Position numbers and translations under genes: made by a program
Shown here: positions 1 through 64,000 of the stretch, piece by piece
Layout: every line of letters begins with the position of its first letter
Numbering within the stretch: the stretch's first letter is position 1
The notes under the pieces: generated by a model
The model's database searches: none
The model's input: the letters and a program-made list of their open reading frames with translations, nothing else
What the model was told of the DNA's origin: nothing
Source of the DNA: Polytrichum commune
Taxonomy: Eukaryota; Streptophyta; Polytrichopsida; Polytrichales; Polytrichaceae
DNA length: 64,000 bases
Direction: 5' to 3'
Assembly: GCA_950295325.1 (NCBI GenBank)
Contig: CATNTY010000003.1
Location: forward strand, 1 to 64,000

Positions 1-49
1 AAATTGACACGAGCCGGTAAAACCTTCGGTCCTTAGGGAAAATAGGAGT
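1..49 (+). repeat. Family A palindromic repeat, 3' tail (copy A1)
   Basis: Family A is a 240-265 bp GC-rich element. It has an opening hairpin (CCCCTGCGG...CCGCAGGGG enclosing GTGAACACCTAGTGTTCGC and CGCTTCCCTTTAGGGAAGCG) and a tail hairpin around GGTAAAACCTTCGGTCCTTAG. Only the tail is present here, cut by the window edge. Confidence 0.85.
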
Positions 50-113
50 TAAAAAAATATATGCTTGCTAGATAAGGTTTTAAAATAGTTCAGCAAGTAA
101 AAAAAACAAAATG
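1..113 (+). other. 3' end of an upstream cob group I intron (partial)
   Basis: The stretch before the cob mini-exon ends with a group I-type 3' segment (ATAGTTCAGC, comparable to the S element AAGATATAGTCC elsewhere here) and a terminal G at 113. Its 5' part lies outside the window. Positions 1-49 are the tail of a family A repeat, so that repeat sits inside the intron. Confidence 0.55.
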
Positions 114-983
114 ACAGCTTTCTTAGGTTATCCCATTAGCCTAAAACGGTGCGATTTTATTATTCATACACATGATTTTATTGCTTATTCAAGTTTACCT
201 ATTATTATGTCACCGAGACTTTCGAATATTATGGAAAAACATAATATTGAACCTTATGCAGTCTTTGAAAATTTACATTTATCTAAATCAAGAGATCAAG
301 CTAATTACCATCTAAAAGATTTAGCAGGTATTTATTTAATTGTAAACCTTATAGATGGGAGCTCTTTTTACGTAGGAAGTGCTACAACTAATAGACTGTA
401 TGCAAGATTAATGAAACATCTTTATTATTTAAAGGGAAATTCAAATGTATCAAAGGATGTTAAAAAATTTGGAAGAGAAAACTTTGCTTTTGTTGTTTTG
501 GACATAATTCCTGAAAAAATAACTGATAAAACAAATCTAGTATTATTAAGTCTTGAGCAAAGATATCTTGATTTATTAAAACCTATTTATAATATAGTTC
601 CAATTGCAGGAAATACTTTTGGTTATAAGCATACCGAAGAAACTATTCAATCTATGCGAGATAACTATAGCGATGTACGTCGAGAAAGAATAGGTAGTTT
701 AAATAGAGGAAAATCTCTAACTTCAAGAACACGAGAACTTATGCGTGAAGCTTCTTTAAAACGAGAAGCAATCTCTCAAGAAACTAAAGATAAATGTAAA
801 ACAAAAGAGCGAGCTATTACAGTAATACGACTAAGTGACAGCTCATTAGTAGGTAACTTCCCAAACATTTTAGAAGCTGCTAAATATTTAAAATGCGGCG
901 AAAAAACAATTCGACGTGCGTTAAAAGCAAACCCTACAGGAGGAATTGTTAAAAGCACTTACAAAGTTATGGACAGCAAATAA
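111..983 (+). CDS. GIY-YIG homing endonuclease in cob intron
   Basis: This ORF is continuous with the cob mini-exon (it begins MTAFLGY), so the nuclease is probably translated as an exon fusion and then processed. The GIY-YIG domain covers about residues 72-170: GIYLIVN, FYVGSA, the catalytic Glu in LEQRYLDLL and the Asn in YNIV. A DNA-binding tail follows, with modular NUMOD-like helices ([10 protein letters not shown]) and a helix-turn-helix ([20 protein letters not shown]). No internal stop is seen. Its role is to cut an intronless cob allele and drive intron spread. It looks intact. Confidence 0.9.
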   Translation: MTAFLGYPISLKRCDFIIHTHDFIAYSSLPIIMSPRLSNIMEKHNIEPYAVFENLHLSKSRDQANYHLKDLAGIYLIVNLIDGSSFYVGSATTNRLYARLMKHLYYLKGNSNVSKDVKKFGRENFAFVVLDIIPEKITDKTNLVLLSLEQRYLDLLKPIYNIVPIAGNTFGYKHTEETIQSMRDNYSDVRRERIGSLNRGKSLTSRTRELMREASLKREAISQETKDKCKTKERAITVIRLSDSSLVGNFPNILEAAKYLKCGEKTIRRALKANPTGGIVKSTYKVMDSK

Positions 984-3900
984 TTTATGAATATAACTTC
1001 CATTCCGTGGTCCTACTATTATACTATGTAATATACAAATAAAAATAGTTGTTATATAGTAGTTTACCCTTACAGTGGTAAAGAAAAATCTAAGGTTCCC
1101 TTTATTTTTCGGCAATGCTTGTGAAAACGGTTAACGTAATACTTCTAACGAAGACCGTCGGTTATTTGTATAATCGCTACAGACTAGTGCACAAGTGGGT
1201 ATCTGAAATGATGCTTAATGTTTAGTCGAACTCTCTAAATTATAATGAGGCCTAAAATGGCCAAAATTTACATAATATTTTAAATATAATTTTACATCTG
1301 GAAGTATTACCCGCCTTGGGCGGACAGATGAGACTACGAGAGTTGTATGTTTTACCTTACGGTCAAATGAGCCTTTGGGGTGCGACAGTAATTACTAACC
1401 TACTTTCAGCAATTCCATGGATTGGTCAAGATTTTGTTCAATTAGTTTATACAAACACAATATATATGATTACTGCTTTACCCTTAATCGGAACCATTAA
1501 CTGGGGTTCTCGACGCAGGCCAAAAAGCTAGAAGTTCTGAACAATTACAGCAGTTTTTTACTATTCCTCATTCATTCCTAGTACAACTAGCGGGTCTTAT
1601 TGATGGATTCAAAACTTACATTTTAGCAGTACTCATAAACTCTCATGGACTAATAAAATCTCTCTATTTGCTGGGAACCAACTTAAATAATTAGTAGTTA
1701 AATTAATAAACTCAAAATCTAATTAGTCTTTCATTCCCCTTCTTTATAAACCCCTGCGGTTCAGGAGCAACTGTGAACACCTAGTGTTCGCAGTTACTCC
1801 GAATAAGGCTAGATCCGCTTCCCTTTAGGGAAGCGGGCCGCAGGGGCTCCTATTTACCTCCTCGTATTGACTACCGGTCATCTGTGATGTCCGGCAGCCA
1901 ATACTTAGATGGGCCTCTAAAGTTTTACCGCCCGGTCAATGAAATTGACACGAGCCGGTAAAACCTTCGGTCCTTAGGGAAAATAGGGATTTGAATTTAT
2001 CATAAATAAAGATTAGAAGGAATTAAGACAAGTTGCAATCAGCAGGTAACAATGTTCACACCTCAACGAATACACGGGAGAAATAGCGGATATCAAATTT
2101 ATTCCTATTAAGATATATTCTATTTCTAGCACTTAACATTACATTAATAATTATTGTGCTATAAATGGGGGAGGTTTCTCAGTGTCAAATGCTACTTTAA
2201 ATAGATTCTTCTCATTACACTATCTATTACCATTCGTGTTAGCAGCTTTAGCAGCAATGCACTTATTAGCTTGGAAAAGGGCTTAAAATATAATGAAAAC
2301 GAAGTCCCTTACAGGGAAAGAGCATCTTCCGTCCAAATTATGTTAATTAAATTACACTATATGCTGGGACACCTGTAATCCCTGAAAAGACATGCAAATA
2401 TCTTAAAATTCACGAGGATTGGGCTATCAGCAGGGTATTAACCATGTTAAACCCTCAGAGAATTTATGTGTAACACTATTAAATTTCGCCAAATCTACAT
2501 AAATGGGGATTATGGGAATATCTTAGTGAAGATAAATTCCAACCTTATTTGCCTAGTCAGGCATATTCCTAACCTAAAAAAGGTCGGGGGGGTTCGCTTC
2601 TATTTAGTAAATGTTCTAGTGTTTCCCCAACACGTGCTCGTCTACTAACTAGAGAGGAAAAAAACAGTATTAGTCTTAACGATAATCTTTCCGAAATTTT
2701 GGTTGGAATCCTTTTAGGTGACGGCCACATGAGAAAGTTCAATCTTAGAGCCGAGAGTAAATCAAATGCAAGATTGGTTATCACACAAAGCGAAAAACAA
2801 AGTGATTTAGTTCATCATATTTATGATTTATTTAAGGATTTTTGTGGTTCTGCTCCTGTAAAAAAATCCTCTCTAATTAAAGAAACAGGAAATACTAGAC
2901 ATTATGTAACATTTGCAACCAGAACTCTGCCTTGTTTCAATAACCCATATTCACAATTCTATAATAATAGAGTAAAAATAGTGCCCTTAAACATTAAGGA
3001 TAGTTTAACAGCTGTTGGTTTGGCCTATTGGTTGATGGGAGATGCTACTTGGGTAGGTTCTGGAGTTAGAATTCAAACCGATAACTTCACATTAAAGGAA
3101 GTAAATTTATTAATTAATGTTATTAATTCTAAATTTGGTTTAAATTCATCTATTAATGTTGCAAATAAATCTAAAGGTCAATATAGCATATACATCCCTA
3201 AAAAAGATTTGGATTTACTAAGAAAATTAGTAACTCCACACTTTCTTCCTACTTTTTTGTATAAATTAGGTATTAGCGAAAAAAAAGATTAGCTTCACCA
3301 ACACGGTTCAAGTAACCCTTTAGGTATTTCAGGAAATGTTGATAGACTAAGTTTCCACCCATTCTTTACTTTCAAAGATTTGGTAACAGTATTCTTATTC
3401 TTATTAACTCTATCTATTTTTGTATTCTATATGCCTAATGTATTAGGACACAGTGATAATTATATCCCAGCAAATCCAATGTCTACTCCAGCCTCAATTG
3501 TTCCTGAGTGGTAAGTAAAGATGCCACGCTTAAGAGAAATCTTATGAAAAATTAACTTTACTATTTGTTGGAAAATCCTAAAGATGTTAATATTTAATTC
3601 CAAATAAAAACTTAACAATGTAACAATGGATAATCAACAGGGAACCAAGTTATACTTACGTACAACCCCTGCGGTTCAGGAGCAACTGTGAACACCTAGT
3701 GTTCGCAGTTACTCCGAATAAGGCTAGATCCGCTTCCCTTTAGGGAAGCGGGCCGGGCTTAAATAATATATTTTCCTCCGCAGGGGCTCCTATTTACCTC
3801 CTCGTATTGACTACCGGTCATCTGTGATGTCCGGCAGCCAATACTTAGATGGGCCTCTAAAGTTTTACCGCCCGGTCAATGAAATTGACACGAGCCGGTA

Positions 3901-4402
3901 AAACCTTCGGTCCTTAGGGTAAATAGGGGTAATAAATGCAAAATTGTTGTTACAGTTTAATAGTAGTACCCTAAGAGACTATACGTAAAGCTCCTTAATT
4001 GTAAATTGAGGATGAAGAAATAGTCCAGCCATTTTATTAACAAAAATGGATAATATAGATCTTTTACCTTACTATGCAATTTTACGATCTATCCCTAACA
4101 AATTGCTAGGAGTTATAGCTATGTTTGCTTCATTGTTAATACTATTAATAATGCCAATCGTTGACACATCTAGAATTAGAGGTAACCAATTCAGACCAAT
4201 AATGAAATTCTTCTTCTGGGTATTTGTGGCTGACTTCTTTATCCTAATGTGGATTGGAAGTCAACACCCAAACTCACCATTTGTAGAAGTAGGACAAGTA
4301 GCTACAGCATTGTACTTTGCTTGGTTTGTAATTATTGTGCCTGTAACAGGTGTAATCGAAAATACTTTAATGGATCTTGCTTTAGAAAACCCAAATTCAT
4401 AA
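114..4402 (+). CDS. cob: Apocytochrome b, complex III (3' part, five exons)
   Basis: Exons proposed: 114-128 (TAFLG), 1346-1448, 2168-2271, 3293-3512 and 4059-4402, ending in TAA. They sum to 786 nt, an exact codon multiple. The joined protein runs [18 protein letters not shown], then [28 protein letters not shown] and SIVPEWYLLPYYA to VIENTLMDL, which is the textbook cytochrome b order: Qo-site helix C, the heme-ligand His region and the PEW motif (here PEWY). Every junction has a T before the intron and a G at the intron end. The first exon is only 15 nt long. The 5' exons lie upstream of the window. Cytochrome b is the inner-membrane heme b subunit of ubiquinol-cytochrome c reductase. Confidence 0.95.
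129..1345 (+). other. cob group I intron hosting the GIY-YIG gene
   Basis: It lies between TTAGGT and TATGTTTTACC, i.e. between L-G and Y-V of cytochrome b. The 5' exon ends in T and the intron ends in G (1345). The region after the ORF (1000-1345) is AT-rich, with several short hairpins and a P10-type end. I did not resolve the intron subclass. Confidence 0.75.
1531..1660 (+). pseudogene. LAGLIDADG homing endonuclease remnant
   Basis: Conceptual translation gives [19 protein letters not shown] around 1555-1608, a clear first LAGLIDADG motif, followed within about 50 codons by stops and frame changes. The second motif is absent. This is the 5' stub of the HEG that once occupied this cob intron. 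Confidence 0.6.
1751..1989 (+). repeat. Family A repeat (copy A2)
   Basis: Full-length copy inside the cob intron, without the 21-nt AT insert found in copies A3 and A5. Confidence 0.9.
2272..3292 (+). other. cob group I intron hosting a LAGLIDADG gene
   Basis: It lies between TTAGCT and CTTCACCAACACGG (A-L of ALHQHGSS). Core signals include CTATATGCTGGGAC near 2357, CTATCAGCAGGGTAT near 2424 and CCTCAGAGAATTTATGTG near 2452. The ORF runs to the 3' splice site and its stop codon TAG (3290-3292) forms the last bases of the intron. Confidence 0.8.
2699..3292 (+). CDS. LAGLIDADG homing endonuclease (LAGLIDADG_2 type)
   Basis: It carries both family motifs: LVGILLGDG at the N-terminus and LAYWLMGDA about residue 113, with typical FNPYSQFY and PTFLYKLGI segments. 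The same frame stays open upstream to 2573, and codons from about 2640 read [18 protein letters not shown], the usual residues before the first motif. There is no ATG in that extension, so translation may start at TTG 2699 or earlier, or the gene may have lost its start. It probably promotes homing of the cob intron. Confidence 0.85.
   Translation: MVGILLGDGHMRKFNLRAESKSNARLVITQSEKQSDLVHHIYDLFKDFCGSAPVKKSSLIKETGNTRHYVTFATRTLPCFNNPYSQFYNNRVKIVPLNIKDSLTAVGLAYWLMGDATWVGSGVRIQTDNFTLKEVNLLINVINSKFGLNSSINVANKSKGQYSIYIPKKDLDLLRKLVTPHFLPTFLYKLGISEKKD
3513..4058 (+). other. cob group I intron without an ORF
   Basis: It interrupts the Tyr codon of PEWYLLP. Core signals are AATCAACAGGGAACC near 3632, CCTAAGAGACTATACG near 3969 and GAAGAAATAGTCC near 4013. 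A family A repeat fills the loop between them and accounts for half of the length. Confidence 0.8.
3666..3930 (+). repeat. Family A repeat (copy A3)
   Basis: This copy carries a 21-nt AT-rich insert (GGCTTAAATAATATATTTTCC) between the two halves of the GC stem. The identical insert is in copy A5. Confidence 0.9.
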
Positions 4403-4774
4403 TTTATTTGCAAAAAACAAAATAAAGTTCTGGCATCCGCCCTTTAGAGTAGGATGCAGAACGGCTAATTTCCCGTGGGCTTCAGGGTGGAGCTCATTCT
4501 CCATCCTGGAAGACGTACATCCCAGGAGCCCGATTTTTTCTCAAGCTAAATCGGATCTAAGCGAAGTCGGGTAATTTTTAATGTCAAGAACAATAGTCAA
4601 AAATGAAATTTGAAAAATGAAACTTTCAACCCCTTTGTGTGATAAGAAGTTTTTCCTCTGTCTTTTCCTGCACTCGTTTTACCGTCTGTGTCAGGGTAAA
4701 TGGACATAGGAATGGGGCAGTGTTAAGGATGCCATATTATGCTAGTCCGTTTTTATTAAAAGAGATAAATACAT

Positions 4775-4887
4775 CAGTGATTCGACGGTCGTAAGACGCT
4801 TTTTGCATGGGCCGTAGGTCCCTAGCAAAAAGAGAATCACAGTCCCTGCGGAGGGGGACGCCTACGCACGTCCTATTCCGCAGGGAA
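4775..4887 (-). repeat. Family B double hairpin (copy B1, long form)
   Basis: Family B consists of hairpin 1 CCCTGCGGAATAGGACGTGC...CCGCAGGG and hairpin 2 ACTGTAAATTG...CAATTTACAGT. In the long form hairpin 2 is ACTGTGATTC...GAATCAC and includes an inner arm CTTTTTGC...GCAAAAAG. This copy is in reverse orientation. Confidence 0.85.
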
Positions 4888-5047
4888 TTCAAAACTATCC
4901 CGGAATTTAGGCCGCTTTGATCTAAGCTCACAGCTGACCCTAAATGTGTAGGAACCAGTGATAGCCCGCGACCTGTGGTCTTGATAACATGACCCTTCGG
5001 TCGCAGGGTTCATAGAAGATGATCTTGTGGCCATAGTGTCGTGCTTG

Positions 5048-5092
5048 CCCCCCGATTTGCGCATCATGATCTTAGATCATGATGGCCAAATC
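5048..5092 (+). repeat. Family F palindrome (copy F1)
   Basis: CGATTTGCGCATCATGATC, then TTAGATCATGATGGCCAAATCG: an imperfect palindrome centred on GATCTTAGATC. Copies recur at 10916, 19273, 60908 and 62782. Confidence 0.85.
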
Positions 5093-5111
5093 GTACTCTT
5101 CCCTGAAAGTT

Positions 5112-5147
5112 GAGGTTAGGGTAGAGGTTAGGGTAGAGGTTAGGGAA
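5112..5147 (+). repeat. 12-bp tandem repeat, three copies
   Basis: GAGGTTAGGGTA repeated three times. A single unit follows the family F copies at 10980 and 19200, so the array probably expanded from that element's flank. Confidence 0.85.
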
Positions 5148-5398
5148 GCACGTTCGGAGGCCGCGGTTGCTACTTTAACACCCCTGCGCCCCAAGTGAGG
5201 GAGCGCGGTGTATACTTCGTTTCTCCGCTCTGTTGTGGGGAAGCGGGATAGGAACGTTAATAGCGTCAATCGTCGCTTGAGGCGGGGGGAGGCCACAATG
5301 AGGGCATGCCTGGCAAATCAGCATGCCATTAAAGTTGCCCGCAAAGGGGTAGAAAAAACAAAAATGGAATTTTATTTTCTTATTCAAATTCTCGAAGT

Positions 5399-5470
5399 GG
5401 TGTTATAGCATAGTGGTCATGCGGAGTACTGTTAATACTTTTAACAGAGGTTCAATTCCTCTTAACGCCT
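5399..5470 (+). tRNA. trnN: tRNA-Asn (GUU)
   Basis: Complete cloverleaf. Acceptor GGTGTTA/TAACGCC has one wobble, the D stem is GCAT/ATGC, the anticodon loop is CTGTTAA (anticodon GTT, T33 present), and the T arm is AGAGG TTCAATT CCTCT. Confidence 0.92.
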
Positions 5471-5861
5471 TAGTTGCCCTTCGGGCAACTACCCCTTTGG
5501 ATTTGGTCGCAGTAGCCTGGGGCTTGCTCCGCGGTGAGGATGGCCCACCTGTGATAGGGATCCGTAAGACAAATCATTCCGCGCTCCGGCAAAATCCCAG
5601 GTTATACTTTAAGTGAAAGTATACCTGGCATTTCTACGCCGATTTAAAGAGCGCGAGATGTATATAAAAGAAGAGTATAATAAATCTTATCCTCTTAAAA
5701 CTTTTAACCATACTCCTCTGACTAACCCATTTCGACGGCACGATTTTATTTGCGCTGTGGACTCCGACTAAAGTAGGCGTTTCAAATGTGTCCGGCTAAA
5801 GCTCTACACAGAGCGAATCAACCTACACGCCTTACAGGCATATAGTTCTGGAATTATCAAA
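5471..5861. other. Spacer after tRNA-Asn
   Basis: It starts with a strong hairpin (GTTGCCCTTCGGGCAAC, 5473-5489) directly after the tRNA, a possible processing or transcript-stability signal. The rest contains short inverted repeats and no gene that I recognise. Confidence 0.5.
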
Positions 5862-6008
5862 ATGGCCCTAGGTTTCGTCTTATGGTGAAGGGCAGTGTTT
5901 GAATTCTACGGTTCTTCATTCATAGAGGATGTGATTATATTATGAGATTACTCTCTGATATGATATACCTTAAAAATGTCAGTCTTATAAATATTTATAA
6001 TTAAAACC
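5862..6008 (+). promoter_or_regulatory. Copy of the nad1 leader ahead of a HEG
   Basis: It shares with the region upstream of nad1 (59530-60100) the blocks GGCCCTAGGTTTCGTCTTATG, TTCATAGAGGATGTGATTATATTAT, GATATGATATACCTT, and GTCTTATAAATATTTA just before the start codon. Only spacing and a few bases differ. It presumably supplies transcription or translation signals to the ORF starting at 6009. Confidence 0.7.
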
Positions 6009-6644
6009 ATGAAAAGAAATAGCATGACTCAAGCAGAACGATTACAGTTCTCTTTACCTCAAAATCAGAAAGACATTCTTGTCGGGCTTATCCTCGGGGA
6101 TATGTGCATTCGGAAACGAAAAGCAAGTGTGAATGCAAGATTGCAATTTGAACAAAGTATTTTACATGAGGATTATCTGCTCCACCTTTATGATTTGTTT
6201 AAAACTTATTGTTCTTCATTGCCCAAAACAACTAATCGACCACCGCACAAAGTAACATGTAAAATATATACTAGAGTTACGTTTAATACCTTTTCCTTAC
6301 CTTGCTTTAATGAATTCTATGATTTGTTCTATCCGAACGGGCAAAAAGTAGTTCCATTAAACATAGGGGAGTTGCTTACTCCTTTGTCTTTAGTTTACTG
6401 GCTTTGTGACGATGGTAGTTTTAATAAAAAAGACCGGGCATTAGTGCTAAGTACTCAAAGTTTCACTCTTGCTGAGGTAAAACTTCTAGTTCAAGTTTTA
6501 ACTGACAAGTTCGGGTTGAAAAGCACAATTAATACAAATAATGGTGGTTTTACAATCAGAATTTCAGCCAAATCAACACCGGTTTTACAATCCTTATTGA
6601 AGGACCTTATGCCAACCATGATGCTCCACAAAATCGGGCTATAA
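6009..6644 (+). CDS. Free-standing LAGLIDADG homing endonuclease
   Basis: 211 aa, apparently intact. Motif 1 is LVGLILGDM at residues 24-32, with Met replacing the usual final Gly. Motif 2 is LVYWLCDDG near residue 133. It ends with the family C-terminus MMLHKIGL. It starts with ATG directly behind a nad1-type leader and is not inside a recognisable intron, so it may be expressed as an independent gene. The closest relatives within the window are the ORFs at 16461 and 21456. Confidence 0.88.
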   Translation: MKRNSMTQAERLQFSLPQNQKDILVGLILGDMCIRKRKASVNARLQFEQSILHEDYLLHLYDLFKTYCSSLPKTTNRPPHKVTCKIYTRVTFNTFSLPCFNEFYDLFYPNGQKVVPLNIGELLTPLSLVYWLCDDGSFNKKDRALVLSTQSFTLAEVKLLVQVLTDKFGLKSTINTNNGGFTIRISAKSTPVLQSLLKDLMPTMMLHKIGL

Positions 6645-7572
6645 ATTATGGTAATAATTTAGCCTGCCAAAATAAATACATCAGTAAATTCCTCTAAGGC
6701 CGACACAGGCGGCAATTACCACCGTCGTGTTGGTGTAACCGCGCCTACCCCCGTTGGGGAGCGGACTATGTAGACAATCCTCTGCCCCTCGCAAGTTTTG
6801 GTGTCCATCATGATCATAGATCAAGCATGGCAGCTGTGTGGCAAAACGCCTAAAATCATACCCCAATTTATATGTCGGCGTAGCCGACGGACCTTAACCA
6901 AGCTTCAGGCCCATGAGAAATTAGGGGTTTAATTTAGAATCGGAGATTCCATCGTACACCTGACCCGTTGGGGTGGGCCTAACTGTACCCAGGATACTAT
7001 GGCCAGGGGGTCCTCTTCGATGAACCCCGCGACCGAAGGTCGCGGACTACTGACTGGTCCCTTCCCAAAGACCCCGCCTTTCTTTGCATCATGGTCAAAG
7101 ATCAAGCATGGCACCTGCGCGGGAAAATTGATCTCGGCCGACTGGGTTAATCAAAACCCCAAATGATAAACTCATGGCTCAACTATCTGGGATCTTCTTG
7201 TAATAAGTAAAATAACTCCCATAACCCTTGAACACATGTCCTGGGGCTCTGGATTTCATTTTTCTTACCTTGCTAGGGACGCTGCTGAATCGGCGATCGA
7301 AAGCTCGTTTTCATTGTTGAGTTAACTCAACTTCTGAAAACGATCGGTTTGTATTACTCGGTTTCAGCTAGATCAAAAAAAATAAAAACAAAAATAAACT
7401 TCTGGCTAGCTGGTGCACTAAGTGCACCATCAATACCCTAGTCAAATTGGGGTTAATTTTCAAGGAAAACCTATCCTGTATAAAAATAAAATACTGGATT
7501 CAGCCTTTTTCTAAAAAAAAACAAATATTTAGAAATGCGAAAGCATAGGCACAATTAAAAACAAAAACAAAA
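6645..7572. other. HEG to nad6 spacer
   Basis: No gene recognised. It holds two diverged family F-like segments (around 6808 and 7087, both GATCAAGCATGGC), GC-rich hairpins (CCGCGACCGAAGGTCGCGG near 7027; GGTGCACTAAGTGCACC near 7413) and an AT-rich leader before nad6. Confidence 0.55.
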
Positions 7573-8286
7573 ATGATAAACAACTTTTTATTAGACGTGT
7601 TAGCCGCTGGAGCTATCTTATCAGGTATTTTAGTTATTACTTCTAAAAACCCTGTAATTGCTGTACTTTTCTTAATTTCAGCATTCGTAAATGCAGCTGG
7701 ATATTTATTATTATTAGGTGTAGGATTTATTGGTATCTCATATATTATTGTATACGTTGGTGCAATAACTGTTCTTTTCCTATTCGTAATTATGATGATC
7801 AACATTAAATTAGCAGATATCCTAGATGTGGGGAGTCAATATACAAAAAATCTGCCTTTAGCCTTTACTGTTGGATCTTTATTTGTTTATGAAATTTTCA
7901 CAATAATTCCTGCAAGTTATAGTAATGTTTCTGTCTTAAATCTTCCGATAGATTTATTAAACTATGTGAATGGGTTATTCTTTGGTTCTAACGTTGCTTC
8001 AATTGATGAGGTAGGTGTAACACAAAATCCGTATATCGCGGATACTGTATTTAATAACTTCTTGCAAATAGAAGCACTAGGCCATGGACTTTACACATAT
8101 GGGGCTGTAATATTCCTCATAAGTAGTATAATTTTACTACTTTCTATGTTAGCGCCTATTTCAACTGTTCTTAAAATAGGTAACAGTCAACAAGCAGGAT
8201 CTAATTCCAACCCCTCCCAAGGGTCTAACTCATTTAGCCGATCAAGCTTGGTTAAATTTCATTCTCAGCACAACCTAAAAATGTAA
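7573..8286 (+). CDS. nad6: NADH dehydrogenase subunit 6
   Basis: 237 aa membrane protein of complex I. It shows the family pattern: an N-terminal helix with SGILVITSKNPVIAVLFLI, the highly conserved GISYIIVYVGAITVLFLFVIMMI around residues 55-77, and the C-terminal GHGLYTYGAVIFLISSIILLLSMLAP. About 35 polar residues follow the last helix (NSNPSQGSNSFSRSS), a longer tail than usual. No intron. A family A repeat begins 49 bp after the stop. Confidence 0.95.
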   Translation: MINNFLLDVLAAGAILSGILVITSKNPVIAVLFLISAFVNAAGYLLLLGVGFIGISYIIVYVGAITVLFLFVIMMINIKLADILDVGSQYTKNLPLAFTVGSLFVYEIFTIIPASYSNVSVLNLPIDLLNYVNGLFFGSNVASIDEVGVTQNPYIADTVFNNFLQIEALGHGLYTYGAVIFLISSIILLLSMLAPISTVLKIGNSQQAGSNSNPSQGSNSFSRSSLVKFHSQHNLKM

Positions 8287-8335
8287 GCTTCTTATCATAC
8301 ATCTTCTTCTTCTGGTGAAAATAAAGATCAATCTA

Positions 8336-8583
8336 CCCCTGCGGTTCAGGAGCAACTGTGAACACCTAGTGTTCGCAGTTACTCCGAATAAGGCTAGATC
8401 CGCTTCCCTTTAGGGAAGCGGGCCGGGCCCTCCGCAGGGGCTCCTATTTACCTCCTCGTATTGACTACCGGTCATCTGTGATGTCCGGCAGCCAATACTT
8501 AGATGGGCCTCTAAAGTTTTACCGCCCGGTCAATGAAATTGACACGAGCCGGTAAAACCTTCGGTCCTTAGGGAAAATAGGGG
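8336..8583 (+). repeat. Family A repeat (copy A4)
   Basis: Full-length copy immediately after nad6, with the short GGGCCC join between stem halves. Confidence 0.9.
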
Positions 8584-8810
8584 TAGTTTCAACTCCTAAT
8601 ATAAAATTAAACCCTTGGGCAGTGACAGGTCTTACTGATGCAGAACTTAATAATGGGACTAAACTTTCTTCTATAGTACCTTCTAACATAGGTGATCTAC
8701 TTACTCCTATATCTTTAGCTTATTGGCTGTGCGACGATGGAAGTTTTGGTAAATCAAGTCAAAGAGTTACTCTTTGTACAGAATCATTTACTTTGGAAGA
8801 AGTAAACTTA

Positions 8811-9073
8811 CCCCTGCGGTTCAGGAGCAACTGTGAACACCTAGTGTTCGCAGTTACTCCGAATAAGGCTAGATCCGCTTCCCTTTAGGGAAGCGGGCCG
8901 GGCTTAAATAATATATTTTCCTCCGCAGGGGCTCCTATTTTCCTCCTCGTATTGACTACCGGTCATCTGTGATGTCCGGCAGCCAATACTTAGATGGGCC
9001 TCTAAAGTTTTACCGCCCGGTCAATGAAATTGACACGAGCCGGTAAAACCTTCGGTCCTTAGGGAAAATAGGA
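8811..9073 (+). repeat. Family A repeat inserted in a HEG (copy A5)
   Basis: Inserted between Leu codons of EEVNL-LV in the LAGLIDADG remnant. It carries the same 21-nt AT insert as copy A3. Confidence 0.9.
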
Positions 9074-9090
9074 GTTAGTTAATGTTTTAA

Positions 9091-9133
9091 ACCCCGCGGC
9101 TTCGCTCCGGCCGCGCCCATTAACAGGCGCGGG
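9091..9133. repeat. GC-rich hairpin inserted in the same HEG
   Basis: CCCCGCGGC...GCGCGGG with inner CGGCTTCGCTCCGGCCG. The HEG reading resumes on both sides. Confidence 0.6.
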
Positions 9134-9360
9134 ATTTGAAGTGTTTCAAATTTAATAGAGGCAGTGGTTATAGAATGGCAATCCCACGAAAATCATTGCC
9201 TATTTTACAAGCTTTATTAAAAGACATAATACCCCCTATGATGAAACATAAAATAGGCCTTTAAGTTTGTAAAAATGAATCTTTCAACCCTTCCCTTGAG
9301 GCAACTACGGGGCTAACTCCGCCTGATCCAGGAGGCCTCAGAGGCCTCCCCGATAGCGTA

Positions 9361-9739
9361 TTTGGGACTATCAAGTTATTTTGGTTTCACTATAACCAAA
9401 AGAAGTGGTAGAAAATTAGCTTTTGAACTTAGACCTCGTATCGCTTTTCATATGCATGCCAGAGATTACCAATTACTTGCCAGTGTCAAAGAATTCTTTG
9501 GAGTTGGTAATTTAAGATGTACCGATAAAAGTTCATTTTCCACAGTGAGCTCTAAAGAGGAAATCGCAATTGTTCTTAACCATTTTGAATTATATCCTCT
9601 GCTAACTTCTAAGAGAAATAGCTTTTTGATATTTAAATTGATTTTTGGTATGTTTTGTAACAAGGAACATCTTACAGAAGAAGGTTTTCTGAAAGCTGTT
9701 TCATATTTCAATTGTTTAAATAGACCCTTAGAAAGCTGA
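9361..9739 (+). pseudogene. C-terminal part of a LAGLIDADG_1 homing endonuclease
   Basis: The open frame reads YFGFTITKRSGRKLAFELRP, then HYPLLTSKR-like and KEHLTEEGFLKAV, the standard C-terminal half after a DAEG motif. The missing N-terminus (NPWAVTGLTDAE) is at about 8600-8645. The simplest reading is one LAGLIDADG_1 gene split by insertion of the LAGLIDADG_2 fragment. Confidence 0.65.
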
Positions 9740-9755
9740 AACATTAGAATCAGTC

Positions 9756-9885
9756 ACATCTATCTACGGTGCGTAACCTGAATTAATTTTAACTCCTGTA
9801 ATTAAATACACAAGCATAAATATACCAAACCCATGGTGGATCGCAGGATTTGAGAGCTTTAATACTATTTTAGAAAATTAATGTG
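9756..9885 (+). pseudogene. LAGLIDADG N-terminal stub
   Basis: Reads NIPNPWWIAGFESFNTI, then a stop. NPWW.AGF is the start of a LAGLIDADG_1 motif, but the acidic DAEG residues are gone. Confidence 0.45.
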
Positions 9886-9896
9886 CGGAGAATATA

Positions 9897-10064
9897 ATAA
9901 AAGAGATGAAAACAACAATAATGCTTTTTGCTTGTAACATTGTAAATATATTAGCCAATGTGCTACCTTCTCTTCGAATATCTCCTCTATAATTAATTCG
10001 AATAGCAACTATTGCATTACTTTATGCCGCGGCATTATTAATTTATGTCGTTTATAATAACCCC
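9897..10064 (+). pseudogene. Decayed copy of a NAD2-like HEG N-terminus
   Basis: It begins with the recurrent AATAAAAGAGA box (9897-9907), then ATG at about 9921 and MLFACNIVNILANVLPSLR, a stop, then LIRIATIALLYAAAL. This is a degenerate copy of the N-terminus of the GIY-YIG ORF at 56585. It ends at a family C palindrome. Confidence 0.6.
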
Positions 10065-10210
10065 AAATAATCGGTGTAGATTAGCCTTCGCAAATCACCG
10101 ATTATTCCCTGCGGAATAGGACGTGCGTAGGCGTCCCCCTCCGCAGGGACTGTAAATTGGCGTCTTACGACGGTCAATTTACAGTTAGGAGTACTCAGCG
10201 CTGAGTAAAA
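10065..10210 (+). repeat. Nested family C/B palindromes (copies C1, B2)
   Basis: Family C is a pair of hairpins: AATCGGTG...CACCGATT enclosing GATTTGCGAAGGCAAATC, and CTCAGCGCTC...GCGCTGAG enclosing CGCCCTTTGGGCG. Here a family B copy (10106-10185) lies between the two C parts, and the second C hairpin is reduced to TACTCAGCGCTGAGTA. Confidence 0.75.
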
Positions 10211-10353
10211 AGTAATTCCCCTAATTTTATTTGAGCTCTACATTTATCTTCACGCACGGCCTATGCATTTTTCGTTCATTTTTCTTACAGACCATCACAG
10301 ATGTTCAGCAGGGAAAACGGTTGGAAGTCACCTACTGCCTGGCCTTTTTACCT

Positions 10354-10592
10354 CCACTGCGGTTCAGGAGCAACTGTGAACACCTAGTGTTCGCAGTTAC
10401 TCCGAATAAGGCTAGATCCGCTTCCCTTTAGGGAAGCGGGCCGCAGGGGCTCCTATTTTCCTCCTCGTATTGACTACCGGTCATCTGTGATGTCCGGCAG
10501 CCAATACTTAGATGGGCCTCTAAAGTTTTACCGCCCGGTCAATGAAATTGACACGAGCCGGTAAAACCTTCGGTCCTTAGGGAAAATAGGGG
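10354..10592 (+). repeat. Family A repeat (copy A6)
   Basis: The first stem base group is altered (CCACTGCGG instead of CCCCTGCGG); otherwise full length. Confidence 0.88.
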
Positions 10593-11147
10593 TTTTACCA
10601 TCAGAGATATCCAGAATGTAAATTATCTTTATCCGTGATGAGACTATTTTGAATAAATTGAATTTTCCAAAGGCTACCGGGTTGGAGGTTATACTCCATT
10701 CTGGGCTACGGACCCTGCGCACTCCACGTTATCGAACGTGAGCCTTCCCTTTCCAACCCTATTTAGAGTACACTGGGCCCTGTCGAAGGCGGGGAGCTGG
10801 GCAATACCGCGTCACTCCATCATGATCAAAATAATGCATGAGAGCAGCTTTTATCTTTACCGCCTGGGGTTCAGGCGAGGCCCTATCCCCTGCCTGCGTA
10901 ATATTGTACTTGACCCCCGATTTGCGCATCATGATCTTAGATCATGATGGCCAAATCGTACTCTTCCCTGAAAGGGAAACTAATTCTTAAAGAATTAGAT
11001 TTGAGGTTAGGGAAGCACGAACGTAGACGTCCACTACGGTCATGTAAACATGACCCTCTGTGTGCAGGTACTATACCGCCTGTATCGGGCTAACTAGCCA
11101 GAGGGTTGGGGCGGTGGTGAAAAGGAAAGTATAAAATTCAAACATAA
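10593..11147. other. Spacer before tRNA-Asp
   Basis: No gene recognised. It contains a family F copy (10916-10961) with the AATTCTTAAAGAATT palindrome and one GAGGTTAGGG unit after it, and several GC hairpins. Confidence 0.55.
10916..10961 (+). repeat. Family F palindrome (copy F2)
   Basis: Same core and same 3' flank (TACTCTTCCCTGAAAG) as copy F1, so the mobile or duplicated unit is longer than the palindrome. Confidence 0.85.
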
Positions 11148-11220
11148 GGGTTGTTAGCTTAATAGGTAAAGCCCCTAAGCGTCACTTAGGATTATATCGG
11201 TTCGATCCCGATAGGACCCG
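11148..11220 (+). tRNA. trnD: tRNA-Asp (GUC)
   Basis: D stem GCTT/AAGC, anticodon stem CCTAA/TTAGG, loop GCGTCAC (anticodon GTC), T arm ATCGG TTCGATC CCGAT. Two oddities: position 33 is C instead of the near-universal T, and the acceptor GGGTTGT/AGGACCC has a G-G mismatch at pair 6-67. Confidence 0.85.
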
Positions 11221-11948
11221 TTGGGATTGTCAAGCCCCTAAATTTAGACACAGACTCCGATAAGACCTGGAATCCCGGAAATCATGTTTTCCGGGATTCA
11301 GCGCGCCTTATTTTTCCCCCTGGGGACCAAGGCGGGGTGGGGACGGGCTGCACCCATTGCCGTCCTGCCAAAATAGGGGTAAGATTATGGCAACTACCCA
11401 TCAGGCCGTTGCCGAACGGCTAATTTCCCCAGGGTTCTTAGATCTTATCCCTCCCAATACTGACTATGTCAGTACTGTGGAGGGAGAGATGAAGATTAAT
11501 CTCCATCCTGGAAGACGTACTGCGCTTGGAGATTCCACCACCAAGCACGGTAGCGTAGGTCCATAAGTTAAATTTGGGTTATAGGAGTTGTGAATACCAA
11601 ACTCCCTTCGTTAATAGATTCAGGTTGGTCTGCCTAGACCAACCTGCATCTATTTTACTCAGGTAATTATGACTGAAGCTGGTCTAGCCAGACCAGCTTA
11701 AGTAAGAAAACCTGAGGGAGCAACCTCTACTACGTCGTTCCCATCAAAAGGAACGAGGTTTTATTACTTTTGTTTTTGTTTGTTCATGTCTGGAAACCCC
11801 CAAATAATGCGTTAACTTGCATGCGGCTCCATACTTCAGGCTAGGGCAGCCTCATCTTTCGTGTGGTTGACAATGATTCGATCTTAACTATAACGGGTCA
11901 GAGTGCAATTTAGGACGCACAAAAAGAATAAAAGAATCAATTTAAATT
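11221..11948. other. tRNA-Asp to nad4L spacer
   Basis: Holds a family E copy, CTCCATCCTGGAAGACG and GTACTGACTATGTCAGTAC-type hairpins, and an AATAAAAGAAT box (11927) about 20 bp before the nad4L start. No gene recognised. Confidence 0.55.
11601..11720 (-). repeat. Family E double hairpin (copy E1)
   Basis: Family E pairs GCTGGTCTGGCTAGACCAGC with AGGTTGGTCTAGGCAGACCAACCT, flanked by CCTCAGG and its complement, and usually ends with a GGAGTCCGGAGAGGGC extension. This copy is reversed and lacks the extension. Confidence 0.85.
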
Positions 11949-12621
11949 ATGAATCTTTCAATAATACTGTTTTTAATTGGAATTTTAGGATTTATATTGA
12001 ATAGAAAAAACATTATCCTATTAATCATTTCCATCGAGATAATGTTACTAGCTGTAACATTACTTGTTTTAATTAGTTCTTTTGGTTTCGATGATAACAT
12101 CGGTCAAACATTCGGTGTATATATTATAGCAATAGCTGGAGCAGAGTCAGTTATAGGATTGAGTATTTTAGTAGCATATTATCGATCTTTCTTGGTCCTG
12201 GGTTAATTCTACATTGGAACCAACCGTAGAACCGGGGTATGGCGGCCTTCGCCCCCGGAACATATATCCACGCAATTCACTAAATGCTGGGACGTATCAT
12301 GATAACTAATAATGTTAATAATTATTTAAAATGTTGTCAAGATGTCATTTGTTTTGATCTTATGACATAACCAATCAGCAGGCTTTATGAAGCCTCAGAG
12401 ACTACACGTGAGTCTGTTAATTATAACACTTGCCGGCCTAACAGTATCCACTTGTCTAATTTTATTCAAAGCGGGTACTTAAAAGTTCTAGTTGGTGTTG
12501 TAATTCTTAGCTACGGAAACATTTAACAGAAGATATAGTCCGACCCTGAATGGTAATCTATATTTAAGAATAAGGGTAAAATTGGGGTTTTGTCAGAGGG
12601 AATATTTCACTAATGACTTAA
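11949..12621 (+). CDS. nad4L: NADH dehydrogenase subunit 4L (two exons)
   Basis: Exon 1 11949-12186 encodes MNLSIILFLIGILGFILNRK through AGAESVIGLSILVAYYR. Joining to 12593-12621 (TCAGAGGG...TAA) restores YYRFRGNISLMT and stop, with T before and G after the intron. A second candidate last exon (13920-13948) restores [12 protein letters not shown], closer to the usual nad4L ending. Membrane subunit of complex I. Which last exon is used cannot be decided from DNA. Confidence 0.9.
12187..12592 (+). other. nad4L group I intron
   Basis: Core seen: CTAAATGCTGGGACG near 12281, CCAATCAGCAGGCTT near 12371, CCTCAGAGACTACACGTG near 12393 and GAAGATATAGTCC near 12529. It has no ORF when it ends at 12592. 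If the downstream native exon is used, the intron extends to 13919. Confidence 0.8.
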
Positions 12622-12769
12622 TGAGAAATACTTTAGTTTCACTGAAGTCTTGGGGAACAATTAGTAATGCTGAACGAATTGCTTCATACATCCACCCCAA
12701 AGATGTAACCATTTCCACAGGTTCACGTAATCTTGATTATATTCAACTTAATCAAACCCCCCGCTGATC
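12621..12769 (+). CDS. Short ORF overlapping the replacement nad4L exon
   Basis: It starts at the ATG of TAATG, overlapping the nad4L stop by one base exactly as native nad5 does at 13948. It reads MRNTLVSLKSWGTISNAE and YIHPKDVTISTGSRNLDYI, then enters the left inverted repeat and stops. I do not recognise it. It may be the separated N-terminus of the downstream HEG, whose frame is also open back into the repeat (SLIPYSLGLGSTVG before its ATG). Confidence 0.35.
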
Positions 12770-12961
12770 GACGTAGATTTGCCTTCGCAAATCGACGATC
12801 AGTGGGAGGTCTGACGCGCTTAGGCCGCCCTACGCTAATTGAATCCCGTTGGTCTGACTAGACCAACGTTATTCAATTTTGCGCAGTAATTCTGACTGAT
12901 GCTGGTCTAGACAGACCAGCACAAGTCAGAAAACTAAGGGCGATCAAAGAGCGCGTCAAAC
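12754..12961 (+). repeat. 208-bp inverted repeat, left arm (composite C-D-C)
   Basis: Perfect complement, as far as I can read, of 13635-13842. It is a family C element interrupted by a family D double hairpin. The two arms enclose the LAGLIDADG ORF at 13011. Confidence 0.92.
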
Positions 12962-13010
12962 TTGTGTTTCATTAATACCATACTCCCTTGGTTTAGGGTC
13001 TACAGTAGGA

Positions 13011-13628
13011 ATGAGATTACCTACTTCTGTTCTATCTGAAATTAAATTAACGCCTGAGGCAATGTCAATTCTAGCGGGTTCTCTTCTAGGTGACGGGAGT
13101 ATTAGAAAACCTTCAACTAATGGAGCTCCTCAGTGGAGATGCAACGTTGGGTTACTCCATATAGAATATCTTCTATTTTTATTTAACCACCTTAGCCCTT
13201 ATTGTGCCCATGCTCCCTCAATGGTGAGAAGAAGAGACGGCTCATATTATTGTTATTTAACTACTAGAAGTTTACCTTGTCTTAACGAACTGCTAAAGGT
13301 ATTTACAGTTAATGGGAATAAATATGTTACAATGGCTATAGCGGAATATATCACACCGCAAGCCTTGGCTATTTGGGCTCAAGACGACGGTACTCGCACT
13401 CCCGAGGGATTCTATTTATGTAGTAACGGTTTCAGTTTAATTGAACAGCAAGTTCTCCAGCGAATCCTATGGATAAATTTTGGTTTACGTGCAACTATTC
13501 ATAAACATTTAGATGGGTACAAACTATATATTCCTGCGGGTTCTATGGAACTTTTTCGAAGTATTGTAACTCCCTACTTTAGTTCACATTTTATGTATAA
13601 ATTAGCTGCTAAAGTTAAAGGGCAATAA
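13011..13628 (+). CDS. LAGLIDADG homing endonuclease inside inverted repeats
   Basis: 205 aa. Motif 1 LAGSLLGDG at residues 24-32, motif 2 LAIWAQDDG near residue 123, C-terminus FMYKLAAKVKGQ. It looks intact. The frame remains open upstream of the ATG as far as the left repeat (SLIPYSLGLGSTVG), so the true start may be upstream and cut off. It lies in the insertion that also carries the replacement nad4L exon. Confidence 0.88.
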   Translation: MRLPTSVLSEIKLTPEAMSILAGSLLGDGSIRKPSTNGAPQWRCNVGLLHIEYLLFLFNHLSPYCAHAPSMVRRRDGSYYCYLTTRSLPCLNELLKVFTVNGNKYVTMAIAEYITPQALAIWAQDDGTRTPEGFYLCSNGFSLIEQQVLQRILWINFGLRATIHKHLDGYKLYIPAGSMELFRSIVTPYFSSHFMYKLAAKVKGQ

Positions 13629-13634
13629 TTATAT

Positions 13635-13842
13635 GTTTGACGCGCTCTTTGATCGCCCTTAGTTTTCTGACTTGTGCTGGTCTGTCTAGACCAGCATCAG
13701 TCAGAATTACTGCGCAAAATTGAATAACGTTGGTCTAGTCAGACCAACGGGATTCAATTAGCGTAGGGCGGCCTAAGCGCGTCAGACCTCCCACTGATCG
13801 TCGATTTGCGAAGGCAAATCTACGTCGATCAGCGGGGGGTTT
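13635..13842 (-). repeat. 208-bp inverted repeat, right arm (composite C-D-C)
   Basis: Begins 7 bp after the HEG stop. Reverse complement of 12754-12961. A third copy, near-identical and in left-arm orientation, lies alone in an rnl intron at about 43072-43271. Confidence 0.92.
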
Positions 13843-13919
13843 TAATATTATCCCTAATTAAATCCCCTTACCCCAATTTCTATTCATTTAAAATTAAGGT
13901 GTTACCATTCATGGGTTTG

Positions 13920-13948
13920 TAAGAGGAACCATTTCACTTAGAACATAA
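13920..13948 (+). CDS. nad4L: Displaced (probably native) last exon of nad4L
   Basis: TAAGAGGAACC...ACATAA. If spliced to exon 1 it gives [10 protein letters not shown] and stop. It is preceded by GGGTTTG, the same intron-end sequence as the upstream copy (GGGGTTTTG), and its stop overlaps the nad5 ATG by one base, the classic fungal nad4L/nad5 arrangement. Confidence 0.7.
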
Positions 13949-16900
13949 TGTATCTATCTATCTTATTTTTACCATTACTAGGTTCTTTAGTTTCAGGACT
14001 ATTAGGACGAAAAATTGGTGTGACTGGAAGTCACATCATTACTTGCTCTTCACTAGGTTTGACTAGTGTTATGGCAGCTATAGCCTTTTACGAAGTAGGT
14101 ATCTGCGGTTCACCTGTATCTATTTACTTAACAAGTTGGATCGATTCTGAGTTAATGTCTGTTTCTTGGGGATTCTTATTTGATTCTTTAACTGTTTCAA
14201 TGTTAATTCCGGTTTTATTCGTTTCAACTTTAGTTCATATCTATTCTATTTCATATATGGGCGAGGATCCACACAACCAAAGATTCTTCTCATACTTATC
14301 ATTATTCACTTTCTTTATGCTTGTTCTAGTAGCAGGAGATTCATACCTAACTATGTTTATCGGTTGGGAGGGTATTGGTATATCTTCATACTTACTAATT
14401 AACTTCTGGTTTACAAGAATTCAAGCTAATAAGTCTGCTATATTGGCTTTAACTATGAATAGAGTTGGTGATATGTTCTTAAGTATTGGATTCTTTGCTA
14501 TATTCTGGCTATTTGGAAATATTGATTATGCCACAGTATTCAGTATTGCTCCATATATGAATGAAACAGCTATAACAATAATAGGTTTATTGTTATTATT
14601 TGCTGCTATGGGAAAATCAGCCCAACTAGGTCTTAATACTTGGTTACCTCATTCAATGGAGGGTCCAACACCTGTTTCTGCTTTACTGCATGCAGCTACC
14701 CTAGTTACAGCTGGATGTTATTTACTTCTTAGATCATCCCCATTATTAGAATATAGTTCTACTGCACTATTAGTAATCTTATGGGTAGGAGCCATAACAG
14801 CTTTCTTTGCTGCTTCTACTGGTCTATTGCAAAATGATTTAAAACGAATAATTGCGTTTAGTACTATTTCTCAAATGGGATATATTTTCTTAGCTGTTGG
14901 TTTGAAATAGGCCCACATTAAATGCTATCATATGCTTGAACACCTTTAAGGTAAATAAGCAGGCTTAAATAAGCCTCAGAGACTAGAAATAGCAACAGAC
15001 AAGTGTCTGTAAGATATAGTCCGAGCAATTGTGAGAACAATTGATATTTCCGTATATCCAATACTAGCATAAAGGCGGTTACAGGGTATGCGGATAACTA
15101 TCAACCCGTACGGTTGCTTACCATACCGATACTAAATATAGCATTAAGCTTCGTCCAGGTTTTGTGCCGGGATCTATAAAAGAGATTCTAGTTATGGTGA
15201 GCGTTGAGTTACTCAAACCAAGGCTCTGCCAGTTAAGTCGGCCCCCAGACCAACTTTATTTTAACTAAGAAGAAATAAATAAGCCAAGTCTTCTGACAAA
15301 ATAATCCCTTCGCCGGTGCAACTGGCGGGGGTTTAGATTTAGAGACTATCACTATACTTTAATTTTATAATAATGTTTTATTTAATATCTTTTCTTCTAG
15401 CGCAACGGCGCAGAATATTCCCTTTTTTAATTCTAATAGCAACAATTGTATTACTTTGTGTCGTGGCATCTTTATTCTCTGAGTTACCTGTTAATGCCAC
15501 TATGGCCTTTAGTACCCCTTTAGTACTACATCGTGCCTACATGGCACCAGAGGACAAAGAGAAATATTCTAATGCTGTTCCTCAAAGCTTCGATGAAATC
15601 ATGTGTGGAGTTATGCTGGGCGACGGGAGCTTATGAATGAATGGTACTAATGCTTTACTAAGCATTCAACAAACGCATAGGGAGATCTCGGATAAACTAT
15701 GGAATATTTGTTTTAGTCTTAATCTAGTTCATACACCCGTGAGAGAACTAATACGACAAAACTGGAAACCAGTTTATCATTTTAAGACTTTTACTATGCC
15801 TTACTTTACTCGGTTATTTAATGCTTGGTACGTCAATATCGAGGGAAAAAACATTAAAGTAATTCCTGCAGGCATTGATAAACTTCTTACTCCTATAGCT
15901 TTAGCACATTGGATAATGGGAGATGCAGGATTTGATGATCACGGACGAGGAGCTGGGCGATTAACTCTGTATACAAATCGCTATAAAAGAGATTCTAGTT
16001 AAAAAATATCCTTTTATATAAAGAAGGGTATAACCGCATGATGACACTATTAGATGTTGCAATTTGAATAATTGTCAACATCTAATAGGTCAGGACGTGC
16101 GTAGCCGTCCCCCCATGCGGTTACATGCTTTTGGCAACTTACGTTGCCAAAATATGTGCTCAGCGCTCTTTGATCGCCCAAAGGGCGGCCTAAGCGCTGA
16201 GTACTCCTAAATAATCGGTGATTTGCGAAGGCAAATCTACGCCGATTATTTGGGGTGTGTATCGAAGATACCAAGTGGCGAATTAGATGTAGCAATTATT
16301 CTAATTGCAACATCTAATTCCAGGGTTTAGGAGTTGGGTTCCCCAATTAACTGTGAAGAAATAAATAAGCCGAGTCTTTTGACATAATAAATCCTAGTTG
16401 TTTTCCGGAACAACAAAGGTATTTAGAATTAGAGACTATTACTATACTAATTTCATATAAATGTTTTATCTATTCAAATCTTTTTTTCGAATAACTCTTT
16501 TGTTAATTTTAATAACAATTATTCCGTTACTATGTGCCGTTGCATTATCATCTAATGTCGAAAATATTCAGCCAATTGGATATTGTGTAGTACTCTCCTC
16601 TTTACCATTATTAAAACCTCGAGAGGGTTTAGTGTCACGCCGTTTAACTGATTCTGGAAAATTGCAATTTACTCTTTCACCCCAATTGAAAGACATCTTG
16701 GTTGGTCTCATACTTGGTGACCTTAATGTTAACAACCGAAGGTTAGGTATAAATCCATGTTTAAGGTTTAGACAAGGAGCAGTACATGAAGATTACCTGC
16801 TTCACTTGTATGAGCTATTTAAAGAATTTTGTCCTTCAGGTCCAAAAACACAAACTGTAAAGCTTAAAGTCTCGGAGAAAGTTTATCAAGCAATATATTT

Positions 16901-18551
16901 TGGAACTTACGCTTTACCTTGTTTTGGTGAGTTTTTGAATATTTTTTACCCGGACGGTATTAAAGTTGTACCAGCTAATATCGCAAATCTGTTGACACCC
17001 TCGGGCCTCGCTTATTGGATTTGCGATGATGGTGGATTCAATAAGAAAAACCGTGCAGTAGTACTAAGTACTCAAAGTTTTACTTTGGAGGGTGTTGAGC
17101 TTTTAGCTAAAACTTTAAATGAAAAATTCGATTTAAATTGCACTATAAATAAAAATGGAAATAATTTTGTTATTAGAATTTCATCAAAATCGCTTTCATT
17201 GTTACAGGACTTGCTTACTCCGCATATGCCAAATATGATGAGACATAAAATAGGGTTATAGACCGTGCTGGTTAACCATCACGGGGTTTTAGTTAATTTT
17301 ACACTAGAAGAAGTTGAACTTCTTCAAAAATTATTACTTGATAAATTTGGTTTGGAGTCTGCTCTTTATAAAAGGACAAACCAAGATTCTAAACGGGGTT
17401 ACGCTATACGAATTCCCTCTAGATCACTTCCCACTCTTCAATCTATTGTTGCTCCTCACATTTACCCTAGCTTGCTATATAAAATCGGTATGTAATAGTT
17501 ACATTTAACAAAACTGCTTTCTCAACATAATGTAGCTCTATTCCACTTAGTAAATCACGCTTTCTTCAAGAGTTTACTATTCTTATCTGCAGGTGCAATT
17601 ATTCACGCTATGGCAGATCAACAAGATGTAAGAAAACTAGGAGGACTTATTAATTTCCTGCCGTTTACTTACACTGCAATGTTAGCGGGAAGTCTTTCTT
17701 TAGCTGCTTTACCATGGTTAACTGGATTCTTTAGTAAAGATTTGATCATTGAACTAGCAGGAGCTCAATATAGCTTCTCCGGTCAAACAGCCTACTGGCT
17801 TGGAACAATAACAGCAGTATTAACAGCTTTCTACTCATTCCGATTAATTTCTCTAGTATTCTTAACTTATCCAAATGCACCTAAAACAGACTACCTTCAT
17901 GTACATGAAGGAGATTTAACAGTGGTAATCCCACTATTTATTCTTTCTCTATTTAGTATTTTCTTTGGTTATGTGTTTGCAGATTTATTTGTAGGAGTAG
18001 GAACCGATTTCTTTGCTAATAGTTTATTCATCCACCCGGATCACGTAACATTGATAGAAGCTGAATTTTCTTTACCTATCTTATTTAAATTACTACCTAC
18101 AATTGGTAGTGTATTTGCTGCAGCTTTAGCTCTATTCCTTTACCACAAATCACCTACATTCCTAGTAGATTTAACAGAATCACCATTAGGACACAGCCTA
18201 TATTCATTCTTTAATGGTAAATATCTATTAGATATAATCTATAATAATTATATCATTCAAGGAGGATTGCAATTAGGTTATACAATATCTAAATTCTTAG
18301 ATAGAGGTATGATCGAACTAGTAGGACCTTATGGAATATCTTCATTCTTAAGTAAAACAGGAACAAACGTAGCAAAATTAGATACAGGAATCGTGACAAG
18401 TTACGCCCTATATATCGTATTAGGATTGATAACTTTACTATTCTTACTTTTCGCACCTATTTTATTAGATACATCTCCACTAAGTGAAATCCGATTGGTA
18501 ATCATCTATCTATCTTCATTAGTGTTATTAAATGCCACAGCTAAAGCATAA
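13948..18551 (+). CDS. nad5: NADH dehydrogenase subunit 5 (two exons)
   Basis: Exon 1 13948-14901 ([17 protein letters not shown] to [11 protein letters not shown]) and exon 2 17517-18551 ([18 protein letters not shown] to NATAKA, TAA) join to 662 aa. The signature proton-pumping segments are present: [47 protein letters not shown] and HALADQQD-like [16 protein letters not shown]-terminal lateral helix follows. Complex I antiporter-like membrane subunit. Translationally linked to nad4L by ATG overlap. Confidence 0.95.
15174..15185 (+). promoter_or_regulatory. ATAAAAGAGA box opening a HEG module
   Basis: CTATAAAAGAGATTCTAGTTA recurs at 15981 and (AATAAAAGAGATTCTAGTT) at 27483, each time 70-370 bp upstream of the cox2-type leader and a HEG. 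Confidence 0.4.
15269..15372 (+). promoter_or_regulatory. cox2-type leader ahead of a HEG
   Basis: GAAGAAATAAATAAGCC, AGTCTTCTGACAAAATAATCC, a hairpin (CCGGTGCAACTGGCGG region), then GATTTAGAGACTATCAC just before the ATG. The same blocks in the same order precede cox2 (53922-54220) and the HEGs at 16461 and 27648. Confidence 0.65.
15373..16002 (+). pseudogene. LAGLIDADG HEG with in-frame TGA, split by a second HEG module
   Basis: ATG at 15373 opens a hydrophobic N-terminus ([18 protein letters not shown]), then motif 1 [13 protein letters not shown] at 15634-15636, and in the same frame [19 protein letters not shown] to LAHWIMGDA and RLTLYTN (about 15980). The family usually has an aromatic residue at the TGA position. 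The C-terminus ([18 protein letters not shown] to SLLYKIGM) is found at 17280-17495, so a block from about 15981 to 17285 was inserted. Confidence 0.75.
15981..15992 (+). promoter_or_regulatory. ATAAAAGAGA box at the inserted HEG module boundary
   Basis: Lies exactly where the reading frame of the outer HEG is lost, marking the 5' edge of the nested module. Confidence 0.4.
16030..16122. repeat. Diverged family B-like palindrome (B3)
   Basis: Outer stem TAACCGCATG...CATGCGGTTA; contains AGGACGTGCGTAGCCGTCCCC of family B and an inner AGATGTTGCAA...CAACATCT hairpin. Confidence 0.6.
16147..16256 (-). repeat. Family C double hairpin (copy C4)
   Basis: Both hairpins intact: CTCAGCGCTCTTTGATCGCC...GCGCTGAG and ATAATCGGTGATTTGCG...CGATTAT. 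Confidence 0.88.
16355..16460 (+). promoter_or_regulatory. cox2-type leader ahead of the nested HEG
   Basis: GAAGAAATAAATAAGCCGAG, TCTTTTGACATAATAAATCC, a GTTGTTTTCCGGAACAAC hairpin, then AATTAGAGACTATTACTATAC before ATG 16461. Confidence 0.65.
16461..17261 (+). CDS. LAGLIDADG homing endonuclease with hydrophobic N-terminus
   Basis: 266 aa, apparently intact. Residues 1-50 are strongly hydrophobic ([22 protein letters not shown]) and end in [11 protein letters not shown], the same type of prefix as at 21456, 24435 and 27648. Motif 1 LVGLILGDL near residue 76, motif 2 LAYWICDDG near residue 183, C-terminus MMRHKIGL. The final base of the classical first motif is Leu instead of Gly. Inserted with its leader into an older HEG of the nad5 intron. 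Confidence 0.88.
   Translation: MFYLFKSFFRITLLLILITIIPLLCAVALSSNVENIQPIGYCVVLSSLPLLKPREGLVSRRLTDSGKLQFTLSPQLKDILVGLILGDLNVNNRRLGINPCLRFRQGAVHEDYLLHLYELFKEFCPSGPKTQTVKLKVSEKVYQAIYFGTYALPCFGEFLNIFYPDGIKVVPANIANLLTPSGLAYWICDDGGFNKKNRAVVLSTQSFTLEGVELLAKTLNEKFDLNCTINKNGNNFVIRISSKSLSLLQDLLTPHMPNMMRHKIGL
17280..17495 (+). pseudogene. C-terminal half of the interrupted nad5 intron HEG
   Basis: Reads [21 protein letters not shown] to [12 protein letters not shown]. It joins logically to RLTLYTN at about 15980 across the inserted HEG module. Confidence 0.7.
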
Positions 18552-18892
18552 TAATCCCCCTCCATCCGAGGGTGAGGTACTATAGGCCTCATCCTCTGAA
18601 GGATGCCCCGGCAGGGGATGGATGGTTTTACCCACCAACCCCGAAGGGATTACGTACATCAAAGATGACACCCGCCTGCGATAAAGCTCGGCGGGGTAAT
18701 ACATAATGGGGAAAATGTGTTGATATCTACAATATCAAATTATATTTCATTAATACCATACTCCCTGGTTAGTTTACCCTATTCAAGGGATGGTGGGTAG
18801 TACACGGCACCATCCTTGAATTAGGGGCCTCAGCAGATGTCGTTTTTTTTGTATCATAAAACGAGGCTATTTAGCCTACCGCGCAAATGGTC

Positions 18893-19007
18893 CCCTTTGT
18901 CTAATTGAATCCCGTTGGTCTGACTAGACCAACGTTATTCAATTTTGGCAAAGCAATTCTGACTGATGCTGGTCTAGACAGACCAGCACAAGTCAGAAAA
19001 CTTTGCG
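18893..19007 (-). repeat. Family D double hairpin (copy D1)
   Basis: Family D consists of TTTTCTGAC...GTCAGAA enclosing GCTGGTCTGTCTAGACCAGC, a linker, and TTGAAT...ATTCAA enclosing CGTTGGTCTAGTCAGACCAACG. Here flank and linker are CCTTTGTC, GGCAAAGC and CTTTGCG. Confidence 0.9.
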
Positions 19008-19199
19008 CTCTGCAGATGGGGAAACTCCGTACTCGTGATCATTCACAATAATTTATTAAGGACTTACCCATTTTTGAGTACTGCAGCGTAGCTGCTGTAA
19101 TGTACAGAAAAGCGCGGTCTAAGGGAAAACACTGCGGATTCCCATTAGGGAGCCCAGCCCTAGAATACTCGGACATGTGCCGTAGGTCCGGTTTTCCGC

Positions 19200-19327
19200 T
19201 TCTGGTTCATCAAAGATGGCGCAGAACCCTAACCTCAAAACTAATTCTTTAAGAATTAGTTTCCCTTTCAGGGAAGAGTACGATTTGGCCATCATGATCT
19301 AAGATCATGATGCGCAAATCGGGGGTC
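19200..19327 (-). repeat. Family F palindrome with AATTCTTTAAGAATT block (copy F3)
   Basis: Reverse orientation of the unit at 5048 and 10916, including the ACCCTAACCTC flank and a TTCAGGGAAGAGTACG join. Confidence 0.8.
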
Positions 19328-19474
19328 GGGAAAACGTATAGATAAATTTCGGGAAATATTCTATAAACTATCACTCCCCTCTTTTTTTTGATATTTACCG
19401 TCCGTGTTATCTTTGCTGATCCCGCCTGCGGTGTTGATCTTTTTACTCCTAACTTTTCTCGTAGCGTACTCCGA

Positions 19475-19555
19475 TCCCTGCGGAATAGGACGTGCGTAGC
19501 CGTCCCCCTCCGCAGGGACTGTAAATTGGCGTCTTACGACGGTCAATTTACAGTT
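19475..19555 (+). repeat. Family B double hairpin (copy B4)
   Basis: Short form, both hairpins intact. Confidence 0.9.
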
Positions 19556-19616
19556 GGCTTACCCAATTGGGCTCGGTCATCTCTGATGTGTGGCAGCCAG
19601 TACTTCGCAAATGGTC

Positions 19617-19732
19617 CCCTTTGTCTAATTGAATCCCGTTGGTCTGACTAGACCAACGTTATTCAATTTTGGCAAAGCAATTCTGACTGATGCTGGTCTA
19701 GACAGACCAGCACAAGTCAGAAAACTTTGCGA
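19617..19732 (-). repeat. Family D double hairpin (copy D2)
   Basis: Same flank and linker (CCTTTGTC, GGCAAAGC, CTTTGCG) as D1; both are preceded by CGCAAATGGTC, so flanking sequence was copied too. Confidence 0.9.
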
Positions 19733-19980
19733 GGTCCCAAATTAAAGGAGCTAAATCGGTGGAACTCTTTAGCTTTCAACAGGTAATTGGCAAAGAAAAA
19801 GCTTTGCGGTCATCATTGTTGTCATGTAAACAAAAGAAGCGAAATACGGATCATAAAAGATGACAAAGAAGACGCCTCCTTGCTCCGACACAGGCACCAA
19901 TTGCCGCCATAGTGTCGAAGCAGGTCCCTTCCCGATTCACATAAGCGATAAGACCTGGAAAACATAGCTTTTTGCATCTA

Positions 19981-20128
19981 CCCCTCAGGTTTTCTGACTT
20001 AAGCTGGTCTGGCTAGACCAGCTTCAGTCATAATTACCTGAGTAAAATAGATGCAGGTTGGTCTAGGCAGACCAACCTGAATCTATTAACGAAGGGCTCC
20101 TTTGGAGTCCGGAGAGGGCCCGAAGGAG
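19981..20128 (+). repeat. Family E double hairpin with extension (copy E2)
   Basis: Full form ending CTCCTTTGGAGTCCGGAGAGG. Confidence 0.9.
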
Positions 20129-20352
20129 CGAAGCAAAACGCCTAATTTCTATTGGCCCCCATAACTAAGCCCGAAGACCATAGCACTCCCAATAAATTTT
20201 GGGGATTATTGGGGAGTAGTCGTCGGCTGCCATAATTTTGGATTCTTCGCATCGGAACCCCTATTTTGTCATGGGCCTTCGGTCCTTAGACAAAAATGGG
20301 GTTATTTACCGTTCGTCTTAAAAGAAGAACATAGCATAAATTAAGGCATCTA

Positions 20353-20500
20353 CCCCTCAGGTTTTCTGACTTAAGCTGGTCTGGCTAGACCAGCTTCAGT
20401 CATAATTACCTGAGTAAAATAGATGCAGGTTGGTCTAGGCAGACCAACCTGAATCTATTAACGAAGGGCTCCTTTGGAGTCCGGAGAGGACCCGAAGGAG
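20353..20500 (+). repeat. Family E double hairpin with extension (copy E3)
   Basis: Almost identical to E2, 372 bp away, and both preceded by GCATCTA. Confidence 0.9.
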
Positions 20501-20733
20501 CGATGCTGAACCTTTAATTTCCCACGGTAAATTAGTGTTTATTTGGCAAAAATCAATTACTGCAGCTGTGATGCAGTACTCCCAAATGTTTATGGGTTAT
20601 AAGTGGTTCTCCCTAAGCAAACCATCCAGGGTTCACTTCCGTTGGTCAACCACACCCCTATTTTGTCATGGGCCTTCGGTCCTTAGACAAAATGGGGTTA
20701 GGGCTAAAACAATTTGGGGTCATTAAAAATTAA

Positions 20734-20816
20734 GGAATAGTTTCCATCGGTAAGGTAAGACGATTGCTAATTGTTCGGGCTAAATACCCTTAGGTGTTCG
20801 ATTCACCTCTATTCCG
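20734..20816 (+). tRNA. trnS: tRNA-Ser (GCU)
   Basis: Class II tRNA: acceptor GGAATAG/CTATTCC perfect, anticodon loop TTGCTAA (GCT), long variable arm GGGCTAAATACCC, T arm AGGTG TTCGATT CACCT, discriminator G. Confidence 0.9.
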
Positions 20817-20911
20817 TTTTTGTGCCGTACTCCAAATTGGTTATGGGCTGTAAGTCCTTTAACCATTTTGTTGTTTTATTTTATAAAAGAAATAACAGAA
20901 ACAAAAACCCC

Positions 20912-20993
20912 AAAAAGCTTTTCAGCACCAGCGTCAATATGAAAAGAGAAGCCACAATATGACACGTTGGCTATTCTCAACAAATGCTAAAGA
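20912..20993 (+). pseudogene. Duplicate of the cox1 leader and first 12 codons
   Basis: The leader block AAAAAGCTTTTCAGCACCAGC matches 22316-22340, and ATG at 20959 opens [11 protein letters not shown], the same peptide as cox1 at 22364 but with synonymous differences in several codons. Homology ends after AAAGA at 20993, and the frame then reads an unrelated 17-residue tail. Either this was the original start displaced by a HEG insertion, or it came with the insertion. Confidence 0.75.
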
Positions 20994-21455
20994 ACCCCTA
21001 TATCGGCTATTTAAGATAAAAGAAGTGGTATTAAAACCTGACTTTTAATATTTCCCAGAGGAGAGCTAATCCTCTTTAAAATGTAAGCTGATACCCTAAA
21101 ACAAATTGCTATAAACCCCAAGCATAGAAATGTTGTTGACATCTCTTAGCTTTAAATTCTCTCGGCTAAGAATTATGCCGAGAAGAATTTCTCTTGGTAA
21201 AGAGCCGTCTCGTCGAGACAGGCTCTTAACCTCAGATTTGTCTGTGGCTATGCCATGGACTAGGCTAATCTTGGTACTTAACACTTTTGAGACATAGCTT
21301 AACCTGAGTGCCAGGAACCCTTTAATCCGAGATTGTTACCCTTCTCGGGAAACAACCTCGACCGCTCGAAGTTTTCTCTCAGTACATTTCTGTACTGAAG
21401 AGGGAAATTAGAAAATACTGTGTAACCGTATCTTATCCTATTATTTAATTAATTA
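20994..21455 (+). other. Structured region between duplicated cox1 start and HEG
   Basis: Contains several clean hairpins (GAGCCGTCTCGTCGAGACAGGCTC; CTCGGCTAAG...CCGAG; CTCAGTACATTTCTGTACTGAAG). It may be a degraded intron core, but I could not assign P, Q, R and S elements or a group II domain V. Confidence 0.4.
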
Positions 21456-22199
21456 ATGCAAAAAAACAATTTACTTATTTTACTAATTCTAATAGCGCCT
21501 TATGCGCTGTTATGTTCAAACCACCCTTTAGAGGTTATTTTACTATGTTCTTTAGTGCCTGTAAAACCAGAATCTAGAATGACAAAATTGGAAAGAGACA
21601 AATTTTCTCTTACTCCCCAGTTAGGAGAAATCCTTGTGGGGCTTTTACTGGGCGATCTGAGTGCTCGAAGACCCAAACCTTCTGCAAACACCAGACTACT
21701 GTTTGCCCAAAGTATAATACATGAAGATTACCTCCTCCATTTGTACGATGTGTTTAAGGACTTTTGTAAGTCAGCCCCTAAAACAGTTACTCCAATGGCA
21801 CATAAAAAAACTGACAAAGTCTATCCTTATATAAGATTTGAAGCAAGATCTTTACCCTGCTTTAATTTTTATTACGATCTTTTTTATTCGGATGGGAAAA
21901 AGGTTGTTCCATCAAATATAGGTGAAATATTGACACCTTTGAGCCTTAGCTATTGGCTTGCTGATGATGGTTGCTTCCACATTAGAGATTACGATATTTA
22001 TCTCTGCACAAATGGTTTTACCTTTGCAGAAACAAATCTATTAATAAGTGTTCTTAAAGAAAAATTCAATTTAGAATGTTCTAGAATACTACAAAAAAAT
22101 AAATACATGATTAGAATCTCCAGAAAAAGCTTACCTGTTGTACAATCTTTATTAAAGGACTCAATGCCTACTATGATGAAATATAAAATAGGTCTTTAA
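21456..22199 (+). CDS. LAGLIDADG homing endonuclease with hydrophobic N-terminus
   Basis: 247 aa, intact. Prefix LLILLILIAPYALLC, then VILLCSLVPVKPESRM. Motif 1 LVGLLLGDL near residue 62, motif 2 LSYWLADDG near residue 169, C-terminus MMKYKIGL. It lies between the two copies of the cox1 5' end, so it probably travelled with, or caused, that duplication. Confidence 0.88.
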   Translation: MQKNNLLILLILIAPYALLCSNHPLEVILLCSLVPVKPESRMTKLERDKFSLTPQLGEILVGLLLGDLSARRPKPSANTRLLFAQSIIHEDYLLHLYDVFKDFCKSAPKTVTPMAHKKTDKVYPYIRFEARSLPCFNFYYDLFYSDGKKVVPSNIGEILTPLSLSYWLADDGCFHIRDYDIYLCTNGFTFAETNLLISVLKEKFNLECSRILQKNKYMIRISRKSLPVVQSLLKDSMPTMMKYKIGL

Positions 22200-22296
22200 G
22201 GTCCATATCAATTATTAAATATTATAACCCCTCCCACCCTGGCTTATTGGTCGTGAAGCTGTGTTTGAATTGAAGGAGGGCATACTTAATTAAATT

Positions 22297-22308
22297 AAAT
22301 AAAAGAGA
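22297..22308 (+). promoter_or_regulatory. AATAAAAGAGA box upstream of cox1
   Basis: Located 56-67 bp before the cox1 ATG. The same box precedes rns, tRNA-Val and several HEGs. Promoter or transcript-processing role is inferred from position only. Confidence 0.4.
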
Positions 22309-22345
22309 ACAACATAAAAAGCTTTTTAGCACCAGCGTCAATTAG

Positions 22346-32490
<10,145 letters not shown>

Positions 32491-32958
32491 TAAAGCCGAG
32501 CATTATTTCGGCTTGCAAATCATTTCACAGGAAATTTATCTTCCTCTTCAAAACTAATTCTTTAAGAATTAGTTTCCCTGAAATGGAAGAAGCAAAAATT
32601 CCGAAAAAGTTAAATGCCTAGATCAAAATGGTAAAAATGGCATAATTTTCTCGGCTTGGCCGAGGAATTAAGCCCAAATCACTCGATTAAGTTAAGAACC
32701 CCTTTAAAAATAAAGTAATTCACTGACCCGCCTGCAGTTTTTTCGTTGTCACCATCCGAGGGAAGACGTCTCATCCTAGCGGGCGACTATGGGAAACCTT
32801 CGCTATCCCGCCCCACAGGGCTCGTTCCTCTTCTCAATAAGCACAGCTTATTTTACCCTTAGCGTCACTGCGTGACGCCGGGTCGGATTTTCACGAACTC
32901 CAAAACTGCCGACCCTGAACTTGGGAATTTTCCAGACCTTTCCAAGTTAAAATCCCGA

Positions 32959-33039
32959 TCCCTGCGGAATAGGACGTGCGTAGCCGTCCCCCTCCGCAGG
33001 GACTGTAAATTGGCGTCTTACGACGGTCAATTTACAGTT
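32959..33039 (+). repeat. Family B double hairpin (copy B5)
   Basis: Short form; flanked by CCGATC as in B4, B7 and B14. Confidence 0.9.
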
Positions 33040-33528
33040 GGCTTAGCCAATCGGGGTATAAACCAAATCCCTTCCCGTCTCCATTTTATCCTGATTCTGT
33101 CTGGGTAAAGATTTCATTAAAACAAATTCCTTTCGGACATGCTCGAAAAGCTGTCGATTTACTGGCATCCGCCCAGTTAAGCGGGATGTCTGTTTTTAGA
33201 ATTAAATTAACCTTCGTCTGGATCTACCCGGCTAAAACCCCAGCTAAGCCGTGGGCTTAAGCCCACAGCTGGCAATTTATAGGGAAGATATTAGCCCGAC
33301 ACTATGGCGTCAATTGACGCCTGTGGCGGATCCAGGGGGACGAGGGGAGATTTACCGCCTAATTTACCGCCTCCAAGGTAGGGGGTAAATTGGGGTCCCG
33401 CAGCTACGCTTCGGGACGCCATGTCCACACAGTGTGGGGTGACTCTGCCTTAACAAGTTAAGACAAGATCAGCTACCCCGATACTTTGCAGCATAGCTGC
33501 AAAAGTGGCGGGGCCACCTCGTTTGGAT

Positions 33529-33607
33529 TCCCTGCGGAATAGGACGTGCGTAGCCGTCCCCCTCCGCAGGGACTGTAAATTGGCGTCTTACGACGGTCAA
33601 TTTACTG
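33529..33607 (+). repeat. Family B double hairpin (copy B6)
   Basis: Short form ending TTTACTGTGGGG. Confidence 0.9.
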
Positions 33608-33727
33608 TGGGGTTATATTCAAAATTCTATTTGTTTCGAAGATTCAAAGATTAAATTAGAGACATCTCTAACCACTTCAAGTTTTTCCTTACACAAATTT
33701 CCGGCCGCCTAATTACCCATTAGCCTA

Positions 33728-33796
33728 GCCCGGGTGCCCGGGTGCCCGGGTGCCCGGGTGCCCGGGTGCCCGGGTGCCCGGGTGCCCACCCGGGCT
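33728..33796 (+). repeat. 8-bp GC tandem array closed by an inverted end
   Basis: GCCCGGGT repeated seven times, then GCCCACCCGGGC. Each unit is itself nearly palindromic (CCCGGG), so the whole array can fold in several registers. Confidence 0.92.
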
Positions 33797-34008
33797 GGTC
33801 CTATGGAAAATCCTGGAATTTATTTAAGTTTTACCCGAACGACTTAGCGTTCCAGTGATACGCTGGGCCGGGGCTGACCTCCCCCTCAGGGTCGGGGTAA
33901 GGAACCCTTAATTTATTTTCTTTCTCGGTCTCGGATAATATATAATAATAACCGGACCTAGATAAAATCAATTAGAGAAGCAGAGAGCAAAAGTTACTCA
34001 AATAAAAC

Positions 34009-34167
34009 ATGCCACAATTACTTCCATTTTACTTTGTAAATCAAATGTCATTTTCATTTTTAACATTGATTGCATTAATATATGTTTTTTCTAAATACAT
34101 CCTACCCGTGTTTACTTTCCAACAAGTAATAAGAATGTATATTACAAAACTAAGCAACAAATCTTAA
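34009..34167 (+). CDS. atp8: ATP synthase subunit 8
   Basis: 52 aa starting [17 protein letters not shown], the hallmark MPQL N-terminus, one membrane helix ([16 protein letters not shown]) and a short basic C-terminus ([12 protein letters not shown]), TAA. Stator subunit of the F1Fo ATP synthase membrane sector. An AATAAAA-like motif lies just upstream. Confidence 0.93.
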
Positions 34168-34468
34168 TAACCCGGCCTCGCCTAATGCAGCTGAGCTGCT
34201 AAACCGGATGGCCTGGGAGCCGTATATGGTTAAATAACAAGATAGAAAAAAAAATGAAAATTGATTTTACAGGGGCTAGTCCGTTGGTTCATGGGAGCTA
34301 AAGCTCGGCTTTAGCGACCCCTTTTTCAACCTAAATTTCTCTATACGTTTTCCCTTCTGCGCCATCTTTGATGAACCAGAAGTGGAAAACCGGACCTACG
34401 GCCCGTGATAAATAACACGTTTTGCTAGCTCCCGGCAAAGGCCGCGCTTGGTGGTGTAATCCCCACCA

Positions 34469-34590
34469 AATGGTCTCCTTTGTCTAATTGAATCCCGTTG
34501 GTCTGACTAGACCAACGTTATTCAATTTTGGCAAAGCAATTCTGACTGATGCTGGTCTAGACAGACCAGCACAAGTCAGAAAACTTTGCG
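34469..34590 (-). repeat. Family D double hairpin (copy D5)
   Basis: Flanks CCTTTGTC and CTTTGCG, linker GGCAAAGC. Confidence 0.9.
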
Positions 34591-34675
34591 CGCCCCACAA
34601 GTGAGGTGTATGGCTCGGTAAGCCGACACGACGGCGTCAATTGCCGCCGGTGTCGGGGCATCTGCGGTGCTCCGA

Positions 34676-34788
34676 TCCCTGCGGAATAGGACGTGCGTAG
34701 CCGTCCCCCTCCGCAGGGACTGTGATTCTCTTTTTGCTAGGGACCTACGGCCCATGCAAAAAGCGTCTTACGACCGTCGAATCACTGT
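34676..34788 (+). repeat. Family B double hairpin, long form (copy B7)
   Basis: Second hairpin GTGATTC...GAATCAC with the CTTTTTGC/GCAAAAAG arm. Confidence 0.9.
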
Positions 34789-35106
34789 GAGTATACCCCA
34801 GTAGTTTATTGGGGAGCTCATCGGGCCTACGCGACAGCGTCATTTGTGCCGGCCGTGTCGGGGAAAATAAAAGAGAGTTAAGATAAACTAAAACTGGAAT
34901 TTATTTAAGTAATTATAACAATTTTACATGGCGTCGAATTTCATTTTGTTTGAGCTTCGCGGTCAACTTTGTTGTCCGGAAGCGATGACAAAAATTGCCG
35001 ACGCATTTTTAAATAGATTTAGTTAAGGTCCTTGGGGTTTTCAGGTACAAGTTATAATTTCTAAGCGAAAAGATTCGCGGTAATAAAAAAGTAAATTAAC
35101 AATTTT

Positions 35107-35198
35107 ACTCAGCGCTCTTTGATCGCCCAAAGGGCGGCCTAAGCGCTGAGTACTCCTAATCGGTGATTTGCGAAGGCAAATCTACACCGATTATTTGG
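35107..35198 (-). repeat. Family C double hairpin (copy C6)
   Basis: Both hairpins present and compact, joined by TACTCCT. Confidence 0.9.
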
Positions 35199-35488
35199 GG
35201 TATGTAAAGGCTAAACCTCTCATTTTCTAATTTAACTCCAATTTTTCTACGGACCTATGGCCCGTGAAAAATTAGGAGCGCCGAATCACAGATTCCGGTG
35301 ATAAGCCGAGCTAAAGCTCATGAAAAATGACAAATTTGACTATTTTATTTCGCTTCCGGACAACAGTGTTGACCGTTTTGACAAGTTTTGGTGAAATAGA
35401 ATAAGGCACATAAGATTGTGCAATTGTTACTCCTGTATCCCCCCTATTATCAATTATCAATTTTCAATTTAAATTTCAAATAATAAGT

Positions 35489-35556
35489 ACTGCAGCTGCG
35501 CTGCATTACTCCAAAATAGCTATGGGCTGTAAGTCCTTACACCGTTTTGGTGTTTT
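35489..35556 (+). repeat. Family G element
   Basis: TACTGCAGCTGCGCTGCATTACTCC, then CTATGGGCTGTAAGTCC and ACACCGTTTTGGTG. Confidence 0.7.
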
Positions 35557-36208
35557 AATAGTTTATAATTAATAGTTTATAGTTCATGATATATTCAATG
35601 GAAAACAACTAATAAAAAATCAATTATTTCCATCAGTCAATATTGCAAACTTTATTTCCCCCTGCAAAGGGTGGAAGGCTCAAAAACTTGGTTTATGAGC
35701 CTAACCTTTGGCATGGTTGCCCTCGTCATAGGATTGGGGGCCCAACCACCTTTTGATGGATGAACCACCAACCTCGAACGAGGGGAAAAATAAAACTCTA
35801 GAACTCCGCTGTCCCCTGGAAATATTTGCAGGTTTTCTCGATTCTTTGCATCGGTAAGGTCCCTGCTCCGACACAGTGTCGGCGTTTTTTTACTCATAAA
35901 AACGACCTAACTGGCGCGGTATAATAGCCCGCCAGCAAAAGCCAGACGGGGACGTCTGCTGTGTCATCTGTGGTGACCCCACCCAACCGGGCGGGTGTAA
36001 AACCAAGAGTTCGAGGGAAATAAAGGAGTAATATAAACATAATAAGTCTTGCAGATTATCTAACTTGGGTGTTAACCCACTACCAAATAAATCCCCTTTT
36101 GGATACGAGAATTGCACTCCAATCATTAGTTTTTGGCTTCATCAGCCAAAATTCTAATCATAATTTAAGCGAGTAGGTCTGGTCAGACCAACTCGGTTAA
36201 ATTTAGGG

Positions 36209-36331
36209 TCCCTGCGGAATAGGACGTGCGTAGCCGGCCCCCTCCGCAGGGACTGTGATTCTCTTTTTGCTAGGGACCTACGGCCCATGCAAAAAGCGTC
36301 TTACGACCGTCTTACGACCGTCGAATCACAG
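36209..36331 (+). repeat. Family B double hairpin, long form (copy B8)
   Basis: Contains a duplicated CGTCTTACGAC in the loop, as also seen in B13 at 42082. Confidence 0.88.
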
Positions 36332-36345
36332 TTTGATTACAAAGA

Positions 36346-36426
36346 TTCCCTGCGGAATAGGCCGTGCGTAGCCGTCCCCCTCCGCAGGGACTGTAAATTG
36401 GCGTCTTACGACGGTCAATTTACTGT
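36346..36426 (+). repeat. Family B double hairpin (copy B9)
   Basis: Short form, 15 bp after B8. Confidence 0.9.
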
Positions 36427-36473
36427 GGGGTTACATATTTATTCTGGCATAAAAGGTCACTAAGGGTCCATAA

Positions 36474-36649
36474 CCCCTATTTACCCTAAGGACCGAACTA
36501 TTCTTGCCAGCATTAAGCTGGCAATAATAAGGTTTTACCGGCTCGTGTCAATTTCATTGACCGGGCGGTAAAACTTTAGAGGCCCATCTAAGTATTGGCT
36601 GCCGGACATCACAGATGACCGGTAGTCAATACGAGGAGGAAAATAGGGG
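36474..36649 (-). repeat. Family A repeat, partial, reversed (copy A7)
   Basis: Lacks the GC-rich first half; carries an extra TGCCAGCATTAAGCTGGCA hairpin where other copies read CCTTCGG. Confidence 0.85.
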
Positions 36650-36693
36650 AAATGAAACTTTTAACCCCTTCTTTGGCTTGTAAATATAAAAGA

Positions 36694-36766
36694 GGTAGAA
36701 TTAATTTAATTGGCAAAATGGCTTCTTGTGGCGAAGCTTTTTACGGTTCAAGTCCGTAATTTTACC
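36694..36766 (+). tRNA. trnH: tRNA-His (GUG) with G-1
   Basis: Acceptor GTAGAAT/ATTTTAC preceded by an extra G (36694) facing C73, the tRNA-His identity pair. D stem ATTT/AAAT, anticodon stem GCTTC/GAAGC with loop TTGTGGC (GTG), T arm TACGG TTCAAGT CCGTA. Confidence 0.9.
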
Positions 36767-36872
36767 CTGACATATCTCTGGCATCCGCACTCTCGGGTCA
36801 TGTTTACACGACCCTATGAGTGCGAGATGCAGCGCGCCTAATTTTCCACCGCGTCTCTCTTTGGTGGAGCCG

Positions 36873-36989
36873 CGCAAAGTTTTCTGACTTGTGCTGGTCT
36901 GTCTAGACCAGCATCAGTCAGAATTGCTTTGCCAAAATTGAATAACGTTGGTCTAGTCAGACCAACGGGATTCAATTAGACAAAGGGGA
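36873..36989 (+). repeat. Family D double hairpin (copy D6)
   Basis: Flanks GCAAAG and GACAAAGG, linker GCTTTGCC, as in D3 and D9. Confidence 0.9.
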
Positions 36990-37169
36990 CCATTTGCGCG
37001 CTTTTGCGGATCCAGTAGTTCCGGTTCGATTATGGATTATAATCAATTAATTTCGTTAATTGCCAGGTCTAGCCATTGGTTAAAACCAATGGCTCACCTG
37101 GCAATCTGTTTTAAATGAGTCTATTCATCTACTTTATTCGCACTATTAAGATATGGATGTAACCAATCT

Positions 37170-37305
37170 TCTCAGCGCTCTTTGTTCGCCCAAAGGGCGG
37201 CCTAAGCGCTGAGAACTCCCCTGCGGAGGGGGACGGCTACGCACGTCCTATTCCGCAGGGAATAATCGGTGATTTGCGAAGGCAAATCTACACCGATTAT
37301 TTGGG
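37170..37305 (-). repeat. Nested family C/B palindromes (copies C7, B10)
   Basis: A reversed family B hairpin 1 (37217-37262) sits between the two family C hairpins. The open frame of the next ORF starts at its 3' edge. Confidence 0.85.
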
Positions 37306-37719
37306 GTGTTTATTAGATACGCGGAACTGGATAATAACGATCCGAAGGCAAGACTAACTCTTTCTTCAATAATAAATAAAACACAACAAGTCCCAGCGAC
37401 TGAGATTAACTTCCCATCGACAACCAACTTGTCGGAATGGGGTGTTGTTGTTAAACTATCACCAACTATTTCTATTGTTACGGGCTATATTGAAAACACC
37501 ATATACTCTGTTGATAGCAGTGCAATTTTTGATAATTCCACAGGTATTACATCAGAAACACGGAATGTAAGGGTAATCGATAAAAATACTGGGACAGTTA
37601 TAAATCAATTCCAAGATTTCATTCCCGACATTACTAAAGACAGTTTGGAAAATCAATTTACAATAGTGTATGTTGATGGAGTAAGGGATATGTTTTCAGT
37701 ACGATCACCGGCTAATTGA
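37306..37719 (+). CDS. Unrecognised ORF, possibly 5'-truncated
   Basis: 137 codons with GTG at 37306 as first possible start, immediately after a palindrome, so the N-terminus may be missing. Contains RYAELDNNDPKARLTLSS, WGVVVKLSPTISIVTGYIEN and GTVINQFQDFIPDITKDS. Predominantly polar, no membrane helix, not a homing endonuclease or respiratory protein that I know. Codon use is more even (ACG, GTC, CCG) than in the host genes. Could derive from a mitochondrial plasmid; unproven. Confidence 0.5.
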   Translation: MFIRYAELDNNDPKARLTLSSIINKTQQVPATEINFPSTTNLSEWGVVVKLSPTISIVTGYIENTIYSVDSSAIFDNSTGITSETRNVRVIDKNTGTVINQFQDFIPDITKDSLENQFTIVYVDGVRDMFSVRSPAN

Positions 37720-37775
37720 TCATTATAGCTTTTTTAGTCTTTTTTTGAAATAATAAAAGACAATTATCTAAAAAC

Positions 37776-38087
37776 ATGAAAACAAAATCAAGAACAATAA
37801 TATATACTGTGAAAGAACAGGATAAAATACTTCCACTTGAAGAAATGAATGATAGAAGTAAGTTTGTATTATATAAATTATCTTACTTCAAAAATATCAG
37901 ACTAACAATGAGATACATAACTAAAGAGGGGATTCACTATAGTATCCTTTCTATTACAGAATTAGCAGATTTAAAAAATAAAGAGGACCTGATTGCTAAA
38001 TATATTGTAGATAGAATTATACTTGGAATTCCCCACAATTTAGTTGACATACATTCACTGTATTTATGTTATCCATACGAGAAATAA
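37776..38087 (+). CDS. Unrecognised ORF with upstream AATAAAAGA box
   Basis: 103 codons, ATG start. Polar and charged: MKTKSRTIIYTVKEQDKILP, YLSYFKNIRL-type and VDRIILGIPHNLVDIHSLYL. ATAATAAAAGACAATTA lies 20-30 bp before the ATG. Same strand as and 56 bp after the previous ORF, so they may form a unit. Function unknown. Confidence 0.45.
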   Translation: MKTKSRTIIYTVKEQDKILPLEEMNDRSKFVLYKLSYFKNIRLTMRYITKEGIHYSILSITELADLKNKEDLIAKYIVDRIILGIPHNLVDIHSLYLCYPYEK

Positions 38088-38133
38088 TTAGGTGTCTAAT
38101 ATTGAGCTTATTCTAATAGTTTCTCTATCTACC

Positions 38134-38311
38134 TACTCAGCGCTCTTTGATCGCCCAAAGGGCGGCCTAAGCGCTGAGTACTCCTAACTGTAAATAGACC
38201 GTCGTAAGACGCCAATTTACAGTCCCTGCGGAGGGGGACGGCTACGCACGTCCTATTCCGCAGGGAATAATCGGTGATTTGCGAAGGCAAATCTACACCG
38301 ATTATTTGGGG
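38134..38311 (-). repeat. Nested family C/B palindromes (copies C8, B11)
   Basis: A complete reversed family B element (38186-38267) lies between the family C hairpins, the same position as in C1, C5 and C7. Confidence 0.88.
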
Positions 38312-38407
38312 TAATAATTAACTACACGGGGACGAAATCAAATAAAAGAATCTAAATGATTTACTGTCTTCTATCTGGTGATATCGATCTTAACAACGCC
38401 TGTCTAC

Positions 38408-38451
38408 GCCCTGCGAAATAGGACGTGCGTAGCCGTCCCCCTTCGCAGGGA
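38408..38451 (+). repeat. Family B hairpin 1 alone (copy B12)
   Basis: CCCTGCGAAATAGG...CTTCGCAGGG; the stem base change GGA to GAA is compensated by TCC to TTC. Confidence 0.85.
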
Positions 38452-38757
38452 CGAGTTTGTAGATGGCCTCACTCTAGAACTGGAGAGGATCCACTCTTTC
38501 CGGACTTCAGCTTACCCCTGTCCACGAGCTAGCTTAGCTCCCCCTTCAGGACCTAATGACCACAGGCATATCCTGAGGCATGATAGTGCGCCCCATGTAA
38601 TTATGATTATACAAAATAACTCTAATTCGGGCTCGTACCGAAACGACTGGATTCGCGATTCCAGCATTCTTCCATTTTAAATTATCAGAATCCATATGTC
38701 AGCATCCGCAGAGATAAGCTGATGCTTGCCAAGGGAGGGGAGTTTTGCGATATAATT

Positions 38758-38978
38758 CCCCTGCGGGCCGGGCCCTTATTCGGAGTAACTGCGAACACTA
38801 GGTGTTCACAGTTGCTCCTGAACCGCAGGGGCTCCTATTTACCTCCTCGTATTGACTACCGGTCATCTGTGATGTCCGGCAGCCAATACTTAGATGGGCC
38901 TCTAAAGTTTTACCGCCCGGTCAATGAAATTGACACGAGCCGGTAAAACCTGATAATCCTTCGGTCGAAAATAGGGGA
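38758..38978 (+). repeat. Family A repeat with inverted interior (copy A8)
   Basis: The interior GCCGGGCCCTTATTCGGAGT...GCTCCTGAACC is reversed relative to all other copies, while the outer stem bases and the 3' half keep the usual orientation. The GAAGCGG inner hairpin is missing. Confidence 0.88.
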
Positions 38979-38983
38979 TTGAT

Positions 38984-39196
38984 TTGAAAATGTTAAGTCA
39001 GGGGATTTCAATGAAGGGGGATACATTATTTTCATTAAATATAAAGTTTATGGCTACACCCTTATTGGGGATTATAGCATTATATACTAAAATGGTAAAT
39101 TTTTGTATAAGTATCGGTGATGATATGGAATTAACACTCAAGCAATTTAAAGGGGCTATTAAGGAAGACAAGCAAATTTATAAAAAAGGAGGTTAA
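38984..39196 (+). CDS. Small unrecognised ORF before rnl
   Basis: 70 codons, MKMLSQGISMKGDTLFSLN, with one hydrophobic stretch (MATPLLGIIALYTKMVNFCISI) and a basic tail. It may overlap the undefined 5' end of rnl and so may not be a gene. Confidence 0.3.
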   Translation: MKMLSQGISMKGDTLFSLNIKFMATPLLGIIALYTKMVNFCISIGDDMELTLKQFKGAIKEDKQIYKKGG

Positions 39197-39864
39197 TCAT
39201 ACCAAAAGCCACATATTAACAAATAAAAAAATGTGGCGATCCTAAGGGAAACCTTAATATTAGTACTTCCCGAACCAAAACATTGTAGTAGGGAAAGGAA
39301 AGTAAATCAACCGAGACTCCGAAAGTAATGGTGAGTGAAATCGGACCAGCCTATCAATAATTTCAAAACTGAAATTTCTTTTGAACAAGATATTATTTTC
39401 AATAAATGAGCCACAGAAGGTGTTAGCCCTGTAAGGGTTGAAATTATTGTTTATCAAGTACGATGAGAGTTAACTTGTCGGAATAAAGGGGAACCATCCT
39501 CTAAGGGCTAAGTATTATAAATTTAGCGATAGTGAACAGTACTGTAAAGGAAAGTTGAAAAGAAAGTAGATGACTAGTGAAAAGATCCTGAATTAGTTGC
39601 TCTATAAGCAGTCGGAATTAAACTAAAATCATTTTTAGCAGAAATAACGACGTACCTTTTGCATAATGGGTCAGCAAGTTAATATGAGTAGCGAGGTTAA
39701 AAGCCCTAGCGAAAGCGACTGTACCATTATAATACAAAATATAAAGGTAACGGGATTATGTTACTGATATTAGACCCGAAACGAGGTGATCTTTCCATGG
39801 CCAGATTATAATGGATCGAACGGTTGAATGTTGCAAAATTCTCCGATGAGCTGTGGAAAGGGGT

Positions 39865-40236
39865 AAGCCTAATTGCCCAGTAAATGAGAAATTATTTACA
39901 ATATACCAACTCATAACGGTGAAACCTAAAGTTTAAAGTATTAAACCATGGCAATACCGTGGGAAGTCGTAATGTAGTAGAAACACGGTAACTAAAAAAC
40001 TATTTAGTTATTTTAATTTATCTAAAGATAAGTTCTCATTATTGACCCTGTAACGACTGAATCGAAAGATGAGACGTAGAAAACTGGTAGTCCAGTCTTG
40101 TTCCTTAAATAAGGACATGTCTATGTGACACGTTGGCACTTTACAGTTTCAACTTGCTATGTAAATTAAATTTGCTAAGGCAAGAGTAAAGTTGAAGGTA
40201 TAGTCTGAGCCTTAATGAAAATTAAGGATTAACTTG
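39865..40236 (+). other. rnl group I intron 1, no ORF
   Basis: Between GGAAAGGGGT and GAAAGGCC (domain II, E. coli about 787-800). R-like GTAACGACTGAATCG near 40050 and S-like AAGGTATAGTCTGAGCC near 40195. The T/G rule is obeyed. Confidence 0.75.
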
Positions 40237-41859
40237 GAAAGGCCATTCTGACCTCGAGATAGCTGATATTCCACGAAACATTTTTTAGAATGACACTTAC
40301 GATTATTTTGAAGATTTATGCAGGTACAGCACTATGAATTCCATACTCTGTGTTATAGCACAGGTTAAATTGGGGGGTGTTGCAACTCTACCATTGGAAA
40401 TTAATCTCGGAATGACATAAATTGATAGTAAGTATTCAGACTGTTCATGATAAGGTGGGCAGTCAAAACGGAAACAGCCGTGAGCATGTATTAAGGTCCC
40501 CAAATGGTTATTAAGTGAAATAAAGGAAGTTACTCTCTAAATACAGCTATAAAGTGAGCTTGGCAGTCGCTACCTTTTAATGATCGTGTAACAACGCAGT
40601 AGTCTAATGGAGTTTAGCACCGAAAATTTAACGGGTCTAGATAACCTACCGAAATCATGCCGCTTTGACATATTGCGCCTCTGGTTTCCTCTGGTTTAAT
40701 ATAATATGTTAAAGTTGGGTAGTGGAACATTCAGAACGGATGAAGAACAGTGTTTCATTGTTTGGACGTAACTGAAGAGATAATGCTGACATGAGTAACG
40801 TAGAAAGAAGTTATAATACTTCTCGCCGAATACGAAAGGGTTGTCCAGTAAAGTTAAACTGCTGGACGTTATAGCGGCCTCTAAGCTACAAAACCAATGT
40901 TTTGTGTGATGAGTTTTTCACAGAAAGTCTATTAGACCAGGAAAAGAATGTGAATTGCTACCGTACCCTAAACCGACACAGGTTCGTTGGTAGAGAATAC
41001 TAAGGCGTAGAGATAATGCTTGTAAAGGAACTCGGCAAGTTGTCCTCATAAGTTTGGCAATAAGAGGAGCCATTGACAAATTGACAAGATTTTAAATGGT
41101 GTCACAGAATCGGAGGCCACGACTGTTTAATTAAAACACAGACATCTGCTACGATTAATTTATTTGTATAGGTGTTGAATTTTGCCCCATGCCATCAACA
41201 TAAGGTCTGCGAGTTAAAATATGCGGATTGAAAGTCTGGTTAATGGCGGTCTGTTGAGGCCGTGTGTGCAAGTTTTTAACTTGCTATTATGCGAATTGTT
41301 TAATTCGTGTATAGTATAAACACTATTCACTGTATGCTTGAAATCTTTGGTAAATAGTAACTTAATACTCTCAGAGTGATAATTTAAAGTTAATAAAAAG
41401 ATAACTAGCAGGAATAAACAAATTCCCCAACGACTACACGTGAAATAAAAAGATATAGTCTAATGACTCGGCCAGCATCAATCTGGCAGGATGATGCTGA
41501 CCAATTTAAATTGAATATTATAAAAGTAACCAGTTTGAAATTTTCATTCTGGATTTCTCTCCAAGATTTGTTTCTTGTTCTTTTTTTTTTTAATCTTCTC
41601 TCCTGAAAGAGGGAAAATATTTCCTTTCGGCATTTTGTTTAAGCTTAAGCTTAAAAATATTAAACAATTATCAATGAAAACAATTATTACCACAAAATTA
41701 TCATCTAGATTTATCAAAAACAATATTTTATCTTTTGGATTTATATCTACTCGAAAATTGTCTAGAGGTTTACCTAAATTTAATCTAAAACCTGTTGTAA
41801 GTTATAACGAACCCCTAGAACAAAAAAAATCCATTTTTAACACATGGAAAGATAGATCT

Positions 41860-41964
41860 TCTTCGCGCTCTTTGATCGCCCTCTAAAGAGGGCGGCCTAA
41901 GCGCGAAGAACTTCCACTAATCGATGATTTGCGAAGGCAAATCTACATCGATTAGCGGGGTTTG
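41860..41964 (-). repeat. Family C double hairpin inside a HEG (copy C9)
   Basis: Variant stems CTTCGCGCTC...GCGCGAAG and ACTAATCGATG...CATCGATTAG: changed on both sides, so pairing is kept. Confidence 0.88.
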
Positions 41965-42081
41965 TTTATAGATGGGTAAATAAAACAAATGGGAAAGATT
42001 ACTTAGGAAGCACTTCAAATGCCCAAAGTAGACTATCTCAATATTTTGATTTAAAAACCCTAAGCATTTTTAATATGCCAA

Positions 42082-42206
42082 TTCCCTGCGGAATAGGACG
42101 TGCGTAGCCGTCCCCCTCCGCAGGGACTGTGATTCTCTTTTTGCTAGGGACCTACGGCCCATGCAAAAAGCGTCTTACGACCGTCTTACGACCGTCGAAT
42201 CACTGT
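42082..42206 (+). repeat. Family B double hairpin inside a HEG, long form (copy B13)
   Basis: Cuts the GIY-YIG domain between NMP and YKAILKYG. Has the duplicated CGTCTTACGAC of B8. Confidence 0.9.
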
Positions 42207-42852
42207 TATAAAGCTATATTGAAATACGGCCATTCTAATTTTATTTTTGAAGTTGTTGAAATCTGTGAGCCTGAAAATGTTGTCCAAAGAGAGCAATATT
42301 ATTTAGACAAATTTGATTTTGATTACAATGTGTTAGAAAAAGCTAACTCCCTATTTGGATTTAAACATTCAGCAGAAACATTGGATAAAATGAAAGGTCG
42401 CCAAAACGCGTTAGGGTTAAACCATAGTTTTGAAACTCTTGAGAAATTGAGAGAAGCTCAAACTGGTAAAACCCATTCACCAGAAGCTTTAGATAAAATG
42501 AGAGAACAATGGGCAATTAGAAAATTAGATATGAATTCTTCAATTGAAGATAGCAGTAATTTGTTAAATTCTAGAAAAAAAATCCAGGGTACAATAGTAA
42601 TTATTACAAATGTTGAAACTAACTTGTCAACTGAATATATTTCTATCACTGAAGCGGCAAAAGCCCTGAATGTCACTCGAACTACTCTGCGGACTTATAT
42701 TAAAAATAAAAAAGAATTTGTTTTATTTAAACAAGTCGGGAGCGAATCAGTGAAAAGTAAATATCTAGTAACAGAGAAAAAATCAAATTAATATTCTTGT
42801 ACCCCTCCCTTTTTCATATTCAAGGCGATTAGAGTCAATGCTTAACTATAAG

Positions 42853-43514
42853 GATTAGTTTCTAATATTACTACCATATTAGGGTCCTTTTTAAATTTAA
42901 CTATATGCTGGAACATCTTTTTAATAAGTTGTTTTTCTTTGGTTTTATATTAATCTTAGCTTAATGTGCTAAAATAATATTTAAACTACGACAGCCGTGC
43001 CATTTTAAGCACGGCAAATACTATTTAGATTATACTAAAGTAATTCATCAAAATATATTCATGAACACACCCCCGCTGATCGACGTAGATTTGCCTTCGC
43101 AAATCGACGATCAGTGGGAGGTCTGACGCGCTTAGGCCGCTCTACGCTAATTGAATCCCGTTGGTCTGACTAGACCAACGTTATTCAATTTTGCGCAGTA
43201 ATTCTGACTGATGCTGGTCTAGACAGACCAGCACAAGTCATAAAACTAAGGCCGATCAAAGAGCGCGTCAAACTTATTTTTACAGACAATCAGCAGGGAA
43301 TTACTAGAGATATCAACTTCACGAGAAGTGTAGGTTAGTATCCTAGTTCCCTCAGAGACTAAACGTTAAACAAAAACTATATTTCGTTAATTTCTTACTC
43401 CTATAATATATAATAATTCATTTCGTATATTATATACTATAACCCCCTCTTGGGGTAAATAATTTAATTTGTTTTTGATGATATAGTCCAAATATTTATA
43501 ACATTATAAATATA
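42853..43514 (+). other. rnl group I intron 3
   Basis: Separates CTTAACTATAAG from CCTAAGGTAGCG. Core: AACTATATGCTGGAACATC near 42900, GACAATCAGCAGGGAA near 43286, CCTCAGAGACTAAACG near 43348 and TGATATAGTCCAA near 43479. A 200-bp composite C-D-C palindrome (43072-43271) fills the loop before the second element. The exact splice sites are uncertain by a few bases. Confidence 0.72.
43072..43271 (+). repeat. Composite C-D-C palindrome, third copy (C10)
   Basis: Nearly identical to the left arm at 12754-12961; differences include GCTCTACGC for GCCCTACGC and GGCCGATC for GGGCGATC. Here it is solitary, without an opposing arm or HEG. Confidence 0.88.
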
Positions 43515-44339
43515 AAAGCCTAAGGTAGCGAAATTTATTGTCCGTTAAATGCGGTCCCGCATGAATAAAGTAACGATGGTCTCACTGTCTCTACAAGCAT
43601 CTCAGTGAAATTGAACTAGCCGTGCAGATGCGGCTTACCTCCGGGTGGACGGGAAGACCCTATGCAGCTTTACTGTAGTTAGTTATCACATTCTCATAAA
43701 CTTTGTGTAGCGTATAAGGTTAATGTTTGTTTTAATAGGCAAAAAGTCGATAGACACAGTTGAAACACCTTTCTTAGTTTTATGTTAATGTTCACCTAAT
43801 CTATTTTATTTAGTAAAAGTTTACTGATTAGGGATAAATGACTAATTGGCAGTTTGTCTGGGGCGGACGTCTTTAATAGAGTATCAGAGACATCCACAAG
43901 GTATGTTTTAAATTGGATGGAGACCAAGAAAGCCATAGACGGTATAATAAGGTATAATGACTTAAGCATGCTTAACTGAGAGACCCATAAGTCAACCAGA
44001 TACGAAAGTAGGGCATAATGATCCGGCGGTATATTATGGAATAGCCGTCGCACAATAGATAAAAGTTACGCTAGGGATAACAGGCTGATAGTCCGCGAGA
44101 GTACATATTGTCCGGACTGTTTGGCACCTCGATGTCGACTCATCCTATCCTCCGGGTGCACAAGCTTGGAAGGGTTCGGCTGTTCGCCGATTAAAAGGGT
44201 ACGCGAGTTGGGTTCGTTTTTCCTCTGACGAAGGAAAATAGATTTAAGATAATTAATTACTATAAAAAGTGTAAACCCAATAAAAGAAATAGTAAACCAT
44301 ATTGACTAGAAATAACTTCTGATAATATTTTATTAGACA

Positions 44340-44695
44340 GTAAGTTGTATGGTACTAATCTTAGTTACGAGGCTAACCTTTTCTAAAGGTTTTGTTCTGA
44401 ATTATTCTGGAATGGTAATTTAATTACCCAGAATATAAACCCAGATCTTACGAAGACGAGGGTTTAATTGACCCGTGGATTAGTTATAGTCCCAGCCAGC
44501 TTCGCTGGCAGGTTGATAAGCAGATGATCCAAATTTTCGCAGATTCAATTCCTGGCTCCTAGTAGCCAGGTTAGGATTAACCTACCGATATTTGGGGATA
44601 GTTTTGAGTCCTATAATCGCCTGAATCAAAAATTATACGGCAAATAGGATATTCAAGACAATATAACTCGTGTTTTCACTTTATAAAATCAAAAT
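44340..44695 (+). promoter_or_regulatory. Structured module ahead of a LAGLIDADG HEG (copy 2)
   Basis: Second copy of the module at 25143, in an unrelated intron and before an unrelated nuclease. The conserved blocks are in the same order, and the loops differ (here CCAGCCAGCTTCGCTGGCAGG and CCTGGCTCCTAGTAGCCAGG replace other hairpins). Confidence 0.6.
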
Positions 44696-45319
44696 ATGCC
44701 AAATTCAAATACATTACTACCTGGATCATTGAATTCAGTGTTAATAGGAATCCTCCTAGGAGATGGATACATATCCCGAACTGCTCCTACTAGAAATAGT
44801 AGATTTGAAATGAGTTTTGGTCAACATTCACTATCATTTGCTGAAAAAATTGGAGAATTATTTAAAGAATTTATGAGTAATCCGGTTAAAGCAGTAAATT
44901 TAAAGTTAAGAGACAAAACTTATGTGAATTATAGATTAAAAACATCTACTTTGCCTGTATTTAATCAGTATCATGACATGTTTTATAGTTGGAACTCTGA
45001 AAAAGGTAAATATGTAAAAGTAGTACCAAAAAATATCTCAGAGTTTATGGACCCTATTGTCCTAGCATACTTGATTATGTCTGACGGAAATTTTGATAAA
45101 AACAGAAACAGAGTACGTATTTATTCTAACAGTTTCACCAAAGAAGAAGTTCAAATTCTAGCTGATGCTATTAACTCTAAATTAGGGATTTCTGTAGGAG
45201 TCTTACATGATCGAAAAGATCAATGGATTATAACTATTGGAGCTAAACAATTAGATTTATTGAGACAAACTGTGTCAATACATTTTACTCCATGTATGCT
45301 TTACAGACTAGGTTTATAA
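44696..45319 (+). CDS. LAGLIDADG homing endonuclease in rnl intron 4
   Basis: 207 aa, intact, no hydrophobic prefix. Motif 1 LIGILLGDGYI at residues 16-26, motif 2 LAYLIMSDGNF near residue 122, C-terminus CMLYRLGL, TAA. LAGLIDADG_2 type. The ATG is the first codon after the module's CTCGTGTTTTCACTTTA block. Confidence 0.88.
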   Translation: MPNSNTLLPGSLNSVLIGILLGDGYISRTAPTRNSRFEMSFGQHSLSFAEKIGELFKEFMSNPVKAVNLKLRDKTYVNYRLKTSTLPVFNQYHDMFYSWNSEKGKYVKVVPKNISEFMDPIVLAYLIMSDGNFDKNRNRVRIYSNSFTKEEVQILADAINSKLGISVGVLHDRKDQWIITIGAKQLDLLRQTVSIHFTPCMLYRLGL

Positions 45320-45690
45320 GTGGGATTTCAATTTTTAGTAATTAATTATCAAATAAAATTTGAGCCCCTTATCTGATTGTAAAATTTACATCAGAAAGAA
45401 AACTGGAGAAATTGCAAGGAAAACTTTAAAATAAAGTCAATTTGCAGCCGAGTCCGATAAGTGGAATTTAAGAGTCATTTTGCTAGATGTATTTGACGGC
45501 TTAAAATTATCGTAAAGGTTCAACGACTACCAGGTGAGCATTCACAGCAATAATCCTGGCACGAATTTCCAGCATTAATTAATCTCAAGTTCCTTGGGTT
45601 TGATTGATGATGACATAGTCTGAACAGTAGTGTGAATTACTGAAGTAGCGATTAAATGTCGCTACGATAACAAAATTGTTAATACGACGT

Positions 45691-45981
45691 AAACAAATAA
45701 TTTATTAACCCCATCCGGGGGACCTACTAAACTGACTTGCGTCGTCAAAGGGAACTTAATGCTGGAAAACCCTTATAAGTTTTTTTTGTACTGCTTAAAA
45801 TTAAGTAGCAGTGATAATCTAAAAAAGATTGGGCAATCAGCAGGAAAATTCAATTCCTCAGAGACTTTACGTTTCCATCTTTATTTTCTCGTCACTCTAA
45901 AGAAGTGTCGGGTTAAAGATAAGATATAGTCCGCCTTGTTTGAATGCTGACCTGAGCTTCGGGTCACACAAACATTTAATG
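45691..45981 (+). other. rnl group I intron 5, no ORF
   Basis: Between AATACGACGT and GAGTCAGTATGG. Core: TTAATGCTGGAAAACCC near 45756, GGGCAATCAGCAGGAAA near 45831, CCTCAGAGACTTTACG near 45857 and AAGATATAGTCCG near 45920. Only 10 nt of exon separate it from intron 4. Confidence 0.82.
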
Positions 45982-46330
45982 GAGTCAGTATGGTCCCTAT
46001 CTTCCGGAGGGACAAATAGTGAACAGAGGTTGGCCTCTTCGTACGAAAGGATCAGACGGCTGTGTTTCTATAGTGTACCAATTGTTGGCTAAAGCTGGCA
46101 CAGTTGGGTAGCCACAAACATAACGGATAAGCGCTGAAAGCATATCAAGCGCGAAACCGCCCTCTAGATACTATCTTTAGTTTTCAAAACTAAATAGATA
46201 AGAAATAGAACATTTCTTGAATAGGGTGCAAGTTAAATTGTTGTGAAACATTAAGCTTAGCACTACTAATTTATCAATTGGCTGAGTGTTATCATATCAT
46301 TTTTGTTTTTATTTGTAAAAAGAATTATCC

Positions 46331-46446
46331 TCCTTAAGTTAATAGATTCAGGTTGGTCTGCCTAGACCAACCTGCATCTATTTTACTCAGGTAATTCTGA
46401 CTGAAGCTGGTCTAGCCAGACCAGCTTAAGTCAGAAAACCTGAGGA
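46331..46446 (-). repeat. Family E double hairpin (copy E4)
   Basis: Reverse, without the extension; linker CTCAGG and flank CCTGAGG. Confidence 0.88.
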
Positions 46447-47169
46447 GATCCGTCTACGTTGTAAACGGTCCTCCTTAAGACGAACCTTCGGATCTAACAG
46501 ATCCTCAGTGCCTGGGTCATTAATGCTTTGCATTAAGATCTAAAGCTACGGCGCATGCGAGATCATGGGGACGGAAGTTGTGCTTTTTCCTCCTTCATAT
46601 GACTATTGTCAGACATCAGCCTAGTTGGGGCCCCGAAAACTTTTGTAAAAGTTTTAATCAAAACTTAGAGGGGTAAACTTTACAAATCTAAAGCTACGGC
46701 GCATGCGAAATCTAGAAGAGGAGGATGGGTTTTTTTCTTTTTTAATTTTAAATATAAGAGATGGATTTTTATTTTATAGAAATCTATCGAAACCTGCTTA
46801 TCGTTGGGTGGATTTACCTCCTAGACAACGAATCAACCCGTAATATTCAACATCCTTAATAAGGCCCTGCCCGGCAACTGCGCTTTCAGCGCACGTCACA
46901 AGCAGGGGCAGATATGAGATTAGTCTCTAAGTTTTCCCTGCAGGGATATCCCTAAACCGGAGGTATCCTCCTTACGGAGGATGACTGCGAGACTGTTTCA
47001 ATATACTCTGCCTCATTAAGGACAGAGCATATTGGTCTCGCAGTCACCCCGGGCATAGGGATGCCAGGGCGGCCCTTCCTGGGAATTTAGAAATAAATAA
47101 ATAAATAGCCTAAAATGAAATCTTATTAAATATGTTAAGTTAAATCTAGGCAGTAAATCCTTAAACCAA

Positions 47170-47224
47170 CCCCAAATAATCGGTGTAGATTTGCCTTCGC
47201 AAATCACCGATTAGGAGTACTCAG
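47170..47224 (+). repeat. Family C, first hairpin plus remnant (copy C11)
   Basis: AATAATCGGTGTAGATTTGCC...CACCGATT then GGAGTACTCAG; the second hairpin is lost. Confidence 0.8.
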
Positions 47225-47418
47225 CTGGCAATTTAGCCGGGTTGAAACAACAAATTATCAAAGTCTGAAGTAATTAAAACATTTCTCGCTTTATTACAAC
47301 AAATTATCAGGGTCCCTGTGTATTTTGCTTCGCAAAATTACTTTTTCGCTTACTCCCTTGCCTTTGCCAGGAGCTAGCGAAAACCGCGAAAATATTAACG
47401 GGCCATAGTGTTCTCCGA

Positions 47419-47545
47419 TCCCTGCGGAATAGGACGTGCGTAGCCGTCCCCCTCCGCAGGGAAGGCCCTGCGGAATAGGACGTGCGTAGCCGTCCCCCTC
47501 CGCAGGGACTGTAAATTGGCGTCTTACGACGGTCAATTTACAGTT
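47419..47545 (+). repeat. Family B, hairpin 1 in tandem (copy B14)
   Basis: Two successive copies of hairpin 1 joined by AAGG, then hairpin 2. Confidence 0.9.
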
Positions 47546-47810
47546 GGCTTAGCCAATCGGGCTCGGTCATCTCTGATGTCCGGCAGCCAATACTGAGGTC
47601 CTAAATTTCGGGAGAGATTCCCTGTAATTAGGGGGAATAATCTATTTTTGCTGCATCTACGTTGCAGTATTTCCAAAAGTTGCTGGGCTGCCAAGTCCTT
47701 AACAAAATTTTGGAGAAATATCAGGGTCTCTCTAATTAGATTAAGAGGGATTCCCTGTATTTCGCGTCTTTCTGGTGAAGATTCATCTCCATCCCATAAG
47801 ACCTTACCAT

Positions 47811-47876
47811 TACTGCAGCTGCGCTGCCGCACTCCAAATTGGTTATGGGCTGTAAGTCCTTACACCATTTTGGTGA
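47811..47876 (+). repeat. Family G element
   Basis: ACTGCAGCTGCGCTGCCGCACTCC, then TTATGGGCTGTAAGTCC and ACACCATTTTGGTG. Confidence 0.7.
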
Positions 47877-48450
47877 AATATTATAAGTTATGGGGTCCCT
47901 CTAACCGCGTCATAAGTATACTCACGGCACGGGGGATTTTCCTAACACCCCCACCTCGGGCGTCAATTGACGTCCCGCCCTTTTTCAACCCTATGTTCAG
48001 TACGCCGCGGCCCCGTCGAAGGCGGGGGATTGGCGGGGCAAAGTCTACACGGCAGCGTCCCCGCAGGATTGCTTGGCAATCTTTGGGTCAGGAGCAGCTT
48101 AGCCAATCGGGGTAACTGGACAAAGGAACAGGGCGGTCGTTCCTATTTCTAAGTTCTGGGGTCCCTCTAATAAAAAATTGAACCGAGTTGTTCTGACCAG
48201 ACCTACTCGCTTCAATTATGTTATGAATTTTGACTGATGAAGTCAAAAACATAATTGCGACACAGGCGTCATGGGTAACGTCGTCGTGCCGTCTTAACCG
48301 CGCCATGAGTATACTTCCGGCGCGGGGGATTCTCCTAACGCCCTTTTCCGGCAGGGCGGATGCTAGAATAAGGCAGGCTTTATAAAATAAGTCAGCCAAA
48401 TATAGGAACACAAAACATGAAGTCATAAGATCGATAAATCAAATCATACC

Positions 48451-49224
48451 ATGCTAAACACAACACACTTTATTAGTTCTCCTTTAGAACAATTTGAAGT
48501 TACAAACTTAATAGGAATTAATGCACCTATATTAGGTTTTTTTAATTTAACTTTAACAAACTTAGCTCTTTACTCTATTGTATTATTATTTTTAACACTT
48601 GGTCTACACTTCGTGTCAAGTAATAATAGAAAATTAGTTCCATCTAAATGGTCTATTGCTTTAGAAAGTTCATTTGCAAGTATAAACACAATGGTTAGAG
48701 ATCAAATAGGAACAACGAATGAAGTATACCTTCCATTCATCTATTCTCTATTCTTTTTCATTATCATTGCTAATCTAACTGGTAATGTGCCTTATAACTA
48801 CACTATAACTACATCTGTCGTAGTAAGTTTAGGGCTAAGTTTAACAATCTTTATTGGGGTTACAATCTTAGCTTTATCAATTCACAAAGTAAGATTCTTC
48901 TCATTCTTTATTCCATCCGGAACACCTTTAGCTTTAGTACCTTTATTAGTTTTAATTGAACTAATTTCTTACTTAGCTAGAGCCGTTTCTTTAGGAGTAC
49001 GATTATTTGCTAATATGGTAGCTGGACATACACTATTAAAAATCTTAAGTAGCTTGTTATTTACAATGTTCACAAGTAGCGCTCTAATGTTTGTAGTTAC
49101 TCTAGTACCATTTGCTATCTTCGTTGCCTTAATTGGATTAGAATTAGCAGTTTCAGTAATCCAGGCTTACGTTTTCAGCATTCTAGTTTGTTCATATCTA
49201 AAAGACGCTATTGACCTACACTAA
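48451..49224 (+). CDS. atp6: ATP synthase subunit 6 (subunit a)
   Basis: 257 aa, no intron. N-terminal SPLEQFEVTNLIG, helix 3 region LYSIVLLFLTLGLHFVS, VPYNYTITTSVVVSL, then the proton-channel segment LARAVSLGVRLFANMVAGHTLLKI with the essential Arg and the C-terminal helix LIGLELAVSVIQAYVFSILVCSYLKDA. Full length, apparently functional. Fo membrane sector, proton half-channel. Confidence 0.97.
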   Translation: MLNTTHFISSPLEQFEVTNLIGINAPILGFFNLTLTNLALYSIVLLFLTLGLHFVSSNNRKLVPSKWSIALESSFASINTMVRDQIGTTNEVYLPFIYSLFFFIIIANLTGNVPYNYTITTSVVVSLGLSLTIFIGVTILALSIHKVRFFSFFIPSGTPLALVPLLVLIELISYLARAVSLGVRLFANMVAGHTLLKILSSLLFTMFTSSALMFVVTLVPFAIFVALIGLELAVSVIQAYVFSILVCSYLKDAIDLH

Positions 49225-49649
49225 CCATGAAATCAATAATTACTGCAGCTGCGCTGCAGTACTCCAAAATGGTTATGGTCTGTAAGTCCTTACACCATTT
49301 TGGTGGAATAATATGATAAATAACAATCTAGAGCTTCTAAAAATTAAATTCGAACCGAAATAGCTTTTTCATCTTTTTGATATAGATAAAATCAATCAGA
49401 ATATTATCCGATGAGCTTAATCTGTATAATGCAAAACACCCTGTGTCCCAATGGACCGCAGGACCCACCTACTGATACGAGTTACAACTATCAGTGGGGC
49501 TATTAAACCATTAATCCCCTCCCAATTCTAGTGATAAGGTCTGATAATTTAATGAGGTAGAATGCTGGAATTATGGATCCAGCTATTTCGGTCGTAACAA
49601 TACCTACTACGACAGTGTAAGTTCTTAACCAAAATTTGGAGAGTTAATT
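49225..49649. other. atp6 to tRNA-Arg spacer
   Basis: Begins with a family G element (49241-49305). The rest is AT-rich with a GGACCGCAGGACCC segment; nothing recognised. Confidence 0.5.
49241..49305 (+). repeat. Family G element
   Basis: TACTGCAGCTGCGCTGCAGTACTCC, the most symmetric copy, followed by TGTAAGTCCTTACACC. Confidence 0.72.
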
Positions 49650-49721
49650 ATTCTCTTAGCTCAATGGTTAGAGCTACATTCTTCTAAAATGTCTATTTTG
49701 GTTCGATTCCGAAAGAGAATA
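49650..49721 (+). tRNA. trnR: tRNA-Arg (UCU)
   Basis: Acceptor ATTCTCT/AGAGAAT perfect, D stem GCTC/GAGC, anticodon stem ACATT/AATGT with loop CTTCTAA (TCT), T loop TTCGATT, discriminator A. Confidence 0.92.
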
Positions 49722-49895
49722 TTGCCCTAAATTTCTCTATGTTTACCCTTCTGATCCATCACCGAAGGGAAGGGGGAAACATGGACCTTCGGCTACCCCC
49801 AAAACTCTAGATAATAGAACAGGTAAATTTTACCCTCTGGTATCTATGGAGAGGACCCATACCGGCACCCCTCTTTTTGAGTTTATTTGAAATTT

Positions 49896-49906
49896 AATAA
49901 AAGAGA
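49896..49906 (+). promoter_or_regulatory. AATAAAAGAGA box upstream of rns
   Basis: About 80 bp before the first recognisable rns block. Matches the boxes upstream of cox1 and tRNA-Val. Confidence 0.4.
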
Positions 49907-49974
49907 CAGAAATATCGCATTTAGCGCATACAATACAACAATTGACTCTTTTTAAGAGAAAATATGTTTAATAA

Positions 49975-51536
49975 TAAGTAAGAATTTAATTTTGGTTCCG
50001 ACTGAACGTTTTCCAGTGGTTTTAAGGCATGCAAATCGTTGTTAACTTCGGTTAATAAGGTGTACGGGTGAGTAATAATAAATAAGATACCCTACAGACT
50101 TCGGAAATAGAGGATAGTTCTATTTTTTTTCTTTAGCGGGAAGAAAACAAGAATAAAGGGACTCTTCCTACTGTAGGATTCTATTTATCTTGAATAGGTA
50201 GTTGATAGGGTAATGGCCTACCAAGCCTACGATCAATAGCCAGCTTGACAGAGGGATTGGCCACATTGGGTCTGAAATTTACCCAAGTAGTGCATAACTA
50301 CCAGCAGCCGAGAATATTTGTCAATGCTCGCAAGAGTGAACAAGCCAACTGGAATCACAAGAACTTGTGATAAAGTAAGGGAGGATAATGACGTTACCTT
50401 ACTATTAGTGTCGTCTAAAATTGGTGCCAGAAGACTCGGTAATACCAAATACACAAACGTTAGTCATCATAAATAGGCGTAAAGGGTTTGTAGGCTGCTC
50501 TTACCAGAGCTAGAATCAAATAGGGGTTAATATCATACCTAGTGAAAGGATTAAATCTGTAAATATTAGGGGGAATACTAGAAGCGAAGGCGATTTTCTA
50601 TTTAATGATTGACGCTGAGACACGAAGGTTGGGGCAGGAAATAGGATTAGATACCCTAGTACTCCCAACTGTAAACGATGAATGGTAGGTATTAATTATG
50701 TGAAAGTTAGTACCAATGTGAACACGTTAACCATTCCGCCTTGTGAGTATACTTGCAAAAGTGAAAACAAAAAAATTAGTCGGCCCCGAAGCAAACGAAG
50801 TGAAGCATGTTGTTTAATACGATAATCCGCGTAAAATCTTACCATGGCTTGAATATAACTTTTCTAAGAATGTTTCTTGTTCACAAGTCAAATGTTCATT
50901 TATTAAAATAATTTGATTGAAAAATTAAACTTATTTAATGGAGAAAAGGAATAATTACTATTATTCATTTACAGGTGTTGCATGGCTGTCGTCGGTTCGT
51001 ATCGTGAGATGTTTGGTTAATTCCGCTAACGAACGCAATCCCTATTGTTAATTTACACTTAACACTAGCTTACCCTAAAAAAGGGAAGTTGTTTGGGGCT
51101 ATGACAAGCCGTTATGACCCTCATGCCGTGGGCTACAGACGTGCCACAAAAACTTTAACAATATGAAGCAAACCATCACCAAGTCTCGAGTAATTTAAAA
51201 ATGAAACAGTAGTTGGAGAATATGAGGAGCTAATCATCAAAATAAGTTATAGCCGGATTGTTGCCTGAAACTCGGCAACATGAAGAAGGAATTTCGAGTA
51301 ATCGTTGATCACCAGCGCAACGGTGAAGACATAATTCGGGGTGAACTAACTGTCTGTCAATTGGAAGAAGCTTTACATGCAGGAAGGTGTGATAAATGAA
51401 CCACTTTAATAATTTATGTGTTAGAATAAATTCTTTTGTTCTAAGTTCTTATTTAAAGTTCAGGAGTTGTATCCAATGTATGAAAGTAACATCTAATAAG
51501 TCATAGCAAGGTAGCGGTACTGGAAAGTGCCGCTGT
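49975..51536 (+). rRNA. rns: Small subunit ribosomal RNA
   Basis: Conserved 16S blocks in order: AAGGCATGCAAATCG, TACGGGTGAGTAATA, GTGCCAGAAGACTCGGTAATAC (530 loop, with the variant common in fungal mitochondria), ATTAGATACCC, GAAGCAAACGAAGTGAAGCATG-type, GGTGTTGCATGGCTGTCG, TCATGCCGTGGGCTACAGACG-type, GCAACGGTGAAGACATAATT, ATAGCAAGGTAGCGGTACTGG. No intron. Ends are estimated from similarity to E. coli 16S. Confidence 0.93.
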
Positions 51537-51645
51537 ATTATACAAAACTTAAACCCCCTCTCCAAACGGAGCGAGACACTCTTAATTTGGACCCTGGTGG
51601 AATTCACCAGTCAGCTGGGTCTGGTACGCAAAAAAAAGTAAATAA

Positions 51646-51711
51646 AGGAGTTAGCTGAGTGGTTTAGCAGTAAATTTACACTTTACAGGGTTGCTCAAGT
51701 ATTAATTGACC
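51646..51711 (+). pseudogene. tRNA-Val-like 5' half
   Basis: AAGGAGTTA, D arm GCTGAGTGGTTTAGC and anticodon arm GTAAA TTTACAC TTTAC (TAC) resemble the intact tRNA-Val at 53360. No T arm or matching 3' acceptor follows; instead come GC palindromes from about 51705. Confidence 0.45.
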
Positions 51712-51763
51712 CTCCGCGGCATACAGTCATGCTAGCATGACCTTGCTGCCGCGGGGTACATTC

Positions 51764-51836
51764 CTGTAAATTGGCGTCTTACGACGGTCACCGTGTGGTC
51801 CCTCTTAACAAGAGGGACCATTCGGTCAATTTACTG
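51764..51836 (+). repeat. Family B hairpin 2 with a nested hairpin (copy B15)
   Basis: CTGTAAATTGGCGTCTTACG...CAATTTACTG is split at its loop by a 34-nt hairpin GTGGTCCCTCTT...AAGAGGGACCA. Confidence 0.85.
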
Positions 51837-52151
51837 AAGTATTTTCAAATTTCAATAAAAGCCTACCGTTTGGCTAGTACTAAGCAAACGCCGGGGATCT
51901 CATTAAAAGAAAGAACGAATTTCTGTATTAAAAAAGATTTGTTCTCAAATTAAGTTTATTTAGTTTTCTTTCAAAAAAAACTACTGTTACAATCTTCGAG
52001 TTTCTTAAAAATGTCGGCTCGGTTAAAAGTTCCCGGTTTTTAAGTAGGGCCTGATGTACAACTATATTCAGCCTGATACAATAGTAATCATCTTTTCTTG
52101 AGCTCACAGAGTTCCAGAAGCCAGACTTTAGAGTATTATCATCGAATTTTT

Positions 52152-52934
52152 ATGCTATTAACAAAATTGCACAACAAACTAAATCTTTCAATGGGAATTA
52201 GTACTGCTTCTTCTGCAAGCAATGCAGATATTATCCCCAATGATCTACCGAATTCTGAAGTAGATTTACCTGGTTTTGCCTCCAATGCTGAAAAAGTTTT
52301 CTCAAACCCTACATTGGTGCGAAAAGAAATTTATTCTTTCCTGAAAGGGAAAACTGGGATTTACATGTTTTTCAATAAGGGAAATGGGAGTTTTTATATA
52401 GGGAGTGCTGTAGATTTGAGCCGCCGAGTAAATTATTATTTTCAAAATTGTTACTTTAAACATAACCCTAATTCAATTATAGGGAAAGCTATTCTTAAAT
52501 ATGGAATGGCTAATTTTAGCTTAGTAATACTAGAATTTTGTGACAAAGAAATTTTACTATCTCGAGAAACTCACTATATCACAACTTACAATCCTGCTTA
52601 TAATATTCTTAAAGAAGGTAGTAGCCTTTTAGGTTATAAACATAAACTTGAGAGTATTGTTAAAATCGGGGAAGCATCTTTGGGTCGAATACACTCGGCA
52701 GAAGTCAGATTAAGAATAAGCGAATCACAAAAAAGCCGACTTGAAGGCGTAAGACCTAATGGATTCCCAGTATCGGTTCTGGATTTGCTAAATAATAATA
52801 CAACTAATTACCTGTCAATAGCGCAAGCCGCTAAAGAATTAGGTTTAAACTCTTCCTCGATTTCTAAAAGAATTAATAAAGGAATTACAAGTGCGTTTAA
52901 AGGCCGGTATGTAATAAAAGTAGACCGATCTTAA
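52152..52934 (+). CDS. Free-standing GIY-YIG homing endonuclease
   Basis: The frame is open from 52098 (TTG), but the first ATG is 52152 (MLLTKLHNKLNLSMG). GIY-YIG domain in the middle: TGIYMFFNKGNGSFYIGSAVDLSRRV, then RETHYITTYNPAYNI. C-terminal modules HKLESIVKIGEASLGRIHS and IAQAAKELGLNSSSISKRI. No frame breaks. It lies between rns and tRNA-Val, not in a recognisable intron. Confidence 0.88.
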   Translation: MLLTKLHNKLNLSMGISTASSASNADIIPNDLPNSEVDLPGFASNAEKVFSNPTLVRKEIYSFLKGKTGIYMFFNKGNGSFYIGSAVDLSRRVNYYFQNCYFKHNPNSIIGKAILKYGMANFSLVILEFCDKEILLSRETHYITTYNPAYNILKEGSSLLGYKHKLESIVKIGEASLGRIHSAEVRLRISESQKSRLEGVRPNGFPVSVLDLLNNNTTNYLSIAQAAKELGLNSSSISKRINKGITSAFKGRYVIKVDRS

Positions 52935-53335
52935 GTTGTTAATCTATTGGTTGAAATACCCATAGAGAGGTGTCTAATCAACCCAATTATCTTATTCTTC
53001 TTTTTGGTAACACTGTAAGATGTAAACTAAGGGCTGACCTTTGCTGAGGTTTCTTAACAATTAAAGCCTAAGCTCCCCTTCCCAATTTCTCCCTGCGGAA
53101 TAATTCTCCCCATTTAATGGGAAGAATGGAAGGACGTGCATAGCCGTCCCCCTCCGCAGGGACTGTGATTTGGCGACTTACGTCGGTCAAATCACGGTTT
53201 GAATAAGACAAAATGGAGGAAGCTCTTAGTTGGCACTGTTTTGACTACACCAAAGGTGTGCATTTCTTTAATCCGAGAATGTTGCCCTTTAAAAAGGGCA
53301 ACATCCTCGAATTAGAGTAGTGTAGCATGAATTTT
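52935..53335. other. Spacer after the GIY-YIG gene
   Basis: Contains one family B copy and a GTTGCCCTTTAAAAAGGGCAAC hairpin at 53280-53301; no gene recognised. Confidence 0.55.
53090..53199 (+). repeat. Family B double hairpin with nested hairpin (copy B16)
   Basis: Hairpin 1 is interrupted after CCCTGCGGAAT by ATTCTCCCCATTTAATGGG and AGAAT. Hairpin 2 has compensated changes (GTGATTTGGCGACTTACG...CAAATCAC). Confidence 0.88.
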
Positions 53336-53346
53336 GATAAAAGAGA
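53336..53346 (+). promoter_or_regulatory. GATAAAAGAGA box upstream of tRNA-Val
   Basis: 13 bp before the tRNA 5' end. Confidence 0.4.
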
Positions 53347-53359
53347 TTTATTATATAAA

Positions 53360-53430
53360 GGGAGTTAGCTTATTGGTAAAGCGGTAATTTTACACATTAC
53401 ATAAAGAGTTTCGATTACTCTACTCTTTAG
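53360..53430 (+). tRNA. trnV: tRNA-Val (UAC)
   Basis: Acceptor AGGGAGT/ACTCTTT with two G-T wobbles, D stem GCTT/AAGC, anticodon stem GTAAT/ATTAC with loop TTTACAC (TAC), T arm AGAGT TTCGATT ACTCT. Confidence 0.9.
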
Positions 53431-53453
53431 ATTCTATTATAATTTTTGCTGAG

Positions 53454-53600
53454 CCCCTCAGGTTTTCTGACTTAAGCTGGTCTGGCTAGACCAGCTTCAG
53501 TCATAATTACCTGAGTAAAATAGATGCAGGTTGGTCTAGGCAGACCAACCTGAATCTATTAACGAAGGGCTCCTTTGGAGTCCGGAGAGGGCCCGAAGGA
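53454..53600 (+). repeat. Family E double hairpin with extension (copy E5)
   Basis: Followed directly by an extra GTTGGTCTAGACAGACCAAC hairpin (53601-53620). Confidence 0.9.
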
Positions 53601-53921
53601 GTTGGTCTAGACAGACCAACTGAAGCCAAAAACTAATTAATTTTTCTTTTTTTTTCGAAACAACCCCTAATTTCCCCTGGGCTTCCCAGGTCTTCTGGGA
53701 TGGAGAAATAATCTCCATTCAGGGAGCCTTAGCGCAGGTCCATGTTTGCCAATTCTTTACAATTCCTAAGTCTTTATAGACTTGGGAATTGTCCAGAAGG
53801 TAAAACGGCAGGTATGTAAGGTATATTAGGTCAATTCTATAATTCGGTAAATTAGGTCAATTATTTGTATTGGGGTGAGGTCCTTATTTACACCTGGGAC
53901 CTATCCTGATTTATATAATAT

Positions 53922-54220
53922 GAAGAAATAAATAAGCCGTGTCTTTTGACAAAATTTATTTAATAATAATTTTATTTCGGTAAAAAAAAATAAATAGTCA
54001 AATTTGTTCAATTTTCAGTCCCTCTACGAGGTTTCTGTAGAGCTTAGCTCGTTAAAATTAACAGAATTTTTTTTATTTATAAAGATATCAATTATCTGTA
54101 ACAAATTTAAGATTTTATAAAGATATCAATTATCTGTAACAAATTTAAGATTTTATACTTACCAAAATTTGTTTAAGTTAAAAAAAGATTTAGAGACAAT
54201 CACAATTAAATATATTATAT
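53922..54220 (+). promoter_or_regulatory. cox2 leader, source or sister of the HEG leaders
   Basis: GAAGAAATAAATAAGCCGTG, TCTTTTGACAAAAT, a long AT-rich insert with hairpins and a 38-bp tandem duplication, then GATTTAGAGACAATCAC before ATG 54221. The terminal blocks match the leaders at 15269, 16355 and 27558. Confidence 0.65.
54079..54154 (+). repeat. 38-bp tandem duplication in the cox2 leader
   Basis: ATAAAGATATCAATTATCTG and following 18 bases occur twice without visible divergence, so the duplication is recent. Confidence 0.92.
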
Positions 54221-56339
54221 ATGAGTATCTTATTCACATTTTTACAACCAATTTATAACGATGCGCCAGAACCATGGCAAATCGGATTCCAAGACGGTGC
54301 TTCACCAGGATTCGAAGGAATTACTGAATTACACGATTCAATTTTCTTCTTCTTAGTAGTTATTTCAGTAGGAGTATTCTGGGCTTTAGGGTCAGTAATG
54401 ATTAACTTTAACTCAACTAGCTCGCCTATTGTATACAAATACGCCAACCACGGTACGCTTATGTGCCTTCATGCTAAATCAAATTGTCTAATAAAAACAA
54501 GAAATATTACCCTAAGACATTATTCTAGTCAAGAAGTTACAGGTGATAAAGTAGATAGTGAAGCTCAGATGGATATAACTAAACCTGAAAAATGCTATAA
54601 TGATGCTTTTGCTTCAAAATCACTTATTTTAAAGGAAAACAAAAATAAGTCTGGCATATATAAGTTTACTAATAAATTAAATGGTAATTTCTATATCGGA
54701 AGTTCCAAGGATTTAAGTAACCGATTTATTAAATATTTTAGTCTATCCTACATATCCACTGTAAAAAATCATTTGACTATTTCTCGAGCTTTAATTAAAT
54801 ATGGTTATTCTAATTTTACTCTTGAAATATTAGAATACTGCGATGTTTCTGTATTACTAGAAAGAGAGCAACATTATCTTGATCTATTAAAGCCTACTTA
54901 CAATATTGCTAAAATAGCAGGTTCTACATTAGGAGTACCGAAAACCTCAGAGACAAAAGCTAAAATAAGTCAAGCTCTTAAAGGTTTTCTGACTTGTGCT
55001 GGTCTGTCTAGACCAGCATCAGTCAGAATTGCCTTTAAGCAAAATTGAATAACGTTGGTCTAGTCAGACCAACGGGATTCAATTAGCTTAAAGGTGTTTA
55101 TACCGGGGAGAAAAGTCCTTTATTTGGTAAAACACATGCAGAAGAGACAAAACTATTAATGAGTCAAGCTCGTCAAGGTACTGATAACTCCATGTATGGA
55201 AAAACTCATACTGAGCAATCCAAACTATTAATGAGTCTTGCTAAAACAGGTAAAGTTCGTGACAATAAAACAAGAATATCAATCTCTGCGGCAAATGGAA
55301 CTGCGGTATTTTTATACGCAGCTTGCTCAGAGCACTCTCCAGATGCTTTTTGCTTAATACAAGAATTTACTTCGTTAAGAGAAGCAGGAAAATATTTAGG
55401 CATTAGTCACAGTAATGTGTCAAGATATGTAAAATCAGGTGCTTTATTTTCTCGAAGAGGTATCAGTTACAAATTCTCTCTTACTTTATTAGATAAATAA
55501 TTTGGGCTTTCTCTGAATTTTTATAGAAAGTCCCAAACGCATGACAAATTTCACTAATTGCTGGAAAATTTAAATTACTTTAAGTACTAATGTAGTAAAA
55601 ATCTGAAAGTTGAATATATAAATTAATCAGCAGGATCTGTTTATATAAAATATAAATCGGTTCCTCATCGACTATACGTGAAAACACTATTTTAAGGTTA
55701 ATGGCAAAACCCATGTTATGTTCATGATTTATAACTTTGCCTAGCTAAGGTTATATGTTTTTAATAGTGTAAGATATAGTCAACCCCCCTTTGGCTACGG
55801 CCGTAGTGGGGGTGACGCTTATAGAGTTAATCTGGACTATTACTCCGGCTTTAGTTTTAATAGCTATCGCATTTCCTAGTTTCAAATTATTATACATGCT
55901 TGATGAAGTAATTTCACCAACTATGACTATTAAAGTAGCAGGTCACCAATGGTACTGGTCATATGAATACTCTGATTTTATTAACGAAGACGGAGAAGCC
56001 ATTGAATACGATTCATATATGGTTCCTGAAAGCGACCTAGAAGATGGGCAATTAAGATTACTTGATGTTGATAACAGAGTTGTTGTTCCTGTAGACACAC
56101 ACATCAGATTTATTGTAACAGCTACAGATGTAATTCACGATTTTGCTGTACCATCATTAGGTCTTAAAATAGATGCAGTTCCTGGTCGATTAAATCAAAC
56201 TTCAGTTCTTGTTCAACGGGAAGGTGTGTTCTACGGGCAATGCTCTGAAATCTGCGGAGTATACCATGGATTCATGCCTGCAGTGATTGAAGCTGTGTCA
56301 CTAGAAAAATACCTAGTGTGGCTTGACAGCCAATATTAA
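54221..56339 (+). CDS. cox2: Cytochrome c oxidase subunit 2 (two exons)
   Basis: Exon 1 54221-54454 ([19 protein letters not shown] to YKYANHG) and exon 2 55815-56339 ([18 protein letters not shown] to [12 protein letters not shown]). Joined 252 aa. Two N-terminal membrane helices, [14 protein letters not shown] (aromatic electron-entry region), [19 protein letters not shown] and the Cu-A site [15 protein letters not shown]. The T/G splice rule holds. Complex IV, binds cytochrome c and Cu-A. A second copy of the last 18 codons lies 2 kb downstream. Confidence 0.96.
54455..55500 (+). pseudogene. GIY-YIG HEG in the cox2 intron, split by a palindrome
   Basis: In frame with exon 1. [37 protein letters not shown], then [13 protein letters not shown] and at about 54982 family D copy D7. 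After it ([18 protein letters not shown], about 55092) the same protein continues in another frame with repeated GKTH.EE.KLLMS modules to LTLLDK, TAA 55500. An intact product needs a frame-changing bypass or removal of the insert; otherwise it is truncated. Confidence 0.78.
54982..55092 (+). repeat. Family D double hairpin inside a HEG (copy D7)
   Basis: Flanks CTTAAAGG on both sides; linker GCCTTTAAGC is their complement instead of the usual GCTTTGCC. Confidence 0.92.
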
Positions 56340-56405
56340 CCAATATTGGCCTAATCCGAATATTGTATAATGAAACATTAATCCCCTTCTGGATTACATT
56401 AAATC

Positions 56406-56417
56406 AAATAAAAGAGA
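56406..56417 (+). promoter_or_regulatory. AATAAAAGAGA box upstream of a HEG
   Basis: 170 bp before ATG 56585; also kept in the decayed copy at 9897. Confidence 0.4.
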
Positions 56418-56584
56418 CCATAAATCCTAGGTATACAAAATCACTCAAACTTGGGTTTTATCTAGTTTTAGATTTATGGGGTACAGCATCAGCCTACTAG
56501 GCTGAAGCTGGGCAATCTTGGGTAAAATCATTTCCTATTAATTGCCTGCCTTACTCTATCCAGAGGGCCACATTAAGGTTTCTA

Positions 56585-58204
56585 ATGCTTTTTGCTAGTA
56601 CAATTATTTTTATTATAGCCAATGCGCTACCTTCTCTTCGAACATCTCTTTTTTTAATACGAATAATAGCTATTGCTCTACTTTATGCCGCAGCACTTTA
56701 CTGGAGTGTTGTTTATATTCAGTCGATTGGATTTGGTGTAGGTGTCCTTAGCGAGTTATTCGATAATTTTTCTTCTTCAGAATACTTCATTAATACAACT
56801 GCCGATGTAGACTTAATATGTCCTTTTTTATTTTCTTTAGTTCCCACAAAATTAGATGAAAACAAAATTCCTTGGAATGACACAGATATGATGAAAGGAA
56901 ACCGAATAGTTCTTAAAAAAATGTATGAGAGCTACTCTTCTAATCCTATTGTAAAGTCCTTTTTAGATGCTAAAATCAACCATTTACTTAATGCACCTGA
57001 AGGGGATACAGGGATATCTTATTCTTCTCTAACTAAAGATTCAATTTTAACTAATCCTGCTACAAAATCTCTTACTAAAAACTATAAGCCTTCTCTGTTC
57101 ACTTCGTATAGTGGTGTCTATGTGATACAGTCTCATAGTACCAAAGATTTCTATGTGGGCAGTGCAACGGACTTCTCTAGACGATTTAGCAATCACTACA
57201 GTAGTCTGCGAGAAAGTAGCCTATTAAATGGAAATTCAAGTCTAATTTACACAACTCTTAGTTCTATGGGTCCAACTAAATTTAGTTGGTCTCCTGTTGT
57301 ATTAACTCCAAATTACCATAAAGAATTTGTTTTGTTAAACAAAAATTCGTCTGAGTTAATCAAAGACATTCATCTTTATAATGTTCTTTTGCATTTCACA
57401 CAATACGAAGCAAGAGCTACAGAGCAAGCTATTTTAAGCGCTACAGGGCCATCTCTAAATACAGAATCTGAAGTTAGTTTGACTTTAGAGTGGGATTCAG
57501 ATAAAGAGTATACCGATAAAAGAGGTTCCAAATCTATCCAAGCTATTGAGAAAATTTCAGGAAAAGTTCATTACTTTAATTCTATCCGTCAAGCAGCTGA
57601 TCTTCTTAATGTTGAAAAACGTAATATTCAAACATATATTAACTGTATAAATTTCCATAAATCTAGTGTTTTAGGGGAATACGTGCGATTTGTTGATATT
57701 ACCAAACCAATAAAAGAAGTGCACCCTTATTCTAAAGAAAATTTACCATTAGTACAAGGAATCAATTATGATGAAATTCCTCTAGGACAAATTTGGGCTT
57801 ACGATGAAAGTCTCAATAAAATAGGGGAATTTACATCTAGTTTAAAAGCAGCAAGTTTATTTAATATTTCTAAAGGAGCAGTACTCAATAATATTAATAA
57901 AAAATTCACTAATGGAATTTTTGAGGGTAAAGTTCTATCTTTATTATTTTGTAGAAACATTCTAGGTGCAATTAGTAACAAAATTCCAGTGGTAGTTATA
58001 GATCAGCAAACTGGCCAAGCCTACCATTATTCCACAATTGGAGGTGCAAGTCGAGCTATCGGTATGGGGAAAACAATAAACCCTGGTATGGTTAAAACTA
58101 AATGGATTAAATCTGGGAGATTATACCAAAATAGATGGTTAATTGTCGAGGAATCAAATTATGCTGGAAAACCTTACACTGAAGGCCCTACAACTCTAGT
58201 GTAA
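56585..58204 (+). CDS. Large GIY-YIG homing endonuclease with NAD2-like N-terminus
   Basis: 539 aa, intact. Residues 1-60 (NALPSLRTSLFLIRIIAIALLYAAALYW, VYIQSIGFGVGV) look like a NADH dehydrogenase subunit 2 N-terminus, and the prefix ends LFSLVPTKLDENK. GIY-YIG domain about 177-320: [39 protein letters not shown]-terminal repeats of a helix-turn-helix type: SIRQAADLLNVEKRNIQTYI, SLKAASLFNISKGAVLNNI, TIGGASRAIGMGK. It sits between two copies of the cox2 3' end. Confidence 0.9.
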   Translation: MLFASTIIFIIANALPSLRTSLFLIRIIAIALLYAAALYWSVVYIQSIGFGVGVLSELFDNFSSSEYFINTTADVDLICPFLFSLVPTKLDENKIPWNDTDMMKGNRIVLKKMYESYSSNPIVKSFLDAKINHLLNAPEGDTGISYSSLTKDSILTNPATKSLTKNYKPSLFTSYSGVYVIQSHSTKDFYVGSATDFSRRFSNHYSSLRESSLLNGNSSLIYTTLSSMGPTKFSWSPVVLTPNYHKEFVLLNKNSSELIKDIHLYNVLLHFTQYEARATEQAILSATGPSLNTESEVSLTLEWDSDKEYTDKRGSKSIQAIEKISGKVHYFNSIRQAADLLNVEKRNIQTYINCINFHKSSVLGEYVRFVDITKPIKEVHPYSKENLPLVQGINYDEIPLGQIWAYDESLNKIGEFTSSLKAASLFNISKGAVLNNINKKFTNGIFEGKVLSLLFCRNILGAISNKIPVVVIDQQTGQAYHYSTIGGASRAIGMGKTINPGMVKTKWIKSGRLYQNRWLIVEESNYAGKPYTEGPTTLV

Positions 58205-58295
58205 AACTCCTATGGTAAACACCAGCTATTTAGTAGGTGTTTGCCAAGCCATCACCTACAATCTTTTTCTTTCAAGTCCATATAACCCCACTATT

Positions 58296-58352
58296 GCTAT
58301 CGAAGCCGTATCTTTAGAGAAATATTTAGTATGGCTGGATAGCCAATACTAA
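58296..58352 (+). pseudogene. Displaced second copy of the cox2 3' end
   Basis: Encodes [18 protein letters not shown] and TAA, matching cox2 56283-56339 with many synonymous changes. Both copies are followed by a similar 3' region (AATATTGTATAA, then ATC/ATTAATCCCCTTCT). A HEG insertion has separated them. Confidence 0.85.
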
Positions 58353-58431
58353 TTCATCAGAATTAAATATTGTATAACTAATCATCACTCCCCTTCTACG
58401 CCCTCCGGGAGCAGCTGTAAATTTGTTAATT

Positions 58432-58580
58432 CCCCTCAGGTTTTCTGACTTAAGCTGGTCTGGCTAGACCAGCTTCAGTCATAATTACCTGAGTAAAATA
58501 GATGCAGGTTGGTCTAGGCAGACCAACCTGAATCTATTAACGAAGGGCTCCTTTGGAGTCCGGAGAGGGCCCAAAGGAGT
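58432..58580 (+). repeat. Family E double hairpin with extension (copy E6)
   Basis: Full form; abuts the truncated HEG at its 3' side. Confidence 0.9.
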
Positions 58581-58599
58581 ACAGCGGCCTAAATGCGCC

Positions 58600-58990
58600 G
58601 ACCTGCTTAAAATATTCCATACTCAGAAATTTGATCAAATTTATGAGTTTACCGTGCTTCAACGAACTACGAGATCTATTTTATGATGAAAATAAAAAAG
58701 TAATTCCCTCAAACATAGGTGATTTATTAACACTTGAGGGGCTTTGTTATTGGATTTGCGATGACGGTTATTGGAATGGGAACGGTGTACATTTGTGTAC
58801 AGATTCTTTCACATTAGAAGAGGTAAATCTATTGGTTATAACTTTAACTGAAAAATTCAATTTGAAATGTTCCATCATTATAAACAATGGTAATTTTAGA
58901 ATACGAATTTCTTCTAAGTCCATACCTGAACTACAAAAATGGTTATCACCTATAATGCCTCCGATGATGTAGTATAAAATAGGTCTTTAA
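58600..58990 (+). pseudogene. LAGLIDADG HEG, C-terminal part with nonsense codon
   Basis: Reads MSLPCFNELRDLFYDENKK, IGDLLTLEGLCYWICDDG, FTLEEVNLLVITLTEKFN to MPPMM, TAG (58970), YKIGL, TAA. Relatives here have Lys or another residue before the HKIGL or YKIGL end, so the TAG is probably an AAG-to-TAG change. The first motif is missing upstream. Confidence 0.75.
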
Positions 58991-59519
58991 TGTTTAGAGT
59001 ATTGTTTCTTTCTTTGATTGGGAGTTATGGCAGACTTCCTTAATATTAATTAATATTAGTCAATATTAGTCAATATTAATCATTTTTAGTCAAAAAAAAA
59101 AATGAATTACAAACCCCGACCCTCAGATCACGCAGCTTCAATCTTCCGTATGAAGAAGTCCATAAAATGGACGATCGGAGCTGCTTTAGTTTAGGGGAAT
59201 CTCATTAGAAGATATACTTCTACAGGGACCCCATAATTTAACATTTCAACCATACTCCACTTACTTACCCTTTTCTTAACATATTACTACTGTGGAATCG
59301 AATTATGGCATTCGCCCTGTCGGGTGGGACGCCTAGTTGCCCCTGGGCTTCCTACTAGTCTCCAACTGGAAGACGAGCCCCAGGTATACTCCGACACGTG
59401 TTGGGTTTAGTTCATTTGATTTCGATAGTACACAAAACAAATAAATTACTAATTATGGGGTCCCACTAGTATTGTTATTTGTATAACAATATATTAGAGG
59501 GATTCCCCTAATTATAATA
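58991..59519. other. Spacer upstream of the nad1 leader
   Basis: AT-rich repeats (TAATATTAGTCAATATTAGTC near 59050), GACCGATC-type hairpins and a GCTTCCTACTAGTCTCCAACTGG block; no gene recognised. Confidence 0.5.
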
Positions 59520-60100
59520 AGTGAAGAAAAGGCCCTAGGTTTCGTCTTATGTTATTAGGCTATGTATCGCAAATCTTTCTAAACCATTTTGGATGGGTCC
59601 AAAGAGCTGGCGACCTAATTTCCCATGGGCTAGCGAATTATTCCCGACCCTAACCTCAAAACTAATTCTTTAAGAATTAGTTTCCCTTTCAGGGAAGAGA
59701 GGAGGTTGGTAATCCAATCGCCAGTCCTAAGGAGAATTTAGTGAAACAAAGATACTGCAGTACTCCCAAAATGGGTTTTGGCTGCCCCTGTCGTGGCCCC
59801 TAAATTCCAGTAATTTTATGAGCCCTAAGCTCAGGTATCCCTCTAATATTGCCGGCGCGGGGGATTTCCCTAAGAAATAAGAAAATAGAATAACTACATA
59901 AGTTTAATATTCATAGAGGATGTGATTATATTATCAAGTCATTCTATCATTTATTTGTGGCGCCCCACGGGAGCCTAAGTTCAGCATCCTGGAAAACATG
60001 TTTTTCGGGTAGATGCCTGAATTAAAAATATAGCATGATTCTGTAATATGATATACCTTTAAAATGTAAGTCTTATAAATATTTACAATTTTACAAATCA
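59520..60100 (+). promoter_or_regulatory. nad1 leader region, interrupted by palindromes
   Basis: Blocks shared with 5862-6008 are spread over 580 bp here. Palindromic DNA (AATTCTTTAAGAATT near 59655, a partial family G near 59754, others) separates GGCCCTAGGTTTCGTC (59531) from TTCATAGAGGATGTGATTAT (59910) and from TATGATATACCTTTA (60047). The copy before the HEG at 6009 is compact, so insertions came after duplication or were absent from the source. Confidence 0.6.
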
Positions 60101-63100
60101 ATGTCATCCACAGGATTTAATTTATTAAACGTCCTTATTGTTCTTGTACCTATGTTATTAGGTGTTGCTTTCATGACCATAATAGAAAGAAAAGTATTAG
60201 CGGCCATGCAAAGAAGAGTAGGTCCAGATACTGTTGGTATCTATGGTATAGCTCAACCATTTGTCTAGCAAGTGGCACTATTTCGCAAGAGATAATTGAA
60301 AACAGAACTATATGCTGGTAAGCGTCAGTTAAGAATTTATACTCATTGAGTGACAATTAAGTTTTTAGGCTCAATCAGCAGGGAAGAGTTCATCATCCTT
60401 CAACGATCACACGTTCTGCATACTTATGAGTATGGTGATATGATCTACCCTTAATGGGAGGTTGCATTTGTGTTATTACTCTTTTTTATTATTTACCAAC
60501 TTGTGCATTTAGATTCCAGTGAAAACAGCAGTCTTGCTCTCAACGTCTTTGTTGGCAAAGAACCAGGTAAAGTGTATCGACACATTATTAAATACCCCTG
60601 CGGTTCAGGAGCAACTGTGAACACCTAGTGTTCGCAGTTACTCCGAATAAGGCTAGATCCGCTTCCCTTTAGGGAAGCGGGCCGGGCCCTCCGCAGGGGC
60701 TCCTATTTACCTCCTCGTATTGACTACCGGTCATCTGTGATGTCCGGCAGCCAATACTTAGATGGGCCTCTAAAGTTTTACCGCCCGGTCAATGAAATTG
60801 ACACGAGCCGGTAAAACCTTCGGTCCTTAGGGAAAATAGGGGTATGTCTTGGCCTAAAATTGAACGGTTTAAAAAACATAGAGCCCTGGCTCATTGTAAG
60901 GACGTACCCCGATTTGGCCATCATGATCTAAGATCATGATGCGCAAATCGGGGTATTGGTTTCCTTCCGGCGAGCTTGGAATGGAGTTAGTGGTATTTAC
61001 AAAATCACGTTTTTACCGTTCCGATTATTTAGCTACTACGGTTCTAGTGTCGATTTAGGAAGTCGATTCACATATCATTATTACAACGGGCCTAAACAAA
61101 ACAACTTCTTAGGTTTATTTCTTAAGGTATTTGGATGGTCTTTCTTTTCAATCACTGTAGTAGAAACTTGTCCCCGAGATCAGCTAAATGTTCGAGAAAA
61201 TTGGTATTTATCTACTTTCAAACCGCTTCTCAATATTTTAATGGTTGCTTCATCGGATCCGCGAGTTCCAGGTGCACTGTCGTTATTAACCCGATCAAAA
61301 ATCAGTGCCAGTTTACCAGGGCAAATAGATTCTGAAATCACTCGAGCTCGAAAAAGTAAATCTAAACAAGGGGAAAACAATCCATTCTATGGTAAAGGAC
61401 CAGGACTTTAAGCTTTAGACATTGCAGCTGAAAAAGCAGGCACTAAAGTTTCTGTATATGATGTAACTAATTTTACACTTGTAAATGGGGATCCTTTTCG
61501 AAGTATTCGAATGGTTGCTGAGGCAATGAATATCTCAGCAAGATCACTAGCAAGAAAACTAGATACGGGAAAACCATACAATGTTTTCTGACTTGTGCTG
61601 GTCTGTCTAGACCAGCATCAGTCAGAATTGCATTGCCAAAATTGAATAACGTTGGTCTAGTCAGACCAACGGGATTCAATTAGACAATGGGTACTATTAT
61701 TACAGTCAAGCACAATCACGACCATAGAAATAAAAAATTGCTCCCATTAAGCAAAGTTGCAGATGCGGCTAAATTAGTGCTTAAAGAAACAATTATACCA
61801 GCACAAGCAAATAAAGTTCTATTTTATTTAGCACCTGTTGCTACTTTAATCTTTAGTCTATTAGGGTGGGCAGTAATTCCTTTCGGAGATGGCTTAGTAC
61901 TCTTCGATTTCTCTTTAGGAATCTTGTATACATTAGCTCTATCCTCTCTAGGAATCTATGGAGTATTATTTGCGGGATGGTCTGCTAACTCTAAATACGC
62001 CTTTTTAGGTTCTTTAAGATCAACTGCGGCTATGATTAGTTATGAATTAATTTTAAGTACTGCCGTAATAATTATAATACTTCTTACAGGTTCATTTAAT
62101 ATAACTAAAATAATAGAATGCCAACAATCAGTATGGCACATAGTTCCATTATTGCCAGTATTCTTTTTCTTCTTTATATCAATATTAGCTGAAACATCAA
62201 GAACACCATTTGATCTACAAGAGGCTGTGTTAAAACAAATATAATCACAATACTAATTCCAAGATTCGGTCTCTATAAAGAACGTCATATGCTGGAAAGA
62301 CCTAAAGCTTTAATTCCAAAAATATAGTTATGGAGAAATTATAAAGATGTTACAATGGTCAATCAGCAGGAAATATTCAAATCGGCTTAATATTGGATCT
62401 TTAAATCTAATGTTAGAGCGACTTATTATCCTCAGAGAATAAACGCGGTCATTGAAATTTATAAATAAAAATGAATTATTTTTAATTGCTATTTCAATAT
62501 GGTATATTCCTTTCCCCCTGCGGTTCAGGAGCAACTGTGAACACCTAGTGTTCGCAGTTACTCCGAATAAGGCTAGATCCGCTTCCCTTTAGGGAAGCGG
62601 GCCGGGCCCTCCGCAGGGGCTCCTATTTACCTCCTCGTATTGACTACCGGTCATCTGTGATGTCCGGCAGCCAATACTTAGATGGGCCTCTAAAGTTTTA
62701 CCGCCCGGTCAATGAAATTGACACGAGCCGGTAAAACCTTCGGTCCTTAGGGAAAATAGGGGTTTGTCTAAAAGTTTCACCCCCCGATTTGCGCATCATG
62801 ATCTTAGATCATGATGGCCAAATCGGACTACTTAAAGATTAAGGGTTATTAATTAAGGAAAATCAATAAGCAACTAATTAAATTATTTCCTTAAGTTAAT
62901 CCCTTAACTTAACAATGTGGCCGGTCCATTTTTTTTAGGAATCAGAATTAGTAGCCGGTTTCTTCACTGAGCACTCTTCAATTATATTCGTTTTCTTCTT
63001 CCTTGGAGAGTATTGCTCTATTGTATTGATGTCAACTTTAACAATGATATTATTCTTTGGTGGATATTTATTACCAGAAATTGTTGTTAACGAAACATTT

Positions 63101-63295
63101 ATAAATCTACAATCTATCATACTAGGTTTAAAAACATGTTTTGCTACAGGGTTGTTTGTTTGGTTCAGAGCAACATTACCTCGATTAAGATATGATCAGT
63201 TAATGTTATTCTGTTGGACAGGTTTACTACCTATTGCTATAGGGTTGACAGCCTTAGTGCCCGGACTGCTTATAGCTTGGGACTGGATGCCCTAA
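60101..63295 (+). CDS. nad1: NADH dehydrogenase subunit 1 (three exons)
   Basis: Exons 60101-60262 (MSSTGFNLLNVLIVLVP to YGIAQPF), 61759-62226 (ADAAKLVLKETIIPAQANK to RTPFDLQEA) and 62939-63295 (ESELVAGFFTEHSSIIFVF to IAWDWMP, TAA) give 328 aa. Signature segments: ERKVLAAMQRRVGPD, GWAVIPFGDGLVLFDF, LAETSRTPFDLQEAESELVAGF, RATLPRLRYDQLM. The exon 1/2 junction leaves the G of GCA ambiguous. Complex I subunit at the quinone site. Confidence 0.95.
60595..60843 (+). repeat. Family A repeat inside a HEG (copy A9)
   Basis: Full length with the GGGCCC join; same as copies A4 and A10. Confidence 0.92.
60908..60955 (-). repeat. Family F palindrome inside a HEG (copy F4)
   Basis: CCCCGATTTGGCCATCATGATC and TAAGATCATGATGCGCAAATCGGGG, with longer perfect outer stem than F1. 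Confidence 0.9.
61582..61690 (+). repeat. Family D double hairpin inside a HEG (copy D8)
   Basis: Flanks ACAATG and GACAATGG, linker GCATTGCC: the linker again matches the local target. Confidence 0.92.
62515..62763 (+). repeat. Family A repeat (copy A10)
   Basis: Full length, in nad1 intron 2, same orientation as the intron. Confidence 0.92.
62782..62826 (+). repeat. Family F palindrome (copy F5)
   Basis: Nineteen bp after A10; A9 and F4 show the same A-then-F order in nad1 intron 1. Confidence 0.88.
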
Positions 63296-63831
63296 TACGT
63301 GCCATGTAACAATAGATACATGCAGCTAGTGGAGCACTCCGTAATCTACATTCAAATTGTAATTTTGAAAGCTTTCGGAGTGCTGGTTCAACCCTGTCGG
63401 AGTGTAAATTTCCGCTTCCTCCTAGGCCCCAGCAGAGGCCTAGAATGAAGCGCGCCCCCACAAGTGGTGACGAACCTACTCCGGTAAATTTTGGCCGTAA
63501 AATATGCACAGCTTATTTATTACCCAGAAATTTGATCAAATTTCTGAGGGTCACAGCGTGCCGCCGGGTCATGGTTTGTAATGCCTAGCCCCAAGGTTAT
63601 TAACTTTAACAGTTCTTAACCCCTCCCAATGCGCAAAGTTTTCTGACTTGTGCTGGTCTGTCTAGACCAGCATCAGTCAGAATTGCTTTGCCAAAATTGA
63701 ATAACGTTGGTCTAGTCAGACCAACGGGATTCAATTAGACAAAGGGAACCATTTGCGCGGTAGTCGTTTTTCCCCGGCCGGGAAGATCTAGCCGAGGGTT
63801 CATTTAACCCCTAATTTATCATGGGCTGTTG
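63296..63831. other. Spacer after nad1
   Basis: Hairpins such as GGAGTGCTGG/CACTCC and CAGAAATTTGATCAAATTTCTG (63523-63545), family D copy D9; no gene recognised. Confidence 0.5.
63632..63750 (+). repeat. Family D double hairpin (copy D9)
   Basis: Flanks GCGCAAAG and GACAAAGG, linker GCTTTGCC. Confidence 0.9.
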
Positions 63832-63946
63832 GTCCCTGCGGAATAGGACGTGCGTAGCCGTCCCCCTCCGCAGGGACTGTGATTCTCTTTTTGCTAGGGA
63901 CCTACGGCCCATGCAAAAAGCGTCTTACGACCGTCGAATCACTGTT
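63832..63946 (+). repeat. Family B double hairpin, long form (copy B17)
   Basis: Long second hairpin with CTTTTTGC/GCAAAAAG arm, close to the window end. Confidence 0.9.
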
Positions 63947-64000
63947 GGATAGAGTGGTAGAAAAAAGAACTTCAAATCTACAAGCTCCGTATCTAATCCG

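What the first reader, a model, noticed from the sequence alone, without database searches (positions are those of the whole stretch)
56585..58204. Homing endonucleases of unrelated families share a NAD2-like hydrophobic N-terminus
Seen: ORFs at 15373, 16461, 21456, 24435, 27648 (LAGLIDADG) and 25469, 56585 (GIY-YIG), plus a decayed copy at 9918, begin with 40-90 hydrophobic residues, most ending in a SL.P(V/T)K-type segment before the nuclease. The fullest copies (NALPSLRTSLFLIRI...LLYAAALYW at 56585; [13 protein letters not shown]...FYLVGAL at 27648) match my knowledge of fungal NAD2 N-termini. Inference: a nad2 5' segment was captured once and shuffled between HEGs, perhaps for expression signals or membrane-coupled translation. 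Alternative: convergent hydrophobic leaders.
Basis: partly seen in the sequence, partly recalled or inferred. Interest (0 to 1): 0.85.

Follow-up and report, generated by a model that had tools for sequence, protein, structure and literature searches.

The report
Selfish nucleases wearing a nad2 leader
In a partial fungal mitochondrial genome, a free-standing DNA-cutting selfish gene begins with what looks like a worn copy of the start of the respiratory gene nad2, and recognisable bits of that same start also sit at the front of unrelated selfish nucleases in nearby introns, perhaps to get them translated at the membrane.

Summary
The window is most of contig C9, an incomplete 67 kb fungal-type mitogenome in a plant assembly. 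Seven of 18 unfused endonuclease ORFs that I listed start with a hydrophobic leader. NAD2 likeness holds for two places: GIY-YIG ORF 56585 and its decayed copy at 9921. With NAD2 from six fungal-type records plus one PDB chain, the 56585 leader aligns from Met-1 (16.8 bits; 0 of 1236 hydrophobic control windows reach it), and profile-profile comparison ranks the NAD2 N-terminus first of 179 windows (score 30.7; next family 16.0). DNA similarity carries the segment, in frame, into nad5-intron LAGLIDADG ORFs 16461 and 15373, weakly into 27648. Leaders of 21456, 24435 and 25469 show no clear DNA or NAD2 N-terminal match, though 21456, 24435, 25469 and 56585 share a junction motif. Leader and nuclease relationships disagree, so the leader probably moved as a module. 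Its function (start signal, membrane-coupled translation) is inferred; codon changes show little constraint, hydrophobicity is partly kept. Single-sequence searches miss NAD2, and the genome's own nad2 is absent, so capture could not be tested directly. Verdict: partly supported; a new variant of known gene-fragment/endonuclease hybrids.

The parts
56585..56860 (+). Fullest leader: 92 codons, NAD2-like, two TM-like segments (residues 7-25 and 27-45); ..FSLVPTKL falls where NAD2 has, for example, ..TGFYPRKL
56861..58201 (+). Rest of the same ORF: partial GIY-YIG domain, NUMOD1 and HmuI-type NUMOD; free-standing between cox2 (ORF ends 56339) and nad1 (matches from 60134)
9921..10058 (+). Decayed copy of the leader with an in-frame TAA, followed by a hairpin repeat from 10059; no nuclease attached
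16461..16619 (+). Leader of LAGLIDADG_2 ORF in the nad5 intron; 16480-16590 is 70% identical, in frame, to 56631-56741
16620..17258 (+). LAGLIDADG_2 nuclease, closest of nine compared in C9 to the leaderless ORF 5991
15373..15549 (+). Leader of a LAGLIDADG_2 ORF (in-frame TGA, probably broken) in the nad5 intron; 15427-15469 is 86% identical to 9993-10035
27648..27806 (+). Leader of LAGLIDADG_1 ORF in a cox1 intron; similar to the 15373 leader at protein level (0 of 814 control windows as high), weak at DNA level
27807..28661 (+). LAGLIDADG_1 nuclease
21456..21569 (+). Hydrophobic leader of free-standing LAGLIDADG_2 ORF between nad5 and cox1; junction motif SLVPVK (30 nt around it 70% identical to the 56585 junction)
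24435..24581 (+). Hydrophobic leader of a LAGLIDADG_2 ORF (in-frame TGA, probably broken) in a cox1 intron; motif SIIPVK
25469..25621 (+). Hydrophobic leader of GIY-YIG ORF in the same cox1 intron; motif SLIPVV
15262..15372 (+). Group I intron core (Q- and R-like elements, names recalled) just before the 15373 ATG
16348..16458 (+). Homologous group I intron core just before the 16461 ATG
27551..27645 (+). Homologous group I intron core just before the 27648 ATG (73-77% to the two nad5-intron cores)

Best explanation
A duplicated 5' piece of a nad2 gene, about codons 1 to 90 (start codon through the third membrane helix, ending near ..FYPRKL), became fused in frame to a free-standing GIY-YIG endonuclease gene (56585). 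A second copy decayed at 9921. A middle part of the same piece (the second membrane helix) was copied, in frame, to the start of LAGLIDADG endonuclease ORFs that lie directly behind related group I intron cores in nad5, and perhaps in cox1. There it serves as a ready-made N-terminus that replaces the usual fusion to the upstream exon: it supplies a start codon and a hydrophobic signal, so that the membrane-bound mitochondrial ribosome translates the ORF, and the nuclease is then freed through the flexible linker after the helix. Shown: sequence similarity, in-frame sharing, disagreement between leader and nuclease relationships. Inferred: capture from nad2 of this lineage, direction of copying, and the expression/membrane role.
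For: The NAD2 N-terminal HMM ranks the 56585 ORF first of 1694 six-frame ORFs of C9, though at E 0.021, above HMMER's inclusion line. Leader alone: 16.8 bits, residues 1-68 to model 1-69; 0 of 1236 hydrophobic control windows reach it, best 9.5; 9921: 8.1 bits, 0 of 613, best 7.8. Against 598 windows of 14 mitochondrial gene families (575 gave a score), best is NAD2, 18.8 bits, next family 8.3; for 9921 NAD2 9.5, next 4.0. hhalign with 56585+9921: score 30.7, probability 72%, first of 179 windows, next family 16.0; with five leaders pooled 29.6 against 15.9. blastn within C9: 56585 to 9921 E 3e-23, to 16461 E 4e-9; 9921 to 15373 E 2e-9. Synonymous difference of the 56585/16461 leaders is 0.34 per site, that of three LAGLIDADG domain pairs 0.63-0.77, which suggests later sharing of the leader. 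16461's nearest nuclease is leaderless 5991 (score 584), against 126 for 15373. Hydrophobicity of the helix is kept beyond a neutral simulation in one direction (p 0.001; reverse 0.055). AlphaFold2 of 16461: low-confidence helix 3-30, disordered 27-59, then a confident nuclease fold.
Against: Single-sequence searches do not retrieve NAD2: leaders against PDB (seven-leader profile) and against the ORFs of the six fungal-type loci. The leader scores 12-19 bits where genuine NAD2 left out of the model scores 52-140. The other leaders do not stand out against hydrophobic windows: as high or higher 42 of 1150 (27648), 214 of 745 (16461), 39 of 963 (15373), 1081 of 1657 (21456), 455 of 2577 (24435), 19 of 558 (25469); with all families as controls 27648, 16461 and 15373 match cox1, nad4 and nad1 best. 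Codon changes between the 56585 and 16461 leaders fall evenly on the three positions (11, 12, 11; dN/dS about 0.8; other leader pairs 0.5 to 1.8 on 15-37 codons), so no specific residue sequence is clearly kept. The leader divergence is measured only on stretches that still align, which biases it downwards. 11 of 18 unfused endonuclease ORFs lack an N-terminal leader.
Confidence: 0.6

Rival explanations
1. Convergent leaders: T-rich mitochondrial DNA read in frame gives hydrophobic peptides, and any such N-terminus helps translation at the membrane; NAD2 likeness is coincidence.
For: No match better than E 0.09 from 21456, 24435 or 25469 to another leader; 32 of 162 ATG ORFs of C9 have such a segment; flat codon-position pattern.
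Against: In-frame DNA similarity among 56585, 9921, 16461 and 15373, best links E 9e-8 to 3e-23; NAD2 best of 598 windows for 56585 and 9921; 0 of 1236 hydrophobic windows; junction DNA of 56585 and 21456 70% identical over 30 nt, 0 of 2000 codon shuffles as high.
Confidence: 0.18
2. The leaders of 56585, 9921, 16461 and 15373 are one shared module, but it comes from another unsampled gene or is an old N-terminal domain of mobile ORFs, not from nad2.
For: Similarity to NAD2 is weak and single-sequence searches fail; several conserved NAD2 residues (RRD, NR, GG) are partly lost.
Against: Alignment to NAD2 starts at Met-1 of both and stays in register to the ..P.KL end; NAD2 far ahead of 11 other families in hhalign.
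Confidence: 0.15
3. 56585 is the true first exon of nad2, fused in frame to the ORF of a nad2 intron, the ordinary exon-fused arrangement; the rest of nad2 is elsewhere or trans-spliced.
For: The leader spans NAD2 1-89; exon-fused endonucleases exist in this contig (cox1 22346, cox2 54194); nad2 is otherwise missing.
Against: No NAD2 or Proton_antipo_M match on C9 after 58204, nor elsewhere on C9 apart from nad5; the leader is far more diverged than the genuine NAD2 tested; the same segment is at other endonucleases.
Confidence: 0.07

Closest known systems
nad3-fragment/GIY-YIG ORFs of Chrysoporthe austroafricana and Cryphonectria parasitica (PMC4894602; passages read)
   Same: 5' part homologous to a nad gene (368 and 160 bp), 3' part a GIY-YIG domain, outside the native gene
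   Different: There nad3 at 82% identity and GIY-YIG only; here nad2, much more diverged, and the segment is also found at LAGLIDADG ORFs in introns
Partial nad2 5' duplications (Chrysoporthe 2,718-bp ORF, PMC4894602; Stemphylium lycopersici, PMC5626475; passages read)
   Same: 5' part of nad2 copied elsewhere in the mitogenome; a nonsense codon in the Stemphylium copy as in 9921
   Different: No endonuclease fusion described for nad2 in the passages read
Mobile ORFs (mORFs) of Glomus and Allomyces forming gene hybrids (PMC3630166; passages read)
   Same: Endonuclease ORFs that travel with pieces of respiratory genes
   Different: Those carry C-terminal gene pieces; here an N-terminal piece is the start of the ORF
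Exon-fused intronic endonucleases; free GIY-YIG duplicated with the atp9 N-terminus (PMC7487136; passages read)
   Same: Endonuclease translated from a host gene's start; the paper reports the suggestion that fusion gives access to cis elements for expression
   Different: The leader is not the upstream exon of the gene in which the ORF sits

Membership tests
GIY-YIG homing endonuclease (56585, 25469) | GIY-YIG catalytic domain above the Pfam cut-off | tested here: met
   25.0 and 44.1 bits, cut-off 22.6; the 56585 match covers only profile 2-37 of 78
LAGLIDADG homing endonuclease (15373, 16461, 21456, 24435, 27648) | LAGLIDADG_1 or _2 domain above cut-off | tested here: met
   58.6-169 bits; 15373 and 24435 were read through an in-frame TGA under code 4
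Homing endonuclease | DNA cleavage and homing activity | not testable with these tools
   needs expression and cleavage assay
NAD2 | Homology of the leader to the NAD2 N-terminus | tested here: met
   56585 and 9921 only; 16461 and 15373 only by DNA similarity to these; not met for 21456 and 24435, inconclusive for 25469 and 27648
NAD2 | Proton_antipo_M core (functional NAD2) | tested here: not met
   no match after the leader or elsewhere on C9 except nad5
Exon-fused intronic endonuclease | ORF continuous with the upstream exon of its own host gene | tested here: not met
   the seven open frames begin after the matched end of the preceding exon
Gene-fragment/endonuclease hybrid (mORF-like) | Piece of a respiratory gene joined in frame to an endonuclease outside that gene | tested here: met
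   56585
Gene-fragment/endonuclease hybrid (mORF-like) | High identity to the genome's own donor gene | tested here: inconclusive
   no nad2 of this fungus found; contig incomplete (cob matches start at residue 132)

The most novel reading that the evidence does not exclude
Mitochondrial selfish nucleases of unrelated families share and trade a portable N-terminal module derived from a respiratory gene, independent of both the nuclease and the host intron, which couples them to membrane-bound mitochondrial translation; the S-L/I-x-P-x-K junction marks where nucleases are swapped onto (or cut free from) such leaders.
Probability: 0.35. Interest if true: 0.65.

Novelty: new variant of a known kind. 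Interest (0 to 1): 0.5.

Why it matters
How an intronic or free-standing endonuclease ORF that is not fused to an exon gets translated in mitochondria, where ribosomes sit at the membrane and messages need gene-specific start signals (recalled), is, as far as I know, open. A leader copied from a respiratory gene start and shared between GIY-YIG and LAGLIDADG ORFs would be a general answer and gives a simple test: do unfused endonucleases of other fungi carry foreign gene starts? It also warns annotators that a 'nad2' match can be an endonuclease leader.

Tried and rejected
Single-leader and seven-leader profile searches of PDB gave no NAD2. A single distant NAD2 (7zm7 chain 2) gave only marginal pairwise scores: best of two alignment modes p 0.03 for 56585 and 0.02 for 27648, with 8 and 6 of 212 control windows as good, so more NAD2 was needed. 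IMG/VR scans gave no fungal mitochondrion (none; seven cox1 relatives, phage- or bacteria-like in the part of their ORFs that I saw, output cut; none). A phage search gave nothing for 56585 and a plasmid search four distant LAGLIDADG matches for 16461. The first profile-window scan pooled NAD2 with NAD5 and was redone clean, then with 14 families. In one search NAD2 N-terminal windows came first also for 27648 and 25469, but not for 27648 and only narrowly, at a later window, for 25469, so I do not claim these. A tree of nine LAGLIDADG_2 domains had no supported fork; only its score matrix is used. C9 control '62900-63292' was labelled cox3 but is nad1; it stays a membrane-protein control. In one search the 24435 leader was entered without its first six residues.

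Rejected: leader = upstream exon of the host gene; 56585 = ordinary nad2 exon 1 (no second exon found).

Full report
Setting. G000 is a 407.8 Mb assembly of 64 contigs; contig C8 carries Proton_antipo_M genes that I take for plastid ndh genes and a RuBisCO large subunit, so the assembly is of a plant. The window is bases 1-64000 of contig C9 (67,364 bp). C9 is a fungal-type mitogenome: its nad5 exon is closest in PDB to 7zm7 (450.7 bits; Chaetomium, organism recalled), ahead of 7ar7 (389.3 bits; plant, recalled), so it is probably a symbiont or contaminant. It carries the later part of cob, nad6, nad4L, nad5, cox1, atp6, cox2, nad1, both rRNAs and 8 tRNAs. Cob matches start at residue 132, the ends show no exact overlap, and nad2, nad3, nad4, cox3, atp9 and rps3 gave no match, so it is incomplete and the absence of nad2 is not informative. 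In the rest of G000 no nad2 match looked fungal (best 33-38% identity; the other hits were not examined one by one).

The observation. All seven ORFs named begin with a hydrophobic segment. Of 22 endonuclease ORFs that I listed there, 18 are unfused and not relics, and 7 of these 18 have it; the two exon-fused ones (cox1, cox2) get theirs from the exon. A strict junction motif found 5 times in the six-frame translation of C9 lies 4 times at a leader/nuclease junction. When TGA is a stop, 15373 and 24435 are interrupted, so they are probably decayed.

Is it NAD2? The collections held no labelled fungal mitogenomes, but a scan of prokaryote genomes with a conserved NAD2 stretch found six contigs with mitochondrial nad2 filed under bacterial names (L017-L022, 72-92% identical to the query). 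I take them for fungal from that closeness; L019 and L022 are close to each other, so the six are not fully independent. With these and the 7zm7 chain I built an NAD2 N-terminal model. Of 1694 six-frame ORFs of C9 the 56585 ORF scored best, at E 0.021. The leader alone scored 16.8 bits, colinear from Met-1. None of 1236 equally long hydrophobic windows reached it; for 9921 none of 613 did (8.1 bits, control maximum 7.8). The other six leaders did not stand out: 42 of 1150, 214 of 745, 39 of 963, 1081 of 1657, 455 of 2577 and 19 of 558 windows were as high for 27648, 16461, 15373, 21456, 24435 and 25469. Against 598 profile windows from 14 gene families the best family for 56585 and 9921 was NAD2, by 10.5 and 5.5 bits. 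Profile-profile comparison put NAD2 first of 179 windows from 12 families, nearly twofold ahead of the next family. In the alignment with the six the leader runs through NAD2 1-89 with a one-residue gap and, against three of the six, two extra residues; it ends FSLVPTKL where NAD2 has, for example, TGFYPRKL. Against this, single-sequence searches failed, a seven-leader profile found no NAD2 in PDB, and the leader is far more diverged than the genuine NAD2 tested (11.7-18.8 against 52-140 bits).

How far does the module extend? By DNA, 56585 matches 9921 (77%, E 3e-23) and 16461 (70% over 111 nt, E 4e-9); 9921 matches 15373 (86% over 43 nt, E 2e-9) and 16461 (E 9e-8). 27648 appears near the top of these lists only at E 0.02-0.2. 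From 21456, 24435 and 25469 no match to another leader is better than E 0.09. At protein level the pairs 21456/25469, 21456/15373 and 27648/15373 score above all control windows (0 of 890, 0 of 872, 0 of 814), and the 30 nt around the junction of 56585 and 21456 are 70% identical (0 of 2000 codon shuffles as high), so a wider common origin is not excluded. The shared DNA stretches of 56585, 9921, 16461 and 15373 are in the same reading frame. Upstream of 15373, 16461 and 27648 lies a homologous group I intron core with Q- and R-like motifs (names recalled), ending 0-4 nt before the ATG; an S-like motif follows the 27648 ORF, which would put that ORF between R and S. The 260 nt upstream of 56585 and of 9921 do not match that core.

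Module shuffling. Among nine LAGLIDADG_2 domains compared, 16461's is closest to leaderless 5991 (score 584) and far from 15373's (126), although their leaders share DNA. The synonymous difference of the 56585/16461 leaders (0.34) is lower than in the three LAGLIDADG domain pairs compared (0.63-0.77). This suggests that the leader was passed on after those nucleases had split, with the caution that only leader stretches that still align are measured. The stretch upstream of the GIY-YIG ORF 25469 matches that upstream of the LAGLIDADG ORF 44687 at 84%, another sign of one intron type with different nucleases.

Mechanism. The near-neutral codon pattern argues against a conserved residue sequence, while retained hydrophobicity (p 0.001 and 0.055 for the helix, 0.020 and 0.056 for all 37 codons) fits a membrane signal. 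AlphaFold2 shows helix (low confidence), disordered linker, nuclease in 16461. I infer that the leader supplies start and membrane coupling in place of an exon fusion; this is untested.

What is known. Hybrids of nad3 pieces with GIY-YIG, partial nad2 duplications, mobile ORFs with gene C-termini and free GIY-YIG duplicated with the atp9 N-terminus are in print (passages of four papers read). In the eight paper searches made, of which I saw the listings and passages of those four papers, I saw no report of one respiratory-gene start shared by endonucleases of different families. One further nad2 5' copy turned up here: L017 3633-3842 repeats the start of that contig's nad2.

Noticed in passing
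G000 C9 (window and L009): An incomplete fungal-type mitogenome lies in a plant assembly, probably a symbiont or contaminant; its fungal group was not determined.
   Followed up: partly
L017-L022: Six prokaryote genome records (among them Tolypothrix, Fictibacillus and several MAGs) contain contigs with fungal-type mitochondrial genes.
   Followed up: yes
L017 3633-3842: Partial copy of the nad2 start upstream of the complete nad2 in that contig.
   Followed up: no
window 4843-63877, many copies: Abundant G+C-rich hairpin-like repeats (families D3-D10) scattered through the contig, also in or beside endonuclease ORFs, e.g. at the end of the cox2-fused GIY-YIG ORF (54978-55096).
   Followed up: no
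window 25362-25463 and 44585-44689: Stretch upstream of GIY-YIG ORF 25469 (cox1 intron) is 84% identical to that upstream of LAGLIDADG ORF 44687, downstream of the rnl match; the similarity stops at the ORF starts, and 44687 has no leader.
   Followed up: partly
window 14943-17517 and 24222-26858: One nad5 junction and one cox1 junction each hold two endonuclease ORFs, which suggests composite or nested introns.
   Followed up: no
window 12758-12969 and 43070-43281: 212-bp direct repeat, 98% identical.
   Followed up: no
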